Below are positions 1 through 64,000 of a stretch of DNA of 64,000 bases, piece by piece. Below the pieces are notes generated by a model that was not told the origin of the DNA, did no database searches, and saw nothing but the letters and a program-made list of their open reading frames with translations. Numbering within the stretch: position 1 is the stretch's first letter; the number at the start of each line of letters is the position of its first letter. This DNA comes from a virus. Where the stretch lies: positions 23,843 through 87,842 of the IMG/VR virus record IMGVR_UViG_3300013127_000002, one strand, 5' to 3'. The translations under genes and the position numbers were made by a program.

Positions 1-120
1 CGTCCGACCCGGTGGTTCGGCAAGCTGTCGCCAATGAAGAAGGGACTTGTCGGCGGAGCCGCAGGGCTCGGGACGCTCGGACTCGGACTTGGTCTGGGTC
101 ACGCGCTGTCGGGAGATTGA
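1..120 (+). CDS. C-terminal end of a small Gly-rich hydrophobic protein (5' partial)
   Basis: An open frame runs from the window edge to TGA at 118-120 and encodes 39 residues; the start lies outside. The visible part ends in a glycine/alanine/leucine segment (core GLVGGAAGLGTLGLGLGLG) preceded by basic residues (GKLSPMKKG). This is the same design as the C-termini of the proteins at 422, 773 and 1089, so it is probably the tail of another member of the small-protein array. The segment is long enough to be a membrane helix, but its glycine density also allows a packing helix inside a virion. Function unknown. Confidence 0.6.
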   Translation, partial: RPTRWFGKLSPMKKGLVGGAAGLGTLGLGLGLGHALSGD

Positions 121-123
121 TGA

Positions 124-420
124 GTGACACCGTACGCGAAAGGGTGGTGTTCCGCGCTGGTAAAGCTGGGGCTGTCGAGCTCCGCCGTAGCGGCGACGTC
201 TGGCACCACTTCGGGGGCAAAGCCCGGGGCGACGACGAACACGACAACGGCGCCGAAGCAGTCGAAGCCGTGGCAGTGGTCGGCCGCGAACAACATCGAA
301 CCGAAGTTGCACGAGAACGCGTGGTCGCACGCGCAGAAGGATCTGGACACAGGTGAGTCCCGCGTGATGGCGAAGTTCGATGCGTCACAGAGACAGCCGC
401 AACTCCCGGTGGGAGGGTGA
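124..420 (+). CDS. Small protein with KLG-type N-terminal tag
   Basis: A 98-residue protein starting at GTG 124, just after the TGA of the previous gene. The N-terminus (TPYAKGWCSALVKLG) matches a short motif, aromatic-x-x-G-x-x-x-A/G-L-x-K-L-G, shared with the proteins at 773, 1433 and 5796. The rest is Thr/Ser/Ala/Lys-rich and probably disordered, and unlike its neighbours it has no Gly-rich hydrophobic C-terminus. The next start (422) lies two bases after its stop, so the genes are probably co-translated. The motif is read from sequence; a targeting or packaging role is inference. No known family recognised. Confidence 0.6.
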   Translation: MTPYAKGWCSALVKLGLSSSAVAATSGTTSGAKPGATTNTTTAPKQSKPWQWSAANNIEPKLHENAWSHAQKDLDTGESRVMAKFDASQRQPQLPVGG

Positions 421-421
421 A

Positions 422-763
422 ATGACGAAGACAGCGGAACAGATCTCCCTGGAGATTCTCCAAAAACTCGCGCAGTCGGGCGAAGAGAAGAGCCCAGTTC
501 TGCGGGGCCTCGCGGGAGCGGGAATCGGCGGCGCGGCTGGCGGGTTGACGGGGTTCGGGTCGGCGGTGCATCATGGGGTGAACAACCCAGAGCTCCGCAA
601 GGTCATCGAACAGCAACATGTTCACGGCGCGAAGACTCTGAGGCCCGGACAGGTTGCGAAGATGAATCGCTTCGGAGAGATGGGACGAGCAAGAACAGGC
701 AAGGGCGCCCTCATCGGCGCAGGACTCGGCGCAGGACTCGGAGTGCTGTCCGCGCTTTCATAG
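422..763 (+). CDS. Small protein with KTA-QIS tag and Gly-rich C-terminus
   Basis: A 113-residue protein. ATG 422 follows a purine-rich GGGAGGG and lies directly after the preceding stop; an upstream in-frame ATG at 380 would overlap the previous gene and is less likely. The N-terminus TKTAEQISLEILQKLA matches the starts of the proteins at 1089 (KTASQISDEVLWKLA) and an internal segment of 3110 (KSSQEIANEVLSKLG). Two Gly-rich stretches follow: GLAGAGIGGAAGGLTGFG near residue 30 and GALIGAGLGAGLGVLSALS at the C-terminus. These could be membrane-inserting helices. Possible internal virion or ejection protein; function not known. Confidence 0.65.
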   Translation: MTKTAEQISLEILQKLAQSGEEKSPVLRGLAGAGIGGAAGGLTGFGSAVHHGVNNPELRKVIEQQHVHGAKTLRPGQVAKMNRFGEMGRARTGKGALIGAGLGAGLGVLSALS

Positions 764-772
764 AGGTGAAAG

Positions 773-1078
773 ATGAACGCATTTCAACAGGGTTACTTGT
801 ACGGACTGTGGAAGTTGGGCTTCTCCGAGGAGTTTGCTGCGGCGCAGCCGCCGATGTCCCACGAGGAGTTCCTCGCGGCCAAGGGCGCAACGACACCCCC
901 GAAGGGGGTTTCGGCAGCAGCCAAGAGTGAAGCGGGCAAGGCGGCGAAGGGCGGCAAGGGTCTCGCGCACCACGGACGTCAACTTGGCGCGACGATCGCG
1001 AAGCACCCCGGCAAGGCGGCACTCATCGGTGGTGCCGGCCTGCTCGGTGCCGGCCTGCTCGGGCGTGCAACAGCGTAG
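773..1078 (+). CDS. Small protein with KLG tag and Gly-rich C-terminal helix
   Basis: A 101-residue protein starting at ATG 773 with AGAGGTG upstream. The N-terminus NAFQQGYLYGLWKLGFSEEFA is the KLG-type tag also seen at 124, 1433 and 5796. The middle is Ala/Lys-rich and low in complexity. The C-terminus (HPGKAALIGGAGLLGAGLLG) is a glycine zipper-like hydrophobic helix, nearly the same in pattern as the end of the 1089 product (GKAGLIGGAAALGYGAYKAF). Tag type and C-terminal type recombine between neighbours, which suggests modular duplication. Function unknown. Confidence 0.65.
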   Translation: MNAFQQGYLYGLWKLGFSEEFAAAQPPMSHEEFLAAKGATTPPKGVSAAAKSEAGKAAKGGKGLAHHGRQLGATIAKHPGKAALIGGAGLLGAGLLGRATA

Positions 1079-1088
1079 GAGAGGTGTC

Positions 1089-1433
1089 ATGCTGAAGACT
1101 GCATCGCAGATCTCCGACGAGGTGCTGTGGAAGCTCGCCGCGGCGTGGCAGCGTCGTGCTGCTCAAGTGGGAGTACCCCAGCAACAGATCAATGCAGCCA
1201 CGCAGACTCTCAAGGCACAGCGGCCTGACGCGCTTGCGGTGAAGCAGCGTCAGCTGGCTGCCCGGGGTCCGGCGGTGAAGCCCGGTGGCGGGCTCATGGG
1301 CGGCATCAAGAACCTGTGGAGCAAGCCGCTCGGCAAGGCGGGGCTGATCGGCGGTGCTGCGGCTCTCGGCTACGGCGCCTACAAAGCCTTCGGCGGAGGG
1401 CAGAAGCCGCAGCAGCAGTACGGAGGCTACTGA
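1089..1433 (+). CDS. Small protein with KTA-QIS tag and Gly-rich C-terminal helix
   Basis: A 114-residue protein starting at ATG 1089, behind AGGAGAGG. The N-terminus is LKTASQISDEVLWKLAAAW, the second tag type of this array. A Gln/Ala/Lys-rich helical middle leads to a C-terminal segment GKAGLIGGAAALGYGAYKAF followed by a Gln/Gly/Tyr tail. Its TGA overlaps the ATG of the next gene (TGATG at 1431-1435), so translation is coupled. The larger frame running in from 834 overlaps the 773 gene in another frame and is not the real start. Function unknown. Confidence 0.65.
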   Translation: MLKTASQISDEVLWKLAAAWQRRAAQVGVPQQQINAATQTLKAQRPDALAVKQRQLAARGPAVKPGGGLMGGIKNLWSKPLGKAGLIGGAAALGYGAYKAFGGGQKPQQQYGGY

Positions 1434-1888
1434 TGTACAAGCTCGCAGCGTGGGAACAGGGGTACATAGAGGCGCTCATCAAGCTGGGTATTGCCTACGG
1501 TCCTGGCGCGGCGGGGATCATGACGTCCGCGGACATGTACGTCCCCGAGCACAAGCCTCCGACGACATCTCTCGCCCAGCGGAAGTCTGAGATGGAAGCG
1601 TCTACCGGCGCAGCCAGGCAGAAGCGTGTCGCTGATCGGATTGCCATGGGTGAGAAGGCGACCAGCCCCGGCGGCAAGGCACTCGCAGCTCCTCTCAAGT
1701 TCCACGAGCACCCGATTACGCGTCAGGTGCAGATCAGCCCGGAGTACAGGGAGTACGCGAACCAGATGCGCGCAAAGGCCCCGGGCGTAGGGGCCGGCCC
1801 GGCCGCGGCGTCCAAGGCGTCACCTCTCAAGCGCATTGCCGGGGGGCTCACGAGTCTCGTTTCCAGGGGCAAGGTTCGCGCAGCCTAG
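1433..1888 (+). CDS. Small basic protein with KLG-type N-terminal tag
   Basis: A 151-residue protein. The start at ATG 1433 overlaps the stop of the preceding gene. After a short KLA lead, the KLG tag appears as WEQGYIEALIKLGIAYG, followed by a Gly/Pro-rich hinge and a basic, mostly polar body (SLAQRKSEMEAS, KRVADRIAMGEKA). The C-terminus (KRIAGGLTSLVSRGKVRAA) is amphipathic and basic rather than Gly-zipper-like. It is the last gene of the first tight run; a short intergenic gap with a hairpin follows. Function unknown. Confidence 0.6.
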   Translation: MYKLAAWEQGYIEALIKLGIAYGPGAAGIMTSADMYVPEHKPPTTSLAQRKSEMEASTGAARQKRVADRIAMGEKATSPGGKALAAPLKFHEHPITRQVQISPEYREYANQMRAKAPGVGAGPAAASKASPLKRIAGGLTSLVSRGKVRAA

Positions 1889-1891
1889 TTC

Positions 1892-1920
1892 TTCCCCTCT
1901 TCTTGCCGTTGACGTATACT
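1892..1920 (+). promoter_or_regulatory. Possible promoter (-10 TATACT) before the 1943 gene
   Basis: TATACT at 1915-1920 differs by one base from the bacterial -10 consensus. At the usual spacing the -35 position (1892-1897) reads TTCCCC, a weak match. The site lies in one of the few intergenic gaps on this strand. If used, transcription would start near 1927, inside the following hairpin. Inference from sequence only. Confidence 0.3.
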
Positions 1921-1937
1921 CCTCCTTAGTAGGAGGA
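1920..1937 (+). promoter_or_regulatory. Hairpin that buries the ribosome-binding site of the 1943 gene
   Basis: TCCTCCT (1920-1926), loop TAGT, AGGAGGA (1931-1937) form a perfect 7-bp stem. The 3' arm is the Shine-Dalgarno sequence, six bases before ATG 1943. In a transcript reading through from the upstream genes the site would be paired. In a transcript starting at the local -10 the 5' arm would be missing and the site free. Confidence 0.55.
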
Positions 1938-1942
1938 AATAC

Positions 1943-2491
1943 ATGCCATATCCATTCCCGTCCCCTGCATCCTTGCCGCCGTTGGGCGCGAGTCTCGATC
2001 TCGCTGTGGCGTTGGAGTTCGACGTGGGAACCCCCGTGTCCGACAAGGCGGCCAAGCTGGGACAGATGCTGTCGATTCCGTACGACCAGGTCATCATGAT
2101 GACGCACGACATGGAGGCGACCTGGCGGGATAATGACATCTCTGTTCCGATCCGAGATGATTTGATCACGCTCTACACGCCGCTGGCGGACCCTGAAACC
2201 TCCTACGTTGTGGGGATCATCATCACCTGCGAGATGGGAGAGGCGGTTCTCTATTTCTGCACGGACCTCGCCGAGACCGGGGCGTTCGACCCCCCGGACT
2301 ACCACTACATGATCCCGACGCCGATCACTTCAGGCGGGTGTTTCATCTACGTGAACAACCACGACTACGAGCGCGCAAACAACTGGCAGGGGCAGGTGGA
2401 TGTGCCGATCTACATCGGGGAGATTCTCGCCGGGGCGTTTCTGCCGACGCGGTTGACGTCGTACGTTTTCCTGCACACGAAGGGAGTATGA
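1943..2491 (+). CDS. Hypothetical phage protein, probably structural
   Basis: A 182-residue protein with a very strong ribosome-binding site (AGGAGG) that lies in a hairpin. The sequence is rich in acidic, aromatic and beta-branched residues with no transmembrane segment and no catalytic motif that I recognise. A Pro-rich N-terminus (PYPFPSPASLPPLG) precedes a mixed alpha/beta body. It is followed four bases later by 2495, of similar size and composition. Position between the small-protein array and the 3110 protein suggests a virion or assembly role, by context only. Confidence 0.6.
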   Translation: MPYPFPSPASLPPLGASLDLAVALEFDVGTPVSDKAAKLGQMLSIPYDQVIMMTHDMEATWRDNDISVPIRDDLITLYTPLADPETSYVVGIIITCEMGEAVLYFCTDLAETGAFDPPDYHYMIPTPITSGGCFIYVNNHDYERANNWQGQVDVPIYIGEILAGAFLPTRLTSYVFLHTKGV

Positions 2492-2494
2492 CTG

Positions 2495-3097
2495 ATGCAC
2501 ACCCGAGCACCCATTCTCGGACAGTTCATGGAATTGACCCGAGGAAAAGTCACGATGTCTGCGCAGGCTACATTCCCGGCGGGCGGACTGGCAACGGCAG
2601 ATCAGAAGCCGGTCGTCACGTGGGCGCTTGAGCACTACCCGTTCTCGATGCGCATTGGCGGATACGTGGATATCGGGGCGACTGACCCCGCCAGGGATCT
2701 GGATGACTTCACCAAGATCGCTCCGCTTTACATGGATGAGGCGATAAAGGATGGCGGGGAACCGCAGCTCGCGGGGATCAATCCCGTGAAGGCGATCCTC
2801 ATTCGTTGCTTGGTCGGGTCGGGGTTGATATACGTCAACGTTTTTCCGGGCGATCCTCCGGCTCCGCCTCCTCCGATTTCGGAGAGCGTGAAGCAGGCGG
2901 TGTTCCCGCTGCACGCGGGTGTCGGACTGTTCTACTACACGTTCCCGCGGAGAGACCCGTGGCGTTGTGTATTTTCGTCGGACAACTCCGGCCCCCCTCT
3001 GGTTACAGAGAAGATCACGATTCCGTCGTGTATCATCGACCTGGGGCTGCGGACGTTCGAAGACAGCAACCGCTTCCAGATGGAACTTTTTAGGTAA
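2495..3097 (+). CDS. Hypothetical phage protein, probably structural
   Basis: A 200-residue protein. ATG 2495 sits eight bases after AAGGGAG at the end of the previous gene. Beta-rich composition; a proline run (GDPPAPPPPISE) near residue 125 separates two parts. No signal peptide, membrane helix or enzyme motif is visible. Probably co-transcribed with 1943 and 3110. No family recognised. Confidence 0.6.
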   Translation: MHTRAPILGQFMELTRGKVTMSAQATFPAGGLATADQKPVVTWALEHYPFSMRIGGYVDIGATDPARDLDDFTKIAPLYMDEAIKDGGEPQLAGINPVKAILIRCLVGSGLIYVNVFPGDPPAPPPPISESVKQAVFPLHAGVGLFYYTFPRRDPWRCVFSSDNSGPPLVTEKITIPSCIIDLGLRTFEDSNRFQMELFR

Positions 3098-3109
3098 CAA
3101 GGTGGTGTG

Positions 3110-4846
3110 ATGCCTTTCAAGAGCGAAGCGCAGCGCCGTAAGTTTCACGTCATGGCCGAGCGGGGAGAGATCTCCGAGAAGAAGGTCAGTGAGTGGGAGC
3201 ACGAGACTCCCAAGAAGGTGAAGGAAAACTTGCCTTACCATGTAAAGAAGTCCTCTCAGGAGATCGCCAACGAGGTTCTGTCGAAGCTGGGTGCCAACCT
3301 GCCCAAAAACATCGGCGTTTTCACTGCGGGATCGGGTGGGCCTAAGGCTTTGGAGCGTGTCATGAAAGCAGAGCGCTCCATCCCACGACCTCCCCCGGCG
3401 AAGCCGGATGTCCCGATCGAGTGGCGGAAGTCGATGGCGCAACGCCCCGCGCCGCAGAACGAGATGTTGAAGTTTTTCTCTCTCAAGGAAGGACAGATCC
3501 CGGCGTCCCCGAACTCACCCGTGGGGTCTTCAGGCATGCCTACCGAGACCCCGACGGCTGCCAGCGTGGGCATGGGGAAAGGCAACCAGGCTCCGGCGTT
3601 CGGCCAGCCCGGCAAGATGGGCAGCGCTCTCGGTCTTCTCGGCAAGTTCGCGTCGGCAGATCCGTCAGCTGTGGAGGCCGCGGTTCTCAAGGCTTCTGGA
3701 CCCGGTGGTGGTTCGAAGCTCTGGCAGAGTCTCACAGGTCTCTCGGATGATGTTCTACTGGCCGGGATGAACATGAAGGAGAAACAGCGCCGGGCCCTGG
3801 AGCGTGGCTCTGAGAAGAACGCGGCTGAGACTCTGGCGTCTTCGATACTGATGCTCACGAAGATGAGCGAGGTTCCGAAGAAGCAGACCGAGGACAAGCT
3901 CAAGGGCGGACTTGCCGACAACAAGCCGGCCAGTGACTTCGACCCGGACCAGATGGAGATGGGCAAGAAGGTCGAGCTCGAACACACGGATGACCCGCAG
4001 CTCGCAGAGGAGATCGCGAAGGACCACCTCGACGAGATCAAGGACTACTACACCCGTCTGAACAAGATGGAGGACGAGGCACCGAAGAGCGCGGCAGCGG
4101 CGTGTGACACCCCCGGCGAGAAGATCCGGAGCAAGGGCAAGGGTCGTGGGGAGGCTCACGGCAAGGGAGAAGGCCCGCTGGGTCGAGTCCGCCAGATGTT
4201 GGAAGACGAAGAGAAGAAGGCGGCGCTGACACGTGCCGAGCGAGGCATCTACGAAAACGAAGACGCGAAACGCCGGCATTTCAGCGCCATGATGGCCAGC
4301 GAATCTCCCATGAAGACCGCAGAGATGCTTCGAGAGTCGCCGCTCTATTCGTCAACCCCGCTCCCACAGTCTTCGCCTTCGGATATTCTCCAGCTTCTCA
4401 AGGCACAGGCGTTGATCGAGCAGCAACAGCAGCAGATGAAGATGGGACAGATCAACGACCCGGGTGACGGGCCGCACCTCCCGTATCAGATGGAAAATGA
4501 GAATTCCGGCGACCAGATGCCGATGGGCGACATCCAGGCAAAGATGCAGCAGCAAGCGATGCTGGAGCGTCTCTACGCCGAGCAGATGCGGGCCAAGCAG
4601 GTCGAGGACACGTACAAGGGCAAGGTCCGCAGGGGTGAGCTCATCGGCGGGATTGGCGGCTTGCTGGGTGGCGGACTCCTGGGTCACGTTGTCAGCGCCG
4701 GCACGGGCGTCCACATGCCTGCGACGTTCCTTAGTGCCGGAGCTGGTGGTTTACTCGGTAAACACATCGGCCAGGGCATCGGACAACAGCAGGGTTTGGA
4801 GTATCTCCACCAGTACAGCGGGGTGCCGTGGGGGATCCAAAGATGA
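3110..4846 (+). CDS. Large multi-part protein with SEAQRRKF head and Gly-rich C-terminal helices
   Basis: About 578 residues from ATG 3110 (GTG 3107 is also possible). The N-terminus (MPFKSEAQRRKFHVMAERGE, then a W-E-x-E-T-P-K-K segment and LPYHV) is a short module I recognise as recurring at the N-termini of many phage and metagenomic proteins. A KTA-QIS-like tag follows (KSSQEIANEVLSKLG), as at 422 and 1089. The middle is charged and low in complexity, including a Gln run (IEQQQQQMKMG). Two Gly-rich hydrophobic segments near the C-terminus (GGIGGLLGGGLLGHVVSAG and LSAGAGGLLGKHIGQGIG) resemble the small-array C-termini. It overlaps the next gene by ATGA. Probable virion or ejection protein; no enzymatic motif seen. 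Confidence 0.6.
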   Translation: MPFKSEAQRRKFHVMAERGEISEKKVSEWEHETPKKVKENLPYHVKKSSQEIANEVLSKLGANLPKNIGVFTAGSGGPKALERVMKAERSIPRPPPAKPDVPIEWRKSMAQRPAPQNEMLKFFSLKEGQIPASPNSPVGSSGMPTETPTAASVGMGKGNQAPAFGQPGKMGSALGLLGKFASADPSAVEAAVLKASGPGGGSKLWQSLTGLSDDVLLAGMNMKEKQRRALERGSEKNAAETLASSILMLTKMSEVPKKQTEDKLKGGLADNKPASDFDPDQMEMGKKVELEHTDDPQLAEEIAKDHLDEIKDYYTRLNKMEDEAPKSAAAACDTPGEKIRSKGKGRGEAHGKGEGPLGRVRQMLEDEEKKAALTRAERGIYENEDAKRRHFSAMMASESPMKTAEMLRESPLYSSTPLPQSSPSDILQLLKAQALIEQQQQQMKMGQINDPGDGPHLPYQMENENSGDQMPMGDIQAKMQQQAMLERLYAEQMRAKQVEDTYKGKVRRGELIGGIGGLLGGGLLGHVVSAGTGVHMPATFLSAGAGGLLGKHIGQGIGQQQGLEYLHQYSGVPWGIQR

Positions 4847-5793
4847 AGCACGTTGTCACCCAGATCGTTCAGGCAACACAACAGCTGAACGAGAAACGAT
4901 CGTCCATCTCCCAGCTGTTAGGGAGTGCGGAGCGTTCTCCTGTGTGGCATGACGTGGCGGAAATCGGCGGGTTGGGCCTTCTTGCCGCACCCTCTGTTGC
5001 TGACCTGGCGGGTGATCCCTGGAAAGAGAAGAACAAGGCACTGGCTGAGATCGCAGGACTCGGCATTCTTGCTGCTCCATCGGCGCACAACCTCATCGGA
5101 AAGATCAGACAGCCGAAGGTTGCCGCGGATGAGCGCATCGGAGGGCCATACCTCCGGTACGACAACGAAACGTCGAACAAGGCGATCGGAATGCCCCCCG
5201 AGGAGCCGCAGTCCCCGGCCTTCTCAAGACCCGAACCTCCGTACAACGGCGGCTACACGATGAACGATGTCAGCCTGCCGCGCTACCAGTTCGAAGTGTC
5301 CGAGCAGCCGACGTTGGGGACGTCGAAGGCGCTGCCTTCCGCGAAAGAGTCTGTTGCGTCTGTTATCGACAAGATTGCCCAGGGCGTAGACGACATGAAC
5401 CAGGAGATGGCGCCGTACTACTCCCAGCAGCCGCAGTACATAGTGCTCCCGCCGCGGGAGAAGCCGTCCGGGTCTTTCGTGCCTCCCTTCGTGGGTGCGG
5501 CTGTCGGCGCACCTCTCGGGTGGCATGTCGGAGAACAGATGGGCCTGTCCAAGTACCCCGGGTACAAGACGCTGGATAAGGCCGTGGACTGGCTGGGCAA
5601 TCAGAGCTCGAAGCTCCCGAACTCGCCGCTGGTTCGTGATGCTGCTGACGTAGCCGGCGGAACCTTGTGGGGCAAGTACCAAGGCTTCAAGATGCTCGGG
5701 CCGATTGGTATGTACCGCTTGGGCGGTGCGGCGCTGGGTCTCGGTGGTGGGCTTCTGGCAGGTGCGCTGGTCAACAAGGCGATGGAAGACTAA
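4843..5793 (+). CDS. Gly-rich putative membrane-interacting virion protein
   Basis: 316 residues from ATG 4843, which overlaps the preceding stop as ATGA; a GTG at 4828 is an alternative. Two similar hydrophobic stretches occur near the N-terminus (EIGGLGLLAAPSVADLAG and EIAGLGILAAPSAHNLIG), an internal duplication of about 36 residues. The C-terminal half has further Gly-rich hydrophobic segments (FVPPFVGAAVGAPLGWHVG, then LGGAALGLGGGLLAGALV). Such segments could insert in membranes or pack as helices. It lies between two other proteins with Gly-rich helices. Function unknown. Confidence 0.55.
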   Translation: MKHVVTQIVQATQQLNEKRSSISQLLGSAERSPVWHDVAEIGGLGLLAAPSVADLAGDPWKEKNKALAEIAGLGILAAPSAHNLIGKIRQPKVAADERIGGPYLRYDNETSNKAIGMPPEEPQSPAFSRPEPPYNGGYTMNDVSLPRYQFEVSEQPTLGTSKALPSAKESVASVIDKIAQGVDDMNQEMAPYYSQQPQYIVLPPREKPSGSFVPPFVGAAVGAPLGWHVGEQMGLSKYPGYKTLDKAVDWLGNQSSKLPNSPLVRDAADVAGGTLWGKYQGFKMLGPIGMYRLGGAALGLGGGLLAGALVNKAMED

Positions 5794-5795
5794 CA

Positions 5796-6665
5796 ATGAA
5801 CGAGTACTTTTCCCGCGGTGTCTACGCGGCGCTCACCAAATTGGGGATGAGTCCCGAGGTGCTCGCCGAGCATCATGCTCGGATCATTAACGCCGCGAAG
5901 CGACAAGGTCACAAAGTTCCGACGTTCGCCGAGCTTAACGAGATCCTGCCCCCCGGCTGGGAGAAGAAGTACAAGGGCTCCTGGCAGGAAGCGTATCTCG
6001 GATCCGACTGGCTGAAGCAGCGCAACTCCGAAGTGCTGGAAGCCAAAGAGAGAGCACGTGAGAACGCGGCGTACCAGGCGGCACGGGCACGTCAGTCTGC
6101 GTCTTCTTCAAGGCGGCGGCAGTCGACAGGTGCGTCTTCTTATGACCCGTGGGAGGAGTACGCACGAAAGGAGTACGCACGAGCTCGTGAGGCAGGGCGG
6201 TGGGAGGAGTACGCACGAGAGGAGTACGCACGAGCTCGTGAGGCAGGGCGGCAGAAAGCAAAAGAGTCTCCTTACTCCAAGGCTTGGGAGGACTACAAAG
6301 CTCGAAGAGCGGAAGAGCAGGCCGAGTACGCGTCGCAGAAGGCAGAGAATGACCGCAAGTGGGAGGAGTCGAAGCGCCGCTGGGCCGAACAAGACGCCGA
6401 GTCGGCCCGTCGCTACGCTGCGCGCCAGGCCAAGTACGATGCCGCGCAGAACGCAGCAGCCGCACGACGTCGTGCGGCGCAGAGTGAGTTCCACAGTAGC
6501 TTCGAGGGTGGAGGAGGTTCGTCTTCCCGCCCGCGCTCTGGTGGTACTAGCGGCTTGGGTCTCGCCATCGGGTTAGGGGTGCCACTCACCGTAGCCCTGG
6601 CGTATGGACTGTCCGGAAGTTCGGACAGCAGCAAGAAGAAGGCTAAGAAGCGGGCAGCTCGCTGA
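5796..6665 (+). CDS. KLG-tagged protein with tandem Glu/Arg/Ala repeats
   Basis: 289 residues from ATG 5796; a longer frame from 5667 overlaps the previous gene and is not preferred. The N-terminus NEYFSRGVYAALTKLGMS is the KLG tag. Residues about 119-152 hold two 17-residue repeats (WEEYARKEYARAREAGR, then the same with K to E), within a long charged, predicted helical region rich in E, R, K, A and Y. The C-terminus has a Ser/Gly linker, a hydrophobic helix (GLGLAIGLGVPLTVALAYG) and a lysine-rich tail. The last 23 bases overlap the end of the convergent 6643 gene. Function unknown. Confidence 0.6.
   Translation: MNEYFSRGVYAALTKLGMSPEVLAEHHARIINAAKRQGHKVPTFAELNEILPPGWEKKYKGSWQEAYLGSDWLKQRNSEVLEAKERARENAAYQAARARQSASSSRRRQSTGASSYDPWEEYARKEYARAREAGRWEEYAREEYARAREAGRQKAKESPYSKAWEDYKARRAEEQAEYASQKAENDRKWEESKRRWAEQDAESARRYAARQAKYDAAQNAAAARRRAAQSEFHSSFEGGGGSSSRPRSGGTSGLGLAIGLGVPLTVALAYGLSGSSDSSKKKAKKRAAR
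6149..6250 (+). repeat. Two 51-bp tandem repeats inside the 5796 gene
   Basis: Copies at 6149-6199 and 6200-6250 differ at one base (AAAG versus AGAG), which changes one Lys to Glu. The unit is in frame and itself contains two shorter EYARxxEYARAREAG-like elements. The near-identity implies a recent duplication. Confidence 0.9.
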
Positions 6666-7209
6666 TAGCCTTCTTGAACCACTCCCTCACTTTTGCTTCA
6701 GGCCAAGCGTACAGGTAATCGGGCCCGCTCAACACCTTCACGTAGTGTTCGATGTCCGGGGACCATCCGTACTTCTTTTCTATTTTGTATTCGACGAGAA
6801 ATGCCTCTCTCTCGAACCTGAAGCGGAACCATGAACGCCACGCAGGAAGTGGTACAAATAGATAGAGGAACAGGAACGGCCACATCCCGATCGACGCCTC
6901 TCCCAGACCGAGCGCCGCGCACTGTTTCACGTGGACTGTTTCATGTTTCAGGGTGATGTAGTCACTGAACGTGACGTGCTTCAAGTCGGTGGACTCGGGG
7001 TACGCGATGAGGGGGCCGAGGGTTGTGGCCCGTCGCATGAAGTCGCTTTTCTTGAAGCCCCGCACGACCCAGAAGATCCAGTCTATTGCTTTCCAGAACC
7101 AGCGGTGACGTGCCTTTGTCGTTACAAAACCGCCGTACCTTTCGTCGAGTTCGTCACAGTCGAGGTTGAACCAGGTCTGGATCACCTCGGGATTTTGAGG
7201 AAGAGTCAT
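6643..7209 (-). CDS. Membrane-associated HExxH metallopeptidase-like protein
   Basis: A 188-residue protein with start at 7209 (CAT on the plus strand). Around residues 89-93 it has HETVH, a zinc metallopeptidase-type HExxH, in the context LKHETVHVKQ, which resembles a family of small phage and bacterial proteins (HE-x-x-H-x-x-Q followed by a hydrophobic stretch and an acidic E-x-E-A-Y-like motif). Here a hydrophobic segment (MWPFLFLYLFVPLPAW) follows, then EREAFLVEYK, where a Glu could be the third zinc ligand. It sits alone on the minus strand, convergent with the 5796 gene. Peptidase activity is inferred from the motif; a role in lysis or virion processing is only a possibility. Confidence 0.6.
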   Translation of the reverse strand: MTLPQNPEVIQTWFNLDCDELDERYGGFVTTKARHRWFWKAIDWIFWVVRGFKKSDFMRRATTLGPLIAYPESTDLKHVTFSDYITLKHETVHVKQCAALGLGEASIGMWPFLFLYLFVPLPAWRSWFRFRFEREAFLVEYKIEKKYGWSPDIEHYVKVLSGPDYLYAWPEAKVREWFKKAISELPAS

Positions 7210-7346
7210 GTTGCACCTCCATGACTAGGAGTGTAGCACGCTGAAAACAGAAAGGAGTTAGGTATGAGCATTGGCATTACGAGCGCATATTTGACGACCT
7301 CTTCGTCGTACTTGAGACGTACGGCGAGAAAGGGAAAAGCCGATGA
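7210..7346 (+). other. Divergent gap with a strong ribosome-binding site and a possibly broken mini-gene
   Basis: Between the minus-strand start at 7209 and the plus-strand gene at 7343 lies AAAGGAG (7252-7258) and ATG 7264. The frame opened by this ATG runs to 7497, deep inside the next gene, and reads as a poor protein. The -1 frame from 7263 gives a plausible acidic/aromatic peptide (HWHYERIFDDLFVVLETYG) that stops at 7344-7346, exactly overlapping ATG 7343. Either a base is missing near 7266, or the peptide is not made, or a frameshift is used. Promoters for both directions probably also lie here, but I cannot pick one. Confidence 0.3.
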
Positions 7347-8626
7347 ACAACTTCCATTTCAGAAGATTCCGCGATCAGTGCCAGCGGTACATCGACGAGT
7401 ACACGGACATCTGGCAGGCGGGATTGCCAGAGTACAGTGGGGACTTCTCCACAGCAGCGAGAGACTACTTCCACCAGATGGCAGAGAGGTTTCATGATCA
7501 GGAGAGGTCGTGGGGATCGGTGGAAAAGAATATCAGGAGCAACCTGATCATCTACCCGGTGTTCGAGAGCATCATCCGGCGTTGTCCTGTGCCGCACAGC
7601 TACTCGGCGCTGGTGTCGATGCCGGAGTTACATTGGCTCACGCAGTTCTTGAGTGTTACGGTCGCGCCTGCCGAGTCAGTGGACGCGTTCATGGAGAGTC
7701 TCCTGACTACGCTCATGATGTGGTTCATGAACCACAGCATGCGGGGATGCGGGGACAAGGCTTACGTCGTAAAGCCGGATCTCCGGTGGGCGCTGGAGAA
7801 CACGGAGCTCAAGGGGTTTCCGTCTGACGACCTGCGGCTTCCGTTTCCGGTTATCTACATCGACGCGGAGGGGTTCATCGATGTCTATAACCCGCTTACC
7901 GGCATGCACAAGTCACTCGGTGTTTACGTCATGGAAGACAACACCAGGACGCCGAGAGTCTGGCGTCTCCTCATTGTCGGCAAGGGCAAGTCCGACAGTG
8001 CGCTGGGACCGGAGTACGACGACGCGCTCTACCACTACCAGATTCTGTTTCCCGAAGGGGGCACGGTTGACGACGCCCTCCAGTACTCCTTTGACTTCAT
8101 GGTGGGCAAGGAGACTCAGACAATCGAGGTCGAGTTCGACGGGCGCAAGTTGAAGGTACAGAGCAGCTTCGGACGGGAGGAGAACAGGGAGAGTTTCATC
8201 ATGATGTGGCAGAACCTTGTGCATCTGTTCAAGTATGTGATGAACGTGATCGTGTATACGACGACGCAGGATGCAGATGTCAGACTCAGGGCCACGTCTC
8301 CGGCGTATCTGGCGCTCAGGGAGCGTGCGATGAAGACGTCTGGTGAAAAACGGAGGCGCCTCTTCGACCGACTGAAGGGTATCGAGCCAAACAACGCGTT
8401 TGTTCTCGGCGGGAACATCACCATCGACCGGCAGCCCAAAGAAGCTTCAGATTTGGTAGAAGAACATGAACGCCGGAAGCAACGTGTGCGCTCGTTGGTG
8501 AGCGGTCACTATCACACGTACAGGATCGGCACCGGCCGGACGGAGTCGATCAGGAAGTGGCTGTCCCCGTACTGGCGGGGACCTGAGCACGCGCCTCTTA
8601 CGACCAAGACGCGCGTCGTGAAGTGA
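7343..8626 (+). CDS. Hypothetical protein with C-terminal GHxH...P-x-W-x-G-P module
   Basis: 427 residues starting at ATG 7343. The N-terminal two thirds look globular and alpha/beta, with no catalytic motif that I recognise. The C-terminal 60 residues (SGHYHTYRIGTGRTES, then WLSPYWRGP and a basic end) resemble a short module seen at the C-termini of other phage and plasmid proteins, G-H-W/Y-R followed by G-x-G-R and W-I-x-P-x-W-x-G. That module may bind nucleic acid or a partner; this is not established here. Followed ten bases later by 8636. Function unknown. Confidence 0.6.
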   Translation: MNNFHFRRFRDQCQRYIDEYTDIWQAGLPEYSGDFSTAARDYFHQMAERFHDQERSWGSVEKNIRSNLIIYPVFESIIRRCPVPHSYSALVSMPELHWLTQFLSVTVAPAESVDAFMESLLTTLMMWFMNHSMRGCGDKAYVVKPDLRWALENTELKGFPSDDLRLPFPVIYIDAEGFIDVYNPLTGMHKSLGVYVMEDNTRTPRVWRLLIVGKGKSDSALGPEYDDALYHYQILFPEGGTVDDALQYSFDFMVGKETQTIEVEFDGRKLKVQSSFGREENRESFIMMWQNLVHLFKYVMNVIVYTTTQDADVRLRATSPAYLALRERAMKTSGEKRRRLFDRLKGIEPNNAFVLGGNITIDRQPKEASDLVEEHERRKQRVRSLVSGHYHTYRIGTGRTESIRKWLSPYWRGPEHAPLTTKTRVVK

Positions 8627-8635
8627 GGAGGTTGC

Positions 8636-8860
8636 ATGGAGAAAAAGATAGTCGATACTCCGGAGATCCCTCCGGGACTTGAAGACCACTTGACTGTCCG
8701 CAACGGTAAGGTGGTACGGAAGAAGTGGGACATGTTGGGAATTCCTTCTCCGCAGGAAGCGGTCGAGGCGCTCAAGAGGGCGGGCATGCTTACCGACGAG
8801 GACGAGCGCCAGGTGCTTAAGGAAGCGGGTATGCTCGACGATGAGGAGGAACATGAGTAG
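8636..8860 (+). CDS. Small acidic hypothetical protein
   Basis: 74 residues, ATG 8636 preceded by GTGAGGAGG. The C-terminal half contains two similar helices (LKRAGMLTDEDERQ and LKEAGMLDDEEEHE), an internal repeat of about 16 residues. No catalytic motif. Its TAG stop overlaps the start region of the 8853 gene by eight bases. Function unknown. Confidence 0.6.
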   Translation: MEKKIVDTPEIPPGLEDHLTVRNGKVVRKKWDMLGIPSPQEAVEALKRAGMLTDEDERQVLKEAGMLDDEEEHE

Positions 8861-9044
8861 CGCGGAAAGATCCCAGAACAAGAAGCGCAACGCGATCGGC
8901 GACCAGTACCCTGATGTCACGCACATCCGGTCGGAGGAGAACAAGACCGAGGCCCTGTGCAAGGCGTCGTCCCCGAAGGCGATGCGGTTCGTTCCGGCCG
9001 ACAAGGCGACGTGCCGGTCTTGCCGCAGGAGGAACGCGAAATGA
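8853..9044 (+). CDS. Small basic protein with terminal CxxC
   Basis: 63 residues from ATG 8853, which follows GAGGAGGAAC; the ATG at 8841 is four codons upstream and less well placed. The sequence is polar and ends ATCRSCRRRNAK, a single CxxC with a strongly basic tail. One CxxC cannot bind zinc alone, so the protein may dimerise or pair with the 9041 product. Its TGA overlaps ATG 9041 (ATGA). Function unknown. Confidence 0.55.
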   Translation: MSSAERSQNKKRNAIGDQYPDVTHIRSEENKTEALCKASSPKAMRFVPADKATCRSCRRRNAK

Positions 9045-9238
9045 GCTACCGGTGCAAGAAGTGCAACGCGATCGTTCCCTAGAACGCGGCGATGCTGCGT
9101 ATCACCAAGTACAGGACCGTGAAGACCGCGGAGTCCGAGAGGCTGTGGCGGGAGATCGAGTCCGAGATGTCCGTCTGCGCCGAGTGCTTCAAGACGCACA
9201 CGACGCAGGACCTTGCCGAGAAGTTCAAGAACGGTTAA
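9041..9238 (+). pseudogene. Zinc-ribbon mini-gene interrupted by an in-frame TAG
   Basis: From ATG 9041 the frame reads MSYRCKKCNAIVP, then TAG at 9080-9082, then continues open for 51 codons to TAA 9236-9238. The two halves together make a typical four-cysteine ribbon: CKKC before the amber codon and CAEC near residue 50. If the amber is read as an amino acid the product is 65 residues. If not, a second ATG at 9092 would give a 48-residue protein with only one CxxC. Other genes in the window end in TAG (for example 773 and 8636), so general recoding of TAG is unlikely. Readthrough, a host suppressor, or a recent mutation are the options. Confidence 0.55.
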
Positions 9239-9434
9239 CCTGGAGTCAACGGGTGTCCAACCCGTCTCCATAATCGGCACTGCGCCCCGGGGAGGGTTAA
9301 ATCCCCGCGAGGTTGCCGGAGGGGTCGAGCGGTAAGTGAGCGTGCACGCGTTCCGGACACGAAGTCGCGCAACGATCCGATGAACCCCTTCCGCACTTCG
9401 CGACGAGCGGTGCCCCCTACACTCAGGAGGCGAG
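9239..9434 (+). ncRNA. Structured non-coding stretch, candidate ncRNA
   Basis: No convincing protein is encoded here. Strong pairings are visible: GGAG (9242-9245) + ACGGGT (9249-9254), loop GTCCA, ACCCGT (9260-9265) + CTCC (9266-9269), ten pairs with a 3-base bulge; and TGCCGGAGGGG (9314-9324) with CCCCTTCCGCA (9385-9395), ten of eleven pairs including one G-T. GTCGCG (9364-9369) can also pair with CGCGAC (9398-9403). The size and closing stem recall a tRNA, but no proper anticodon or T arm could be built. It could be an untranslated leader, a decayed tRNA locus or a small RNA. Confidence 0.35.
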
Positions 9435-9761
9435 ATGTCAGGAGCAGAAAGAAAGATGGCGCGGGCGAAACAAAAGAAGGGCGGGGTGAAGATCGAGATC
9501 GATTACACGCAGCTCGGCGAGATGCTCATGCCGCGGATGCTTGAAATCCTCAAGCAGACCCTCCCGCAGAAGGAGACGTACGAGAAGGCCATCGCCGAGC
9601 TGAATTCCGCGAACGTTGATCTCCAACAGAAGAACAAGGTACTTCTCGACCAGCTCGAAAAGTACAACAAGGAGATCGACGGGTCCTTCCAGGACCACGA
9701 AAACCGGCTCCAAGCTCTGGAGGGTAAACGAGAGCAGGTCACACCCGAGACCACACCGTAA
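9435..9761 (+). CDS. Coiled-coil hypothetical protein
   Basis: 108 residues, ATG 9435 after AGGAGGCGAG. A basic N-terminus (KMARAKQKKGG) is followed by a helical region with heptad-like spacing (AELNSANVDLQQKNKVLLDQ and on to about residue 95), so a coiled coil is likely. No enzymatic motif. A scaffold or small virion protein is possible. A 78-base gap to the next gene holds purine-rich sequence only. Confidence 0.55.
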   Translation: MSGAERKMARAKQKKGGVKIEIDYTQLGEMLMPRMLEILKQTLPQKETYEKAIAELNSANVDLQQKNKVLLDQLEKYNKEIDGSFQDHENRLQALEGKREQVTPETTP

Positions 9762-9839
9762 TACCTGAGATTCCACGAGAGACAAAAGAGAGAAAAAACC
9801 AGCAGCGCGGTATGGCACCGTGCGGGAAGGGAAATCGCT

Positions 9840-10457
9840 ATGGCAAGATTCTTCACGAACACAGCCCCCGGGATCATCGTTCAGACGGACCCCTACACCT
9901 TCGTTCCCGTGGGCAATGAGCTGGGGCGACACGTGCGTGTTGCGTGCGGCAAAAAGACGCCGCCGGACCTGGTTCGCAAGAAGGTGGAGGGGATGCAGTT
10001 CGAGCGGGCGTTCATCGAGCGCGGGAGCTACATGCGCCTGAAGCCCAAGCTGATCGAGGAGGGGGTCGGAGGAGAGGAGCAGCCGGTGCGGCAGGAGCAG
10101 AAGGACCGCGTTCTCCTGGTCAACGAGCGGGAGAACGACACCATGAACGCGATCGTTCTGGTGCAGCTGCCCAGCGGCTACAAGGGCGACAGCGTCATCA
10201 GCGTTCACGACAAGGCGCAGATCATCGCGGACTGTTTCGTCGGACACGGCGTGAGAGGCTCCCTCGGGGTGAGCCACCACGTCCTCGCCTACATGGCACC
10301 CGGCGGGGAGTTGCGCGGCCAGGTCACGGGCCACCGGGTCAAGAACCCGTGCAACCGTTGGGTCTTCGACGGTGAAGAGATCGTCTGCATCGAAGGTGGC
10401 GAGGACGTGTTCTACAACGCGTCCGAACACACCGCCCGCCTCGACACCCTCCCCTAG
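9840..10457 (+). CDS. Hypothetical protein, last gene of the plus-strand run
   Basis: 205 residues starting at ATG 9840 (GGGAAGGG upstream). Mixed alpha/beta composition with no membrane segment, signal peptide or catalytic motif that I recognise. The stop TAG lies in a short CCCC/GGGG inverted repeat (10451-10464) that it shares with the convergent gene at 10454. Function unknown. Confidence 0.55.
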   Translation: MARFFTNTAPGIIVQTDPYTFVPVGNELGRHVRVACGKKTPPDLVRKKVEGMQFERAFIERGSYMRLKPKLIEEGVGGEEQPVRQEQKDRVLLVNERENDTMNAIVLVQLPSGYKGDSVISVHDKAQIIADCFVGHGVRGSLGVSHHVLAYMAPGGELRGQVTGHRVKNPCNRWVFDGEEIVCIEGGEDVFYNASEHTARLDTLP

Positions 10458-10750
10458 TTCGGGGGCATCAACTCTTCGAAGTCCATTTGACGAGGAGGCT
10501 TCCCATCGGGGGAGCTTTCTTTTGCCTCGCCGTCGATGATGATCCCCCGGGCAGTGAGCTTGACGCGCTGGAGGCGGTGAGTCTCACCGTCGGTCATTTC
10601 GATGAAGCCTTGCACGTCCGGGTGTGCAGCATCGATCTCGATGTTCATTCTCCGTACGTGCCCGAGGAGCTTGCCGCCCGGGCTAAAAAGAAGGGCGTCA
10701 CTGATTAGGCCCGTCGGACTCTGGATCCGGTACGTCCCGTTTTTCAACAT
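10454..10750 (-). CDS. Small hypothetical protein
   Basis: 98 residues, distal gene of the minus-strand block; it overlaps the upstream membrane-protein gene by about 50 bases at its 5' end. Mostly beta-strand-like sequence (TYRIQSPTGLISDALLFS, GHVRRMNIEID) with an acidic C-terminus. No catalytic motif. It overlaps the convergent 9840 gene by four bases. Function unknown. Confidence 0.5.
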   Translation of the reverse strand: MLKNGTYRIQSPTGLISDALLFSPGGKLLGHVRRMNIEIDAAHPDVQGFIEMTDGETHRLQRVKLTARGIIIDGEAKESSPDGKPPRQMDFEELMPPN

Positions 10751-11030
10751 TGGCGTTTCCTTTGTTGTAGTTGAGTGCCGCCATGCGGACGAACTTGTCG
10801 ACGTCTGCCTGTCTGCTGTTGAAGGAAACAGCGACGAATCCCATGACGAAGACGATGCCGACCATGAAGGCCGAGAGAGACCAGCCGATCTCGTCTTGCT
10901 TGACGAGTGCTACGATTGCCATTGCGGCGAGCATCGCGTCCACCACGAAGAACGCGATGAACTTCTTGCTGGCATACCATGCTTTCTCGAACACCTCACG
11001 AGTCAGCTCTCTTTTTTCCATCTTCGTCAT
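10698..11030 (-). CDS. Small membrane protein with two transmembrane helices
   Basis: 110 residues starting at 11030 with AAGGAG seven bases before ATG. Two hydrophobic segments are clear: FIAFFVVDAMLAAMAIVALV (about residues 24-43) and LSAFMVGIVFVMGFVAVSF (about 52-70). A basic N-terminus and a polar C-terminal tail flank them. A holin would fit the size and topology, and an exported endolysin lies about 2.3 kb upstream in the same block, but they are not adjacent and nothing specific to holins is visible. Confidence 0.55.
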   Translation of the reverse strand: MTKMEKRELTREVFEKAWYASKKFIAFFVVDAMLAAMAIVALVKQDEIGWSLSAFMVGIVFVMGFVAVSFNSRQADVDKFVRMAALNYNKGNANVEKRDVPDPESDGPNQ

Positions 11031-11046
11031 GGGTCGTCTCCTTGTT

Positions 11047-11286
11047 TCAGTGGGATTCCACCGTTTGTGGAAGCACGTGTTCCTTGATGGTGACAGTATA
11101 CGTCCGCGGCTTCGCCCTCACCACCATTCCGAGTTCCTGGTCCCACTCCAGCCCGCGGTCGATGCTGTAGATGACATCGAAGATGTCAGGCTCCTTCTCC
11201 ATCGACTGGCGGAGCCTGCCCAGTGTCTCGATCAGGTTGTCCATCACCTTGAGCATCGAGTCCTTCATTTCCACCGTCAGCTCCAT
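11047..11286 (-). CDS. Small hypothetical protein
   Basis: 79 residues starting at 11286 with CAGGAGA before ATG. The N-terminal half is helical with heptad-like leucines (MLKVMDNLIETLGRLRQSME); the C-terminal half is beta-like. Its first 101 bases overlap the 3' end of the 11186 gene in a different frame, a long overlap by the standards of this genome. Function unknown. Confidence 0.45.
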   Translation of the reverse strand: MELTVEMKDSMLKVMDNLIETLGRLRQSMEKEPDIFDVIYSIDRGLEWDQELGMVVRAKPRTYTVTIKEHVLPQTVESH

Positions 11287-12049
11287 TGTTCTTCTCCTGT
11301 TCCGGCGTCTCGATCACGACGTTCTCCCCGCGGTTCTTGGCTTCCATCCCCAGAAGGATACCCGCGAGTTTCTGCCGGGCGCTGCGGAGCATCTTCATGC
11401 TCTGGCAGCTATCACACTTCAGGTCGACCTGTTGGACGTTTCGCTTCTCCCCGTCGATGCGGTAGAAGCGTTCCTGGATGTTCAGGCCGAACAGCTTCAC
11501 GGACTTCTCCCAGCGCTCCTGGGACAGCTTGTTGTACTCGTCCGCCTTTGCCTTGAGTGTCTTCTCCAGGGTCTCACACTCCTGGAAGAGGGTCTCGATC
11601 TTCTCCGAGAGTTCCTTCAGCTCGGGCTCCTCGTTGAAGAGGCCGGCGGTGCGGGTAGCGACGTGCTTCTCGCACTCGTGGTCGGAGCGGAAGACCAGGG
11701 TGATTGCTTCCGACATCGCGGCGTAGAGTTCGTCTTCATGCCCCGGAGGCACGGGGATCTCCTGCGACTTCTGCAACATCGTGTTCAGCTGCGAGGCTTC
11801 TCGCGGCATCTGACAGCCGGAGTGGGCTTTCAGGACCTGCATGGCTCCTTTGCCGTCGGGTAGCGGGTTGAACCGCTCCTTGCTCGCGGTCTGTTGCTGG
11901 GCCATGCCTGGGGGCATTCCAGGCATTCCGGGCATCCCGCCCATAGCGCCTGGGGGCATGCGGCCGGCCAGCTGCTTCACCATCTCGGGGCTCATTCCGG
12001 GAGGGAGTCCTCCCATGCCTGGAGGCATCGGTCCTCTACGTCCGCTCAT
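11186..12049 (-). CDS. Pro-Gly-Met-rich coiled-coil protein with a CxxC
   Basis: About 287 residues when started at the ATG at 12049 (MSGRRGPMPPG); a longer frame to 12094 overlaps the upstream gene and is not favoured. The first 55 residues are repeats of P-G-M type (PPGMGGLPPGMSPEM, PGMPGMPPGM), probably disordered and flexible. A helical central part (EPELKELSEKIETLFQECE) suggests a coiled coil. KCDSCQSMK is a CxxC. The Gly/Asp/Gln-rich C-terminus overlaps the 11047 gene. Function unknown. Confidence 0.5.
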   Translation of the reverse strand: MSGRRGPMPPGMGGLPPGMSPEMVKQLAGRMPPGAMGGMPGMPGMPPGMAQQQTASKERFNPLPDGKGAMQVLKAHSGCQMPREASQLNTMLQKSQEIPVPPGHEDELYAAMSEAITLVFRSDHECEKHVATRTAGLFNEEPELKELSEKIETLFQECETLEKTLKAKADEYNKLSQERWEKSVKLFGLNIQERFYRIDGEKRNVQQVDLKCDSCQSMKMLRSARQKLAGILLGMEAKNRGENVVIETPEQEKNNGADGGNEGLDAQGDGQPDRDTGQAPPVDGEGA

Positions 12050-12473
12050 CCTCTTGCTCCTTTTCTTTTTCCTCTTGCGGGGGGAGATCCACACAGATCT
12101 CGTTATGGATGCTATAGCTTCCGGTCGTTAACGTCAATACCGGCTCCTGGATAACGGTGCCTTTTCGTTCGAAACGGATAGCAGGCTCATCCAGGTCCTT
12201 CGGAGTCCACCCTTGATCCTCCATGAAGACGTAAGACAGGATCCTTCTGTCGAGTATCGAAACCTCGATAGGACTATTCTTGGTGATCTCGTGTGTGCAG
12301 ATGACTCCGCGTAGAATGTACTTTCTCTCCGAGGTCGATACACGGTTCATGGCTTGGGCTTCGCCTACCGCGGAGTCCCAGGTCAAAACGATTTGCGTGA
12401 TGATCGACGGGTCTTCAGACGGGTCGGTTTCTACTACTTGGCCTACTCGGGGGTTATCCGGGAACTGTGGCAT
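12036..12473 (-). CDS. Hypothetical protein
   Basis: 145 residues from the ATG at 12473, nine bases after GAGGAG; a GTG at 12482 is in frame but closer to the site. Beta-rich body with an acidic Glu/Lys C-terminus (PPQEEKEKEQEDERT). No recognised motif. It overlaps the upstream dNMP kinase gene by about 30 bases and the downstream gene start by 14 bases, so it belongs to one operon. Function unknown. Confidence 0.5.
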   Translation of the reverse strand: MPQFPDNPRVGQVVETDPSEDPSIITQIVLTWDSAVGEAQAMNRVSTSERKYILRGVICTHEITKNSPIEVSILDRRILSYVFMEDQGWTPKDLDEPAIRFERKGTVIQEPVLTLTTGSYSIHNEICVDLPPQEEKEKEQEDERT

Positions 12474-13015
12474 CGTATCCACTCCTCTACGTTGACAGTG
12501 ATTTCCTTGAACATCTCTTCCTGCCGACCCTCCAGGTTGATGAATGCCGTGCGGAACAGGTCGAACGGGATCTTCTCTACGGAGGTCTCGCTGGCGTGTT
12601 GCATCATTGAGGTGCCCTTGTTCGGGTTGTCAGGACGTTGGATAAGGATGAGGTCCCCGCCGAACTTGTTGACTATCGCTTCAGCCTCGTTTGGAAAGCG
12701 CACATCCGTAATGACGATTTTTTCGAACGGGTGATTAAGGAGTTCTCTCCCGAGGTGGGTTACCCAGATATCCGGGTCATAGGCACGCCCGACTTCTGTG
12801 CCCAACTGTTGTAATAGCGTTCTGACCTTTTCTGGTTTGGCTGAGACGCGAAGAACCTCCCACGGCACTCCGAAGTAGTCGTGCGCGATCTCCTTGATCG
12901 GGTCGGCCAACGCCATCCGGATGAACCCGTGTTTGTTTACCAGGTAATCCGCGACCATGTCCTTGCCTGCCCCGGCATGGCCGCAGATTCCCAGAACGTA
13001 GTTGATACTACACAT
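12443..13015 (-). CDS. Deoxynucleoside monophosphate kinase-like protein
   Basis: About 190 residues from the ATG at 13015. A P-loop is at residues 12-19 (GHAGAGKD) and is followed by VADYLV, as in phage dNMP kinases of the T4 gp1 type and bacterial guanylate/cytidylate kinase relatives. The segment ITDVRFPNEAEAI, in the middle, is characteristic of this phage group, where the D-V-R-F-x-N-E loop contacts substrate. Expected role: phosphorylating dNMPs to dNDPs for phage DNA synthesis, working with the ribonucleotide reductase at 48963. The N-terminus upstream of MCSINYVLG in the longer frame overlaps the neighbouring gene and does not look coding. Confidence 0.8.
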   Translation of the reverse strand: MCSINYVLGICGHAGAGKDMVADYLVNKHGFIRMALADPIKEIAHDYFGVPWEVLRVSAKPEKVRTLLQQLGTEVGRAYDPDIWVTHLGRELLNHPFEKIVITDVRFPNEAEAIVNKFGGDLILIQRPDNPNKGTSMMQHASETSVEKIPFDLFRTAFINLEGRQEEMFKEITVNVEEWIRCHSSRITPE

Positions 13016-13322
13016 CTTCCTCATCTTCGGGCTCTGGTGGCGGAGCTGGAGGCTCCGGAAGGTCAACCGTGTTTTCGGTTTCCACGACGTCCACTCTCTC
13101 GGCAGCAGCGATTCCGTCATCGAGTCCGATGAGCAGGAAGCGTTTGCCCTGGTTCCTCAGAAGGAACACGGGCAGGACGTTCTTCTTCTCGTCGAGGACG
13201 ACGTCTTCCAGGTAGACTATCTTCTGGAAGACGGACGGGATGGAATCCTTCCACGTCCCATCGACGATGAGGATGCTCCCGGAGTCAGTCTCTACATGTC
13301 CTATCAGTTTCTGGTCTCCCAT
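13008..13322 (-). CDS. Hypothetical protein with acidic proline-rich tail
   Basis: 104 residues, start at 13322 with AAGGAGC upstream. The first 80 residues look like a small beta-rich domain (LIGHVETDSGSILIVDGTW, FLLRNQGKRFLLIGLDDG). The C-terminus is Pro/Glu/Asp-rich (PEPPAPPPEPEDEEDV) and probably disordered. It overlaps the dNMP kinase start by eight bases. Function unknown. Confidence 0.55.
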   Translation of the reverse strand: MGDQKLIGHVETDSGSILIVDGTWKDSIPSVFQKIVYLEDVVLDEKKNVLPVFLLRNQGKRFLLIGLDDGIAAAERVDVVETENTVDLPEPPAPPPEPEDEEDV

Positions 13323-13333
13323 GTTCGCTCCTT

Positions 13334-14494
13334 CTATCTGGTACGTTCTACCCGGTAGCGAGGTTTCTTTCTAGACGTATCGATTATGACGTGGCCTCGC
13401 TCGATCTCGTCCTTCCGAGCACCTAGCCAGCGTGCTACGGATGTGATTTTCGAGTCGTACACGAGTGCCCTGTCTGTGCGTGGGTTCCATCCAGGCCACA
13501 ACATCCAGGGACGCGGGTGTGGTTCCTTTATCTTGTAGCGGTACGAGTACTGGATGGCCCGGCGGGTCATCTCTTGGATACCCATGTGGATCCCGGGAAC
13601 CATTGAGGTCTGTTTGTTGAACCGGTCACGGCTGAGTTTCTTGATCGAGGTTCTCAGCTGCCACGGTCCGATGTCGCTCTTCCCGCAGATCTTCACCTTC
13701 TTACCGTTGGGCATCGTTGTCGTGGCGCTGGGGTAGTATGAGTCCTGCAAGATGGCCCACACGGTTTCCCGGTCGTAGGAAAGCTGGAACTTTTCCACGA
13801 GCTTCTTCGACACCTTGCGTCTGGTAGTTTTGCCGTGCCAGGTTTCCGAAACGAGACGTCTCTCTTCAGATTCCGACGCCCACTTGCGAGTGGGGTAATC
13901 GAGAGCACACGGATCGAAGCCTCCTTCGTTTGCGTGAGACGCGAATACCCCCCAGAGAGGCATGGTGACTCCAGTACGTTTCTCGACGTCTTCCATCGAC
14001 GATAAGAACAGCGCCGCCCACTCCCCGGCTTGCTGGACGACGTCTTCTGTGGGGACTGCTTTTCCGCACTTCTGCCAAAAGACCGCGCGGGGTTTGTTTT
14101 TGCCGGCGGGCACAGTACGCGAGCGTAGAATTGCGACGGAAAGACGGTAGAGCAACGTGGCTTCAGGGCCGGGATTAGCCCAAAGGTTATCCAGATCAAT
14201 GTTTCCGACAATCTCGTTTTCGATACGTGTTTTCCATTCATCTGACAGGTCAGGGGCAGGTTCTTCCTCCTCTGCTTGAATGGACTCTTCGGCGAAGTTC
14301 TCTGACTCTATCCTGAGGATTTCTTCGATATCAGGGATAAGCTCCCCTGCCATCTGTATGTCGTCTTGCGCTTCTCGGTTGAACGAGCTCCCGGATGGGT
14401 TGTCGGGGGCTTCTAGTTCGTCGGTCAGTGCTACTGCGGCTCCCATTAACATGGCCGCGATGGTACAGGCGATTAACGATACGGGCACTCTCAT
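13334..14494 (-). CDS. Exported lysozyme-like (lytic transglycosylase fold) endolysin
   Basis: 386 residues from the ATG at 14494, which follows a near-perfect GGAGGAGG; an upstream GTG at 14542 is less likely. The N-terminus (MRVPVSLIACTIAAMLMGAA) is a signal peptide or signal-anchor. An acidic linker follows to about residue 80. The catalytic domain has SHANEGGFDPCALD with Glu near residue 190, matching the E-S/G-G-F/L motif of SLT/GEWL lytic transglycosylases, and later DIGPWQLRTS, equivalent to the G-x-x-Q motif. It would cleave peptidoglycan in the periplasm. The signal suggests Sec-dependent export, as for SAR endolysins, at the end of infection. Its place in an otherwise nucleic-acid block is unusual. 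Confidence 0.7.
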   Translation of the reverse strand: MRVPVSLIACTIAAMLMGAAVALTDELEAPDNPSGSSFNREAQDDIQMAGELIPDIEEILRIESENFAEESIQAEEEEPAPDLSDEWKTRIENEIVGNIDLDNLWANPGPEATLLYRLSVAILRSRTVPAGKNKPRAVFWQKCGKAVPTEDVVQQAGEWAALFLSSMEDVEKRTGVTMPLWGVFASHANEGGFDPCALDYPTRKWASESEERRLVSETWHGKTTRRKVSKKLVEKFQLSYDRETVWAILQDSYYPSATTTMPNGKKVKICGKSDIGPWQLRTSIKKLSRDRFNKQTSMVPGIHMGIQEMTRRAIQYSYRYKIKEPHPRPWMLWPGWNPRTDRALVYDSKITSVARWLGARKDEIERGHVIIDTSRKKPRYRVERTR

Positions 14495-14616
14495 GTTACC
14501 TCCTCCCTCGGACCCCTGCGGGCCGGGATTGGTGTAAAGCACACTTTTTGTGCAGACGAACTCCTTTCGTTTGATGTGTGTGTAGGCCGATTATAGCGGA
14601 AAGAGCGGAGAGGGTG
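14495..14616 (-). promoter_or_regulatory. Intergenic gap with possible minus-strand promoter
   Basis: On the minus strand TATAAT occurs at 14595-14590, a perfect -10 hexamer; no good -35 is visible at the right distance. Downstream, GCACA-loop-TGTGC forms a small hairpin (about 14549-14563), and an AAAGGAG-like site appears without a clear gene of its own. The gap separates the endolysin gene from the upstream 14617 gene, so a separate promoter for the endolysin is plausible. Confidence 0.3.
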
Positions 14617-14964
14617 CTAGGCTTTCTTGACGTTTTCCTGGAACCAGGACCAGACGTCCTTGCAGATGTTATCGAACTTCACGAGTCCGTCGGGATAGAA
14701 GTGCCGATTGTTGCAGTTTTCCAGGTAGACCGCTGCCACGATCTCCTCCTGGGTCAGACCATGGTCCTGGCCGTACAGTCGGATGTAATCGTTGAGGGAC
14801 TGAGTACAAGCCCCTACCCTCTTGAAGAAGTCTGCTTCTTGGGCTTGTGCCATCGCTTGTGACGCCTTGTTGGGGTCCTGTTTGCTGCCAGGAACGCGTG
14901 TTGCTTCGATTTTCTTCCATCCACCGTTGCCGTCGGGGACAGACACCATTTCGTTTTCGGACAT
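14617..14964 (-). CDS. Hypothetical protein
   Basis: 115 residues from the ATG at 14964, overlapping the stop of the upstream gene (TGATG). Soluble, helix-rich; residues 60-115 include YLENCNNRHFYPDGLVKF and end in a Trp-rich helix (DVWSWFQENVKK). No enzyme motif recognised. Translationally coupled to the cysteine-rich 14964 gene. Function unknown. Confidence 0.55.
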   Translation of the reverse strand: MSENEMVSVPDGNGGWKKIEATRVPGSKQDPNKASQAMAQAQEADFFKRVGACTQSLNDYIRLYGQDHGLTQEEIVAAVYLENCNNRHFYPDGLVKFDNICKDVWSWFQENVKKA

Positions 14965-15224
14965 CACTCTTCCACTCCTCTCTTCTCCCACCACGGGCAC
15001 GTGGTGATGATGTCGTTCTCGTGCACCATGAAGATCTTGGCTTGCATGGTCGGGAGTTCTTCTACGATCGCCCCGGGAGGAAAGACGTGGTCCCCTACCT
15101 TGTTTTTCGGGTAGACCGACCGCTTCAGGCAGGGACCGCTGTGCAGCTTTTTCGGGGGAGCGTTCTTCTGCACTTTTCTCAGGGCCCAGTAATACTTGCA
15201 GGTACCGCAGGATTTCGTCGCCAT
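14964..15224 (-). CDS. Small cysteine-rich, probably zinc-binding protein
   Basis: 86 residues from the ATG at 15224; a longer frame reaching 15440 overlaps the upstream gene and reads as shadow sequence. Cysteines are at SCGTCKYY, GPCLKR and TTCPWW, which together could ligate one zinc. The layout (N-terminal CxxC with aromatic residues, central P-C, C-terminal T-C-P-W-W) suggests a small rubredoxin- or ribbon-like fold. A DNA-, RNA- or protein-binding adaptor is possible; nothing more specific can be claimed. Confidence 0.55.
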   Translation of the reverse strand: MATKSCGTCKYYWALRKVQKNAPPKKLHSGPCLKRSVYPKNKVGDHVFPPGAIVEELPTMQAKIFMVHENDIITTCPWWEKRGVEE

Positions 15225-15229
15225 GTTGT

Positions 15230-15694
15230 TTATCCTCTCACGTGGAGTTTTGCTTTGTGCTTTGCCAGAAGACTGGTGACCGGGAGACTGTGCAGGGCGT
15301 GTGCGATTCGCCTGAACGCCGTGGCCTCGGTTTGCATGACCCCGGTCGAGACCACAATCACCGCAGTCTTGGAGCGCAGAACCATCTCCCCGGGTTCCGC
15401 GATGTAGGCAATTGTTGGGCGCAGTACTTTTATACCACATTCTCGCAGTTCTGCGCGAAAGCGCTCGTTTACTTCGTAAAGAAGTTTGGACAGGCGCTCG
15501 GAAACTTCTCCGATTTCGTCGTCATCTGCGTCATCGAGATCACCGAAACTCACGCCGAAGGAGTCTCCATCCAGCCGTACACGGAGTTCGCTCGGTGGCA
15601 TTTCGGGGTCGGCGTCTTTCTTGAGGAATTTCGGGTCTTCCTTTCCCGGTTCAGGTTCTCGGTACGGGTTGAAGATCCCTGCGGGGTTGTTCAT
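15230..15694 (-). CDS. Hypothetical protein
   Basis: 154 residues, start at 15694 with a good AAAGGAG. The N-terminal 40 residues are polar and charged; then an acidic stretch (GDLDDADDDEIGEVSERL) leads to a helical and beta C-terminal part (GEMVLRSKTAVIVVSTGVMQ). No motif recognised. Its start overlaps the end of the 15691 gene by four bases. Function unknown. Confidence 0.55.
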   Translation of the reverse strand: MNNPAGIFNPYREPEPGKEDPKFLKKDADPEMPPSELRVRLDGDSFGVSFGDLDDADDDEIGEVSERLSKLLYEVNERFRAELRECGIKVLRPTIAYIAEPGEMVLRSKTAVIVVSTGVMQTEATAFRRIAHALHSLPVTSLLAKHKAKLHVRG

Positions 15695-15906
15695 GATAGT
15701 CCTACTCCTTTCGAGAGATCAGGATCGCGGCAGTCTATGTGGACAAGTTCAAACTCTTCGAGGAAGAAAGCTCCGAGCGATGCTAGATTCAGAGGGTGAA
15801 CGCCCACATGGTCGATGATGAACGCTTGCGTTACACGATCGCCGGGTTCGAACCGCTTTCGGCATCGACCGCAGGTGGTTGAGTCTACTGTTGGGTGGTG
15901 TGCCAT
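15691..15906 (-). CDS. Small zinc-binding protein next to a terminator
   Basis: 71 residues from the ATG at 15906. TTCGRCRKRFEPGDRV gives a CxxC knuckle; later ELVHIDC supplies His and Cys, so a C-C-H-C zinc site is likely. No ribosome-binding site is visible, because the bases directly before the start are the T-run of the terminator described at 15911-15945. It may therefore be expressed weakly, conditionally on readthrough, or from a leaderless transcript. Function unknown. Confidence 0.5.
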   Translation of the reverse strand: MAHHPTVDSTTCGRCRKRFEPGDRVTQAFIIDHVGVHPLNLASLGAFFLEEFELVHIDCRDPDLSKGVGLS

Positions 15907-15910
15907 GTTC

Positions 15911-15945
15911 GAAAAAAAAGAGCGACTCCGCCGTTAAGCGGAGTC
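15911..15945 (-). terminator. Rho-independent terminator, minus strand
   Basis: Read on the minus strand, GACTCCGC, loop TTAACG, GCGGAGTC (15945-15924) form a perfect 8-bp GC-rich stem, followed by GCTC and a run of eight T (15919-15912). This is a textbook intrinsic terminator placed between the 15956 zinc ribbon and the 15691 gene. Confidence 0.9.
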
Positions 15946-15955
15946 TGCTCGGTTC

Positions 15956-16105
15956 TTACTTCTTGCCCAGATCGGCGAGAAGCTTCTTGGTGATGCGAAC
16001 CTTCGTGCCGCAGGACTTGCATACCCCGATCTCTCCGGGCATGGCCACGACCTTGGTGTCGCACTTGGGGCAGGGCACTACTTTCGAACCGGGTTGCCTG
16101 GGCAT
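15956..16105 (-). CDS. 49-residue zinc-ribbon protein
   Basis: ATG at 16105, TAA at 15958-15956, with AAAAAGGAG upstream of the start. The sequence has CPKC near residue 12 and CKSC near residue 29, separated by 14 residues, a classic two-knuckle zinc ribbon, and ends in a basic helix (VRITKKLLADLGKK). Such mini-ribbons occur in phage transcription and replication regulators, but no specific assignment is possible. It lies between the helicase and the terminator, so it closes the helicase transcript. Rejected as noise only if translation is not found; composition and start are convincing. Confidence 0.7.
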   Translation of the reverse strand: MPRQPGSKVVPCPKCDTKVVAMPGEIGVCKSCGTKVRITKKLLADLGKK

Positions 16106-16125
16106 CGTCTTTCTCCTTTTTGCTG

Positions 16126-16170
16126 GTTAATGTCCGTTAACGTCTGTTAACGGCTCATTAAGGAAGTTAA
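16126..16170 (+). repeat. Five TTAA boxes at about one helical turn
   Basis: TTAA occurs at 16127, 16137, 16147, 16158 and 16167, mostly as GTTAA(C), spaced 10, 10, 11 and 9 bases, in an otherwise GC-rich region. The stretch codes for the last residues of the helicase and abuts the leader of the 15956 gene. Regular phasing suggests a binding site for a DNA-bending or multimeric repressor protein. A similar three-box set lies at 19028-19053. Confidence 0.45.
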
Positions 16171-18421
16171 CAGCTGTAAAGAAGTTGTCAACCACGTTTT
16201 CGAATCCCAAGGATAAAACGATCATCTTTCCGTAACCTGCTGGCCCATACGGTTTGCCTGATGCGACTTTCTTTTCGAGCTTGTCCCAATTTGAGGCATG
16301 CGCTTCCGGGTTTGAGGTCGAGGTCCAGAGCCGGGTGTCCAGGATCGCAATGACCCCCTTGTCGGACGTCGAGCGGATAAGTCGTCCTGTTCCTTGTCGG
16401 AGGTCGAAGATCATCTTCGGAACGTAAACGTCGTGGAACCAACTCTTCCCCGCGCGCTTGACCAACTCCTTGATGACGGCGTCAGACTGGTTGGGGAAAG
16501 GCAGCTTGGGGATGATGACGAGTCGCAGCTTCTCTCCTACGACGTCGATCCCCTCCCAGAAACTCTTCAGCCCGAATAGCACGCTCTTGGGAGTGTTTCG
16601 GTACTCTTCTAGAAGGGCTTCCGCGCCTTCATCCTGTTGTGCGAGCAGGTTGAGCCCGTAACTCTTGAAGTGCTCTTCGGTCATTGCCTTCACGTCTCGG
16701 AGGTCTGTCCTTGCCGTGAAGAGTACAAAGGCGTCTCCGTTCGAGTACCGGCACAGCCGGAGGATCTCCATGGAGACGGCCTTCAACCAGTTCTCGTGGT
16801 TGGCCTGGTCAGACGGATTCGGGATCGGCGTGTCGTACGTGTAGCGGGGCGTGTAGAGCCGCGCCTGTCTGTTGTAGTCGAAGGGGCTCTCGTAGAAGCG
16901 CTCGACGGTGTTGTATTTGTCTAAAGTGGTGATTGTTCGGGTTCTTGGAGTCGCGGGTACCCTCGGAAGAGGTGTAAGATCCAACCCTATGCGTTTCTTG
17001 AAGTAGTCGAACTTCTTGTTCACGGCCAGCGTGGCGGAGACGAATGCCTTGGTATTGATCTTCTCCAGCGCGGCCTGTACCAGCGGGCCAATTTCGATGG
17101 GTGTTCGGATGAGGTGAGCGTCTCCGTTGCGCTCTTCGTACAGGAGAACAAATTGTTTTTCAGGATCAGGTGTCTGGAGCTGTAGGACCAACTCTTCAAG
17201 GGACTTCATCCTGCTGCACATTTTCTTCAGCTTGCTTATGCCCAGGAAGACGTGGGCCTGCGAGTACTCCCCTGTCGCAGTATTGGACATCTTGCTCATG
17301 GTGGTCTCGAACAGCGCACTCATGACTTTGAGTCGGTCCGTGTAGTCTTTCATCATGGAGGCCGCGACTTCTCGCAGCTTGTCCTGATTGATGACCTTGG
17401 AGGATGAGTCCATGTAGTCCCGCGCATACGCGGCTAAAGACGTTATGCCGTCTTGAAGTTTGGAGAGTCCTCCCAGCAGGTTCGAGGCGGACGTGTTTGC
17501 CAGATCCTCGATCATCATTTCAAGGTCGTGGTCTTCCCGGAGAATCCGCATGGATTTCTTGAAGTGGTTTACGCTGACCGTGTCTGTGTAAGCGGAACGT
17601 ACCGCTTCTTCGAAGTGGTGGGCCTCGTCTACGATGAGAATGTCGAATCTACCGAGAATCTTTTCCCCGTACCGAAGCTGGTAGGCCAGCACGTGGTGGT
17701 TGGTCACGATGATGTTGTAGTTCTTCGGTTTGGGACGACAAGCGATCCGGCACCCGCCCATGTTCGGACAATTGTCGGTTGAGATGTCTGCGAAGTGGTC
17801 GGACAGCTCAGGAAAATCGGACCGCTCGATCCAGGTCCTGAGGACCCCGTACTTCACCCCGGTAGTGATGTAGGCGAGTCTGCGTAGGAGTGCAGCACTC
17901 TTCTCCTTGTTGAAGGGGTTTTTCTTCAACACCTCTGATACGAGGTCCGGACAGAGATAGTTAGTCTTGCCTTTGATGTTGATGAAGTTGAACTTTCCGT
18001 CCGTTTCCGCGTCGAGAGATTCCTCGTCTCCTTCGGTGTTGTTATCGAAGCTGGCGGCAACGTACGGCATCTTCTCTCTCAGAGTTGGCAAGTCCTTGTC
18101 GTAGAGCTGGTGTTGCAGGGTTTTCTTGGCTGTGGCGATGACCAGTCTCTTCCCGGACAGGATTCCGGGGACCAGGTAGCCGTAGCTCTTTCCGATGCCC
18201 GTACCGCCTTCGGCCAGGAGGATCTCTCCGTTATCGATCGCGTGCTCGATGTCCACAGCCAGCCGGTACTGTCCTTCTCTTTTTTCTTTTCCGATGCTGA
18301 ACTTTCCGTCCCGGAACACGTCATCGGCGGTTGTGCTGAATGGTTTTCGGCAGATGGTGCACAGCTTGATGTCTTTGGCTCCGTCCCACGGCAGGACCAG
18401 GCCGCACGTTTTACAAATCAT
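16127..18421 (-). CDS. dinG: DinG/XPD-type superfamily 2 DNA helicase
   Basis: 764 residues. An N-terminal zinc knuckle pair (CKTC at residues 3-6, CTIC at 21-24) is an addition to the usual fold. Walker A is GGTGIGKS (72-79), the DEAH box is at 265-268 (IVDEAHHF), and motif VI is QGTGRLIRS near residue 676. Cysteines at about 157, 218, 224 and 228 lie between motifs I and II, where XPD/DinG proteins bind a 4Fe-4S cluster. Known members unwind DNA 5' to 3' at the expense of ATP and act in repair or replication-fork maintenance. Its start overlaps the stop of the uracil-DNA glycosylase gene (ATGA), supporting a joint repair or replication role. dinG is used as a family name. Confidence 0.85.
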   Translation of the reverse strand: MICKTCGLVLPWDGAKDIKLCTICRKPFSTTADDVFRDGKFSIGKEKREGQYRLAVDIEHAIDNGEILLAEGGTGIGKSYGYLVPGILSGKRLVIATAKKTLQHQLYDKDLPTLREKMPYVAASFDNNTEGDEESLDAETDGKFNFINIKGKTNYLCPDLVSEVLKKNPFNKEKSAALLRRLAYITTGVKYGVLRTWIERSDFPELSDHFADISTDNCPNMGGCRIACRPKPKNYNIIVTNHHVLAYQLRYGEKILGRFDILIVDEAHHFEEAVRSAYTDTVSVNHFKKSMRILREDHDLEMMIEDLANTSASNLLGGLSKLQDGITSLAAYARDYMDSSSKVINQDKLREVAASMMKDYTDRLKVMSALFETTMSKMSNTATGEYSQAHVFLGISKLKKMCSRMKSLEELVLQLQTPDPEKQFVLLYEERNGDAHLIRTPIEIGPLVQAALEKINTKAFVSATLAVNKKFDYFKKRIGLDLTPLPRVPATPRTRTITTLDKYNTVERFYESPFDYNRQARLYTPRYTYDTPIPNPSDQANHENWLKAVSMEILRLCRYSNGDAFVLFTARTDLRDVKAMTEEHFKSYGLNLLAQQDEGAEALLEEYRNTPKSVLFGLKSFWEGIDVVGEKLRLVIIPKLPFPNQSDAVIKELVKRAGKSWFHDVYVPKMIFDLRQGTGRLIRSTSDKGVIAILDTRLWTSTSNPEAHASNWDKLEKKVASGKPYGPAGYGKMIVLSLGFENVVDNFFTAVNFLNEPLTDVNGH

Positions 18422-18981
18422 TTTCCTCCTAGTGCGAGCCTGTGTGCTCGACTAATGTGTCGTAGAAACGCAAAGTAGATCTCGTCGGACGAGTGCCGGG
18501 AAACGTACGACGGGTGGAACGTGAGAATGGCGGTGATGTCACCCCGGTAGTAGACGACTTTTCCGCTGTTATCCACAACTGGAATCCTGTGCGGGTTTTC
18601 TCCCAGGATGAACGCCTGTGCGAACCTTCCCAGGGCGACAATGACCTTTGGCTTTACGGCGGAAAGTTGCTTGACCAAGAAGGGTCGACAGTTGTTCAGC
18701 TCCTCGTCAGTCGGGTTCCTGTTTTCGGGTGGCCGGCACTTTACACAGTTGAGGATGTTGTACTCTCCGGGTTTGAATCCTACCCGGGACATGCAGGATC
18801 TCAGCAAGGTTCCGGCACGGCCGATGAATGGCACACCTTGTTCGTCTTCTTTCTCCCCCGGGGCCTCCCCGAGAAAGACGCACGGCGCGGGGACTGCTCC
18901 TTCCCCGATCACGACGTTCCGTCTCCCGAGGGCCAGCTCGGGGCACTTCTGGCAGGTTAGCATCTGCTCGGTGAGCTTCAT
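18418..18981 (-). CDS. Uracil-DNA glycosylase, family 4 (Fe-S type)
   Basis: 187 residues. Motif A is GEAPGEKEDEQGVPFIGRAG (about residues 38-57) and the C-terminal motif is HPSYVSRH, both typical of family 4 UDGs and the related N-terminal domain named after phage SPO1 DNA polymerase. Cysteines at 10, 13, 82 and 98 fit the 4Fe-4S cluster pattern CxxC...C-x15-C. The enzyme removes uracil from DNA and starts base excision repair. It is the first gene of the minus-strand block, fired from the divergent gap at 18982-19068, and is coupled to the helicase gene. Confidence 0.88.
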   Translation of the reverse strand: MKLTEQMLTCQKCPELALGRRNVVIGEGAVPAPCVFLGEAPGEKEDEQGVPFIGRAGTLLRSCMSRVGFKPGEYNILNCVKCRPPENRNPTDEELNNCRPFLVKQLSAVKPKVIVALGRFAQAFILGENPHRIPVVDNSGKVVYYRGDITAILTFHPSYVSRHSSDEIYFAFLRHISRAHRLALGGK

Positions 18982-19068
18982 TTGGTGACCCTCCTTGGTT
19001 GGCGCTTGTCTTTTACCACAGAATATCTTAAAGCTTGGTTAACCCCTCTTTAACAAGGAGATATTCAA
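18982..19068. promoter_or_regulatory. Divergent control region between repair block and tail genes
   Basis: This 87-base gap separates the leftward repair/lysis block from the rightward tail block. It contains GGAGGGTCACC before the minus-strand start, AAGGAGATATTC before the plus-strand start, and three TTAA boxes at 19028, 19039 and 19050, eleven bases apart. The middle box is the palindrome GGTTAACC. A TTAAAG/CTTTAA pairing also spans it. Promoters in both directions should lie here, but no strong -35/-10 pair is clear. The TTAA phasing recalls the set at 16126. Confidence 0.45.
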
Positions 19069-19719
19069 ATGGCAGATCCCACCACCAAGGCGCCGCCCCT
19101 CATCGGGCATTTCGACGGACAGGCTCGCGGACCGCAGCAGAACTCCCCGCGCGTACCGCGCAAGGAACCGCCATCAGGGGAACCGAATGACCCGGCGGAC
19201 AAGGCCGTCCAAGAGACCATGGACATTGTCGACAAGCAGATCCTGGAACCCATGATCAAGGAAGGTACGCCGGAAGGGGTTGCTGAGACCTACGAGGAAG
19301 GGCTGAAGAAGGTCGGGCTGACACTGGCGGATGCCCGGGCCATCATGGAGCAGGTTCTCGTCAACAACTTCTACGAAGAGACCTACTACATCCAGAGCCT
19401 TCCGGTGACCTTCAGGACGCGGAGCTACCACGACACCGTGCGGCTTCACAAGTTCCTGACTGCGGAGAGCCCGGTCTACCAGGCGAGCATCCAGGATCTC
19501 ATTGCCCGACACAACCTGGCGGCGGCGCTCAAGAAGTACGGGGACCGGGAATTTGCGTTTCCGGATGATGCATCGAAGGCGGAAGATGCGTTCGACGAAC
19601 GGATGACCTTCGTGGAGAGTCGGGTCGAGCACGTCACTACACGCCTCATGAAGCTGGCCTACAAGTTCGACGAGAAGCTGACGAAGGTCTTCGCTGACGG
19701 GGCTCCCCAGGATTTTTGA
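19069..19719 (+). CDS. Tail assembly chaperone, upstream part
   Basis: 216 residues from ATG 19069, six bases after AAGGAGATA. The N-terminal 45 residues are Pro/Gly/Lys-rich; the rest is helical (EGVAETYEEGLKKVGLT, RLHKFLTAESPVYQASIQDL). Position immediately before a -1-frame gene and the tape measure is the hallmark of phage tail assembly chaperones (lambda gpG/gpGT), which coat the tape measure during assembly and are not in the finished virion. The stop (TGA 19717-19719) sits in GATTTTTGA, where a -1 slip would join it to the next frame. Identification rests on gene order and frameshift, not on sequence homology I can see. Confidence 0.65.
   Translation: MADPTTKAPPLIGHFDGQARGPQQNSPRVPRKEPPSGEPNDPADKAVQETMDIVDKQILEPMIKEGTPEGVAETYEEGLKKVGLTLADARAIMEQVLVNNFYEETYYIQSLPVTFRTRSYHDTVRLHKFLTAESPVYQASIQDLIARHNLAAALKKYGDREFAFPDDASKAEDAFDERMTFVESRVEHVTTRLMKLAYKFDEKLTKVFADGAPQDF
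19711..19719 (+). other. Probable programmed -1 frameshift site
   Basis: The upstream frame reads CAG GAT TTT TGA. A -1 slip of the Phe-tRNA on the T5 run puts TTG AAC GCG in frame, which is exactly the frame of the 19716 gene. The downstream gene has no ATG/GTG near its beginning and only a poor ribosome-binding site, so it is most simply made as a fusion of about 357 residues. Confidence 0.65.
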
Positions 19720-20138
19720 ACGCGGCAACGGGGCAGGTTAGAGCGTATGCATTTCTGCATAACGCTCCGTTGCCGGATGCAGGGTCATTCCAGGAACGAC
19801 TTCTCAACGAGGTCATCGTTCGCGAGCGCAACGCGCAGTTCGCGATGGTGTCCTTGATGGCTCGTTTGCTGGGTACGATCGCCGGGATCCAGCCGAAATC
19901 GATGGTGCTCCTGCTCGAAGAGTATAGGGAAGAACTCTTCCAGTTGCGCTATAATCCAAGGTACAGGAGCGTCAGTCGAGTCCTGGCTGACATGGAGATG
20001 TCGAAGGCGGCGGAAGAGACTCGGATGATGCGGCGGGTTGCGGCCATGACGATTTCCGACGAGGAACTCGAAAAGTTCCGGCGGGATTCGCGCGAGAAAG
20101 CCGAAAAGAAAAAGAAGAAGAAAAAGGCTAAGGGCTGA
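19716..20138 (+). CDS. Tail assembly chaperone, frameshifted C-terminal part
   Basis: 140 codons, open from TTG 19716 to TGA 20136-20138. The protein is helical (LLNEVIVRERNAQFAMVSL, MVLLLEEYREELFQLRYN) and ends in a Lys/Glu-rich tail (EKAEKKKKKKKAKG). There is no ordinary start codon near the beginning, which supports expression by -1 frameshifting from the 19069 gene, as lambda gpT is made as gpGT. Its T-like part would contact the tail tube protein. TTG initiation coupled to the upstream stop is the alternative. The stop overlaps the tape-measure ATG (TGATG). Confidence 0.65.
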   Translation: MNAATGQVRAYAFLHNAPLPDAGSFQERLLNEVIVRERNAQFAMVSLMARLLGTIAGIQPKSMVLLLEEYREELFQLRYNPRYRSVSRVLADMEMSKAAEETRMMRRVAAMTISDEELEKFRRDSREKAEKKKKKKKAKG

Positions 20139-23100
20139 TGCCGTACGACGATACTACTACGAACTCAATGCAGGTTAGTCTGGGTCTGACTCCGGGATGG
20201 ACACCGCCTCAGCCGATGTTCGTTCCCCCCGCGATGGCGGCGCAACAGCTTCAGAATCAGGCCAGCCAGCAGTTGGCGGCGGGGACGGCGATGACGCGTC
20301 TTCCGTCTGCGGCCCCGGTTGGGCTGTTCAACCAGCAGTTCCAGCAGCAGTTCCAGGGCATCCAGGCCCAGCAGTCCTACAACCCGTACATGGCGCAGGC
20401 CCTGTCGGGGAACATGCTCGGTGCGGGAATGGGGGCTATGGGAGGGTACTCTCCCGGGATGTTGCCCTCTCCTCTCATGATGACGCCACCGTCTACCGGA
20501 GCCTTCCGGCCCATGCCGCAGTTGTCGATGTCCCCGATCCCGCCCCAGCAGGTAGCACCTATCATGCCAGGGCCGTTTGTACCCCGGCTTCCGCAGCCGA
20601 TGTTCCAGACGGCGTGGGACCGGGAGCTTCAACAGCGAGACTTCCGGGAGGATAAACTCTATTCCATGGCCTCCCAGGCACCCAGAGGCATGGGCATGGC
20701 CGCGGGGTTTGGTGCTGGAGCCGCGGCCGGCGCCGCGGTAGGTGGGATGTTCGGCGGGGTTGGTCGGGTAGTAGGGGCGTTAGGTGGAGGTGCCCTCGCA
20801 GGGATCAGCGGTTTTGCAGGGTCTGCGGGGGAGATGGCGATGTCCCCGATGCGGCCGTCCCTCGATGTTCACGAGATGGGCGCGTCTCTACAGAGGATGT
20901 CCCAGCAGTGGATGCTGACCGGGCCGCAGATGCATCAGCAAGGTGCGGGATTCTCCCGGTTGTCGTCGTTGCATCTGGCAGACCAGATTCGCACGATGTC
21001 CACGGAACGCGGGTTCAAGGCGGAGACGGGTGAGGCGTTCAATCGCGAAGACTTGATGAAGATCACCGAGCAGTCCGGGCGGGCCGGGCTCATGGACATG
21101 GAGCAGGGCACCGAGGCGGTGCGTAACAATCTTCGTCAGGTGAGCCGGGTTATCCGTCGTTTCATGCAGCTGACTGGGGATCCGGATGTCGTAAGTGTCA
21201 TCCGGGAGATGGGACAGATGCGTGCGTTCGGCATGTCCGTTAACGACATGGAGCGTGCAGCACAGAACATGAAGTCGTATGCTCGGGCGGCGGGTGTTTC
21301 GGTTCAGGGACTTCAGCAGATGGGTGGCGTGCCGGGTGCGATGACGTACACACAGGTGGGGCTGTCGGCCGCGTCCGGGATGGAGATGGGAAATTACGCG
21401 TTTGCGGCAGCACGACAAGCAGTAGCTACCGGCACGTACAACCCGAGAGAGCTGGCGATGATGGGCGGGGTCTCGGGTATCGCGCAGAGAAACGTGCAGG
21501 CGCAGGCGGCGCTCACGTCCATGCCTCTCTTCGGCGCTGCGGTCGGCGGGTACGGGCAGGGCGGCTGGGGAGTCAACTACGGGCAGCTTGCCCAGGTGGC
21601 CCGAGGAGGACAAGGCGGTCTCGGAGCGACCGGGATGGTCATGGGCGCGGTGCAGAACATCGGGCAGGCAGTCGCACAGGGAGGTATCGGAGCCCTGGCG
21701 GAGTTTCCGATCAGACAGCGTTTCCTCCAGGAGCAGGCGGCCCAGTCCATGCATCCTGCTCAGCAGATGGCCATGCGGTTCAAGATGGCCATGCAGACGG
21801 GTCAGACTCTCGGTTTACAAGGTAAAGCTGCTTTCACGACCGGGGCCCGGGCGCTGTACGGGGATGAAGTTGCCGAGCAGATGTTCATGGAAGCTCGCAA
21901 CCCGCAGGCGTTCCGGGAGCAGGCGGCTATGCTCCGGAGAGAGAACCAGGAGATTGCCCGGGAACAACGCGCTTCGGTCATGTCGAACGCTCCGGGGTTT
22001 GCGGATACTCTTGGACGCCGACTGGGGATCTCTACGTCTACCCGTGGAGTCTTTACTGGTGGTGGGTCTATCGGCAATGCGTTGAGCGATTTGGGTACGT
22101 CCTTCTCGCACAACGCACTCTTCCACTATTTTGAAGATGTAGAGGCTCGCAAGAACGGTGAGCGCATCAATCGAGTGTCCGCCTTGGCGGGTATCGAGAC
22201 AGAGGCACAACGCCGGAATGTAGTCAAAGCCGTCCGCGGCGGACTGTTGCAGGGTAGTACCGTAAAGAGGATGGCCGCGGGGGCACGAGGTGCAGAAGCC
22301 GAGATCGGGATGGCGCAGGCTGGTGATGTACTCTCGCTGGCGAATGCCCAGCTGGGTGACCTCATGGCAGACCAACAGACTGGTGCCAGAATGGCCAGTG
22401 CGGTAGCGGGAGTGGCGGCTTTCATTCCTATTCCTCCGCTGAGTGCTGCCATGGCCGGGATGTCTGCCGCGATGGGTGTTATGGGTCAAGAGGGCATGAC
22501 CGCCAAGGCGTACATGGAGGCTACGGGAGGTACCGAGAATTATCTTCCTAGGACTCTACAGGAAGCAGAACAGCGTAATTTTGTTATCACAGCTTCTCGT
22601 AATGTGACGACCGAAGGTATCCGCGGGATGGCTTCCGCTGTAGGTAAGAGGTTTGGTGTCGGGGAAGACAAAATGGTGTTGTCCATGGGGACGGCTGCGT
22701 CGGAGCTCGCGAAGCTGGCGAGAGGTAAAGTGGCGCTGGTTGGCCAAGACAAAAACCTATCCATGAAGGACGTTACGTCCGCGATATTCAAGGGGCTGAC
22801 CTCTACAGGCATGTCGGCAAGTCAAGCAACCGAGATGATCAAGGGGATGAGCAGAGAGCAGCTGGCGCAGTACACGGGTACGGTCATGCGTGACGCGCAG
22901 GCTCAAGGAGGAACGGAGACAGCCGCTATTTTCCAAAGGTTCAAAGATCAAGCAGGGCTTCTTACGGGAGGGGGTGTAACCGGAAAGAAACTCGAAGAAG
23001 ATCTGGCAGCGCGTGCCGCGGGATATGAGCGCATGGCGGGTTGGGGTGAAGAGGGAGATGTCGGCGCCATGACTATACGCGGTAAAGCGCGTGAGTACTC

Positions 23101-23830
23101 TACAGAGGAGTTCCTGGGACTGGCGTACGCGGCGGCGGAGTCGGACGAGCGTCGGGAAGAGATTGTGAAGCTGGCCAAGGAATCCGGAGTCAAGGACATC
23201 ACAGGATTCACCGAGGCAGGAAAAGCACGATTCCGCGGCCTGGGAACACAAGAAGCCAAAGAAGCGATGACGGCGCTTGTTAAGGGGAATACTGCGGAGC
23301 AGCTTGCGGGGTTCAGCAAGACCAAGCTGCGAGAAGCCGGATTTGGGTCCTTCAAGTTGGGCGCGAGGAAACTTGGAAAGTCGTTGGGTATCGCAGGACT
23401 CGGAGGAGAGACCGGAGACTTCCAATCTGTATTTGCCGAGCTTGCTACGACCTCTAATATCTCGAAGTTGAGCAAGAGTGAAGCAACCAAGGATCTTGCG
23501 GGTCTTCTGGACAAGTACCGAACAGCTACTGGAACGGCAAAAGACAATCTGGAAGCACAACTCCAAGGTGCGCTTTCCGAGATGGGGAGTCAGGACTTCA
23601 AGCCGGGAGATACCTTGGAGTCCTTGTCGGAGGCGGAAGGAACCGCGGCAGACCAGAACAGGACGGCGGCAGACTCGCTTGAAGGTCTTGCGGAAACACT
23701 GGAAGATGTTGGTTTTGACGACTTCAAAGCCGGGGCCGTGGACTTCTTGGAGGGGGCGAAGAAGTTGAAAGAAGCCATGGAAACTGAGACAATGAGTAGG
23801 GTTCTCGATGAGGTCAAAGAAAAAGAATGA
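20138..23830 (+). CDS. Tape measure protein (candidate)
   Basis: 1,230 residues, the longest protein in the tail block, directly after the chaperone pair. The first 170 residues are Gln/Met/Pro/Gly-rich and low in complexity. A strongly hydrophobic Gly/Ala stretch (AAGFGAGAAAGAAVGGMFGG) at about 190-230 and a second near 760 (FIPIPPLSAAMAGMSAAMG) fit the membrane-active segments of tape measures. Long helical parts with Met, Gln and Ala fill the rest, ending in an acidic helix. Tape measures set tail length and are ejected with DNA; the usual rule of about 0.15 nm per residue would give roughly 180 nm, a rough inference. Start ATG overlaps the preceding stop. Confidence 0.7.
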   Translation: MPYDDTTTNSMQVSLGLTPGWTPPQPMFVPPAMAAQQLQNQASQQLAAGTAMTRLPSAAPVGLFNQQFQQQFQGIQAQQSYNPYMAQALSGNMLGAGMGAMGGYSPGMLPSPLMMTPPSTGAFRPMPQLSMSPIPPQQVAPIMPGPFVPRLPQPMFQTAWDRELQQRDFREDKLYSMASQAPRGMGMAAGFGAGAAAGAAVGGMFGGVGRVVGALGGGALAGISGFAGSAGEMAMSPMRPSLDVHEMGASLQRMSQQWMLTGPQMHQQGAGFSRLSSLHLADQIRTMSTERGFKAETGEAFNREDLMKITEQSGRAGLMDMEQGTEAVRNNLRQVSRVIRRFMQLTGDPDVVSVIREMGQMRAFGMSVNDMERAAQNMKSYARAAGVSVQGLQQMGGVPGAMTYTQVGLSAASGMEMGNYAFAAARQAVATGTYNPRELAMMGGVSGIAQRNVQAQAALTSMPLFGAAVGGYGQGGWGVNYGQLAQVARGGQGGLGATGMVMGAVQNIGQAVAQGGIGALAEFPIRQRFLQEQAAQSMHPAQQMAMRFKMAMQTGQTLGLQGKAAFTTGARALYGDEVAEQMFMEARNPQAFREQAAMLRRENQEIAREQRASVMSNAPGFADTLGRRLGISTSTRGVFTGGGSIGNALSDLGTSFSHNALFHYFEDVEARKNGERINRVSALAGIETEAQRRNVVKAVRGGLLQGSTVKRMAAGARGAEAEIGMAQAGDVLSLANAQLGDLMADQQTGARMASAVAGVAAFIPIPPLSAAMAGMSAAMGVMGQEGMTAKAYMEATGGTENYLPRTLQEAEQRNFVITASRNVTTEGIRGMASAVGKRFGVGEDKMVLSMGTAASELAKLARGKVALVGQDKNLSMKDVTSAIFKGLTSTGMSASQATEMIKGMSREQLAQYTGTVMRDAQAQGGTETAAIFQRFKDQAGLLTGGGVTGKKLEEDLAARAAGYERMAGWGEEGDVGAMTIRGKAREYSTEEFLGLAYAAAESDERREEIVKLAKESGVKDITGFTEAGKARFRGLGTQEAKEAMTALVKGNTAEQLAGFSKTKLREAGFGSFKLGARKLGKSLGIAGLGGETGDFQSVFAELATTSNISKLSKSEATKDLAGLLDKYRTATGTAKDNLEAQLQGALSEMGSQDFKPGDTLESLSEAEGTAADQNRTAADSLEGLAETLEDVGFDDFKAGAVDFLEGAKKLKEAMETETMSRVLDEVKEKE

Positions 23831-24051
23831 CGAATCTCAATCCACGTGTACGTAGAATCCCACCCCGGGCAGAGAGCCTGGTGAGGTACATCAATGACGT
23901 GATCGTGCACAATCTCCGTGTGGGAAGTGACGAGGACATCATCATCAACCTTCCTGCGACGGTCTCTTTGGCGTACATGGTGACGTACGAGACCGGAACT
24001 ATTGCGGTTCAAGAGTTTGGAAACGACGTTGTTTTTGTGCCTGCGCAGTAG
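23827..24051 (+). CDS. Small hypothetical tail-region protein
   Basis: 74 residues; ATG 23827 overlaps the tape-measure stop as ATGA. Basic N-terminus (NLNPRVRRIPPRAES), then a beta-rich body (DIIINLPATVSLAYMVTYET). Position between tape measure and 24060 suggests a small tail-tip or baseplate component. No family recognised. Confidence 0.6.
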   Translation: MTNLNPRVRRIPPRAESLVRYINDVIVHNLRVGSDEDIIINLPATVSLAYMVTYETGTIAVQEFGNDVVFVPAQ

Positions 24052-24059
24052 AGGAGCTG

Positions 24060-25142
24060 ATGGCCGACCAACCTAAATCCTGGCAGTTTCTCGGCCCGTT
24101 TGGGGCGGATGTTTACGAGAATATTCACAAGCAGGCCGCCCTTGTAAAACCGTCTGGCGGGGATGAGCTGCTCAATAATTCTGTTTATGCCAGTAAGTAC
24201 GGTGTACGTTCCCGGTTTCCGAGAAGCACCCCCAAGTACGCCAGGTACAACAGAGTGCGCCATCACGAGTTTCTTGAGACCACGGCGAGGATGTACATCC
24301 GGGCAAATAGCGCGAGTCCAAAATATATAACGAAACTCGTGAACGATATGGGTTCAGACCAGCACATCAAGGCGATTGCGCGGGTACTGGTCGGGGGACA
24401 GCAAACTGACGACAAGGGGATTATAACGAATGCATCTCCGGTTGGGGGGAGTGGGTACATCGATTTCTTGTTGCAACAAGCGGCCCACTCTTTCAATGAG
24501 AAGGTGCAGGTGATCGAGACCCTGTCCGACAATTACGTCGCGTTCTTCTTTGGGCAGTCTGCGCCGATCTTTCAGTATAGCGGTACGTTGATGAACACGT
24601 ACCAGGATGACTGGATGATCAACATGCTGCGGCTGTACCGGGAGATCGCGCGAGGATCCCAGCTTGCTCGACGCGGGCTCATGTTCTACCTCAAGTACGA
24701 CTCTATGATCATCTCTGGCTCGTTGCTGAACCTCAACTTTACGTTGTCCGGGGATACTGAAATTGCTGTGCCGTTCGGGTTCAATTTCCTCGTGCGAAAG
24801 ATACACATCATTTACGGAGGTCTTGAGCCTGCTACGGACTTCACGCTGGACAATACGATAGACATTGTGAATTCCCAGTCATTCTTTCCTTCAGGATATG
24901 CTCCCAATGAGAGTGGGAGGGCAGCAGTGCAGGGGAAGATCAACGACAGTCTGGAATTGGACAGCACGTATGGGGCCAGTACTACGAATGCGGTTTCATC
25001 GGCCTCCCTCAACAAGCCTAAGAATGCGGAAGGGACGCCGGTTGATATCAAGGCGGACGGAGACCCCACACCTGCGGTTAAGGTTGAAGATTACGGCGTA
25101 CAAAAAGCCTACGATGACGCGGGGGCGGTGGGTTTAGGTTGA
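24060..25142 (+). CDS. Tail/baseplate structural protein
   Basis: 360 residues from ATG 24060 behind GAGGAG. The middle (about residues 145-250) has the pattern FNEKVQVIETLSDNYVAFFF, then a Y-S-G-T-L-M-N-T-Y-Q-D-D-W segment and LRLYREIARGSQLARRG. This resembles a conserved domain of tail-tip or baseplate proteins in several large phages, where a short beta-sandwich holds a tail component; the assignment is by pattern and position. The C-terminal 80 residues are polar and probably disordered. It lies between the tape measure and the fibre genes. Confidence 0.55.
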   Translation: MADQPKSWQFLGPFGADVYENIHKQAALVKPSGGDELLNNSVYASKYGVRSRFPRSTPKYARYNRVRHHEFLETTARMYIRANSASPKYITKLVNDMGSDQHIKAIARVLVGGQQTDDKGIITNASPVGGSGYIDFLLQQAAHSFNEKVQVIETLSDNYVAFFFGQSAPIFQYSGTLMNTYQDDWMINMLRLYREIARGSQLARRGLMFYLKYDSMIISGSLLNLNFTLSGDTEIAVPFGFNFLVRKIHIIYGGLEPATDFTLDNTIDIVNSQSFFPSGYAPNESGRAAVQGKINDSLELDSTYGASTTNAVSSASLNKPKNAEGTPVDIKADGDPTPAVKVEDYGVQKAYDDAGAVGLG

Positions 25143-25155
25143 CGAGGAGGACCGG

Positions 25156-27840
25156 ATGAGTGCAGTTTTCAGAATCAGCCAAGGTGTGCCGTTCCCGCTG
25201 TACGGACGGTCACGTGATGATATCCAGCCGTTCTCGCTTGGTGGGATTGTTACCCTGGATGCCGCGGACCTGACGCATTTCAGCTATGCCTGGGACATTC
25301 TCGGTAAGCCGATCGACGGACTTTCTCCTGTTCTCGTTCCCGCAGGGCCGATTTGCCAACTCCAGGCGGAAGAGCGGGGTGGGTATCTCGTGCGTCTGAC
25401 GGTAGACGCCGGGCTCCCGACCGAGGATGTCTCTATTCTCTATCTTGGTCTCCCGCTGGCGAATAGTGGCCTACCCCTTCCCGCGGTGTACGAGACCAAC
25501 TTCGATAACATCCCTCCTCCGAACGACGGGAGTCAGGGTTGGTGGTACAAAGTCGAGCGGTGGATGAAGTGGGTTGACGCTGCTGTAGGCGCGGGTTTGG
25601 GAGATCTTCCTCAGACGCAAACCGTGTATGTGGACGGCGGTCGTACAGACGTTTACGTAGAGACAGGAACGTTTGCGTTCCCGTACAAGACCATTCAACC
25701 TGCCATACTGCTGGCACAGACTCTTGCGGACGCTGTTGGTGGTGAAGCGTGTGTTCATATTCGTCCGTGGTTATACACAGAGGCGGATGTTCTTCTTCCC
25801 GCCAACGTACATATTGACGGGGAGATGGGCGCGGAGTTGCGTCCGGGAGTTAATGGCAACGGGTTCATTGTTGTGCCCGGGGCGTTTACTGCGGCGCTGG
25901 GTGTAACATTCATTCGGGGCTTCAATGTGGCTGGGCGGGGTCTAGGCAATTACGGGTTGAAGATCACAGATGGGGGAGCGCCGCCTCCTCCGCATGGATT
26001 GCCCACAGTTGCGCATCTTGACGGAGGTATAGGGGCCTACGACCAGGCGTGTCCAGTACTCGTAGAGGCAGGAGCGTTTTACGTTACTGACGCGGGGGGC
26101 ACTTATGGGGATAATACTAATCCCTACGGCGTAGTAGTTCAGCCCGGCGGTTTTGCCCCACCATTTGGGGCTTTCGCTATGGTGGGAAAGTGGAACATTG
26201 GGGCCTGTCTAAGTCCCTTCAAGGTTGGTCCCAATGGGGCGGTAATATCTTCCGGGACGAGTCTTACTGATGACGGATCGAGTCCGTTAATCTCCTATAT
26301 CGAAATCGACGGAGGACTTGCTCCGGACATGGCTCTGTTTATAGGACAGAACCTGCGGCTACAGGGCAGTGCTCTGTCCATGGTTCGTGGTATTCGCAAT
26401 TCAGTAGTAACACTCAATTCTTCGGAAGGTGGAATGGCGTTCTTCGGGGGTTTCCAGGGAGACATCTTCGATTTTTCGGGCAATGTCCTGAACCTGGCGG
26501 GAGGTGTATACCGTACTACAGAGGGTCACGGCCTTGTTTTGGATGGAACAGTGAATCCCGTACACTGTGAGTGTCGCGATACGGATATCACTGCGGACAA
26601 GTATTCTGATCCACTCAACTCCCAGGTTTTGTGGACGCGAGGAGTGGTTACGCTCCAGACGTTCGATACACGCTTCCGGGCGGACCAGCAAGTTGACGGG
26701 CGTGTGATTTCTAGGTTTGATCATATTGGAAATGATGTACAGATCAATGGCGGCATGGTTGAGGGCGGGAGTACCGGGGGAGGACCTCCAGCAACAGTTA
26801 TTGGTATTCTTAGTGGCGGGGTGTGGCTGACGGGTGGTTGTGATGTTGGTACTTACCAGCCTAATGATATCGCTATAAACGTAGCTCCCGGGGCGACACT
26901 ATTTCGGGGACACTCCAATGCTCGTGCCGGGCAAATAGTGATTGCGGGTAGTGAGGTTCCGCTCACATCCACAATGGCCAATCTTGTTTTAGGTAAGTTT
27001 GATGCCCGCACCAAGTGGACGTCTCGCGCTACTCTTGCAGAGGTAGCCGCAGAACCTTTCGAATATGAGCACGGATCCATTGTTGTAGTTACTGGAGGCG
27101 CCAAGCCCCTGGTCTATATCAACTACGGTACCAACGCCGTTCGCGATTGGCGGCTGCTTGGGAGTGACTATGTCCGGGCACAGATGGAGGCGTGTGGGGT
27201 TGTCGATATCTCTACGGGGTTTCCTATAGTAATGCCTATACCGTTTACGGTTACGACCTATCTAGATACTCCTCCTTACGCATTTCTCCCAGGAGGGATA
27301 TTCCGGTTAGATGAGGACGGGGATTATCGTCTGTCCTATAACTTGCCGTTCAAGACCGATTCAGGATTTCTTGCCGGAACATCAGTAGGGGCTCGTTGGG
27401 AATACAGTTTGGATTCCGGGGCCAGTTGGAGTGCGATTACTCAGACGACCACTTTCGATACCGTGCACGGGGATAGTCATGATAGTGGTTCTTTGAGTCT
27501 CCCTCCGTATGAGGTTTTCTTGTCATCCCGGATGTGGTTACGTGTGGTGGGGTTCCATACTATACCCACGGGCGTAATTGCTCCGTCGTTGGTAAACCAT
27601 AACACCTCAGGAATAACGCCGCCCGCAGACCCAGACCCCAAGAACTGGGCATGGGCCAGAATCGAGCGGGGATCAGTAGGTGGGAGTGGAGGAGGGGCTC
27701 GCCCAGCGTTCGTCACTGCGGTTGGGAACCCGAATGTTTTGTTGATTCCAGGTGTTGCGGGAGATTTCTATCGTGATTCTTTTGCCGATATTCTTTATAT
27801 TTGTCAGGCTAGTGGGACAGGAAATTGGCGTGTTCTTTAG
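25156..27840 (+). CDS. Tailspike/fibre with beta-helix-like body
   Basis: 894 residues, ATG 25156 after GAGGAGG. Residues 1-125 look like an Ig-like or attachment domain. From about residue 155 (TQTVYVDGGRTDVYVETGTF, then PYKTIQPAILLAQ) the sequence is typical of pectin-lyase-like right-handed beta-helices in tailspikes, with repeated short strands and Gly turns. The end (GDFYRDSFADILYICQASGT, then GNWRVL) is a short tip motif also present at the end of the 27935 product. It probably binds or degrades a host surface polysaccharide. The gene is visibly more A+T-rich than the baseplate genes, in keeping with exchange of fibre modules. No catalytic residues can be assigned. Confidence 0.7.
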   Translation: MSAVFRISQGVPFPLYGRSRDDIQPFSLGGIVTLDAADLTHFSYAWDILGKPIDGLSPVLVPAGPICQLQAEERGGYLVRLTVDAGLPTEDVSILYLGLPLANSGLPLPAVYETNFDNIPPPNDGSQGWWYKVERWMKWVDAAVGAGLGDLPQTQTVYVDGGRTDVYVETGTFAFPYKTIQPAILLAQTLADAVGGEACVHIRPWLYTEADVLLPANVHIDGEMGAELRPGVNGNGFIVVPGAFTAALGVTFIRGFNVAGRGLGNYGLKITDGGAPPPPHGLPTVAHLDGGIGAYDQACPVLVEAGAFYVTDAGGTYGDNTNPYGVVVQPGGFAPPFGAFAMVGKWNIGACLSPFKVGPNGAVISSGTSLTDDGSSPLISYIEIDGGLAPDMALFIGQNLRLQGSALSMVRGIRNSVVTLNSSEGGMAFFGGFQGDIFDFSGNVLNLAGGVYRTTEGHGLVLDGTVNPVHCECRDTDITADKYSDPLNSQVLWTRGVVTLQTFDTRFRADQQVDGRVISRFDHIGNDVQINGGMVEGGSTGGGPPATVIGILSGGVWLTGGCDVGTYQPNDIAINVAPGATLFRGHSNARAGQIVIAGSEVPLTSTMANLVLGKFDARTKWTSRATLAEVAAEPFEYEHGSIVVVTGGAKPLVYINYGTNAVRDWRLLGSDYVRAQMEACGVVDISTGFPIVMPIPFTVTTYLDTPPYAFLPGGIFRLDEDGDYRLSYNLPFKTDSGFLAGTSVGARWEYSLDSGASWSAITQTTTFDTVHGDSHDSGSLSLPPYEVFLSSRMWLRVVGFHTIPTGVIAPSLVNHNTSGITPPADPDPKNWAWARIERGSVGGSGGGARPAFVTAVGNPNVLLIPGVAGDFYRDSFADILYICQASGTGNWRVL

Positions 27841-27934
27841 TTCTTTAGTGCGGTGATTCTTTGCAGTATAATTTACGGAGTAAACCAAGATTTCGGGGAC
27901 GTTGAACGTCCTCGTTCGATAAAGGAGCAGGTCC
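27841..27934 (+). promoter_or_regulatory. Leader of the 27935 fibre gene: possible promoter and hairpin
   Basis: TATAAT lies at 27867-27872 (context GCAGTATAATTTAC); the -35 position (TTTAGT) is weak. Downstream, CGGGGACGT (27894-27902), loop TGA, ACGTCCTCG (27906-27914) make a 9-pair stem with one G-T pair. AAGGAG precedes ATG 27935. The hairpin could be a 5' stabiliser, an operator, or, if TTCG counts as a weak tail, a poor terminator for 25156. Confidence 0.4.
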
Positions 27935-30256
27935 ATGGGATTCCCGAATCAAACACCTTGGAGGCAACACAACTTCATTGGTGAATTTGCGAACTCTGGT
28001 TCGGACGCTGAGGCGATAGCGTGGCTTACGACAGTAGGATGGACCGCGGGTGCCGGTCTCCTTTACTGGGACACCACTAACGGACAGTTCCGTATCCGCA
28101 AGTCTTCGGGATGGGACACGCTGGAGACAGGAACGCCAGCTACGCCTACCCTGGCAGCGGTGCTGGCTGCGGGCAATTCTGCTGGTACTTACACCATCGA
28201 CATGAACAGTCACAAGATCACCGGACTGTCTACGCCTAGCGACCCGAGCGATGCTGTTAACAAAAGCTATGTAGACGGGTTAGTTCAAGGTATCGATTGG
28301 CAAGAGTCCGTTCTTGGAGAGGAGTCTACACCTCCTGGTACTCCCGGTACTGGAGATCGTTATCTTGTCGTAGCTACGGCTACTGGAGACTGGGCGGGAC
28401 ATGAGGATGACATTGCCGAGTATAACGGAGCAAGCTGGGACTTCACATCTCCCAATGACGGCATGGCCGCCTGGATTGAAGATGACGATAAGCTCAAGGT
28501 TTACAATGGTACATCGTGGGTAACGTTCGGTTCGACTGTTGACCACACTACTCTCAGCAGCCTGAACTCGGTCAGTTACTACCACCTAACGCAGGCCGAA
28601 TACAACTCGGTAACGGGCCACCTTTCGTCCACTAGCAATCCACACAGTACCACGCTTGATCAGGCTTATACGGCGGGCCAGTCGATAGACGTAGACACGG
28701 CCGATCTGTCCGTAGGGTTTACCGGAGCGTACTCCTTCTTAGTCAACCTCGGAGGGATTACGGGTGACGCGGACGGCTTCTTTATTGAAGATTCGTCGGG
28801 AAAGTATTTCCGTATTACCAAAAACAACACGGATGCGACGCTTGATTGGACGGTGGACGTAGGCGGGGTCAATATCTATGGCGGTTCGAGTATGGTCTTT
28901 GAGACCGCCCCCGGTTCGGGTATCAGTATTTCGGCCGGAAAGGGACTTACGCTTGCAGCCACCACTAGTGCCATGCTGCGCGGCGTAGTCGCAACTCTGC
29001 GGAGCGAGAATACGGGAACCGGATCGGCAGAAACAAATATTCAAGCAGAGGCGCTAGGTGGGGCTGCGGGGGATGACGCCACTATTGAAATAAACGCCAT
29101 TGCGGCGGGGTCCGGTGTCAGTACTCTATATATTGGTCGGGATGCTGCTCTAACAGCCATTGCCGATGCTGTGTATATAGGCGACGCAAGTGGTTTTATC
29201 CAGATAGGTCATGGAGGATCATCTGACGCGCAGGGTGTTGCGATCTACGGTGGTTCCGGTGGGTTGGCGCTCCATAACAAGAATGGTGATACCCATGTCG
29301 TAGCGTCTGATGACGTTACAGTTACTGCGGGTGTCGGTCTCACACTGGAAATCAACGTTGACGATACTGCGACACATACGATAACCATCAGCGCAGAGAA
29401 CGCAAACGTAGCAGGCAAAGCTTACATAGATATCTATTCTGATGACGAGGCCAAGCTCCGATCTACTGCCGGGACCGTAATAGTCAGTGCCTATGGGGAT
29501 CTGTTCCTCCAGACCAGTAATGGAGACATGGTTCTCTCGGATCAGTTCAAGGCAGGGTCAACTTATGTTGGTGAGCTGCATCTGTCCAATTCCAGCGCGG
29601 AGTGGTCGCTGTTCGAGACTAATTTCGGCGAGGTGTCGATCCTCAACGCGATCAATCAGGCATACGCTTCTGCGGGCGGCGTGAATCTGGATGGCGCCTA
29701 CAACAACTTCGGGGCGGCGGCTGCGGTAGTGGTCATCGACCGGGCGCAGAGCCAAACGACAGAATTGGTCTGGCAACTTGAGGATGGCCGGAGCATGTTC
29801 GTGCGTGCCGGGGCGTCGGGGAATACTTGGGAATGGCGTGAGGCACGAACGTGGGGTATGGATGTTTTCGGTGTCTTCGGCACCTTCAATTTGGATATCA
29901 GCTCGTTTGTCTTGGATGCTGATACAGGTATTTCGATCAAGACTACGGGAGGTGGTGGCGGTGCCATAGATCTAGACTCTGTAGGGTCGATGACTTTGAA
30001 AGATGTAAATCTTACAGCATCCATCTTCCTGTCAGAGTCGGGAGTAACTGGCCTCGCTGCGGGCTTCACCGCGACAAGCATTATCGGAGCCATCAACGAG
30101 CTGGAGACTGAAGCTGTAAAGGTGTCCTCCAACGCAGGTAATCCCAACAGCACAGTGACCGGGAAGATCGGAGATCTTTGTTGGGATAGTACCAACTCGG
30201 TAATGTACTGCAAGAGCACCGCTACCGGGAATACCGGTTGGGTAGTCATCGGGTAG
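27935..30256 (+). CDS. Tail fibre with DUF2793-like domain
   Basis: 773 residues. The N-terminus (RQHNFIGEF, later GLLYWDTTNGQFRI) is shared in pattern with the 30260 product and may be the attachment piece. Residues about 115-195 match the DUF2793-type fibre domain (GIDWQESVLGE, GTGDRYLVVATATGDWAGHE, GASWDFTSPNDGMAAWIEDD). The long middle is repetitive, Thr/Ser/Gly/Asp-rich beta sequence, as in trimeric fibres. The C-terminus (GDLCWDSTNSVMYCKSTATG, then NTGWVVIG) is a tip motif like that of 25156. Function: receptor-binding fibre. The gene is A+T-richer than neighbouring baseplate genes. Confidence 0.75.
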   Translation: MGFPNQTPWRQHNFIGEFANSGSDAEAIAWLTTVGWTAGAGLLYWDTTNGQFRIRKSSGWDTLETGTPATPTLAAVLAAGNSAGTYTIDMNSHKITGLSTPSDPSDAVNKSYVDGLVQGIDWQESVLGEESTPPGTPGTGDRYLVVATATGDWAGHEDDIAEYNGASWDFTSPNDGMAAWIEDDDKLKVYNGTSWVTFGSTVDHTTLSSLNSVSYYHLTQAEYNSVTGHLSSTSNPHSTTLDQAYTAGQSIDVDTADLSVGFTGAYSFLVNLGGITGDADGFFIEDSSGKYFRITKNNTDATLDWTVDVGGVNIYGGSSMVFETAPGSGISISAGKGLTLAATTSAMLRGVVATLRSENTGTGSAETNIQAEALGGAAGDDATIEINAIAAGSGVSTLYIGRDAALTAIADAVYIGDASGFIQIGHGGSSDAQGVAIYGGSGGLALHNKNGDTHVVASDDVTVTAGVGLTLEINVDDTATHTITISAENANVAGKAYIDIYSDDEAKLRSTAGTVIVSAYGDLFLQTSNGDMVLSDQFKAGSTYVGELHLSNSSAEWSLFETNFGEVSILNAINQAYASAGGVNLDGAYNNFGAAAAVVVIDRAQSQTTELVWQLEDGRSMFVRAGASGNTWEWREARTWGMDVFGVFGTFNLDISSFVLDADTGISIKTTGGGGGAIDLDSVGSMTLKDVNLTASIFLSESGVTGLAAGFTATSIIGAINELETEAVKVSSNAGNPNSTVTGKIGDLCWDSTNSVMYCKSTATGNTGWVVIG

Positions 30257-30259
30257 TTC

Positions 30260-30607
30260 ATGCCTCTTACTCGACCATATGGTCAAGCGAATTATATGGG
30301 CGAGTGGCCTGTCGAGACGGGTGTCGGTAGCGTTCTGGAATTCATTCAAGCCAACAAGTGGGACTCTGTCGGGGATGGGACTGGAGATCCTCGTCCTGGC
30401 ATGTACTACTACAATACGGCAACAGGAAAGTACCGATATGCCGACGCTACCGGCACCTGGATCAGTGAGCACGACGCATCTTTCCCAAGTGATGTTATCC
30501 AAGACGGAGACGTGCTTTTTGTGGAAGATGGACGACAGTATTTGGTATACGGAAAGCTAACGCTAGATGGTGAGTACCGAATAGACGGTACAGGGGTAGT
30601 GCTATAA
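30260..30607 (+). CDS. Short fibre-attachment-like protein
   Basis: 115 residues. The first half repeats the pattern of the 27935 N-terminus: GQANYMGEW versus RQHNFIGEF and GMYYYNTATGKYRYADATG versus GLLYWDTTNGQFRIRKSSG. This suggests it is a detached or duplicated attachment domain that could cap or adapt fibres. No good ribosome-binding site lies before ATG 30260, so it may be translated by reinitiation after the 27935 stop. Its TAA overlaps the next ATG (TAATG). Confidence 0.6.
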   Translation: MPLTRPYGQANYMGEWPVETGVGSVLEFIQANKWDSVGDGTGDPRPGMYYYNTATGKYRYADATGTWISEHDASFPSDVIQDGDVLFVEDGRQYLVYGKLTLDGEYRIDGTGVVL

Positions 30608-31602
30608 TGGGCGAACTCAATATAAAGAATGCGGATACGCACGATACGCCCTCGTCGGGCTACACCAAGCTTTATCCAAAAACAGATGGCAAGTTCTATG
30701 TCAAAGACGATGCCGGTGTTGAGGTTGCGCTTGGAGCAGACGCATTATCTCTAGACAGTGTTCCCCTTGATATCGCTGATTTGACCAACGGGGCGAAGCT
30801 TTATTACGACGAAGCAAGTGACGAATGGAAGAACGAGCCGCTGCCACTGCTGACCTACGGAGCATTAATAACGGCGGATTGGGCCCCCACATGGGCACAG
30901 TTGTATGCTAACGGACCTGTGATCCTGGCCTACCCCTCTACCGGGCCTATCACAATCACATTGCCAGCACCAAGCGGTCTTCCGGAAGACGGCATGCTGC
31001 GGCGTGCGTGGGTGGGTAATTTTGGGGGGCTGTACTCTGTAAAGGTTGTGATTGCTGGTGGCGGGACTTTTGTAGACGGGCTGTCTCAGTTGTGGGTTGA
31101 TGGTAATGGTACAGCAGTACATTTGGGTGCTGTCAATGGGGCAGTAGCTGACACCTGGATGAGAATTTCGACACTGCGCAATGTTTTACAGATTCGCCGG
31201 GCCGCCACTTGGGCTGCCGCTAATTTTTCCAGTGCTACCCCGTTGCCTTTTGCTACGCAGGATTTTGAGGGGAACCCTTACATCATGGATTGGGCGAGCG
31301 AGATTCCTTCGCGCCTCAGTGCAGTTCTTGGCGGCACGTACTGGATTGCTGGTTTTGCCAACATCGATTCCACGGGCGGAGTAACCTGGAATGTAGCGTG
31401 TTGGTTGCGTAAGAATGGTACCACGGAGATTCCAGGAACACGGTTGAGAGGGGGCAACTACGGAGGAGAAGACGATAGTGTTACTCTGCCTCAAACTCGC
31501 GTGTCATTGGCCGCGGGAGACTATTTGGAGTGGGTATTTCAACAGACTGGTCTGACAGGAACACTATATTCAGCAACAATGTCCTCGGAGATTTTGGTAT
31601 GA
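30607..31602 (+). CDS. Tail fibre protein with jelly-roll-like C-terminus
   Basis: 331 residues. A short N-terminal piece (SGYTKLYPKTDGKFYVKDDA) is a common fibre motif (T-K-L-Y-x-K-x-D-G-x-x-Y). The C-terminal 130 residues (PYIMDWASEIPSRLSAVLGG, NVACWLRKNGTTEIPGTRL, VSLAAGDYLEWVFQQTG) have the strand pattern of TNF/C1q-like trimer heads, a frequent fibre tip. Probably a receptor-binding or fibre-knob protein. Overlaps 31599 by ATGA. Confidence 0.65.
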   Translation: MGELNIKNADTHDTPSSGYTKLYPKTDGKFYVKDDAGVEVALGADALSLDSVPLDIADLTNGAKLYYDEASDEWKNEPLPLLTYGALITADWAPTWAQLYANGPVILAYPSTGPITITLPAPSGLPEDGMLRRAWVGNFGGLYSVKVVIAGGGTFVDGLSQLWVDGNGTAVHLGAVNGAVADTWMRISTLRNVLQIRRAATWAAANFSSATPLPFATQDFEGNPYIMDWASEIPSRLSAVLGGTYWIAGFANIDSTGGVTWNVACWLRKNGTTEIPGTRLRGGNYGGEDDSVTLPQTRVSLAAGDYLEWVFQQTGLTGTLYSATMSSEILV

Positions 31603-32057
31603 AATACCGCTATGACAATCTAGTTCCGCTGGCGTGCCTGGCGTATGTAGAGGACAAAGTCCACACATCTGCCATGACTGATAAGGCATACACGGATATA
31701 TCACTCAATCCGGAAGAGGGTTGGCTGGATATCTGGTTCGACACTAACTTGTCTGTAGGGGACAAGACAATTCTCGATGGTATTGTAAGTGACAGCCAGG
31801 GGATCATCCTTATCAAGAAGCCCCGTACCCGGATCATGGCCGAGATACTTTTCACGGCCGAACCAGATCCAGCGCAATTGTCGCGATTGCTTGATGCGCT
31901 CGACAGCTACCCGTCTGTGGCTATTGCTTTGGATGGTATGAATTACGAGCTAGCTCGGATGCGCGTAGCGAAGGTGCTTGCAGACGGAGCAATTACGGAA
32001 GATGATTATGATTTGGTTATGGCTATAATCCCGGCAAGCAAGTACCAGACTCTCTAA
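31599..32057 (+). CDS. Hypothetical fibre-region protein
   Basis: 152 residues from ATG 31599, overlapping the fibre stop. A longer frame from 31530 lies inside the previous gene and is not preferred. Soluble, mixed alpha/beta, acidic. No recognised motif. Position suggests a fibre chaperone or accessory factor, an inference from context only. Confidence 0.55.
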   Translation: MKYRYDNLVPLACLAYVEDKVHTSAMTDKAYTDISLNPEEGWLDIWFDTNLSVGDKTILDGIVSDSQGIILIKKPRTRIMAEILFTAEPDPAQLSRLLDALDSYPSVAIALDGMNYELARMRVAKVLADGAITEDDYDLVMAIIPASKYQTL

Positions 32058-32079
32058 TCTCTCTAAACAAGAGTTGTCT

Positions 32080-32100
32080 TTTAGTAGCGTGTCTGCTAAA
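32080..32100 (+). other. Small A+T-rich hairpin in the gap before 32133
   Basis: TTTAGTA (32080-32086), 7-base loop, TGCTAAA (32094-32100) form a 7-pair stem with one G-T pair. No T-run follows. The 75-base gap otherwise contains AAAAAGGAG before ATG 32133 and nothing else that I recognise. Confidence 0.3.
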
Positions 32101-32132
32101 CATATCTCTATCATCTCAAAAAGGAGCATGTT

Positions 32133-32660
32133 ATGCCCAAGAACGTAGAGCTGGACCTCAAGAGAATTGACATGTTGTTTAACCTTTTGACCTCTCTCGG
32201 GAGCATACAACAGGCCAAGTTGTCTTACGCTATCGCCAAGAACAAGAACCACCTCAAGACGTTTTTAGAGGCATACCAAGAGGCAATCAAGCCTCCGCAG
32301 ACTGTTTTGGATTTCGAAAAAGCCCGACAGAAACTTCTGGAAGAAAGTGCAGAGAAGGACTCCAAGGGCAAGCCTAAGAAGGTTCCTGTTCCTGGGCGTA
32401 CCGGGGTTTGGCAGTATATTCTGGCCAACGAGGAGGATTATCAGGATGCCCTGGAGGCTCTCAAGTTGGAGCATGAACAGGGGGTTCATGACCTAGAAGA
32501 GCTGGAAGCGAAACAGAAGCAGCTATTGGAGGAGATGGAGACCGTGAGCCTTCATCAAATCAAGTACTCTGATCTCAAAGAAGATGCGCAAGGTAACTTC
32601 CCGATTAGCTCATCGCAGTTGAGTGATTTGTTGGATATTGGTATTATTGTAGAGGATTGA
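32133..32660 (+). CDS. DUF1617-like helical phage protein
   Basis: 175 residues, ATG 32133 after AAAAAGGAG. The N-terminus (LFNLLTSLGSIQQAKLSYAI, then AKNKNHLKTFLEAYQEA) resembles the phage DUF1617 pattern, in which a core K-x-x-Y/F-A-I-A-K-N begins a helical protein. A long charged coiled-coil region follows (EALKLEHEQGVHDLEELEAK). The family is common near phage tail or head genes but has no settled function. Assignment is by pattern and tentative. Confidence 0.5.
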   Translation: MPKNVELDLKRIDMLFNLLTSLGSIQQAKLSYAIAKNKNHLKTFLEAYQEAIKPPQTVLDFEKARQKLLEESAEKDSKGKPKKVPVPGRTGVWQYILANEEDYQDALEALKLEHEQGVHDLEELEAKQKQLLEEMETVSLHQIKYSDLKEDAQGNFPISSSQLSDLLDIGIIVED

Positions 32661-32682
32661 TTTTCCTTCATGAGGCTAGCAC

Positions 32683-33114
32683 ATGACCTATTTTGGCGGT
32701 TGCGGAATCGATTCCTGCGGGAGGTCTGAGTGCGGTAACGCCAAGAGTGACATCGAGCCTCGCTTTTCTTTTTCCCAGCCTCCTGATCACTCGCGCAACA
32801 ACCCCGTAAACGTCCAGTTGAAGTTCAACACGTATTGTTTTTCCAGTTATCTGGATGAGCATGATTCTACGTTTATGGTGGAGATCAGTGAAGACGGTGG
32901 TCTGACGTTCAACGTGGCGTACTCGGCCTTGGCTTTTGTAGCTCCGTATGACGGAGCCAACTCGAAGCTACGCCATACCGACGGGCAGACTACAACGTTC
33001 TGGATCCAGAAGACGATCCCTTGGCCTATCCGTACCAAGGTGATTATCCGGTTGACCGGGAAGGACGAATACGGCAATCCTGTAAGCAAGACCCTTCCTG
33101 TGAAATGGAGCTGA
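32683..33114 (+). CDS. Hypothetical Ig-like structural protein
   Basis: 143 residues. The N-terminus is cysteine-rich (GGCGIDSCGRSECG). The remaining 110 residues have strand-rich, Ig-like or fibronectin-like composition (STFMVEISEDGGLTFNVAYS, TKVIIRLTGKDEYGNPVSK). Tail or baseplate decoration is plausible by position. No ribosome-binding site of note. Function unknown. Confidence 0.5.
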   Translation: MTYFGGCGIDSCGRSECGNAKSDIEPRFSFSQPPDHSRNNPVNVQLKFNTYCFSSYLDEHDSTFMVEISEDGGLTFNVAYSALAFVAPYDGANSKLRHTDGQTTTFWIQKTIPWPIRTKVIIRLTGKDEYGNPVSKTLPVKWS

Positions 33115-33115
33115 G

Positions 33116-33610
33116 ATGCCGTACGAATGGGAGTTCGAAACTTCCGGACGCCCGCTGACCCCCCTCGGGAAGAAGTGCCACCGCGGCCCGATGATCGATG
33201 TCGAGGTTCGGATGTCCAAGCCGTGCTTGTCGATTCCCGAAGCCGAGCGCTTGCGGCAGCACCTCTTACAGCACATCGTGGATATCAATTACGTTGCTGT
33301 GCAGACGCGAGAAACGATTCTCAGGACGCTCAACAGCAACCTTGGTCCCATGTTCTTCAAGCTGTATTCGCGTGCTAAGGGGTTACAGGTAGAAATCTGC
33401 GAGAAGCGGAACAGCTTGATCATCGACGAAGAGCTGAAGGTCAATGACGTTTTCTACAGACAGGTGGTGGAGTCGTTGAAGAAATACAACGTATCGAAGC
33501 AGCACCTGGACCTGATGCTGGAGGGACTCGCGTCCAACAGCGCCATCATGCGTGTTGCCGCACGGTGCTCAGTGGTTCTGATGGTCACCTTCGTCGAGAT
33601 GGACCTGTAA
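33116..33610 (+). CDS. Hypothetical protein before the hub gene
   Basis: 164 residues, ATG 33116 directly after the preceding stop. Helical C-terminal half (FYRQVVESLKKYNVSKQHLD). No enzyme or membrane motif recognised. It is followed two bases later by the hub gene, so it may be an assembly factor or small baseplate component. Confidence 0.55.
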   Translation: MPYEWEFETSGRPLTPLGKKCHRGPMIDVEVRMSKPCLSIPEAERLRQHLLQHIVDINYVAVQTRETILRTLNSNLGPMFFKLYSRAKGLQVEICEKRNSLIIDEELKVNDVFYRQVVESLKKYNVSKQHLDLMLEGLASNSAIMRVAARCSVVLMVTFVEMDL

Positions 33611-33611
33611 G

Positions 33612-36600
33612 ATGTCAGAGGCGTTCACTAATTACACCGTAAACTATCCGCACCAGGCGGCGTGGATTGTGTACATGAACGGGCTGGAGGTTCCAGTCAG
33701 TAGCGTCTTCTGCGACTTCGGGGTCAACAAGATCCCGTCTTGCACTATCGACATGCCACCGGATCCCCGCCTGACACGTTTGGGATTCGAGGACCGGATT
33801 GAGGTTGATGTCTTCTACTTGGACGAATTCCACAATCCTGACAATCCCGAGTTCTGTCTCATGGGCGAGTTTGACATCATGGGGTGGGCGTATTCGAATT
33901 CAGGATCGGGGAGGAGTCTCCGGTTCATGTGTGTCGGTACGGTCCAGATCTTCCAGCAGCTCAACATGTTTTACATGTCGGCAGTTGACGATATTGTTAA
34001 CGCGTACTTGCCCGCGACAGACACCTCGGCCACTACGGTCACTCCCATGGTCTACTTTCCGGCGTCCCTGTTCCTGCAAGGTATCATGCCGAGGTTGACT
34101 GCGGAGAAGGATGTTGAGGGGGATACAGAAGTCGTAACAAGAACAGACTTTATCAAGACCCCGTATCAATTCATCCGCAACATATTCAAGTCGATGTTGG
34201 GGAAGGTAGATGTAGGTAACGCGGACGTTAACGCTACTTCCGATCCTGCGAACATGGTTCCCCAGAGTGCCACTTCAGCGCCGGGGAGGAATTTCTTTGC
34301 CAGGTACATGAAGAGGAGGGACATCTATCGCCGGTTTGTGGGTCTTCCGTTTATAGACAGGGACATGCAGAACCCTGTAGATGGTTGTTTTCCGCTTATC
34401 AAAGCTGTGCAGGGCACCGAGGTGCTCAATGCCATACAGAGTCAGCTCGGGGCGTCTATCGGGTCTGCGGGGACCATCTGGGAACTTTTGCGTTCGGTAC
34501 TCGGTACCATGTATATGGAGGTTGTTTCCATCCCGGCCCCCACCATCGCCATGGCGGAAAAAGAGACCGGGGTGATGGTCGATCTCTTCAAGGGTGAGCG
34601 CAATAGCGGGGATTTGATGGGAGTCATTGCGTCGAACTTCATTAAACCGCAGTGTTTCTTCGGACTCCCACCGACATGCAACATCATCTTTCCTTCGATG
34701 GTAGAGTCGTTGCATATCGAGGAGAACTACACTAATCAACCAACTCGCGTGTATCTAGGAGAGCAATTTCTATCGAACATCCTGGCGGCTAAGGCGTCGG
34801 GCAGTGCGGCACAATTGGTGACGAGTACCCTCACTACCGGATATCCCCCCGTTGTGAAGTCCCGCATGAAGCAATACATGCTCGACGCAAAGCAGAACAC
34901 CAAGAACTTCCTGATCTGGCCAGAAGAGTTTTTCAGAGGTCCAGTAGTCAAGCAGGCTGCGGCTCCTCCGTGGTTGTGGATGCTCGACAAGTTCCGGGCG
35001 GCCATCGAGGGTACTTACGGTACGGGTACTGGAACTGGAGGCGGGGGAGCTGGATGGCAGTCCATGGGTGCGCGGAAAATGCGGAAGTTCATAGAGCCCT
35101 ACATCCAGGAAGCGGTGTCGAATTGGCAGGTAGACCGTTACTGGATCTTGTCGACGATTGCAAAAGAGTCCGGGTTCCATGTGCATGACGGTCGCATTCC
35201 TTCTCCGAAGGGTCAGATTTCCCGCGGTCTGATGCAGGTCAACACGGACTTGTTCTACAACATGATCAAGCTTCTCCGAAAAGAGGGAAAGATTCCCAAG
35301 GACATGACGGATGAGCAGATCAGCTACAACGATCCTAAGTGGAACATTTTTGCAGGTGTTCGGTATGCACGACAGGTCATGAACATCTGCAAGTTGAATC
35401 CGAAGAACGTGAACCGGCAGAACCTGTTTTTCGATCCGACAAAGCCCATCAACGACATGCACGTATTCATTGTTGGATACGGTGGGGGTATTGGTAAGGG
35501 CAAGTGGATGAAGAAGCAGATGGACGCTGGCAAGAAGCTCGGAGATTTACGGCGTACAGCAGTTAGTCGTCCTGGCAACGAGGGGTGGCAGAATTTTCTG
35601 GAGCGTGCGACTGCGAGAATGGCAAAGGCGTGGGATGCCATCAAGGCGGACGACTTGCAGATGCAGGCCAGCGAAGACCCGGCGCAAGATCTCAAAGATG
35701 TTGCTGGTGGTGATCTTCTGGCAGAAGAATACGCAGCAGGTAATCCGGACGTGGGTTCTTCACAGATGACGCCGGATCCTACGGAGAACAAGGAAAAGCC
35801 AAAGCAGATTCCCGATCCTGCACAATCGCAGAACAAGTCGGAATCCAGCCAGACTACATCACAAACGTCTTCTTCGTCTCAGGGAGATTTCTACGACCCG
35901 TCCAAAAAACCACAACAGCCTCAGTCCATCCCGGACGCGCCCCCGGAGCAATCCCAAGTAGTAGACACTACAATCGCAGGGATGAGCCAGATGGAGCAAG
36001 ATGGGCTCGGTCAACTATTTGATTACTATGCTCAGTACGAGTACTTCCGGTCTCGGTATGAGAACCGGATTGGTGGTGCGACACTGGCGTTCAACCCGTA
36101 TATAGTGCCGGCGTTTCCGGCGGTGCTGTTTGACTCGAAGTATTCCGGCGTGAGCACGATCGGGTACATCATGAATGTTACGCACCAGATGTCCGCGAAT
36201 GCGAATGCTTGCATGATGTCGACTACGGTGAATACGGCTTTCCAGCGTACCCTTCCTGAGTTTCTCGGCGATATGCGTACGGGCTGGGACGCGGCTTTCT
36301 GGGCAGACAGGCCCTTCCCGTACACGTGTTTCCCGATCGATCCGATTCCGGATGTCGCGGCGATCTTCCAGCAATTGTCGATGGCTAATCTCTTCTACGC
36401 GAAATTCTTTCACAGGGCAGCTTTGGATGTTCCGATTCCTGAAAATAAGATGGAAGAAGAGGCCAAAGCACAGGCGGAAGAGGACTGGGCTACTGAGTCC
36501 AGTGAAGCGGAGAATGCGATAGCGGATGAGAACAAGAAAGCAATGGCGGAGGCGGCCGGGACTACCTACCAAGATTCTGCGGTCATGGACGCAGAACAAC

Positions 36601-37229
36601 GTAAAGAGAAGTTGAAGTCTTATAAAGGCCCGGCTTTTGTTTTCAATCTCCATCAGATGATCAGCATCGTTAAGAAGAATCCCGAAGGTAGAGTGGTCGA
36701 AGAGGACGTACCGTTCTGGGAGTTTACCGAGGACATGGAGATCAAACCCAACCCCCGGTACCGGGAACTCTTCCGGAGTTATGACGCGGCTATGGGGTAC
36801 GTTTCTCGGCCAGTCTGTACCCTCCGCGAGTACATTGCGTTGAAGCACGGGATGTCTGTAGCGGCGGCCATCGAAGCAGGGTTTGTTACAGGAGAAGAGA
36901 GGTCGTTTTACAGTCATCTCTTGAATTCTCAGGGGATAAAAAAGTTGAAAAAGGGTGGGAATACGGCCCAAGGTGGTGCCGTATTCTGGGCGAGGATCTT
37001 TACCCTCCACCAAGGTCCTGGAAGTCAGAGCGGTGACATTCAGACGATAATTCAGAAGTACTCTAACATCGGGCCGGCGGAGGAGAACTACCCGCCCATG
37101 GACCCCTGGTACATGATCGACAGGGCAAACAATCTGCCGCAGACCCGGCAAGACTGGGATAGTATATTGTTGAGCTACCGCAATACCGTGCGGGCTCAGG
37201 GCGGGGACAAGGGAGTCCCGAGGCGTTAA
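33612..37229 (+). CDS. Baseplate hub/tail lysin with embedded lytic transglycosylase
   Basis: 1,205 residues. The N-terminal part (about 1-460) has the composition and pattern of a gp27-like hub (WIVYMNGLEVPVSSVFCDFG, RLTRLGFEDRIEVDVFYLDE). Residues about 475-690 form an SLT/goose-lysozyme-type lytic transglycosylase: IAKESGFHVHDG with catalytic Glu near 519, SRGLMQVN, then the Tyr/Gly-rich FIVGYGGGIGKG. A Ser/Gln/Pro-rich linker (about 697-783) leads to a second structural part that returns to hub-like beta sequence. The protein would sit at the tail tip and cut peptidoglycan during DNA entry, like T4 gp5-gp27 in one chain. The fusion order hub-lysin-linker-hub is notable. Confidence 0.75.
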   Translation: MSEAFTNYTVNYPHQAAWIVYMNGLEVPVSSVFCDFGVNKIPSCTIDMPPDPRLTRLGFEDRIEVDVFYLDEFHNPDNPEFCLMGEFDIMGWAYSNSGSGRSLRFMCVGTVQIFQQLNMFYMSAVDDIVNAYLPATDTSATTVTPMVYFPASLFLQGIMPRLTAEKDVEGDTEVVTRTDFIKTPYQFIRNIFKSMLGKVDVGNADVNATSDPANMVPQSATSAPGRNFFARYMKRRDIYRRFVGLPFIDRDMQNPVDGCFPLIKAVQGTEVLNAIQSQLGASIGSAGTIWELLRSVLGTMYMEVVSIPAPTIAMAEKETGVMVDLFKGERNSGDLMGVIASNFIKPQCFFGLPPTCNIIFPSMVESLHIEENYTNQPTRVYLGEQFLSNILAAKASGSAAQLVTSTLTTGYPPVVKSRMKQYMLDAKQNTKNFLIWPEEFFRGPVVKQAAAPPWLWMLDKFRAAIEGTYGTGTGTGGGGAGWQSMGARKMRKFIEPYIQEAVSNWQVDRYWILSTIAKESGFHVHDGRIPSPKGQISRGLMQVNTDLFYNMIKLLRKEGKIPKDMTDEQISYNDPKWNIFAGVRYARQVMNICKLNPKNVNRQNLFFDPTKPINDMHVFIVGYGGGIGKGKWMKKQMDAGKKLGDLRRTAVSRPGNEGWQNFLERATARMAKAWDAIKADDLQMQASEDPAQDLKDVAGGDLLAEEYAAGNPDVGSSQMTPDPTENKEKPKQIPDPAQSQNKSESSQTTSQTSSSSQGDFYDPSKKPQQPQSIPDAPPEQSQVVDTTIAGMSQMEQDGLGQLFDYYAQYEYFRSRYENRIGGATLAFNPYIVPAFPAVLFDSKYSGVSTIGYIMNVTHQMSANANACMMSTTVNTAFQRTLPEFLGDMRTGWDAAFWADRPFPYTCFPIDPIPDVAAIFQQLSMANLFYAKFFHRAALDVPIPENKMEEEAKAQAEEDWATESSEAENAIADENKKAMAEAAGTTYQDSAVMDAEQRKEKLKSYKGPAFVFNLHQMISIVKKNPEGRVVEEDVPFWEFTEDMEIKPNPRYRELFRSYDAAMGYVSRPVCTLREYIALKHGMSVAAAIEAGFVTGEERSFYSHLLNSQGIKKLKKGGNTAQGGAVFWARIFTLHQGPGSQSGDIQTIIQKYSNIGPAEENYPPMDPWYMIDRANNLPQTRQDWDSILLSYRNTVRAQGGDKGVPRR

Positions 37230-37231
37230 CA

Positions 37232-37933
37232 ATGACCCTTCAACGGCAACAGCAGGACCTGGAACTCTGGCGACAGTGGAAGCAGTCGAACGACCCGGAG
37301 CATCTCAAGCTTCTGTTGGATCGCATGAATCCCCTAGTTCAACGGGAGGTCCAGAAGTGGGGTGCTGCGGTTCCCCGGGAGGCTCTCGAATCGAAGGGCA
37401 GGCTTCTGACGGTGCAAGCTCTCCGTACGTACGATCCGAGTAGAGGTGCGGCGATTGGCACACACGTAACGAGCAGGTTACGGAAGCTGTCCCGGGACGT
37501 GTATCCGTACCAGAACGTTGCTCGGTTGCCGGAAAACAAGCAGCTCCTTTACAATACGTTTCAGGTTGCGACGAACAACCTGATTGACCAACACGGAAGA
37601 GAGCCGACAGTGGACGAGCTGTCGGATGAGTTGAAGTGGCACCCCAAGAAAGTAGCTGATTTCCAGAAGTCGTTTAGTCGAAAAGAGCTCGTGGAATCTG
37701 CCGGCGCTTTCATGGAGGAAGGGTCCGCGGATGAGGGGTTGGTGGATTTCTACCACCACGGTTTGGCCCCGGCGGATAAGCTCATGTTTGAAGATCTCAT
37801 AGGATTCAAAGGCCGGTCTGCTCTGAATAACGCCCAGTTGATGAAGAAGTACGATCTCACACAGGGACAGCTCAGCTACAAGAAGCGCAAGTTCATCAAC
37901 GACCTCCGAGACATTCAACAAGGACGACGCTGA
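37232..37933 (+). CDS. Sigma-70 family RNA polymerase sigma factor
   Basis: 233 residues. Region 2 is recognisable by LLLDRMNPLVQREVQKWG and ALRTYDPSRGAAIGTHVTSR followed by RLRKLSRDV, equivalent to the Y-D-P-x-R-G-x-x-F-x-T-y pattern of sigma factors. Region 3 is HGREPTVDELSDELKWHPKK, a helix-turn-helix. The C-terminal part (NAQLMKKYDLTQGQLSYKKR) could be a region-4-like helix-turn-helix. Phage sigma factors redirect host RNA polymerase to middle or late promoters, as SPO1 gp28 and gp33/34 do. It lies between the hub and an amidase-like gene with overlaps or tiny gaps, so it is made with structural genes. Confidence 0.82.
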   Translation: MTLQRQQQDLELWRQWKQSNDPEHLKLLLDRMNPLVQREVQKWGAAVPREALESKGRLLTVQALRTYDPSRGAAIGTHVTSRLRKLSRDVYPYQNVARLPENKQLLYNTFQVATNNLIDQHGREPTVDELSDELKWHPKKVADFQKSFSRKELVESAGAFMEEGSADEGLVDFYHHGLAPADKLMFEDLIGFKGRSALNNAQLMKKYDLTQGQLSYKKRKFINDLRDIQQGRR

Positions 37934-39285
37934 TGGCGGATGAATCCCTCACGTCTCTGGCCAGCGGGGAAGTAGCGCAGGCGTTCATGGACCACATGGG
38001 CGGAGCTGCGTACATTCGGGATTACGTAGAGTCGGATGGCACGTGGATGGACATGGTGACGCAGCTGACGCAATTCATGGAAAAGAACGTTGCGTACTAC
38101 GTCAATGCCGGGGTTGTGGACGCCCCCGAAACCCAAAAACGGAGAATGATTAGCGAGGATGGGTTTCCGGCGTACGTCAAGATCAACTATACCTTCCTTT
38201 CTCCAGGAGGATTTACGCCGTGGTCTTCGATAGAAGACCGTGAGATCAAACAAGTGGTTCTACACTCGTTCGGACAACAGTGGCATGCGTTCCAGAGCAG
38301 CGGCAAGTGGTTTGGTGTGATGAACAGTCCGGACAAGATGGAGATGTACTTCTATGAGGAGACCGGCCAGAAGATGCGCTGGATCCCCAAGGGGTCTGAC
38401 CCCGACCAGGGTATGGCACACAAGGGGCGCCTAGCGGCAGCCCTGAACGCCTGCATGTTCCCCTCTCCAGGCACTGCCGGAGTACATTTCATCATCAGCA
38501 GGTCGGGGGATTTGTATATTCTGGCAGACTGTAACGACGTCATGAACTCCGCACAGGATCTGAGCCCCACAGCATTGACGATTGCCTTGGAAGAGGCTTT
38601 GTACATCGAAGTGGAGAGCGGGCAATCCCGACCGGTTGCGACGTGGCTTCCTACGGGCAGTCCTTTAGGGACGGACGGGACGTTGGGATACTGGGATTGG
38701 TCCGAGCAACAGTACTTGACCCTCTCAATCCTTCTGAAGAAGTTGCAGACGGCGTATCCCGCGTTGGCGGTTCGGACCCACACAAGTTCGCCGGGCGAGG
38801 CTACGTCGGACTTTGTCGGCTATACAATGCATAGCCACATCTCAGGGGCGGACCCGCGGTATACCGACGTTTCCCCTCACCTCCAGACAGCAGATGCATG
38901 GACTGACTTGTTCGATCTGGTTGATCAACAGAAACAGATCACGGCCACCAACGTGTGGGTGTCTCCCGCGAAAGGGTACGAAGGTCGTCTTGCGTGGGCG
39001 GAGAACATCGTTGGGACGTTGCAGAATCTGGGCACCGCGGGGCTCACACAGCAGATGATGACCAATCCTAGCCTGGTTTCCCTTATGGGAACATTGAGGG
39101 CGCATCGCGAGTTCCAGAACGACAATACCGCCTACAGGAAGAAGGCAGCGAAAAACGCGGCTCTGGCCAGTTCCGCCAAAAAGGTTCAGACTGGAATGGA
39201 TCGTGCGGTTGACCGAGCGATGCAGTCTCCCCTGAACACTCCGTCCAAGGTCGAAGGCGAGTCCGAGTGTGAGTGGGATATATGA
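37933..39285 (+). CDS. Amidase_2-like tail protein
   Basis: 450 residues, ATG 37933 overlapping the sigma-factor stop. Residues about 95-310 fit an N-acetylmuramoyl-L-alanine amidase (Amidase_2/PGRP) outline: REIKQVVLHSFGQQWHAFQS with the first His, GVHFIISRSGDLYILADCND, a T-A-L-T-I-A-L-E-E-A segment in place of the usual substrate strand, SEQQYLTLSILLKKLQTAYP, and MHSHISGADPRYTD with possible later zinc ligands. The fold is suggested by these blocks; whether all zinc ligands are present is uncertain, so it may be inactive and serve in wall binding. The C-terminus is helical and basic. Confidence 0.55.
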   Translation: MADESLTSLASGEVAQAFMDHMGGAAYIRDYVESDGTWMDMVTQLTQFMEKNVAYYVNAGVVDAPETQKRRMISEDGFPAYVKINYTFLSPGGFTPWSSIEDREIKQVVLHSFGQQWHAFQSSGKWFGVMNSPDKMEMYFYEETGQKMRWIPKGSDPDQGMAHKGRLAAALNACMFPSPGTAGVHFIISRSGDLYILADCNDVMNSAQDLSPTALTIALEEALYIEVESGQSRPVATWLPTGSPLGTDGTLGYWDWSEQQYLTLSILLKKLQTAYPALAVRTHTSSPGEATSDFVGYTMHSHISGADPRYTDVSPHLQTADAWTDLFDLVDQQKQITATNVWVSPAKGYEGRLAWAENIVGTLQNLGTAGLTQQMMTNPSLVSLMGTLRAHREFQNDNTAYRKKAAKNAALASSAKKVQTGMDRAVDRAMQSPLNTPSKVEGESECEWDI

Positions 39286-39293
39286 GGTGATCG

Positions 39294-39746
39294 ATGCCGA
39301 GATACGACATCCACTTCCAGCCAGTCATGCCTCCCGAAGACCAGCGCGGGTTCAAGTCGTTCACGTTCGGCTTCACGTCTGCCCTGAGAGTCCGAGGGAC
39401 ACAATCACTGGTTAACCGTTGGGTGAAGACGTTCTACACTCCCAAGGGTAGTGATCTTTTGCATCCAGGTTACGGGACTGATTTCGGGAGTCTGGCAGGG
39501 TCGAACATCGTTAATGACTTCTCTACGCTCCAAGATACGGTTATCATGGCCATAGACGATGCGAGCGAGCAGGTTCGCCGTCAGGACGAGGCCGAGTCTT
39601 TGGACGATGATGAATCCTTGGAGTCTGCGGAGCTGGGCAGTTTTGTTCCAACGTCTTCAAGAGACGGTTTCGACTTTTGGGTCGTTCTTACCAACCGACT
39701 GGGAACGAGCCTACAAGTGAAATTGACCACGTTGGCTTCGAGGTAA
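39294..39746 (+). CDS. Baseplate wedge protein, gp25/gpW family
   Basis: 150 residues. The segment KTFYTPKGSDLLHPGYGTDF followed by GSLAGSNI is the family signature (T/P-x-x-G-x-x-x-x-x-P-x-x-G-x-x-L). T4 gp25 and P2 gpW nucleate sheath assembly on the baseplate, so the gene supports a contractile tail. An acidic insert (DEAESLDDDESLESAELGS) is unusual for this short family. Directly followed by the gpJ-like gene, the normal order in myoviruses. Confidence 0.8.
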   Translation: MPRYDIHFQPVMPPEDQRGFKSFTFGFTSALRVRGTQSLVNRWVKTFYTPKGSDLLHPGYGTDFGSLAGSNIVNDFSTLQDTVIMAIDDASEQVRRQDEAESLDDDESLESAELGSFVPTSSRDGFDFWVVLTNRLGTSLQVKLTTLASR

Positions 39747-39750
39747 ACAC

Positions 39751-41841
39751 ATGGCGCGTCAAATCACAGTCAGCCAGGAAGATCTCCAGAATGCCGAATC
39801 CTTTCTGGTTGAGTTTCTCGCAGAGTCAGTACCGGAAGCGTCTTTTGTTGAAGGCAGTGCGGTGCGGGATCTTGCCGTCAAGGCGTTCTCCTACATCTTC
39901 GCGTATCTCCGCAAGGAGAATGCGTTGTTGGACGCCAAGCGGTCTTTGAAGCAGGTTCTCGATGCTGCTACCAGCGGACAAGACATTACAAACGTCAATG
40001 ACATCGTTGACGAGATCATGTCCAACTGGTTCATCACGCGTAGGGACGGTATCGTTGCGAGGTTGACTGCCACGTTGCATTTCAGCAAGAAGACTTCCGT
40101 ATCGGTCCCCCAAGAGACGCGTTTCTGGAGGACCAGCACGCTGGCCTTCTACGTGGATTCGTCTTCGTACCCGTACGTGATCTCCGAGCTCGACATGCTT
40201 CCGGTATTCGATATCCGGGGACGACTTGTTGATTACACCGTAAACGTCCCCCTCCGTGCGGCCAGGATCGGTGAAGGATACAACTTCCCTCCTGGGATAT
40301 TCACACGTGTCGAGGCTCCCGGCGGGTTGCCGTACTTTACGTACGCAGACCACAAGGTTTCTGCCAGCGGGGGGACAGCGGTGGAATCGAATGTCGAGGT
40401 TATCGACCGCGCTCAAACAGCCATTTCGGTACGAAACCTCATCAACAGCAGGTCGTGTGATGTTGTGCTTCGTGAAGAGTTCCCAGACGTGCAGGACGTT
40501 CTCACGATCGGGATGGCGGAACCGGAAATGATGCGGGATGTGCGTCCGGAGATGGCGGCACACATCCGCATCCACGTAGGCGGCTGTTACGACACGTACA
40601 TTGAATTGCCGCTAGTTCCGGTGGAAGAGAATCTTCGGGTGGGCGGGTTCTATGTACGTCCGGATAATGTCATCAACATCTTCCGGGATCCTGACTACAC
40701 GTACGGCGTTCTGGATTTTGTTGCCAGCGGAGTACAAGTCGGACACATCTTCCATATCCAGTCCGGCATTTCTGGGACTCCCCGGGGGTTTGTCATCACA
40801 CACGTCTCGGATCACGAGCTTGAGGTGAGTGAGAATGTTCCGTTCCCGGAGGCTTCGGATGAGTTGGATGTCAACGCGGTGGTCTACTCCATCGGGGAAT
40901 ACGAACCCAGTTTCTTCGATGTCATCTTCACACGCACGGCTACGAATTTGGCGAATCCCAGTATTCCATGCGGCACCTCTCGGCACATCCAGACTCCGGG
41001 CATGGTCGTTCTCTCTGGGAGGCCGATACAGGATATCCTGACCGTTGAACTGCGAGATCCGGATGCCGCAGACGCCGGGATCACGGATCCGTCGACCAAG
41101 ACAATCTTTTTTACTGATCGCAGGAATGGACCTCCGGCAGTTGTGGCTATTCCGGGGATGTCTCAATATCAGTTCATGACGAGGAATCCGTACAAGGCTC
41201 AATCCGGAGAGGCCCTGAACATGATCAATGTGGGTTACCCTTCTCCCGATGAGGGGCACTTTGACGGAAAGACTTTGCGGATCTCGTACACTACGCTGAG
41301 CGGATTCGAGAACGTAGATGAGTACACGAAATCCCGGGATGTTCGAATTCTGGCGGGAAGTCAGCTTGTCCGTACGCGTAACCCGGTTTGGATAAGCTGT
41401 ACGATCCCGTATCGCTTGAAGCCCACGGCGGCAATCACACTGGATGAGACAGCAGCCGCGGAATTGATTTCCGCGTACATCAATTCCTTCGACCCGAACG
41501 ACGATCTCGACATGAACGATTTGGCCACGCAGGTCCGACTGGCCTATCCGATTGTGGGGACGGTGTTTCCGTTCAATATCTATTACGACCTCTTCTCTCC
41601 GGACGGTCAGCTGATCCAGTTCTCGACGTCTGATATCGTGTCCATCTTCTCGTTGTCCACGAATGGTGTCGTACTGGAGAACTCGGCGGACATTTTGGTC
41701 CCGCCCCTGATGGTCGCGGAGGGGGTCACAGTCATCGACGACACGACGCTGTCGGAATACCTGACCCTCATGGGCGTGAGCGACCGTACGGTGCGCTATA
41801 GGTGCAAGCCGGAGCTCATCACCTTTGTTCTCCAGGGGTAA
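39751..41841 (+). CDS. Baseplate wedge protein, gpJ/gp6 family
   Basis: 696 residues. The N-terminal region (SFVEGSAVRDLAVKAFSYIF) and the strand-rich middle including GYNFPPGIFTRVEAP and IDRAQTAISVRNLINSRSCD then DVVLREEFPDVQDVLTIGMA are characteristic of baseplate J-like proteins of large myoviruses, in which T4 gp6 and P2 gpJ form the inner baseplate ring. The order gp25, gpJ, then a large wedge gene is conserved. Length exceeds P2 gpJ and is close to T4 gp6. Confidence 0.8.
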   Translation: MARQITVSQEDLQNAESFLVEFLAESVPEASFVEGSAVRDLAVKAFSYIFAYLRKENALLDAKRSLKQVLDAATSGQDITNVNDIVDEIMSNWFITRRDGIVARLTATLHFSKKTSVSVPQETRFWRTSTLAFYVDSSSYPYVISELDMLPVFDIRGRLVDYTVNVPLRAARIGEGYNFPPGIFTRVEAPGGLPYFTYADHKVSASGGTAVESNVEVIDRAQTAISVRNLINSRSCDVVLREEFPDVQDVLTIGMAEPEMMRDVRPEMAAHIRIHVGGCYDTYIELPLVPVEENLRVGGFYVRPDNVINIFRDPDYTYGVLDFVASGVQVGHIFHIQSGISGTPRGFVITHVSDHELEVSENVPFPEASDELDVNAVVYSIGEYEPSFFDVIFTRTATNLANPSIPCGTSRHIQTPGMVVLSGRPIQDILTVELRDPDAADAGITDPSTKTIFFTDRRNGPPAVVAIPGMSQYQFMTRNPYKAQSGEALNMINVGYPSPDEGHFDGKTLRISYTTLSGFENVDEYTKSRDVRILAGSQLVRTRNPVWISCTIPYRLKPTAAITLDETAAAELISAYINSFDPNDDLDMNDLATQVRLAYPIVGTVFPFNIYYDLFSPDGQLIQFSTSDIVSIFSLSTNGVVLENSADILVPPLMVAEGVTVIDDTTLSEYLTLMGVSDRTVRYRCKPELITFVLQG

Positions 41842-41844
41842 CGA

Positions 41845-44742
41845 ATGCCGCAACCACTTCAAATCGGGGACAAGAACTCCGCGCTCTTCGACGGGCTGAC
41901 AGGATTCTGGACTCGTTTCTGGAGGGACACGCAGGACCTCCACGCGTATTACAACGCGTCGGAGATCTACATCGGTCAGGCGTACCTCGACATGCTGAGT
42001 GGTGTTTTGAACCACGGAATCGTGGACCAGCCGGTGTTCAATAAAGAGTACTGGCGGCTGTTCGAGATAAAAGAAAACGAGATCTCGTTCAAGGAGGGCG
42101 TGTCTGTTGCGGAAGATAGGTATGTCTACGACATGCCTGGTTCAATTCGGACAGCCGACTTCTTGCAGAATTCAATTTTCGACCCCACCGTTCTTTACGA
42201 GCGCGGGGTTGACTTCGACGTTCTGGATATTGATGGATACGCGAGGTTCAAGACAGACCCGTTCCGTGAGTATCTAGACACTGACGGGGCGCTGTTACCC
42301 AAACCCGGCATTGCGTGGCGCAGTGTTGATATCCAAGTCGGCAATCAGTTCCGGGATGTTGAACGCGAGGTGGACTGGCGTGACGACTCGGAGACCAAGC
42401 CCGGGGACATTCTTCGGCTTCTGGCTCAGGCGGTGGATATCCGGAGAGATGACGCCGGAGCCAATCCTGGTTTGATCTTCTATGCCTTGGGCGCGTACCG
42501 GTTTTATACCGCGTATGACTTGTCCTTGGACGCCGGTGTGGGAGATGTCATCCAGGTCTATGGTTCTGGAACAGTGTACGACGGGTACTACATCATCAAG
42601 GAGATACCTGTTCCGTATTTCCCCGGCGGGTACGTAGAGCTTGAAGAGACGTTCTATGCTCCTCTCATTACGAGCCCAGGTACTCTCAACTGGAAGCTCA
42701 TCAAGATGTCGTACTTCGACTTCTTCTCCAAGGACTTCCTGGTTGATTACATCGAAGCGCAGTACCTGGTCGGAGGGATTGAAGCACCGTACCAACTGGG
42801 CCTCAAGGAACCAATTGTTTATGCTGTGGTTCGGGATGTGGCGGAGCCGGATGTTATTGGGCTTCCCGTGAGTCCGGTGTTGCCGACAGATCTTGGTTAC
42901 ACACACATCATTCCGGGGTCCTTGAAGGTTTTCGCTCTCCGCGATGACGGGGAGGGGAAGGTTCGGGAAGGTGAGGATTACACCGTAAATTACCTTACAG
43001 GTTGGCTCTACCCGATGACGGTACCCCCGGGACACTGGGACCCGGCCAGCATCAACACGTGCAGCTTCCAGTACCAGCGTGAGCTGGTCAAGTCCGCGGG
43101 AGGGGCCGTGGTAGAGCGGGCAGTAGGTACGGTCAAACAGCTCGGGATGTGGGTACCGGAAGTGGAAGTAGACAGGTTCAACCTGTACTACCACTACGGA
43201 TATCTCCTCAATCGTTTTGAGGCGTCGTCCGAGACCTACAAAGCATTTCTCCGCGGGATCATGCACCTTTACGTTCATGGTCCGATCTTCGAGCGTATGG
43301 TCTCCGGAATGAATGTCGTGGCAGGATACCCGCTCATCCGAATGGATGGGGAAGTTCTCCAGAGCTACTTCAACGGCATCGATGCTCAGAGTCCTACAGA
43401 CGGCCAGATTGTAGGGGCGGCTAAAACCTTTACGACAACGGCGGTCACATACACGTTTACCGAGTTGGATATTGGCGGCTATATCATTTTCCCGAATGCC
43501 TTGAGTGCGTTTAACCGGGGTAAGTTCCGGATTCTCGATCTCATAGACGCCCAGACTGTTTTGTTGGAGTCTCCTTACGTAATGGTCGATGAAGGACCTC
43601 CCCTCGAATGGGTTCTGTCTCGTGATTACGCGAAGGTGGTTGTCACGGACAAGTACACGTACAAGTACCCGTATTTCGTTCCGATGCGTCCAGATATCGA
43701 AGACCCGTTGAGCATCGGTACGTTGACGTTCAAGGCGTTCGAGGCGATCACCCTGGCGTTTACGTTGACGGACTACGTGGAATCTCCGCTGTGGTGGGTC
43801 AACAAGACCATTCCGTACACGCTGTTTCCGACGACCAATCTTTTCCGGAGAATTGCGTCGGACGGGCTGATCGAGAACATTTTCGATCCCGATGACCTGG
43901 CGATGTTCGATGATCCTGGTTTGTTTTTTGACGCGGATGAAGATGGAGTCGTATCCACGTTGGATCACCAGTATCGGCACAGTGTGGGGTTCATCCTTTT
44001 CGATAAGTATCTCAAGTACCACATGTTCTATGTGGAGATCAGCCCGGACCTCGAACTCCCGGCGTCGTTCAAGAGCGATTTCGAGGATATGGTTCTCGTT
44101 ACCAAGCCGGCGTATACGTATCCCTACGTGGAACCTAACGAGGCGTTCCTCGATGTGGGGTGGTTGACCGACACGTTCAACATCTCGGCGTTCAAGTTCT
44201 ACTGGGGAGAGCTGGAAAGCATCCTCCTGGCTGGCAATGAGTTGACCTTTGATGCGGAGACGGATCTCGCGTTTGACGACTATTTCACATATGTCGAGCA
44301 CATGGGAGTGCCGCTGGTGTTTCCTACACCTCCTGTATTCCCCCTGGTTCTGGCTCCCGGAGAACGGCCTATAGTTGTCAATATCCGGGCTACGGCCGGG
44401 GGGCTACCCGTACTGGAAGGTATACACTATGCCGTTCACTACGACCCGAACGACCCGATGTTCGGCATGGTCGAATTGAACTTGGCGTACCCTCCGTGGG
44501 ACCCGGGAGGATTCGTGGATCTGGAATGTGCCGCAATCGTGAATGCTGCTGCGATTTTACCGCTCATCCCGGATACGACTGTAGGGTACACCCCTCTGAT
44601 ATTCGATGGAGGTGATCCTGCGTATGTTCGGGAAGCTATGAGCGCAGTGTCTGCCAAAACGGAGCATGTGGACCGTCCTCTGAGTCTTAAAATCGATGTT
44701 AACTGGCCTGGGGGGGTTTCCTACGATTATGATTCCGTGTAA
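41845..44742 (+). CDS. Large baseplate wedge/tail protein
   Basis: 965 residues, directly after the gpJ gene. Acidic and aromatic, strand-rich, without membrane segments or catalytic motifs. The N-terminus (ALFDGLTGFWTRFWRDTQDL, then HAYYNASEIYIGQAYLDML) is helical and resembles baseplate wedge partners in large phages. Gene order suggests the equivalent of T4 gp7 or P2 gpI-type function, linking wedge to hub; this is inference. A repeated pattern of E-D-Y-T-V-N-Y and Y-x-Y-P occurs but no clear tandem repeat. Confidence 0.6.
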   Translation: MPQPLQIGDKNSALFDGLTGFWTRFWRDTQDLHAYYNASEIYIGQAYLDMLSGVLNHGIVDQPVFNKEYWRLFEIKENEISFKEGVSVAEDRYVYDMPGSIRTADFLQNSIFDPTVLYERGVDFDVLDIDGYARFKTDPFREYLDTDGALLPKPGIAWRSVDIQVGNQFRDVEREVDWRDDSETKPGDILRLLAQAVDIRRDDAGANPGLIFYALGAYRFYTAYDLSLDAGVGDVIQVYGSGTVYDGYYIIKEIPVPYFPGGYVELEETFYAPLITSPGTLNWKLIKMSYFDFFSKDFLVDYIEAQYLVGGIEAPYQLGLKEPIVYAVVRDVAEPDVIGLPVSPVLPTDLGYTHIIPGSLKVFALRDDGEGKVREGEDYTVNYLTGWLYPMTVPPGHWDPASINTCSFQYQRELVKSAGGAVVERAVGTVKQLGMWVPEVEVDRFNLYYHYGYLLNRFEASSETYKAFLRGIMHLYVHGPIFERMVSGMNVVAGYPLIRMDGEVLQSYFNGIDAQSPTDGQIVGAAKTFTTTAVTYTFTELDIGGYIIFPNALSAFNRGKFRILDLIDAQTVLLESPYVMVDEGPPLEWVLSRDYAKVVVTDKYTYKYPYFVPMRPDIEDPLSIGTLTFKAFEAITLAFTLTDYVESPLWWVNKTIPYTLFPTTNLFRRIASDGLIENIFDPDDLAMFDDPGLFFDADEDGVVSTLDHQYRHSVGFILFDKYLKYHMFYVEISPDLELPASFKSDFEDMVLVTKPAYTYPYVEPNEAFLDVGWLTDTFNISAFKFYWGELESILLAGNELTFDAETDLAFDDYFTYVEHMGVPLVFPTPPVFPLVLAPGERPIVVNIRATAGGLPVLEGIHYAVHYDPNDPMFGMVELNLAYPPWDPGGFVDLECAAIVNAAAILPLIPDTTVGYTPLIFDGGDPAYVREAMSAVSAKTEHVDRPLSLKIDVNWPGGVSYDYDSV

Positions 44743-44777
44743 GAGTGTGCTAAAGTAAGTCATTCACCTGAGAGGCC

Positions 44778-45329
44778 ATGATGAGCGCAAAAACTTCGCT
44801 GGTATCCAACGGGCACCTGTACGGACACATGACCGTGACCGTTTACGACGTAAAGAACGGCAAGAAGCGAAAGGTGCTCCGGATCACTAAGAAAAACCAG
44901 GTCACGAATGGCGGACGAGAATCAGTACTCGCATTGCTGGCGCAGGATCCCGCGGGGTTGGTAATTCAACAGCACCCTGAATACAACCAGATCTGGTCTC
45001 TGGCTATCGGGTCGGACGGGACCCCGGTCAGTATCTTGGACATGTCGTTGTACGCGGAGATTGATCGTTTGGCGCTCACGATACCTGCTGAGAGGGAGTA
45101 CATTGTAGTCCCTCCCGCCATCTTCGAGATCCACATCCACAAGGAAGTTCCTCCTGGGGTACACACAGGAGTACACTTTCAGGAGGCGGGGTTGTATACT
45201 CGGGGTGACGGCGTGGACCCAATGACGCAAGTTCTCTATGCCCGGCAGACCCATCCAGAGTTCGAAAAAGGAGCGTCCATGGCCGTCGAGTACGATTGGC
45301 GTCTTGGTATGCTCGTCCAGGCACCATAG
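44778..45329 (+). CDS. Tail/baseplate protein with NGGR N-terminal and LYARQ C-terminal motifs
   Basis: 183 residues from ATG 44778 (or ATG 44781). The N-terminal beta domain contains KKNQVTNGGRESVLALLAQD, and the C-terminus VLYARQTHPEFEKGASMAVE, two blocks that mark a small beta-sandwich tail protein found in many phages next to large fibre or wedge genes. It probably sits at the distal tail as a fibre connector. The 35-base gap upstream has no clear promoter. Confidence 0.6.
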   Translation: MMSAKTSLVSNGHLYGHMTVTVYDVKNGKKRKVLRITKKNQVTNGGRESVLALLAQDPAGLVIQQHPEYNQIWSLAIGSDGTPVSILDMSLYAEIDRLALTIPAEREYIVVPPAIFEIHIHKEVPPGVHTGVHFQEAGLYTRGDGVDPMTQVLYARQTHPEFEKGASMAVEYDWRLGMLVQAP

Positions 45330-45338
45330 GAGTAGAGA

Positions 45339-48260
45339 ATGGCTAGCCAAGAAGTTGTCTACACACACGGTTCTGATACTGGCGAACGAGACTCTGCGGC
45401 TATCGCCCCTATCGTTCCTGGTGAGAAGGTGAAGTCGGCGATCGTTGACCGACCGCTGGACAATCTACGTAATCGTTCCGAGGTTCTTCGGGACGAAATG
45501 ATCGACCAGAAGTACCTGCAAGACACAGATATCATGTGGCTTGCTGCCGACGGTGATGCCGTAACGGGACTGAATCCGGGAAACAACCTTCCGCAAATTC
45601 TGTGGGATCCGGCGCTAGGTAAGTTCCTGCTCGGACCGACACCCGGCGCGTCCATGATCCTTCAGCCGATCAAAACACCTGGTGTGGATACGCACGATGT
45701 CGTGACGTACACCTTCGTGACGGACACTCTCGCCATTGAGTCCATCTTCCGGAACTACAAGGGGGGCAATCGACGCGAAGTGCGGTGGGTCTGGGATGCG
45801 GGAATCACGCTGACTGCGCTGGCAGTCCTTTCTGGTTCTCCGGATCACATCCTGACCATTCACGTAGCGAGTGACTTCACCTCCACCGTAACCGATGTGG
45901 ACAACGCACTCATTGCTCTTGGCGGAGCACTCGGCGCTGCGGGGTTCTCACACGTGGTTACGGGAGGGTCGGATTTCATCACAGCCCTGCCCTCGGATTA
46001 CGTGTTCACGAAAATCTTCGAACGCGAGATGCACCGGATTCCGGATAGCCAGTTCTTTGCGTTCTTCGACCCGCTTGGGTTGAACAAGAGTCTTGCAGAC
46101 GGGGATACGCTCGCGATTGCCTACGAGATGATGGCCGAACCTTCTCCCGGTATTGGCGGGCGTCGTCAAGCCTGTCCCACGAACGGTAATATCAGTCTCA
46201 TGGCGGCACAGTTGTTCATCACGACTGAAGAGCCGGAGAAGATTCCGATCGCCGTACCGATCTGCAAGCGCATTGGTGACGATCTCATCTTCGTGGATGG
46301 TACGGTGTGTTACGGTCACGCAACACCCGCGATTCCACCTCTCTACTTGGGGGAGCATGGGTATACCGTTGAGCGCATCATTAACGTGTCGACCTGGGCA
46401 TCTGCTGCAATCACGAATCAGTGGTACGGGTCTATCCCTCTCTCAGGGGGTCCGACATGGACCATCAACACCGCCCTGAACAACATCATCGGGGATCTGG
46501 CTCTGTCGAGTGCGCCTTCTGGAGCAGCCCGGATCGGCATGAGTGCAACGACAAGCGTGCCGACGAGCTTGGGCTCCTACAATGTGCCCGGTCCTGGAGG
46601 GGCGTCAATCGCGACAGCGCTTCTGTCGATGATCGCGCTGCTCAATACGAAAGCGTCTTTGGGTCTTGGTGGAGTGTTCGGTGCGGAAGAAATCATCACA
46701 GGCCGGTGGAAGTTCAACAACCACGTACGGATGGGACAGCACCAGGTCTTGATGTGGGATGCTCCGGCAGACGGTTGGTGGCACCTTGTCTCCAGAAACT
46801 TCCGTTCGGCTCCGGGTCAGACAGAGACGAATTCCGAAGTTACGCGTCAGACATATTCCGTTTACGAGAACGGGAACCCTACATTCCATTACGGAGAACG
46901 CCTGGAAGTGATTGGTGGATACTCCTCTGCCTCTGATGCGATTACGTCTTCTCCGGATGGTGCAGGTAGTGTGTTCTTCATCAAGACGTCCAACCACATG
47001 TCGGCTTCCGGTGGTGATTACATAATGGGAGTGCGCTGGAGTGTTCCGGCCAGTACTCCCCTGAACATTTACGTTCCCAGTGATTGGGACTACTACCAGA
47101 ATCTCAAGTATGACAGCGGACCGTCGCCGGTCGAGATTGCCAACCACGTTCATGGGTGGGATGGAACGGTGACTCGGCCTCTTGCGAAGCAGTACTGGCA
47201 CATCCCACAAAAAGTCGAAAACGATATCGACTTTGCAGGGTATGACACGGGGGATGTTTTCGGCGAGTACTCCCGCATCCAGGTATGCAGCCTTCCGTGG
47301 TCTACAGTACTCGAAGGCATGTATGCACAGCCGGAGGACCCGCTCAATACGGCTATCTGGTCGCCAGATACTATCCGGTTGAGTCCCGGGAGAGCTCTCG
47401 TTAACGGAAGGCCGATTTCTCGTGTGATTGCTCCCGGTCAACTCATTACTGGACTGTCGAGCAAGTTGATGAATACCGTGGTTCTTCCGACTTCGGCGGA
47501 CGACGGAGACAGTACGAAGATACCGGCCTGGTATTACCTGTGGATGCGGTCTGACCGGAATGTATTCCTGGGAAAGGCGATTCCGAACGACAACTACGGG
47601 ACTTTTGTTCCGGGAAATTCTCTCTATCGTCCCAACCCCTCGGAAGTACATCCCGGGTACTCCATGGCGGACTACACGCTTCTCGACGTTGTGTACCTTG
47701 CGCAGGTTTACAACCCGGGAACAGGGGACGAATACTACTGGGACGTTGCCCCGCCTTGCGGAGGGACGGAGCGGCGGTTTGTTCCTCGCCTTCTCCCGTC
47801 TACGGGTCTGCCCATTTGGCGCCATTTCGTGATTGATGTTGCGGATCACGGCGCCGCTCCCGTGACGGTGTCCATGATCCAGAACGGTACAGGAGCGGGG
47901 TTCCCGAGGATTCGAGTTCCTGGGTATCCTTCAGGAGTTACGGAAAAGGCGATCATCGGATACAACGTTGAATTCACTCTGGCTACTATGGGCGTAGCCG
48001 GGGCAGCTCTCGTGTCGGCGCTTCTCAGTACAAACCCCTTCTTCGAGCCTGCGTGGATTACGGAGGCGCCGAGGATGCTATGGTTCCAGTCCACAACGAA
48101 CAACACGTCCGTTGTCGTGTCTCACGGCGGGGAGTTCGATCTGACATCGCTGGTTAACACGTTCATATACACGTCGTATCTTTTGAACGATGCCGCGTAC
48201 GAAGCGCGGTTCTACCTCGAAGGTTTCCACTGGGATCGTGCTGCGGGCGCCCAAAGCTGA
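45339..48260 (+). CDS. Large fibre/baseplate adaptor protein
   Basis: 973 residues, ATG 45339 behind AGGAGTAGAG. The N-terminus IVDRPLDNLRNRSEVLRDEM is a motif common at the start of phage baseplate-to-fibre adaptor proteins (R-P-L-x-D-L-x-x-R-T-x-x-L). The rest is beta-rich with several Gly/Ser/Asp-rich segments. It is the last gene of the rightward baseplate run and abuts a convergent minus-strand gene. Probable role: anchoring tail fibres on the baseplate rim. No enzymatic motif. Confidence 0.6.
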   Translation: MASQEVVYTHGSDTGERDSAAIAPIVPGEKVKSAIVDRPLDNLRNRSEVLRDEMIDQKYLQDTDIMWLAADGDAVTGLNPGNNLPQILWDPALGKFLLGPTPGASMILQPIKTPGVDTHDVVTYTFVTDTLAIESIFRNYKGGNRREVRWVWDAGITLTALAVLSGSPDHILTIHVASDFTSTVTDVDNALIALGGALGAAGFSHVVTGGSDFITALPSDYVFTKIFEREMHRIPDSQFFAFFDPLGLNKSLADGDTLAIAYEMMAEPSPGIGGRRQACPTNGNISLMAAQLFITTEEPEKIPIAVPICKRIGDDLIFVDGTVCYGHATPAIPPLYLGEHGYTVERIINVSTWASAAITNQWYGSIPLSGGPTWTINTALNNIIGDLALSSAPSGAARIGMSATTSVPTSLGSYNVPGPGGASIATALLSMIALLNTKASLGLGGVFGAEEIITGRWKFNNHVRMGQHQVLMWDAPADGWWHLVSRNFRSAPGQTETNSEVTRQTYSVYENGNPTFHYGERLEVIGGYSSASDAITSSPDGAGSVFFIKTSNHMSASGGDYIMGVRWSVPASTPLNIYVPSDWDYYQNLKYDSGPSPVEIANHVHGWDGTVTRPLAKQYWHIPQKVENDIDFAGYDTGDVFGEYSRIQVCSLPWSTVLEGMYAQPEDPLNTAIWSPDTIRLSPGRALVNGRPISRVIAPGQLITGLSSKLMNTVVLPTSADDGDSTKIPAWYYLWMRSDRNVFLGKAIPNDNYGTFVPGNSLYRPNPSEVHPGYSMADYTLLDVVYLAQVYNPGTGDEYYWDVAPPCGGTERRFVPRLLPSTGLPIWRHFVIDVADHGAAPVTVSMIQNGTGAGFPRIRVPGYPSGVTEKAIIGYNVEFTLATMGVAGAALVSALLSTNPFFEPAWITEAPRMLWFQSTTNNTSVVVSHGGEFDLTSLVNTFIYTSYLLNDAAYEARFYLEGFHWDRAAGAQS

Positions 48261-48270
48261 TTGTAGCTTT
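48253..48270. terminator. Weak bidirectional stem between convergent genes
   Basis: AAAGCT (48253-48258), loop GATTGT, AGCTTT (48265-48270) form a 6-bp stem exactly where the 45339 gene ends and the minus-strand 48270 gene ends. The stem is A+T-rich and has only short T-tracts on either side, so termination efficiency is doubtful. Confidence 0.3.
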
Positions 48271-48773
48271 TACATAAAAACAGCAGTGACGCCTGGAGGA
48301 GGCGGTGTGATCGCGATTACCGGTCCGCTTCCAGGAGTGGTCAGCCACTTGAGAATGGCATTCGCTACTTTTCCCTTTGCTGACGGCTGAGACGGGTCTG
48401 GCGCACTGATCGAACTCATGGCCGTGGAAAGTTTCCCCCCGGGAGCAATGGACGCGATGGTAGGCGTAGGCGTGAACATCGCGGTGATAGGGGTGCCGTT
48501 CCAGTAGGCAAAAAAAGCGGCCTCCAAGAGGTCGCAGACTGCCGTAGGACCTCCCGTTGCTTCGAACGCCGCCTGAACCCCACTGACCAGGGCACTCCTC
48601 GCGATCTGAGAAGTGCCCGGGTTCATTGGGGCTCCGTTGACTTGTGCGTTTTCGAAGAACGCGATGAAGGCATCTGAGAACTTCTGAGCCGCTTCAGCTG
48701 CACTGGCGGCGCCGGGAGTTTCTGCCTTCTCCAGGTCCTTTGCGAATTTCGATACGAACGCGGAGAGTGCCAT
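48270..48773 (-). CDS. Ala/Ser/Pro-rich hypothetical protein
   Basis: 167 residues, start at 48773. The N-terminus (ALSAFVSKFAKDLEKAETPG) is amphipathic and helical; the middle is Ala-rich (SQIARSALVSGVQAAFEATG); the C-terminus is Pro/Ser/Thr-rich. No signal peptide is obvious and no catalytic motif. It lies downstream of the ribonucleotide reductase operon but has structural-protein composition, so it may be a virion protein read in the opposite direction to the tail block. Confidence 0.55.
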   Translation of the reverse strand: MALSAFVSKFAKDLEKAETPGAASAAEAAQKFSDAFIAFFENAQVNGAPMNPGTSQIARSALVSGVQAAFEATGGPTAVCDLLEAAFFAYWNGTPITAMFTPTPTIASIAPGGKLSTAMSSISAPDPSQPSAKGKVANAILKWLTTPGSGPVIAITPPPPGVTAVFM

Positions 48774-48774
48774 G

Positions 48775-48966
48775 TCACCTCGGGTTGGGGATGTTTTGCA
48801 TTTCCTTCAGCTCAAACGTACCATCTTTCATGCGCTGAACAAAGAGTCGGAGACCGTTCACGCCATTCATGCACGTGCCGCACACGAACCCGATTTCGAC
48901 GCCTTGATGCATGACCTCGATGTAGTCCTTGTTTTTCTTGGTGGATTTGCAATTGATGCATTTCAT
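48775..48966 (-). CDS. Small four-cysteine zinc-ribbon protein
   Basis: 63 residues from the ATG at 48966 (MKCINCKSTKKN), which overlaps the stop of the ribonucleotide reductase gene. CINC near the N-terminus and CGTC near residue 30 form a two-knuckle ribbon. The remainder is basic. Coupling to the reductase could mean a partner or a regulator, but similar mini-ribbons are scattered through this genome. A frame extending to 49002 overlaps the reductase gene. Confidence 0.6.
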   Translation of the reverse strand: MKCINCKSTKKNKDYIEVMHQGVEIGFVCGTCMNGVNGLRLFVQRMKDGTFELKEMQNIPNPR

Positions 48967-51638
48967 GAGCACACTCCGTTTCCGTGTCCGCAGACCCGGC
49001 ACACACTACATGTGCCGGTCTTGACCATGGGGCTTCCGCAGTTGGAGCAGGGATCTTCGCTGAGGTCGTAATCCATTTCGTCGTGTTCCAGGGAGTCCGA
49101 TGCCGCGGCAGTCCGGAATTTCTTTTCTCGGCGGTCCTCGATTTCTTTCTGTTTGTCAGGAGTGAGGTACCGCTTCTTCATCCACTTGAATACGTAGTCG
49201 ATGATCGAGGTGGCAAACATGATGTCAGGGTTGGAAGTGATCCCTCCCGGGCTGAACTTAACACCCTCGAAACTCCGAACGAGTTCTTCCACAGGAACAC
49301 CGTACTGCAACAGGAAGGAACACGCCTTTGCGAAAGAGTCCAGCAACCCACTCACCATAGACCCCGGTTTTGCCATCCGGATGAACATCTCACCCGGTCG
49401 GCCGTCCTCGTAGTACCCGATGATCAGGTAGCCGGCGTACCCGCCGACACTGAACTTGTGTGTGTGAGACTCTCGGTCATTCGGGAGTTCTTCCCGAGAC
49501 AAGGTAGGTTTCTTTTTCCTTAACTCCTGCAATATCTCTTCGGCCCGCATAGGCTCGCTGAGCTTGCTTCCCTTTCGGTAGATGGAGATGGCTTTCACGC
49601 CACGCTCCCATGCCTTCAGGAAAGTCAGTTCGACGTCTTTTACGGAGGCGTTGTGCGGCATGTTGAACGTTTTGGATATTGCCCCTGACAGGAAGGGCTG
49701 TACGGCCGCGACCATTTCGATGTGTGCGTCCACCGACAGGAATCTCTTGGCTCCTTTTACGGCAGAAGCACAGTCGAATACTGCGAGGTGTTCCTCCTTC
49801 AGCCCGGATCTTTCCAGGTGCCGATTGTCGATGACGTAGGCGAGAAGATCCAGCCGCTCTTTCTCTGAGTATCCAAGAACAGTAAGTGCCCGGTCTATGT
49901 TCGGGTTCACGTAGTCCATGGTCTCCCCTTGGATGAGTATCTTCGTTTTCTTCAGTGCGTAATCCGGTTCGATCCCGGTGGTTGCACAGTCCATTACGAA
50001 GCCGATAGTGCCTGTGGGGGCAAGGAGGGTGACCTGACAGTTTCGGAACCCAACACCCTCTTCACCTCTCTTCCCGAAACCCGCACCTACTGCTTCTCTC
50101 CAGGTGGTGAGTGCCTTGGTGTGGATTCCTGCTATGTCTCGCTTCAAGGACTTGGTGGACGTAACGTGCTTGGAAAGCACATCCTCCATGGAGATCTTGT
50201 TGGCTTCGAAGCGCTCGAACGGCCCTTTGACTTCTGCCAGTTCGGTGCTGACCAGATACGCCTGTCCTGTCATCAAGCTGGTGATAGATGCTGCCAGATT
50301 TCGTCCGTCGTCGCTGTCGTACGGAAAGCCCCAAGCCATCAGGAGTCCCCCGAGGTTCGAGTACCCTAGACCCAGCGGGCGGTATTTGTGGCTATTCTCC
50401 TCGATCTTCTTGGTCGGGTATCCGGCCATTCCCACCAGGATGTCTTGTGCGGTTATGAAAATCCGGATGACGTGTTTGAACGTCTTTACGTCGAAGTTTC
50501 TTTCCGGCAGAGAGAAACGGTCCAAGTTGATGCTGGCCAGGTTACAGGCGGAGTCGTTCAGCCACATGAACTCAGAGCACGGGTTGCTTCCGTGGATTTC
50601 TCCGTCATTGGCGCACGTGTTCATCTTGTTGACGGTGTCGTGGAACTGGATTCCCGGGTCCCCACACTTGTGCGCCGCTTCGGCAATGGAAAAGAACAGA
50701 TCCTTGATCGAGACAATCTCCGCGAGGGACTGATCTGTGCGGTTGATGAGATGCCACGAGAAGTCTTCCTTGTATCCGTGAAGGACTTCACGTACCCGCT
50801 TCATGAACTCGTCCGTAACGCGGACAGAGTGGTTCTCGTTCTGGTATCGAACGATGGAGTAGGCCCCGTTTACTTCCTGGAATTCCGGGCTGAGTCCTCC
50901 TTCGACGAGGATACGTACGATATCCTCCTGGTTTCCCTTACTCCAGATGAACGCTTCGATGTCCGGGTGGTCGGCATTCAGGATGCACATTTTGGCGGCT
51001 CTGCGAGTCCTGCCGCCGGACAGGATGATGCTGGCGACGGAGTCGTAGATGTACATGAAGGAGACAGGGCCTGAAGCGTGACCGCCCCCGCGGATGCTCT
51101 CGGTAGACGCGCGTAGCGGAGAGAAGTTCACGCCCGAACCCGCCCCCTCCTTGTAAATCAGCCCCTCGGTTTTTGCCAACTCCAGGATGCTGGCCATGTC
51201 ATCTTCTACGGAGTTGATGAAGCACGCAGACGCTAGCGGTTTTGCTACTCCCGAAACGCCCACGTTGAAGAGCACAGGAGAGTTGAACATTGCGAGTTGT
51301 TTTACGAGTATGGTAATCAACTCGTCGGAGAAGATCTTTGCGTTGTTTTCGTCGAAGTACTCTTTCGCTACCCCCTCCGCCGCGATTGCCTTCACAATGC
51401 GAGAGAAGGTTTGTTTTGCGCTGGTTTCCCGTTCTGAAGATACCCGGGATTGCCGGAGGTATTTCTGGGCGAAGATCCCGCAAGCATCGAGAGACCAGAA
51501 GTCCGGAAATTCTGCATCGGTGCACTCGTAGAGGATCTTCCCGTTCTTGTCCTTACTGATGATGTGGTGTTTCGTCCAGTGCACTGCGCCAAAGGGGTCC
51601 GTGTTCTCCTGCGACAGGAGTCGTGGGAATTCGAGCAT
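48963..51638 (-). CDS. nrdJ: Class II (adenosylcobalamin-dependent) ribonucleotide reductase
   Basis: 891 residues from the ATG at 51638, five bases after AAGGAG; a GTG two codons earlier overlaps that site. Family blocks: SACFINSVEDDMASILELAK, GLIYKEGAGSGVNFSPLRAS, GSNPCSEFMWLNDSACNLAS, and the barrel segment LLAPTGTIGFVMDC. The C-terminus holds a Cys-rich ribbon (CSNCGSPMVKTGTCSVCRVC), typical of B12-dependent enzymes and probably part of reductant exchange. The enzyme makes deoxyribonucleotides using B12 and needs no oxygen or small subunit, so it works in aerobic or anoxic hosts. Host B12 supply is assumed. With the dNMP kinase it forms the phage's nucleotide-supply set. Confidence 0.92.
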   Translation of the reverse strand: MLEFPRLLSQENTDPFGAVHWTKHHIISKDKNGKILYECTDAEFPDFWSLDACGIFAQKYLRQSRVSSERETSAKQTFSRIVKAIAAEGVAKEYFDENNAKIFSDELITILVKQLAMFNSPVLFNVGVSGVAKPLASACFINSVEDDMASILELAKTEGLIYKEGAGSGVNFSPLRASTESIRGGGHASGPVSFMYIYDSVASIILSGGRTRRAAKMCILNADHPDIEAFIWSKGNQEDIVRILVEGGLSPEFQEVNGAYSIVRYQNENHSVRVTDEFMKRVREVLHGYKEDFSWHLINRTDQSLAEIVSIKDLFFSIAEAAHKCGDPGIQFHDTVNKMNTCANDGEIHGSNPCSEFMWLNDSACNLASINLDRFSLPERNFDVKTFKHVIRIFITAQDILVGMAGYPTKKIEENSHKYRPLGLGYSNLGGLLMAWGFPYDSDDGRNLAASITSLMTGQAYLVSTELAEVKGPFERFEANKISMEDVLSKHVTSTKSLKRDIAGIHTKALTTWREAVGAGFGKRGEEGVGFRNCQVTLLAPTGTIGFVMDCATTGIEPDYALKKTKILIQGETMDYVNPNIDRALTVLGYSEKERLDLLAYVIDNRHLERSGLKEEHLAVFDCASAVKGAKRFLSVDAHIEMVAAVQPFLSGAISKTFNMPHNASVKDVELTFLKAWERGVKAISIYRKGSKLSEPMRAEEILQELRKKKPTLSREELPNDRESHTHKFSVGGYAGYLIIGYYEDGRPGEMFIRMAKPGSMVSGLLDSFAKACSFLLQYGVPVEELVRSFEGVKFSPGGITSNPDIMFATSIIDYVFKWMKKRYLTPDKQKEIEDRREKKFRTAAASDSLEHDEMDYDLSEDPCSNCGSPMVKTGTCSVCRVCGHGNGVCS

Positions 51639-51648
51639 GTTCACTCCT

Positions 51649-52221
51649 TCAGAGATTGGTGGTTGTACGGCTCAGACGAACCGTTTCCTTCTTGGCTCTA
51701 GGCATTCTCATACCAAAGATTACAGCTATCTGTGCCCTGGTTAAACCATGTAATGGCTCGGGGCTGAAATACGCGTAGGCGATGTATGCTAACCAGGAGG
51801 CGTCTGCTTCATCTTCGGTCATTTTCTGGTTCCAGAAGTCTTCCGCGGCCGAGATCATCTTGTTTTTGGAGGCTCCACCATTACCGGTCGCAAACTTCTT
51901 TACCGAAGTGGGGGCTACTCGGAGCACAGGGCTTCCCAGGTCCTCCATCGTCAGAGAGAGACGGCCGCGTAGGTCTCCCAGGTCATCCGCCCGATTTACG
52001 CTGTAAAGTGATGGGCCTTCGATAGCGGTGAAGATGGGGGAGAGTCCCCGAACAAACTCCTGGAGTTGTGTCCTGTGGTACTGGAGTCTGGGTGTGCCGC
52101 GGAGGTCTTTGGGGACGGTGTGTGTCACCCGGGTTTCGAGCAGTCCGTTGTCGTCGATGATGAGGGAGAGACCTGTTTTTCGGAGGGAGGGGTCGATGCC
52201 TAAATATGCGTGTACACCCAT
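51649..52221 (-). CDS. RuvC-like Holliday junction resolvase
   Basis: 190 residues, start at 52221 with GGAGG upstream. The RNase H-fold acidic residues are visible: Asp10 in YLGIDPSLRKTG, Glu68 in TAIEGPSLY, and the C-terminal acidic pair in TEDEADASWLA. The VAPTSVKKFATGNGGASKNK segment matches the K-x-x-x-T-G-x-G/N-x-A-x-K signature of RuvC. It would cut branched DNA during recombination or before packaging. It is upstream of, and co-oriented with, the ribonucleotide reductase. The closest bacterial homologue is ruvC, but phage versions diverge, so no symbol is assigned. Confidence 0.85.
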   Translation of the reverse strand: MGVHAYLGIDPSLRKTGLSLIIDDNGLLETRVTHTVPKDLRGTPRLQYHRTQLQEFVRGLSPIFTAIEGPSLYSVNRADDLGDLRGRLSLTMEDLGSPVLRVAPTSVKKFATGNGGASKNKMISAAEDFWNQKMTEDEADASWLAYIAYAYFSPEPLHGLTRAQIAVIFGMRMPRAKKETVRLSRTTTNL

Positions 52222-52287
52222 CGTTGTTGACCTCCACCTTAGGTCCCGTTACTATCAGAAAGAAACCATAGAACCCGTGGTGATGCA
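52222..52287. promoter_or_regulatory. Divergent gap between resolvase and 52288 gene
   Basis: A 66-base gap from which both directions must be transcribed. It contains GGAGG for the minus-strand start and GGTGATGCA for the plus-strand start. No clear -10/-35 pair can be named. Confidence 0.3.
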
Positions 52288-52971
52288 ATGCCATTTCCTC
52301 CAGACGCTAAGCTAACTCTTGAAATGGAGCGGTTTATTCTGGGGTCAGGATATTACCTTCATACGAAGGTCATTACCGGGCCTACGAATACCGATCCTGT
52401 GGAACTGGAACCTTCTCTTTTGGTGCGTCTGAATACGAACACGCAGCCTGATGCGCTCGCGCGTGTCTGCTCTCGTACAGATCTTGAGGCGTACCCCGAG
52501 GTGCTGTACCCCGTACGAGATCTCTTCGAGCTGACAGGTCCGAGTATCGTGGCGGCTCTGGGTCTTGGGTCAATAGTTGTGGGGGATGATGTTATCATTA
52601 CGTGTCCGGATTTGTGGCAGCATATCAACCCGCTGGTTACCAGTTTTATCACAACCGTTGCAGCCATTGGGGCATACAATACGTCGATTCTTGTGGTGGA
52701 CAAATTCCCGGCCCCGTATGACTTGGGCATGGATTACGTGATTTCTAGTGGCATGGTCACTCACGCGGCAGGATCGGACGCGATTGCGCAGAGATACAAC
52801 CTGAACCACGAGCTGTACTGCCGAGTGAAAGACGACTACACGCGGTTTGATGACCTTTCCGAGGCGATCAACAAGCTCAACTCTGTGAAACTTGAAGCAC
52901 AAGGGCTTGTGAACGATTACGAGACCTCAGGTTCTTCCTTCGAGGGGGACGAGACGGAGACGTTCACATGA
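52288..52971 (+). CDS. Hypothetical structural-region protein
   Basis: 227 residues from ATG 52288. Mixed alpha/beta; no membrane segment; C-terminus acidic (SGSSFEGDETETFT). First of three coupled genes: its stop overlaps ATG 52968 (ATGA). The following two genes are paralogues of each other but this one is not obviously related. A head-completion or tail-connector role would fit the position, but nothing specific is visible. Confidence 0.55.
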   Translation: MPFPPDAKLTLEMERFILGSGYYLHTKVITGPTNTDPVELEPSLLVRLNTNTQPDALARVCSRTDLEAYPEVLYPVRDLFELTGPSIVAALGLGSIVVGDDVIITCPDLWQHINPLVTSFITTVAAIGAYNTSILVVDKFPAPYDLGMDYVISSGMVTHAAGSDAIAQRYNLNHELYCRVKDDYTRFDDLSEAINKLNSVKLEAQGLVNDYETSGSSFEGDETETFT

Positions 52972-53342
52972 GCGTAACGATCGACTACACGCAATTCCGT
53001 ACGATCATCGAGGGCCCGAAGTACCAGATAGAAACGACGGTCACGTACGTTGCAGGAATCGCTCGGGAGATCTTTGTGATGAACACCGAGCTCGGGACTT
53101 TCGAACATGTTGCTACGGTGTGGGACATGGAGCACGTTGTCCCGAGTCGTGATCAGGCCATACTTGAGGGTCGGGGGTACTACAGAGACAGCGCGTGCAT
53201 GGTAGTATATGATACCGACCTTGCGGCGATAGAGTTTACGGAGTATACGAAAGACCGCGTGCAGGATCTGGTCACCAAGTACGCCCGGGCCGTCGGAGAG
53301 TTCACAGGGACCGTCAACTACCACATCGAGAACGCACCATGA
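52968..53342 (+). CDS. Hypothetical protein, short paralogue of 53339
   Basis: 124 residues. It aligns by eye with residues about 15-120 of the next protein: KYQIETTVTY versus KYQITTTVVV, ATVWDMEHVVPSRDQAI versus ANPYDLENIVTTRAAAI, ACMVVYDTDLAAIEF versus AFVVRYTDVELAVQA. The pair therefore arose by duplication. Beta-rich, acidic. Stop overlaps ATG 53339. Function unknown. Confidence 0.6.
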   Translation: MSVTIDYTQFRTIIEGPKYQIETTVTYVAGIAREIFVMNTELGTFEHVATVWDMEHVVPSRDQAILEGRGYYRDSACMVVYDTDLAAIEFTEYTKDRVQDLVTKYARAVGEFTGTVNYHIENAP

Positions 53343-54391
53343 TCAAGACAGAGGTTACGCAGGAATGTATCCCGGTCGAACTCGATGACGGGATGAAGTA
53401 CCAAATCACGACGACTGTGGTTGTTCCGGGAGAGCTCCCGGACGTTTACCTTTTCGTGCACGACGTGATCGATCTAGTGGACCCCAAGCAAGATGTTTTC
53501 GTGCGGGTAGCTAATCCCTATGATCTTGAAAACATCGTCACTACCCGCGCGGCGGCTATCACCAACGGAACCAAGAGGTACCGGGCCAACGCATTTGTAG
53601 TTAGGTACACAGACGTAGAGTTGGCAGTTCAGGCGAAGCAGGCTGTTCTTCAGCGTGTCGATACCGCAGTAAACACATGGTACGTGTTCCGGTCCGAGTT
53701 TGAGGTTCCTGCTCCGCCTCCGCCATTGCCGATTCTGTACCGGCCGGAGACTGATGAGGAATATCTCCAGACTCTCGTTAACGCGTACAAGGCGGCGATA
53801 GAAGCCCGAGTCGCGGCCGAGGCAGATGCTGTAACCGCACAGGCTGCGGTTACGACCGCAGAGGCAGAGGCGGCTGCCGCTGCGGCCATGGTTCTCATCT
53901 ACGAGAAGGAGACCACCTTCTGTCAGACGGCGAGGACTACGTACTGGTTGAGTCCTTTGGGTTTGCTGAGCGGTGTATCGAATCTGTCCAGCAAGTCTCA
54001 ACAGTTCTTCAACGACTCGAAGACGATTTACAACACGTACGGAGCGTGTGGAACGTATCCTGCGTGTTCTGCTCTTCCAGGCACATGGCAGTACGATCTC
54101 CACGCAAAACTCCTGGTTATGGAGGCGGCGCTTACAGGTACAGGCGGATGGTCTACGAGCGAACCGTACATGGGTCTCATGGATACGGTTCTCGCCTCGT
54201 TCTGTAGTGCGGCGACAGTCGGGTACACAACGGCGGTCAATACCAAGAGCTCCAAGGATCTGGCAGTGGCCAATGCCCAGACAGCAAAAGAAAAGGCGGA
54301 CGCGAGTGTCGCGACCGCCCAAGCAAACGAAGATGCAGCTCTCGCTGCCATTATGACTGCGTGTCCAACGTTCGATATCTCCTCAATATGA
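53339..54391 (+). CDS. Hypothetical protein with duplicated domain, coiled coil and extra C-terminal part
   Basis: 350 residues. Residues 1-125 are paralogous to the 52968 product. After a Pro-rich hinge (PAPPPPLPILYRP), an Ala-rich helix (AAEADAVTAQAAVTTAEAEA) forms a coiled coil. Residues about 195-295 contain four cysteines in a Ser/Thr/Gly-rich region, and a second Ala/Lys helix (AKEKADASVATAQANEDAAL) ends the protein. The two helices could pair in an antiparallel hairpin. Structural role likely; no family recognised. Ends convergently with the 54383 gene. Confidence 0.6.
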   Translation: MIKTEVTQECIPVELDDGMKYQITTTVVVPGELPDVYLFVHDVIDLVDPKQDVFVRVANPYDLENIVTTRAAAITNGTKRYRANAFVVRYTDVELAVQAKQAVLQRVDTAVNTWYVFRSEFEVPAPPPPLPILYRPETDEEYLQTLVNAYKAAIEARVAAEADAVTAQAAVTTAEAEAAAAAAMVLIYEKETTFCQTARTTYWLSPLGLLSGVSNLSSKSQQFFNDSKTIYNTYGACGTYPACSALPGTWQYDLHAKLLVMEAALTGTGGWSTSEPYMGLMDTVLASFCSAATVGYTTAVNTKSSKDLAVANAQTAKEKADASVATAQANEDAALAAIMTACPTFDISSI

Positions 54392-55705
54392 CTTGATGGT
54401 GTCGTACGGAGTTCTATTTACTGAACTTAAAGGACTGACTGTTTTCGACACGAAGGGGATCCTTCCGTGTGAGCGGTAAACATCAGTCAAGTCTTTGACG
54501 TAGAAGGACCAGGACGCGATTTCGTTTGACCGCTTGTAGTAGAAATACTGCCGGAAGCCGTCGTCTTCGTAGCGGGTGTAGCGTGCGGCGTAGGACGTCT
54601 TGTGCCAACCACTTCCCATTGTCGGACTTTGTGAAAAGCTGGACACGACAGCCAACAACGCTTTCAGGCGTTTTGTGATCCGCAGCTTTTCCGGGTAACT
54701 TGTGCCGTATCCGCATTTCTGGATGATTTCCTGCGCCTGCTTGTACGTCATTGGGCGCTCTTCTCCGGTTCGCATATTGCCCAGCATGTATTGCAGTCCG
54801 TCACGGTACCGGAAAGTCAGGTAGTGCTCTTTCCCTTGGAAGTAACTCGATAGCCGTCCGGAGTTCTTTAACAAGTAAGCCAGTTGCGCATTCGTGTACG
54901 GGATGTTGCACACTTCCAGGATATGTTCGTAGTATGCGTCTTCGGACTTGTCGTAGGCTCCTTCGCACCATCTGGAACGATCGTTTGGGCAGCAGTGATT
55001 TACCAGACAGATTCCGCACACGTTTTTTCTAAACCGGTCCTTTTGTACCCGGGACTGTGCTGCCTCTTTTCTGGCTTCTATGTTCCGGTCTATTGCATCG
55101 AAATTTACAGACCCGACGGCGAGTCTCCTAGACGAGAAGCTGGTCTGGCCCGCGGTGTATATGGGGCTGATGAAGGTGTATCCTTCGAGCTGCATCTTGA
55201 GATGTTTCCAGCGCTCCAGTGTATCCATTATTTCTGAAGGTACGCGTTGTGTCTTTTGTGCTTGGTATATCTTCTTTATCTCGCAATGTAGTTCCGGATT
55301 TTCAACTTCGTTGAGACATTCGCTACACCCCAAGATCAGTTTGTGCGGCAGGGTACACGCGTCCTGTATGGTTTTCGGGTACATGAGTTTGTACTCCCCG
55401 TCTATGACGGCCGGGACTCGCTGTGCTTTCCCTTCTGTGAAACCCGGAGACATGATGTTGATGTCGTCTGTGATGGTATATCCCTGTTGAGTATTGAAGC
55501 CGAAACGCAACACAGGAAAGAACGCATCGAGTGCGGGCGACTGTAGCAGTCTCTTGGCGTTTTCCGCCTTCAGCGTGTCGCGGAACAGGAAGTACAGGTT
55601 GCGCAGGGTGTCCATGCCGTTTCCTCTGTGCCTCCGCCAGGTTTCACGACCGCTGAAGGCGTACGTGAATATCTTGTCGGGAATTTCGGCAGGTATATCA
55701 GCCAT
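54383..55705 (-). CDS. Cysteine-rich unknown, partner of the reverse transcriptase
   Basis: 440 residues, start at 55705; its start overlaps the end of the reverse-transcriptase gene by eight bases, so translation is coupled. Cysteines cluster as GCSECL (127, 130) with HC (140-141), and as CGICLVNHCC (230-239) with WC at 247, suggesting one or two zinc sites. Basic and aromatic residues are frequent (KTSYAARYTRYEDDGFRQYF). I recognise no known effector domain. By context it may be the effector, a nucleic-acid-binding partner or a chaperone of the reverse transcriptase. Confidence 0.6.
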   Translation of the reverse strand: MADIPAEIPDKIFTYAFSGRETWRRHRGNGMDTLRNLYFLFRDTLKAENAKRLLQSPALDAFFPVLRFGFNTQQGYTITDDINIMSPGFTEGKAQRVPAVIDGEYKLMYPKTIQDACTLPHKLILGCSECLNEVENPELHCEIKKIYQAQKTQRVPSEIMDTLERWKHLKMQLEGYTFISPIYTAGQTSFSSRRLAVGSVNFDAIDRNIEARKEAAQSRVQKDRFRKNVCGICLVNHCCPNDRSRWCEGAYDKSEDAYYEHILEVCNIPYTNAQLAYLLKNSGRLSSYFQGKEHYLTFRYRDGLQYMLGNMRTGEERPMTYKQAQEIIQKCGYGTSYPEKLRITKRLKALLAVVSSFSQSPTMGSGWHKTSYAARYTRYEDDGFRQYFYYKRSNEIASWSFYVKDLTDVYRSHGRIPFVSKTVSPLSSVNRTPYDTIKSY

Positions 55706-56828
55706 GGAGTTCTTTCTCCCACGCTGGTTTGGCTTCCTGGAAGGCGACCATCAGCTTGTTTCCCTTTTCGGGGTTGATGAACTGCACGAACCCTATTCGG
55801 CCTTGGAGGTAATCCATGAGAGCCTGCGGGGTTTTCTTACCGGCCTTCTTGTGCTGAGAACTCAAGCCGTGCCGGCTTGCATTGGTAATGATTGCACGTA
55901 ACTTCCGGTATTCTTCCTTCGGGATGTTCAACTTTTTGTTGATGACTATCCCGAGTACGCGTTTCCGAAAGTAGCTGTGCGGCGTACGTACCTTCTTTGC
56001 GTTTACGCGGTAACCGCATTCCCGGATGATTCCCCGCAGCCGGTACACGATTGCAGTTCGGTCTTCCTGGGACAGGAGTTTCCCGCAGGTGATGATGAGG
56101 TCATCCGAGTACCGCGTGTAGCACCAGTTCCATGGCGGCGTCAGTCCTGCGGTCAGGTCCAGTTCTGCGAGGTAGCTCTTTATGGCGCCGTCTAGGCGCC
56201 GATCCGCTACCAGGTTGCAGATGGCTCCAGATGCGGGGCTGCCTTGAGGTATCACGTCTTTTTTCCGGGTTCCATCCGGACCTATGGACACTGTAGTCAA
56301 GTTGGAGAGCAGGTCGGATACGTAGTGGCTGTATCCTATTTCCTTGAAGCAGTTGCGTACCCAGGACTTCTTGGTTGAATGAAAGAAGTCCTTGAGGTCG
56401 ATCTTGATGAACGTTCCGTACTTGGGACAGTCGTGCTTTTTCGGGGATACAGCATTCGGAAAACTGTCGCAGATAGGACAAGGCCGCAGATGTTGCATGA
56501 CTGCGGTTCGGATTGACCTCTGTTTACGGTATGCCGAAACGTGATCCCCCAGAGGTTCCTGCAACGGATTCAAGAGCCGCTTATTCAGGAGTTTCAAGGC
56601 ACGCTTCATACTCCCCTGTGGGGCATGGATGATCCGGGTTTTGTTGTGTGCCTTGGGAATGGTCCACGACTTGTAGAGGGTGTTCCGGTGCAGTATCAAA
56701 TGCCAGAGAGTCTTCGTCCGGTACTTCAGCAGACTGGCTAACGTGTAGTCGTCTACTACGGCTGGATTGGGGAGTCCGTCCGGGACGCTGATTTTCGTGA
56801 CTGATGATTTTCCGAATCCAACAGGCAT
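55698..56828 (-). CDS. Reverse transcriptase (retron/group II-like) with zinc-finger-like insertion
   Basis: 376 residues, start at 56828 behind AAAGGGGAT. RT blocks in order: SWTIPKAHNKTRIIHAP (55-70), the SIRTAVMQH block (105-113), motif A GTFIKIDLKDFFHS with Asp144, IPQGSPASGAICNL (193-206), the catalytic TRYSDDLIITC with Asp242/Asp243, and VLGIVINKKLNIPKEEYRKL (291-310) of the thumb. These fit retron, group II intron and unknown-group RTs rather than diversity-generating-retroelement RTs. Between His113 and motif A lies an insertion with Cys117, Cys120, His132 and Cys134, an apparent zinc knuckle. All catalytic Asp residues are present, so it should synthesise cDNA. No template RNA gene is evident next to it. 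Confidence 0.88.
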   Translation of the reverse strand: MPVGFGKSSVTKISVPDGLPNPAVVDDYTLASLLKYRTKTLWHLILHRNTLYKSWTIPKAHNKTRIIHAPQGSMKRALKLLNKRLLNPLQEPLGDHVSAYRKQRSIRTAVMQHLRPCPICDSFPNAVSPKKHDCPKYGTFIKIDLKDFFHSTKKSWVRNCFKEIGYSHYVSDLLSNLTTVSIGPDGTRKKDVIPQGSPASGAICNLVADRRLDGAIKSYLAELDLTAGLTPPWNWCYTRYSDDLIITCGKLLSQEDRTAIVYRLRGIIRECGYRVNAKKVRTPHSYFRKRVLGIVINKKLNIPKEEYRKLRAIITNASRHGLSSQHKKAGKKTPQALMDYLQGRIGFVQFINPEKGNKLMVAFQEAKPAWEKELHG

Positions 56829-57364
56829 TCTTCATCCCCTTTCTGTTTTGGGATATCCAGTGCGATTAACTCTCTGCACTTGCTGTCCGTGAGTTGGCAC
56901 TCACCTGCGTATTTGTGCGACAGGTTTACGCACTGATAGCAAATGGATGGAATGATCATGTTCGGCGTGTACAGGCTGAGTTCGATCCCCTGGGCCTTTG
57001 CGGTTTTCAGGTAGGACCAGAGGTACCCTAGTTTTTTCTTGTACACGTACGTAGGGATGACGATTCGTTTTTCATTGAGACGCGGCATGGCGTCCTCGAT
57101 AGTTCTTCGGATCGTGTGGCGCGGCCTACTAGTCCTCGGTTCTGGGTTTCCAGTTTCTTCGATGACGATCTCTGCATCGCAGTCCATCTTCTCAAGGACG
57201 TCGAGCAACGCTTTGGGTGACTCGGCGACAAGCATGTACGGGAATACCCGCTTCCAGTAGTCGTTTTCGAAGAACGTAGAGGGGACGACGTACATCCGCT
57301 CGAACGGAAAGTACTCACGGTTTCGGAGTCGGCGCTGCCGAATCTTCACGCAGTAAATATCCAT
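56756..57364 (-). CDS. Cysteine-rich unknown preceding the reverse transcriptase
   Basis: 202 residues from the ATG at 57364, five bases after CTGGAG; a longer frame to 57466 lies inside the vWA gene. Residues 142-163 (CYQCVNLSHKYAGECQLTDS, then KC) look like a zinc site of four cysteines with a nearby His. The N-terminal half is basic and aromatic (RLRNREYFPFERMYVVP). Its last 73 bases overlap the RT start in another frame. No family recognised. Overlap and order suggest it works with the RT or with the vWA protein. Confidence 0.55.
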   Translation of the reverse strand: MDIYCVKIRQRRLRNREYFPFERMYVVPSTFFENDYWKRVFPYMLVAESPKALLDVLEKMDCDAEIVIEETGNPEPRTSRPRHTIRRTIEDAMPRLNEKRIVIPTYVYKKKLGYLWSYLKTAKAQGIELSLYTPNMIIPSICYQCVNLSHKYAGECQLTDSKCRELIALDIPKQKGDEECLLDSENHQSRKSASRTDSPIQP

Positions 57365-57366
57365 GG

Positions 57367-58749
57367 CTACTCCAGTTTCACGATCCGCGAGCCCATCGCG
57401 GGGTGGGATTTTCGACCTCCTACCAGGACCCAGATGACGGGGCACGGCGGAAGCCACGCAGGACAAGGACCTCCAGGAGACTCGATGGGGGCTTCTCCGT
57501 CTGTGAGTATGATCACCACGTCCCAGCTTTTTCGCATGGGCGGGAGTTCCTGCACGGAGTTATCCATGCGGGTTTCCAGTCCGAGGATGTACTGGAACGG
57601 AGGATTGAAGTCTGTCCCCCCACATGAATACCTGTAGTGGTTTTTGAACTTTTCCGGGTCTAGGTCGAGTTGCTCAACGTGTTGTACCGCGGCGTCAAAG
57701 TAGACGAGGGTGGCGCTGGCTCCTCTTTCGGCTTGCGAGATTCCTTGGAGCTCTCCCATGAAGGTCTGATAATCGTCATCCCCGATGGACCCCGAACTGT
57801 CTATCAGGACCGCCATGTTGAAGCTGAATTCCTTCTGATACCCGGTGTACGGCTCTATCTCCCCGGTCAGCGCCAAGGGGAACAGCGCAGGATTGGGGTA
57901 CGCGGAGCTCTCGGCGAGCTTCGATGACAGGGCCGTCTTCAGGTATCCTCGGAAGACTTGAGGCCACGGGACTTTTGGCTCTACGAAAATGCTGTCGATC
58001 CATGATTTCAGATGTGCGGGTACGGTTCCTCGGGATCTCTCGGTCTGCTCGATGGCTTTCTTGATGAGCATGTTGGATTCGCCGTGTGCAGTACTGATGA
58101 TCCTCTCGATTTCCGCGTCTGTCAGATCCTGAAGAGGTACGTTGATTACCGGATCCAGCATGGGTGCGGGACATTTCCCGACCAGGTCGGAAAACCACTG
58201 TGGGTAGGGCTTTCCAGGCTCCCAACCGTCGTTTTTCATGTCTTCCAGGAGTCGTGCGAGGTACTCCTCGAAGGTTTCACCTTTCGGGTACGGTTTCGGT
58301 TCTCGGTGTTCTGGGAGTCGGAATCGTTTGAACTCCTTTCCGTACGTCGAGAGTCCTGCCTCCTGTACGAAAGGTCGCAGAACCGTGTCATTAGCTGCCA
58401 TGTCTGCGGCTGCGTTGACGATCTCGTGGATCTGCTCGTATTTCTTAGGGTCCGCCATTTGAAGGCGGATTCGAAGGATCCGCTCCAAGTGTTTCAGTAC
58501 GAGGTGGGCGACCTCGTGCAAGACGACCAAGATCTGGAAGGCCCGCGGCTGTTCTTCATACCAATCGGAATCCCACAGGAACTTGTAGTGTCCCTCCTGG
58601 GTCAGCGTGACGGCACAGGTTTTCAGGTTCGGCACAGGCATTCGACCACACCCGTTCAACACTCTTCCGTAGAAGTTGTTGCCGGCGCGCGGATTGCAGG
58701 AGCAGAGCCACTGCAAAACGTCGTGCATAGCGTTAGCTTTACTTTCCAC
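57367..58749 (-). CDS. vWA-domain protein with N-terminal HExxH metallopeptidase-like domain (DUF2201-type)
   Basis: 460 residues from GTG 58749, seven bases after AAGGAG. The N-terminal domain carries HEVAH (78-82) in VVLHEVAHLVLKHLE, as in the putative metallopeptidase domain of DUF2201 proteins. The C-terminal domain is a von Willebrand A fold with an intact MIDAS: DSSGS (317-321), CGGTDF with Thr379, and LTDGEA with Asp417. Such proteins pair with MoxR-type AAA+ ATPases, here encoded at 60559-61791, to remodel or activate a partner. Phage copies exist but targets are unknown. The gene is first of the minus-strand run that includes the RT. Confidence 0.85.
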   Translation of the reverse strand: MESKANAMHDVLQWLCSCNPRAGNNFYGRVLNGCGRMPVPNLKTCAVTLTQEGHYKFLWDSDWYEEQPRAFQILVVLHEVAHLVLKHLERILRIRLQMADPKKYEQIHEIVNAAADMAANDTVLRPFVQEAGLSTYGKEFKRFRLPEHREPKPYPKGETFEEYLARLLEDMKNDGWEPGKPYPQWFSDLVGKCPAPMLDPVINVPLQDLTDAEIERIISTAHGESNMLIKKAIEQTERSRGTVPAHLKSWIDSIFVEPKVPWPQVFRGYLKTALSSKLAESSAYPNPALFPLALTGEIEPYTGYQKEFSFNMAVLIDSSGSIGDDDYQTFMGELQGISQAERGASATLVYFDAAVQHVEQLDLDPEKFKNHYRYSCGGTDFNPPFQYILGLETRMDNSVQELPPMRKSWDVVIILTDGEAPIESPGGPCPAWLPPCPVIWVLVGGRKSHPAMGSRIVKLE

Positions 58750-58794
58750 GGCTTTCTCCTTATACTTTTAGCTGGTTGAGGACAGGAGGTTCTG
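58750..58794. promoter_or_regulatory. Divergent gap between vWA gene and 58795 gene
   Basis: A 45-base gap with AAGGAG for the minus-strand GTG and AGGAGG for the plus-strand ATG. On the minus strand AGTATAAGG could contribute a -10 (TATAAG), but promoters for both directions may partly lie inside the coding regions. Confidence 0.3.
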
Positions 58795-59796
58795 ATGATC
58801 ATCGACCAGACAAACGATACGGGTTACTCGCGACTCAAGGTCATGCTGATGCAGTTTCCTGAGATGCGAGAAATGACCAAGACCGCAAACGTTGGTCCGG
58901 AGGAGTTTCAGGATCTTCCGGCTACGGCATTCGCGTGGCCCGGGTGTCGCCAGTTCCCGATTCACACGAGAGAACATGCCGCCATGTCCTTGGGGTACCG
59001 GAAGTTCGCGTCCGCGGTCCCGCAGGAAGTGGATATGATGTTGAAGAAGGCGGCGGAGCTCTACGAGATTGATACCAAAATATTCGACCAAACGGTGACG
59101 AAGCAGGCGTCCCAAGACCAGTGGCTTCTGCCCGAAAAGCAGCGGTTCAAGGTAGCCTCTGCCGGGGACGTCAAGTTCGCGGAGCGCGTGCTCCACGAGA
59201 AGTACGCAACCCTGTCTGTCGAAGACCGCACACAGGCGTTCTACCGGCTTTGCAAGTTTGCAGAGCAGTATGACGTTCCTCTGATGCCCGCCACGCACAA
59301 GCTCGCAGGCTTTACCATCACGAGTACGCGGATGCTGAAGTCGGCATTCGAATCTCGGGAGATGGCTGCCAAGAATCTCGGGTCAAATCTTGCCGCTGCC
59401 TACGAGAAGGTAGCGCAGATGTTCGACAACACGGATCCGTATCTGAAAGATCGGTCGTACCAGCTCAAGCTAGCGTCTGAGCTTGCCCGACTGGACCGGG
59501 AGTCGGGAGTGGACCGCTTTTACGGCAAGTCGATTCCTGATCCGGTTCGAACGGTCTTCAATATGGACAAGCTCGCATCCGAGCACATCAAGATCGGGAC
59601 CGGTATGTTGGCGAACAAGCAGCTCCTTTCGTCGCTCCCCCTGACCTTCTGGGAGGATGTTCTTGGTCCCGAGATCGCCCAGGAGATCGCCCCGTCTGGA
59701 GAAGTGAATCTCGAACTCTTGGAGCAGGTCCTGCCTACCCTGCCTGCGGACATCAAGGCGACGGTCCAGCGCCAGCTGGCGGCGTACAACAAGTGA
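58795..59796 (+). CDS. Hypothetical virion-region protein
   Basis: 333 residues, ATG 58795 after AGGAGG. The block DQWLLPEKQRFKVASAGDVK followed by a helical region resembles a short domain (L-P-E-K-x-R-x-P/K-x-x-x-A-x-x-V-x-x-A) that I recognise from phage proteins encoded near head genes. Two blocks of the same type seem present (residues about 40-90 and 105-170). The sequence is helical, soluble and without catalytic motifs. GTGA coupling to 59793. Virion or assembly function is inferred from the position before terminase. Confidence 0.5.
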   Translation: MIIDQTNDTGYSRLKVMLMQFPEMREMTKTANVGPEEFQDLPATAFAWPGCRQFPIHTREHAAMSLGYRKFASAVPQEVDMMLKKAAELYEIDTKIFDQTVTKQASQDQWLLPEKQRFKVASAGDVKFAERVLHEKYATLSVEDRTQAFYRLCKFAEQYDVPLMPATHKLAGFTITSTRMLKSAFESREMAAKNLGSNLAAAYEKVAQMFDNTDPYLKDRSYQLKLASELARLDRESGVDRFYGKSIPDPVRTVFNMDKLASEHIKIGTGMLANKQLLSSLPLTFWEDVLGPEIAQEIAPSGEVNLELLEQVLPTLPADIKATVQRQLAAYNK

Positions 59797-60566
59797 CCTC
59801 CTCCCTCGAAATCCTCGTCCAGAAAGCACCCGTCTTCCAGAATTACCTGGTAAAGACGGCGTCCCGGGAGTCCACCGCGCGTCAGCTTCTGTTGAACAGC
59901 GAGGGACATGCGGCGGCGTCTCTCTATATGGCTGTGCGCGTTCTGTACGGGGTAGACATCCTGCACTGGGAGCCGGAAACGATCTGGATGACTTTGCAGC
60001 ATGACGGGATCGAGCTTCCAGTAGTTTCGCGCAACAAGTTGATGGCGGCGATAACACTACAACTCAATCCGGCGTTCTATTGGGACAACATCGTCTTTCA
60101 GCATACGGTCCAGACACTCAACGACGAGTTGACCAACCCCGAGTCGATACAGGAGTGCCATCCTGCGCATATGGCGTGGGCGGTACACGAGGCAGGGTTC
60201 ATCCGGGGGTTGGACCCGCACGGTCACGAGATCCCGGAATTCGACGAGGACGTGCAGTTGTATATCGCGGTCTGTCTCAAGCGAGCAGGTTTTTTGATTC
60301 CCCCTAAAGAACTCGACAGCGAGGAGATTCAAAAGACCTTGGATTGTCAGTACCCCGATTGCCGGTTACCGTTAGAAGCAAAATACGCACGTAGCGAGGT
60401 GCGCGAAGCCTGGAACAAACTGCCCAAGAACAGGCTCCAGCATACTGAGTTTGCTGAAGACTCTCTTGGGGTACAGTTGTCCAGGCTTGCGTCCTGCTAC
60501 GTGTATGTCGAGATGAAGGCGGAAGAGCTGGCGTCTGAGATTAGTGACCTGAAGGTTACTACTTGA
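59793..60566 (+). CDS. Hypothetical virion-region protein
   Basis: 257 residues from GTG 59793, overlapping the upstream stop. The N-terminus (LEILVQKAPVFQNYLVKTAS) is amphipathic and loosely recalls the KLA/KTA tags of the left-end small proteins. The rest is helical, with C-x4-C (CQYPDC, near residues 184-189) and a helical C-terminus. No membrane segment. It ends convergently with the MoxR gene (8-base overlap). Function unknown. Confidence 0.5.
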   Translation: MTSSLEILVQKAPVFQNYLVKTASRESTARQLLLNSEGHAAASLYMAVRVLYGVDILHWEPETIWMTLQHDGIELPVVSRNKLMAAITLQLNPAFYWDNIVFQHTVQTLNDELTNPESIQECHPAHMAWAVHEAGFIRGLDPHGHEIPEFDEDVQLYIAVCLKRAGFLIPPKELDSEEIQKTLDCQYPDCRLPLEAKYARSEVREAWNKLPKNRLQHTEFAEDSLGVQLSRLASCYVYVEMKAEELASEISDLKVTT

Positions 60567-61791
60567 GCCCGGAATCTACCCTCTTCTGTCCGTCGTCCGC
60601 GCGTTTGTGTATCTCGACCCATTCAGGGAATTTGTTCATGGCGATCATGAGCTTTTGTCGGTATTCGATAGCGTTGTTTTCCTTCGATATGGTGTTCAGT
60701 TGGGTAAAGATCGACATGGACATGTCCGGAGTGAGTGTCTTCAGGAAGAGGACGAAGTTTCGAGCAACCTCGTCTACCGGGGGCTGGTCCGCAAAGAGCA
60801 TCATGAGCACCCCCTGCATAGCCTCGTGAAGAACTTCTTGCCGGCCGCTGTTGATGAGATCCACGATCTCGTCTTGCACTTTGGGGAACTTGAACAGTAC
60901 TTCTCTGGGGTCAATGGATCGGTCTTCGTCTCTCAGGAACGCGACGAGTTGGTCGGCGTGTGGAAGACCGATAGACGCGGCGTAGCGCATCCGCGCAAAG
61001 TCGCTTGTCAGGTCCATCCGTTCTTTTTCCATGAGGTACATGTCGAGGGAAATCGTTTGGATGGTCGCGGGACACGCGTATTGTTTCTGTGCTTTCTGCC
61101 CCTTGAAGTCGTAGAACATCGTTGGGTGCTGTTCGTAGAATTTGGTGAGGAGCGGATGACACGGCCGCGCGTTGCCCAGTGCGTGAAGGTCTGTCTGGTG
61201 AAACTCAGGAGTGATTGCGTGGCGCTTCCAGACCTCGTAGCTCGGGATAGCGTAAAACATCTTCAGCCGTCGGCGGAGTGCCATGTTGCTTTCGATCTGT
61301 GTAACCGCGTATTGTGCTGTATTCGGGTTCATCAGCCCAAGAACGAGGCAGTCATCCGGAAGCTTGTAGTTGAACATTTGACGATCTTCGATCAAAGAGA
61401 AGAACATGCTGATCGCGTGTTGCAACCCCTGGTTGATTTCGTCAAATACCAGAATGGCCTTCTCCCCTGGTTTAGGGAAGACGGACGGCAGGACAATGTC
61501 GAAGAAACCCCGGTCCTGATGTTTCACGGACGGGATACCCGCGCTCATCAGGCCCCAGTGTGCGGTTCGGACGTCGCAGATCTTTGCTCCGTATTCCCGG
61601 CTGAGTTGTCCACACAGTTGGCTCTTCCCGATGCCGGCCTCCCCGACCACGAGGATGGCGCCGCGGTGCTGGTTGTACTTCCACGTCAGGACTATCTGTT
61701 TCTTGATTTCTTCGATGCTTGCCCGGGGAATACTGTACAGGTCCGCGTACTTCTGGTCGTTCTGGTCGTGTTCCGGTTCTTTCTTTGCCAT
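60559..61791 (-). CDS. MoxR-type AAA+ ATPase
   Basis: 410 residues, start at 61791 with GAGGAGA upstream. Walker A is GEAGIGKS (50-57), Walker B is ILVFDEINQ with Asp117/Glu118, sensor 1 is GLMNPNT, and MALRRRLKMFYAIPSYE provides the arginine-finger region. The pattern, with RTAHWGLMSAGIP after Walker A, is that of ATPases that partner vWA/DUF2201 proteins. It should form a hexamer that remodels a substrate with the vWA protein at 57367. Two plus-strand genes separate the two, so they need separate promoters or long antisense-overlapping transcripts. Confidence 0.85.
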   Translation of the reverse strand: MAKKEPEHDQNDQKYADLYSIPRASIEEIKKQIVLTWKYNQHRGAILVVGEAGIGKSQLCGQLSREYGAKICDVRTAHWGLMSAGIPSVKHQDRGFFDIVLPSVFPKPGEKAILVFDEINQGLQHAISMFFSLIEDRQMFNYKLPDDCLVLGLMNPNTAQYAVTQIESNMALRRRLKMFYAIPSYEVWKRHAITPEFHQTDLHALGNARPCHPLLTKFYEQHPTMFYDFKGQKAQKQYACPATIQTISLDMYLMEKERMDLTSDFARMRYAASIGLPHADQLVAFLRDEDRSIDPREVLFKFPKVQDEIVDLINSGRQEVLHEAMQGVLMMLFADQPPVDEVARNFVLFLKTLTPDMSMSIFTQLNTISKENNAIEYRQKLMIAMNKFPEWVEIHKRADDGQKRVDSGLK

Positions 61792-61838
61792 CGTTCTCCT
61801 CTTGTGGCCTTTGTAGCTATTCGCTATTTTGAGGGTGT

Positions 61839-63467
61839 ATGAAGACTAAACCTACAGCGCGATTCAGCGAGCTGGCAGAAGCATGGCTGAAGCTGGACGG
61901 TAGGTCGTTCCGCTTTGATTTATACCCCATGCACCGGGCCTTTTATGATGGGCGTTTTCGTCGCACGCTCTTCAAGACCGGTCGTCAGGTAGCAAAGTCC
62001 ACTTCACTGGCGAACTTCAACATCCTGGAGTGCTCAGTCATCCCGCACTTCAAGACCATGTACGTGAGCCCACAGAAAGAGAAGACGGTTATCTTCTCTA
62101 CTACGCGTGTGGCCAAGGTCATGCGCTATTCCCCGCATATCAGTCGTCGGTTCTTGACCTCAGACCTCTCGGACCGTGTTCTTCAGAAACAGTTCACGAA
62201 CGGCTCCGTGATGCACTTCATGTACGCCGATGAGGACCCGGAGCGTCTGCGTAGTATCTCGTCGGACCGGAATATGTTCGACGAGGTCCAGGACATTTTG
62301 TACGACCCGGTCATCATCATCGGAAACGAGACAATGGCCAACTCCAGTTACGGTTTCGAGACGTACGCGGGGACCCCTAAGACGATGGAGAACACCATCC
62401 AGAGTCTCTGGGAACAGAGCACGCAGTCCGAATGGGTGATGCGATGCGACGCGTGCAACACGCACCAGTTTGTGGACTCTGCAAAGTCGATGGGCAAGGA
62501 AGGGATCATCTGTCTCAAGTGCGGAGAGTACTTGGACCCCTATACCGGGCAGTGGATCGATTTCAACCGGCCGAAAGAGATGGATTATGAGCCAGCCTTT
62601 GCGATGCACGGTTTTCATATTTCTCAGCTCATCATGCCGGCGAACCTTCCCAAGGCGTGTGCCAAGCGGGGGTTTTCAAGTGCGATTGTTGAGAGAGCGC
62701 ACGAGCGGTGGACGCGCATTGTCGTGAAGATGAACGATCCGAACTACTCCCAGACACTGTTCAAGAATGAGGTCCTGGGAGTGTCGGATTCTCTAGGCGA
62801 GCGTATGATAACCAAGGAAGAGCTGGAGTCGCTTTGTGGAAACCGACAGCTCTTGCCGATTCCCAATAGCCTGCACGTTTCCGGATTCACACACATCGTG
62901 GCTGGAGTTGACTGGTCGGGCGGAGGGATGGACGGGGTTTCCCGGACGGTCTTGTGGATTTGGGGGTACCGACCGGCAGATGACAAGCTGGTTACTCTCT
63001 TCTACAAGATCTACCCGGGCATGAATCCGGTTAACTCTATCGAGGAAATCGCGTTCACGTGTAGTGCGTACAACGTTGCGCTGGTTGTGGGTGACGCGGG
63101 AGGTGGGGCAATAGCGAACAACCTCTTGCAACAGAAGCTGGGATATCATCGAGTGACTCAGGTGCAGTACGGAGCTCCCGCCAAGGCTCTGATCTTCAAC
63201 GGAGAAGACCGTTACATAGGAAATCGGACAACCCTGATCGACAATTATTTGATGCTGCTGAAGAACAAGAGAGCGGAATTCGGCAGGCTTCAAGATATGA
63301 CGATAGCGATCGAGGACATACTTAACGAATACGAGGAGCTCACGTCCTCAGGCAAAAAAGTATGGAGACACTCTCCGCAGAAATCGGATGACTGTCTCCA
63401 CGCGGGTGTGTTCGGGTGGATTGCACACAAGATTATTGCCGCGGACCTGCGGTTCTACCAGCGCTAA
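61839..63467 (+). CDS. terL: Terminase large subunit
   Basis: 542 residues, ATG 61839 behind GAGGGTGT. The ATPase has Walker A TGRQVAKS (47-54) and Walker B NMFDEV with Asp148/Glu149. A zinc knuckle pair (CDAC 203-206, CLKC 225-228) is inserted between ATPase and nuclease, as in the gpA-like terminases. The nuclease starts with VAGVDWSGGG (Asp358), then VVGDAGGG, and ends with SDDCLHAGVFGW, giving the acidic residues for an RNase H-like nuclease. The enzyme cuts concatemeric DNA and drives it into the prohead. No small subunit is evident alongside. Divergent from the MoxR gene. Confidence 0.92.
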   Translation: MKTKPTARFSELAEAWLKLDGRSFRFDLYPMHRAFYDGRFRRTLFKTGRQVAKSTSLANFNILECSVIPHFKTMYVSPQKEKTVIFSTTRVAKVMRYSPHISRRFLTSDLSDRVLQKQFTNGSVMHFMYADEDPERLRSISSDRNMFDEVQDILYDPVIIIGNETMANSSYGFETYAGTPKTMENTIQSLWEQSTQSEWVMRCDACNTHQFVDSAKSMGKEGIICLKCGEYLDPYTGQWIDFNRPKEMDYEPAFAMHGFHISQLIMPANLPKACAKRGFSSAIVERAHERWTRIVVKMNDPNYSQTLFKNEVLGVSDSLGERMITKEELESLCGNRQLLPIPNSLHVSGFTHIVAGVDWSGGGMDGVSRTVLWIWGYRPADDKLVTLFYKIYPGMNPVNSIEEIAFTCSAYNVALVVGDAGGGAIANNLLQQKLGYHRVTQVQYGAPAKALIFNGEDRYIGNRTTLIDNYLMLLKNKRAEFGRLQDMTIAIEDILNEYEELTSSGKKVWRHSPQKSDDCLHAGVFGWIAHKIIAADLRFYQR

Positions 63468-64000
63468 CCTACGTCCGCCAGCTCGTCCTTGATCTCCTGC
63501 TCGATGAACGCGTCGGGGTCTTCTGCGATCTTCTCTTCTGTGTCGATGGAAGAAAGCTCGCCGTAGGACGGTCCTGCTCCGATGTCCCACTTGAAGGGGA
63601 CAGGTAGCCACGGGTAGAGCTTGCCCACCTTCTTTACTCCGTAATGGTCTATCAGGTCTGCTGCCTGAGAGAGGTACTTTTTCGGGATCTCGAAGCCAAT
63701 CGAGTCATGCACAGTCAGGAGGACCTGCCCGCCGAGGTCATGTCGTAAGGGTTCGTCGATATCACAGAGTACTTTCAGAACAATGTCTGAGGACGTGCTC
63801 TGGATCTTGAAGTTCACGCCTTGACGTTCGGCCTTGTTTCTCATGATGAAGGGCAGGTTGTGGATGTCCAAGCGCCGCCGACGGCCGAAGTACGTCTCTA
63901 CCACTCCGATGGTACGTACCTGTTGTTTGGTCATCTCGACGTATGCTTTGATGGTCGGGAACATGCGGTCGAGTGTTTCGATGATGACCCGGGCCTGTTC
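63464..64000 (-). CDS. polA: Family A DNA polymerase, C-terminal part (5' end outside window)
   Basis: The frame is open to the window edge, giving at least 178 residues. Motifs of the polymerase I fingers/palm C-terminus are present: NKAERQGVNFKIQSTSSDIV, equivalent to the N-x-x-I-Q-G-T-A-A-D region, and LLTVHDSIGFEIPK with the catalytic Val-His-Asp motif C. The end is acidic. It would replicate phage DNA. The 3' end overlaps the convergent terminase gene by four bases. N-terminal exonuclease content cannot be judged. polA is used as a family name. Confidence 0.88.
   Translation of the reverse strand, partial: EQARVIIETLDRMFPTIKAYVEMTKQQVRTIGVVETYFGRRRRLDIHNLPFIMRNKAERQGVNFKIQSTSSDIVLKVLCDIDEPLRHDLGGQVLLTVHDSIGFEIPKKYLSQAADLIDHYGVKKVGKLYPWLPVPFKWDIGAGPSYGELSSIDTEEKIAEDPDAFIEQEIKDELADVG

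Follow-up and report, generated by a model that had tools for sequence, protein, structure and literature searches.

In phage T4, the internal proteins join the core via leaders of 10–20 residues, which are later removed by the protease (PMC5694885). The protease of SPN3US has the motif A-x-E and prefers Ser at P1' (PMC10052503), and two paralogues in this phage, gp53 and gp54, have an identical 15-residue N-terminus (PMC5694885, PMC10052503). Virions of Salmonella phage Arash yielded 128, 40, and 38 unique peptides of RNA polymerase β, β', and the SNF2 helicase gp217, respectively (PMC10585845). The Arash proteome may include contaminants because coverage is improbably high for proteins with two unique peptides; the coverage figures look inflated and were not deemed credible enough to serve as a test of cleavage. 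The part of the literature that was covered gives no account of the tags described below or of a K-x-A head protease.

Here, we analyze a window of 64,000 nucleotides (23843-87842 in G000, an IMG/VR record of 87.8 kb) that opens inside an array of small genes whose products have common N-terminal tags. Our reading is that this array is probably a bank of inner-head cargo, in which the tag is a capsid-targeting leader, K-x-A is a protease site, and the tails suit ejected, membrane-acting proteins.

The source phage and its relatives

The source is a large uncultured phage, a distant relative of Arash. No cultured phage is a near match to the window at the DNA level; by RNA polymerase and terminase, those that come closest are Salmonella phage Arash and Vibrio phages D69, D148, and D181. 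The fused RNA polymerase is 35.8% identical to its Arash homologue over 100% of the length, the terminase is about 29% identical to those of the cultured Arash group, and the capsid protein and maturation protease are homologous to the Arash-like ones and are encoded in the same order. Two other IMG/VR records represent the same phage: G001, 99.95-100% identical over window positions 26950-64000, extends 26 kb beyond the window, and G002, whose RNA polymerase is 100% identical, carries on from G001 through the head genes. Positions below 1 or above 64000 follow the window numbering and lie on G000, G001, or G002 (G002 position + 81445); gene starts are predictions from a gene model built on codon usage. 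In addition to RNA polymerase (Table 1), the extension codes for DNA polymerase A. Relatives were gathered by RNA polymerase and capsid protein searches; locus searches started from the 578-aa array protein or from the aligned tags yielded no confirmed relative, the tag being too short for a tblastn check. Rfam and tRNA scans gave no match.

Several other genes stand out. The 1015-aa protein at the portal position (L007:10902-13949, window-numbered 77851-80898) has a LAGLIDADG domain and a weak Hint match and therefore probably contains an intein; the fused RNA polymerase gene is 5.3-6.0 kb long (vs 4.36 kb) in relatives L012, L016, L017-L020, and L022, which suggests an intein or intron. On the minus strand, the window encodes a class II (B12-dependent) ribonucleotide reductase (48963-51638; the Arash annotation is class Ia) and a reverse transcriptase (55698-56609) whose closest models are of the retron type (NCBIfam retron St85 RT, 2e-28, below cut-off; Pfam RVT_1, 1e-17), adjoined by a 440-aa gene at 54383-55705. 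Upstream of the window, an adenylosuccinate synthetase-like gene (L002:5919-7160, window -17923 to -16682; Pfam 3e-44, weak PurZ match) may be a sign of modified adenine in the phage genome, and a release factor 1-like protein (L002:16731-17480, window -7111 to -6362), with the N-terminus MATSLKTAAEQARALK, has a PCRF part and the RF-1 domain but is missing the N-terminal part.

The tagged gene array

The array is a single co-oriented gene run from -3085 to 6665 and starts 3.1 kb upstream of the window. It has nine KTA-type and five KLG-type tags. The KTA tag (consensus M-x-K-T-A-x-x-I-x-x-E-[VI]-L-x-K-[LV]-[AG]) is built of M-x-K-T-A/S, a helix, and then L-x-K-L-A; it starts genes at -3085, -2420, -2006, -1294, -1041, -792, 422, and 1089, and occurs once more inside 3110. 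KLG tags start genes at -305, 124, 773, 1433, and 5796. Within the proteome, profile E-values range from 4e-13 to 7e-9 for KTA (9 copies) and from 1e-10 to 3e-8 for KLG (7 copies). The profiles recover every tag that the first-pass annotation had listed (KLG at 124, 773, 1433, and 5796; KTA at 422, 1089, and inside 3110); the array it described is real but about twice as long, with six KTA and one KLG gene further upstream. On the overlapping contigs there are a KLG tag inside 85947-87431, a KLG tag at the start of gene 89239, and, at the start of gene 89925, a tag of a third form, KLAY (LLKLAYARGAFLALQEAGYHEKVA). A search of the whole phage, which the first-pass annotation had also proposed, covered about 114 kb, and there the KTA and KLG profiles have no further convincing match. 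Tagged genes on the overlapping contigs flank the RNA polymerase genes.

Table 1. Coordinates of the array genes and of marker genes, window numbering.
Position	Strand	Feature	Helix or remark
1..120 (3' part; gene starts at -305)	+	141-aa protein, KLG tag MFSSYQQGYIFGMQKLG	Gly-rich hydrophobic helix 43-99
124..420	+	98-aa protein, KLG tag MTPYAKGWCSALVKLG (124-171)	without Gly-rich tail
422..763	+	113-aa protein, KTA tag MTKTAEQISLEILQKLA (422-472)	Gly-rich C-terminal helix 704-760
773..1078	+	101-aa protein, KLG tag MNAFQQGYLYGLWKLG (773-820)	Gly-rich C-terminal helix 1016-1072
1089..1433	+	114-aa protein, KTA tag MLKTASQISDEVLWKLA (1089-1139)	Gly/Ala-rich helix 1338-1394, slightly below threshold
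1433..1888	+	151-aa protein, tag MYKLAAWEQGYIEALIKLG (1433-1489), K-L-A followed by the KLG helix	
1943..2491	+	182-aa gene within the array, no tag	
2495..3097	+	200-aa gene within the array, no tag	
3110..4846	+	578-aa fusion: MPFKS domain, internal KTA tag KKSSQEIANEVLSKLG (3245-3292), DUF5661 domain	Gly-rich helix 4640-4696
4843..5793	+	316-aa protein, no KTA/KLG tag	Gly-rich C-terminal helix 5719-5775
5796..6665	+	289-aa protein, KLG tag MNEYFSRGVYAALTKLG (5796-5846)	hydrophobic C-terminal helix 6555-6611
58795..59796	+	333-aa protein encoded close to the terminase, conserved in all relatives	14 K-x-A vs 2.6 expected
61839..63467	+	terminase large subunit, gpA type	groups the phage with Arash-like phages
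81599-85957		fused β-β' RNA polymerase	extension
87433-89235		additional β' part of RNA polymerase	extension

The first-pass annotation had described two interchangeable N-terminal tags. The shared labels are upheld; KTA and KLG tags align in register (QIGNEVLTKLA / QGYIEALIKLG) and look like variants of a single helix. The tagged genes are adjacent and lie on one strand, as they would if the tags were relics of a recent tandem duplication of one gene or a DNA-level signal for translation or regulation. Such an origin is very improbable: codons for the same residue within KTA tags differ in 57% of comparisons vs 59% expected under independent choice, and tags recur in relatives on other cargo, also internally and C-terminally. 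Codons as varied as chance allows argue that selection acts on the peptide, and this divergence largely refutes both duplication and a nucleotide signal.

The second common element is a Gly-rich hydrophobic helix, present in 11/16 array proteins vs 4/102 others under a stricter rule (p = 5e-9) and, under a looser one, in 11/17 strictly tagged proteins vs 21/125 others (p = 8e-5). These C-terminal helices had been noted before and are borne out by the counts, with 1089 falling just short; the helix is missing or weak in 124, 1433, -1041, and -3085. The middles of the array proteins have only weak mutual similarity, mainly through the Gly-rich tails, in line with the earlier view that tags are joined to otherwise unrelated middles; the MPFKS and DUF5661 parts of 3110 are separate genes in relative G016. 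Ejection proteins of the T7 and P22 type, which are thought to exit the head with the DNA, have membrane-active helices that are hydrophobic and Gly/Ala-rich. The Gly-rich tails of the array suggest a later role in ejection or at the host membrane, separate from that of the tag.

Tags in relatives and on enzymes

KTA tags are present in relatives G007, G008, G011, G012, G014, and G015. A wider profile, GY..AL..LG..KxA, finds tags in most relatives, nearly all of them N-terminal: across ten phage records, 24/1450 N-terminal windows score at least 14 bits vs 1/1170 internal windows (a fusion) and 0/1450 reversed ones. KLG tags of relatives end LG-phi-x-K-x-A. In G016, tagged neighbours form a separate run (114781-119324), and some proteins of the group have tags at both ends or in tandem, or tags that are internal or C-terminal. 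In a 183-aa protein of G014 (142940-143491; L147:2940-3491), an MPFKS domain is accompanied by a tandem pair of almost identical KTA tags. Among cultured relatives, Arash and D69 were looked at: no recognisable KTA/KLG tags are found in the head region of D69, the region read, and neither tags nor an array in the whole Arash genome.

The tags are not confined to small proteins. In this phage, the gene for a 494-aa LigD_N/primase-polymerase protein with a conserved internal tag lies between the RNA polymerase genes, whose products in Arash are abundant in the virion; most orthologues of this protein have the tag behind the enzyme domains, usually directly after K-x-A, and a related enzyme of G016 has it in front, at the N-terminus. 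Between its RNA polymerase genes, G016 also encodes a DNA ligase that is tagged and has LigD_N and GNAT domains. A tagged helicase of G008, of the same type as its homologue gp217 from Arash virions, begins MKPKTIPSGIFNKTAAEVL, and the Arash RNA polymerase begins MPKSAS. Most small array proteins lack a homologue even in close relatives; tags that recur on differing cargo of this kind indicate that the label is common and portable while the cargo turns over.

Distribution on enzymes bears on another account of the array, in which host-acting membrane proteins are made during infection, helix and tail serve insertion, and the tag has no part in packaging. The enrichment of Gly-rich hydrophobic helices among tagged proteins agrees with such an account, yet it is quite unlikely to hold, given that the tags also occur on soluble enzymes (LigD_N/primase-polymerase, DNA ligase/GNAT) and inside fusions, and have K-x-A in common with scaffold, protease, and capsid.

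The K-x-A signature of the head module

An unbiased scan ranked all gapped residue pairs with gaps of 1-5 (about 1300-1500 pairs). Of these, K-x-A has the strongest enrichment in the head modules of 4/4 diverged phages (z 5.4 to 9.0), with observed/expected counts of 69/24.4 in this phage, 67/25.2 in G007, 44/19.9 in Arash, and 49/20.2 in D69; outside the head module there is no enrichment (160/161.8 in this phage, 211/240.9 in Arash). In the rest of this phage, blocks of comparable size reach z ≤4.3; the block with z 4.3 holds, by our reading of gene order, the terminase and the product of 58795..59796, which is probably a head-module protein itself. Upstream of the capsid gene, K-x-A is the top-ranked pair in 40/40 IMG/VR loci, and it is so in 0 of the downstream regions tested. 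It occupies the same position, near residue 30, in 80/80 capsid proteins, with variable flanks; as related loci are not mutually independent, these are counts and not probabilities. The protease, which matches phrog_18299, head maturation protease (E 5e-12), has K37 and A39 among just five invariant residues in its first 53 (eight proteases, including those of Arash and D69). In head modules, the context is [LMIF]-E-K-x-A-[SA].

Applied to a T4-like head module, the same scan recovers the known gp21 sites, I-x-E in first place and L-x-E in fourth; with the leaders of SPN3US, a small set, the true motif A-x-E comes only 31st of 738. K-x-A is thus probably the site cut by the head-maturation protease, a prediction based on the head-module enrichment, the invariant sites in capsid and protease leaders, the T4 control, and a context of the P3-x-P1 form. 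K-L-G was considered as a cleavage site and dropped because K-x-G is not enriched in head modules. A PDB sequence search with protease and capsid profiles gave no useful match, and AlphaFold models of the protease domain and the capsid protein (mean pLDDT 37 and 32) were set aside.

K-x-A stands at one or both ends of most tags and recurs many times in the scaffold, the protease, and the capsid leader. The KLG tags of this phage often lack it, and several consist of the helix alone, so that the helix and K-x-A may have separate functions, in targeting and cutting, respectively. The same observation fits a different proposal: the tag is a docking helix for a scaffold or inner-head partner, K-x-A forms a binding surface, and the cargo is packaged uncut. 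K-x-A repeats also bound helical repeat units in the Arash and D69 scaffolds, as docking might lead one to expect. We nevertheless regard docking without cutting as unlikely, in that the single invariant K-x-A of the capsid and protease leaders lies where maturation sites usually do, and the T4 control recovers cleavage sites rather than docking sites. In the scaffold-like protein gp223 of Arash (L028:48209-48976), K-x-A bounds each of three repeats of the form LEKxAxxxxLxxxGxxFxxAxxLVKEAS. The KLAY tag resembles a scaffold repeat in build only, and its profile has no significant match to the scaffold repeats.

A putative head-cargo leader and known systems

The first-pass annotation had taken the tags for a sorting code, for packing into the head, ejection into the host, or membrane insertion. 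A sorting code fits, and among the three options the K-x-A common to tags, scaffold, protease, and capsid N-terminus favours head packing, which is also supported by the tagged enzymes encoded beside the RNA polymerase genes and by the Arash virion proteome. We propose that this myovirus packages its own multisubunit RNA polymerase together with the small inner-head proteins of the array. The tag would act as a short amphipathic helix that, like a T4 CTS, brings otherwise unrelated proteins into the scaffold core while the prohead forms, and K-x-A would be the P3-x-P1 recognition site of the phage's head-maturation protease; with this site in both leaders and scaffold, both would be cut as the head matures. 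After cutting, the Gly-rich hydrophobic tails would suit ejection with the DNA and action in or on the host membrane. A bolder version, to which we give somewhat less than even chances, extends the code to the whole clade: a portable, K-x-A-bounded helix at the N-terminus, at the C-terminus, or in the middle would load dozens of effectors and RNA polymerase for ejection, the protease would split fused cargo as polyproteins, and the helix would perhaps copy the scaffold repeat unit.

The tag could provide a sequence-only means to list the inner-head, probably injected, proteins of a widespread and nearly uncultured group of large phages; it is the sole handle on this cargo, since the genes are unrecognisable by homology. 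K-x-A in turn predicts where the head protease of these phages cuts, and if the tag works as that of T4 does, it is also a defined peptide with which proteins of choice could be loaded into the head of a large phage.

The closest parallel is the T4 CTS of the internal proteins and Alt, where gp21 cuts [I/L]-x-E. In both systems, a short N-terminal leader is common to unrelated proteins and has the same signature as scaffold, protease, and capsid leader; here, K-x-A in leaders is clear for the KTA tags and the relatives' KLG tags and partial for the KLG tags of this phage. The differences lie in the sequence, in K-x-A as the predicted site, in the existence of several tag variants, in far more tagged genes per array, and in tags that can also be internal or C-terminal. 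Compared with T4 leaders, the tags lack I/L-x-E at the leader end, and, known here from sequence alone, would work like a CTS without being classed as its homologue. The tails resemble T7/P22 ejection proteins in composition only. SPN3US and phiKZ (protease gp245) are likewise phages with a virion RNA polymerase, a P3-x-P1 motif, and Ser preferred after the cut, but their leaders are mostly >100 residues long, their motif is A-x-E, and their RNA polymerase comprises five separate subunits in place of a fused β-β' chain and a β' part. The KTA/KLG array sets this phage apart from Arash, with which, as with D69, D148, and D181, it shares the fused RNA polymerase, the order of head genes, the K-x-A signature, and K-E-A in the capsid protein.

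Follow-up and report, generated by a model that had tools for sequence, protein, structure and literature searches.

The coat protein of phage Q-beta is an example of stop-codon readthrough, in that case of UGA. Reassignment of a stop codon has been reported in the TAG-recoded Lak and crAss-like phages, and huge phages have been reported to carry the release factors RF1 and RF2 (PMC7162821). With respect to leakage at a stop codon that is still read as such, Val-Pro is among the C-terminal dipeptides that favour slow termination and tmRNA tagging (PMC3985003), and near-cognate tRNAs can pass a stop at which RF1 is depleted (PMC6207430). We describe here a small gene of a phage that is interrupted by an in-frame TAG. 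The stretch of DNA analysed, referred to as the window, comprises 64,000 nucleotides and corresponds to positions 23,843-87,842 of the linear, 87,842-base IMG/VR virus record IMGVR_UViG_3300013127_000002. Genes for the terminase large subunit, baseplate, tail fibre, helicase, ribonucleotide reductase and dNMP kinase were recognised in the record, which is that of a tailed phage. Positions are those of the window unless they are given as positions of the record.

Translation of the interrupted gene gives MSYRCKKCNAIVP up to the TAG and NAAMLRITKYRTVKTAESERLWREIESEMSVCAECFKTHTTQDLAEKFKNG after it (Table 1). A reading made from the sequence alone had described this TAG as lying between two intact CxxC knuckles in a frame that remains open to TAA, and both its sequence and its coordinates proved exact. 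The gene belongs to a cassette of overlapping small genes; the TGA of the gene that precedes it overlaps its ATG as ATGA, and translation of the two is therefore probably coupled. Family searches gave no match for the preceding gene. The 196-base non-coding stretch on the 3' side of the interrupted gene (9239-9434) has a predicted fold that is more stable than that of shuffled sequences (z -2.3; 3/200 as good), and it matched no Rfam family, contained no tRNA and had no second copy in the record.

Table 1. Position and strand of the interrupted gene, its parts, its neighbours and the phage release factor
Feature	Position	Strand	Remarks
Interrupted gene, 65-codon four-cysteine zinc-finger protein	9041..9238	+	13 codons, TAG, 51 codons, TAA
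Start and stop of the interrupted gene	ATG 9041; TAA 9236-9238	+	
In-frame TAG, codon 14	9080..9082	+	Column of the relatives: A, A, V, D, P or P
First CxxC knuckle, CKKC, before the TAG	9053..9064	+	Invariant in the family alignment
Second CxxC knuckle, CAEC, after the TAG	9176..9187	+	Invariant in the family alignment
AGGAGG ribosome-binding site of the interrupted gene	9027..9032	+	8 nt before ATG 9041
Internal ATG, possible start of the downstream 48-residue fragment	9092..9094	+	Without a ribosome-binding site
Preceding small gene, CK...CRSC	8853..9044	+	63 aa; probably zinc-binding, from its sequence
First small gene of the overlapping cassette	8636..8860	+	Own stop is TAG
RF1-type peptide chain release factor	Record 16731-17480 (window -7111 to -6362), outside the window	+	249 aa

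The coding evidence on the two sides of the TAG is that of one gene. Under a codon-usage model trained on long genes of the same phage, the 51 codons after the TAG scored 11.3, which is the 82nd percentile of true coding windows and was reached by only 1.0% of open wrong-frame windows. Third-position G+C was 0.92 before the TAG and 0.94 after it, compared with 0.69 for the genome. Because the sole good ribosome-binding site is the one at 9041, the codon signature is shared by the two parts, and both halves match one protein family (described below), we conclude that 9041-9238 is a single interrupted gene. The same observations uphold the sequence-only reading in its central proposal, a four-cysteine gene split by TAG. 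Conservation is not confined to the downstream 48-residue product, as six relatives hold both knuckles in one open frame.

We examined whether TAG serves as a stop codon elsewhere in this phage. It terminates 21 of the 76 called genes (28%), and the total coding score was best with the standard code (3475, compared with 3353 when TAG was treated as a sense codon). General recoding of TAG was rejected on these grounds, in agreement with the earlier statements that several genes here stop at TAG and that the codon is not generally recoded. Back-up stops within five codons were not in excess behind genes ending in TAG (5/21) relative to those ending in TAA (5/20), and where TAG seems to interrupt further frames of the record, the two parts look like adjacent genes in the same frame. 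A search for a suppressor tRNA in the rest of the genome had been proposed as a check; in about 114 kb of the virus population (this record together with a 26-kb extension), part of an incomplete genome, ARAGORN detected no tRNA, and no suppressor tRNA with a CUA anticodon was found. ARAGORN at lowered thresholds returned only noise, and lax Rfam models found no tRNA in the window, its left flank or the searched parts of the second assembly, IMGVR_UViG_3300013133_000004.

The phage carries an RF1-type release factor of its own, encoded 16 kb upstream of the interrupted gene. The protein has PCRF and RF-1 domains, with PPT where RF1 has its PxT motif and with GGQ intact, and its best matches in the PDB were bacterial RF1 (E 8e-42), with RF2 at 6e-26. 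The match starts at about RF1 residue 107-110, the greater part of the first RF1 domain of bacteria being absent. Relatives of the factor, 38-56% identical, were found in 37 IMG/VR records, many of them of huge phages. According to the PxT-motif rule, the phage factor should read UAA and UAG. Such a factor would be expected to enforce termination, which argues against programmed readthrough of UAG; at the same time, a regulated version with early leakage and later shut-off becomes conceivable. A phage that uses the standard code and has an RF1-type factor, and in which no tRNAs were detected in the sequence searched, makes the purpose of phage release factors testable.

The family of the interrupted gene was reached through these records. 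Close protein relatives were absent from the viral_contigs, genome_contigs and phages collections. When 35 of the 37 records were searched with the read-through protein, a weak but full-length match (E 0.013, one record) was obtained in IMGVR_UViG_3300033407_000001. That sequence, used as query, clearly matched two relatives, with E values of 2e-11 and 7e-11; two further ones were recovered by an alignment search, these four being in 3300037042_004723, 3300015360_000024, 3300032053_004772 and 3300033388_002430, and a sixth relative was found in LR756511.1, a 595-kb phage. All six have the pattern MSFRCxxC...CxxC (MFRC in LR756511), each in one open frame, and the column that corresponds to the TAG is a sense codon in 6/6. 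In an alignment of six sequences, M1, S2, R4, C5, C8, R25, E38, I39, E42, C46 and C49 were invariant; the window's copy has kept 4/4 cysteines and all of the invariant columns. Other routes were unproductive: a hand-written consensus had no match in the phages or plasmids collections and was dropped, a degenerate two-knuckle DNA pattern run over viral_contigs returned 36 stretches and 0 relatives, and neighbouring genes used as baits found no relatives. Weak matches in Brevibacillus, Variovorax and Arthrobacter phages were left out of the family, a weak match to phrog_3036 belongs to another place in the record and not to this gene, and Pfam, NCBIfam and PDB sequences held no convincing family match.

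A profile of five relatives, made without the window's copy, placed 9041-9238 (with the TAG as X) best in the six-frame translation of the record, with an E value of 1.1e-5, and pointed to this locus and no other, the next best place scoring 5.4 bits. The halves alone scored 12.9 bits (13 residues) and 12.5 bits (48 residues) with the same profile. One of the relatives had been picked by its likeness to the window, and the profile search was redone without IMGVR_UViG_3300033407_000001; the locus again came first, with E values of 0.02 in the translated record and 4e-4 as a single protein. The window's copy is 26-31% identical to most relatives, and a 12-residue stretch of the relatives, from V-C to W-R, aligns with a gap in it, so that orthology is remote. 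Homology to the family, as judged by these alignments, is remote but consistent, and we class the window's copy as an interrupted copy of the MSFRCxxC...CxxC family and not a working member. The gene was detected in 3 of the 35 large-phage records with an RF1-like factor that were searched, many of which are fragments; with that reservation, it appears to be an accessory and patchily distributed gene, and because of this distribution its loss would be tolerable. A by-product of the search is a small, so far unnamed zinc-finger family common to large phages.

An AlphaFold2 model of the read-through protein, made with the six sequences, had a pLDDT of 78.6 and contained a knuckle, a hairpin (19-28/35-45) and a helix (47-63) that begins at the second CxxC; folding of the single sequence gave a pLDDT of 58 and was unusable. 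Matches of the model to solved structures were weak, the best being a FYVE domain (Z only 3.8), and the best E value of Foldseek against the PDB was 0.24, also weak. The order of knuckle, beta hairpin and helix in the model suggests a treble clef more than a zinc ribbon. Of the four-cysteine zinc ribbon that had been named from the sequence, the four cysteines stand, and the ribbon may give way to a treble-clef-like layout.

Several other features were observed in the record. A 188-residue protein encoded at 6643-7209 (-) has an HETVH motif (HExxH) and may be a metallopeptidase, to judge from its sequence, with no good family match. At 57367-58749 (-) there is a VWA and metallopeptidase-like DUF2201 protein and at 60559-61791 (-) a MoxR-like ATPase, a pair known in other large phages and bacteria. 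Outside the window, at record 5877-7160 (+), lies an adenylosuccinate synthetase-like gene (phrog_1211, PurZ type), and the phage DNA may on this account contain 2-aminoadenine in place of adenine. Also outside, at record 9808-11157, a repeat of about 19 bases, CCTGCGGGGCGAGTAGGAG, occurs in five copies at successive gene junctions (expected 0.01); it combines a hairpin, a stop and a ribosome-binding site, and several small genes thereby end in ...ALRGE-stop. The second assembly is 99.97% identical to this record over 37 kb and extends the sequence by 26 kb. Ten of the 11 differences between the two are within 38 bases (27438-27475, in gene 25156-27840) and 8 are silent; such clustering suggests a mis-assembled repeat or local recombination more than random error. 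A reverse transcriptase (RVT_1, E 5e-20) is encoded at 55698-56828 (-) and adjoins 54383-55705 (-), to which no function was assigned; blastn found no template-repeat copy of the variable site 27438-27475.

We consider it probable that the TAG arose recently as a real nonsense mutation, whether fixed or polymorphic, and that the zinc-finger gene which it disrupts is dispensable. The gene is intact in six relatives and is disabled in the window's copy by one change. A single nonsense change would have produced TAG at codon 14 of the family gene; ribosomes would then start at 9041 and terminate at the TAG by means of the host RF1 or the phage RF1-like factor, the product would be a 13-residue peptide, the second half would not be made in a useful amount, and the zinc site would be lost. 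As the frame is otherwise free of damage, the mutation should be recent, or the population should be mixed and the TAG be carried by one of its alleles. The remaining codons allow 576 single substitutions, of which 53 would introduce a stop codon or remove a cysteine. The gene shows none of these 53, and from this the neutral divergence since the event is estimated at about 4% for the 50% point, with an upper bound of about 17% for the 5% point. Very recent decay had been one of the options offered by the sequence-only reading, and with intact relatives and an otherwise undamaged gene it fits best. We infer from the same evidence that the product is lost, that the gene is dispensable, and that the TAG is a biological allele rather than a consensus error. 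There is also evidence on the other side, however: a read-through codon, or an error in the consensus, would show the same lone clean defect, and the orthology to the relatives is remote. As a nonsense allele in an accessory gene of a phage, the case would be ordinary.

A consensus or assembly error would leave the population with a sense codon at 9080-9082 and a whole gene. The defect is indeed one base-level event in an otherwise perfect gene of which all relatives are intact, and the second assembly does not cover the locus, beginning only 18 kb further to the right; a leftward extension of the record was sought by DNA search and nothing was found. Nevertheless, the two assemblies of the population differ at only 11 of 37,051 positions, in a comparison that lies outside the locus, and only 1 of the differences is isolated, the remainder forming the cluster described above, so that isolated consensus errors are rare. 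We therefore regard such an error as unlikely. Re-initiation is very unlikely. Ribosomes stopping at the TAG could restart at ATG 9092, which is 9 nt past it and opens the 48-residue frame, to make a protein with one CxxC and a new role; this ATG, however, has no ribosome-binding site, and the first knuckle is as strongly conserved as the second, its half scoring 12.9 bits and M1, S2, R4, C5 and C8 being invariant.

Useful readthrough, through leaky termination or in an amber-suppressing host, would yield the full-length protein conditionally. It would account for the coding signature that continues after the TAG, and the nascent chain ends in Ile-Val-Pro, of which Val-Pro is a slow-termination context (PMC3985003), so that low-level leakage at the TAG is possible; furthermore, since the record is incomplete, a suppressor tRNA could sit in the missing part. 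On the other hand, TAG is present in 0/6 relatives, no stimulatory RNA structure was found after the TAG (z -0.54), no tRNA was detected in the approximately 114 kb searched, 21 other genes rely on TAG as their stop, and the phage RF1-like factor should raise termination at UAG. The proline before the stop is conserved in relatives that have no TAG, which argues that the context is not special to the TAG. Programmed readthrough or host-dependent suppression, as proposed from the sequence alone, is thus disfavoured by the lack of TAG in the relatives, by the absence of structure and tRNA in the sequence searched and by the RF1-like factor, and we regard it as quite unlikely. One could also envisage the TAG as a conditional switch, in which some ribosomes read through Val-Pro-UAG and make the zinc-finger protein as long as the phage RF1-like factor is not yet produced, or where the host has an amber suppressor or a weak RF1, and in which the gene is shut off once the phage RF1 accumulates. 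This version is most improbable; if true, it would tie a phage release factor to the control of a particular gene and constitute a new means of gene timing.

The nonsense allele can be compared with the systems described at the outset. As in programmed stop-codon readthrough, for example that of the Q-beta coat protein, an in-frame stop is followed by a downstream coding extension, but here the stop is not shared by the relatives, no stimulatory structure was detected behind it, and a functional short product is likewise missing. TAG lies inside a coding frame in the TAG-recoded Lak and crAss-like phages as it does here, but here only one gene is concerned, TAG ends 28% of the called genes, and no suppressor tRNA was found in the sequence searched. 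The release factor resembles the release factor 1 of huge phages (PMC7162821) in having PCRF and RF-1 domains, PxT and GGQ. With the MSFRCxxC...CxxC family, the window's copy shares the length class, the MS[FY]RCxxC start, both CxxC knuckles, R25, E38, I39 and E42, whereas the relatives are uninterrupted and have a longer segment past the first knuckle than the window's copy, in which codon 14 is TAG.
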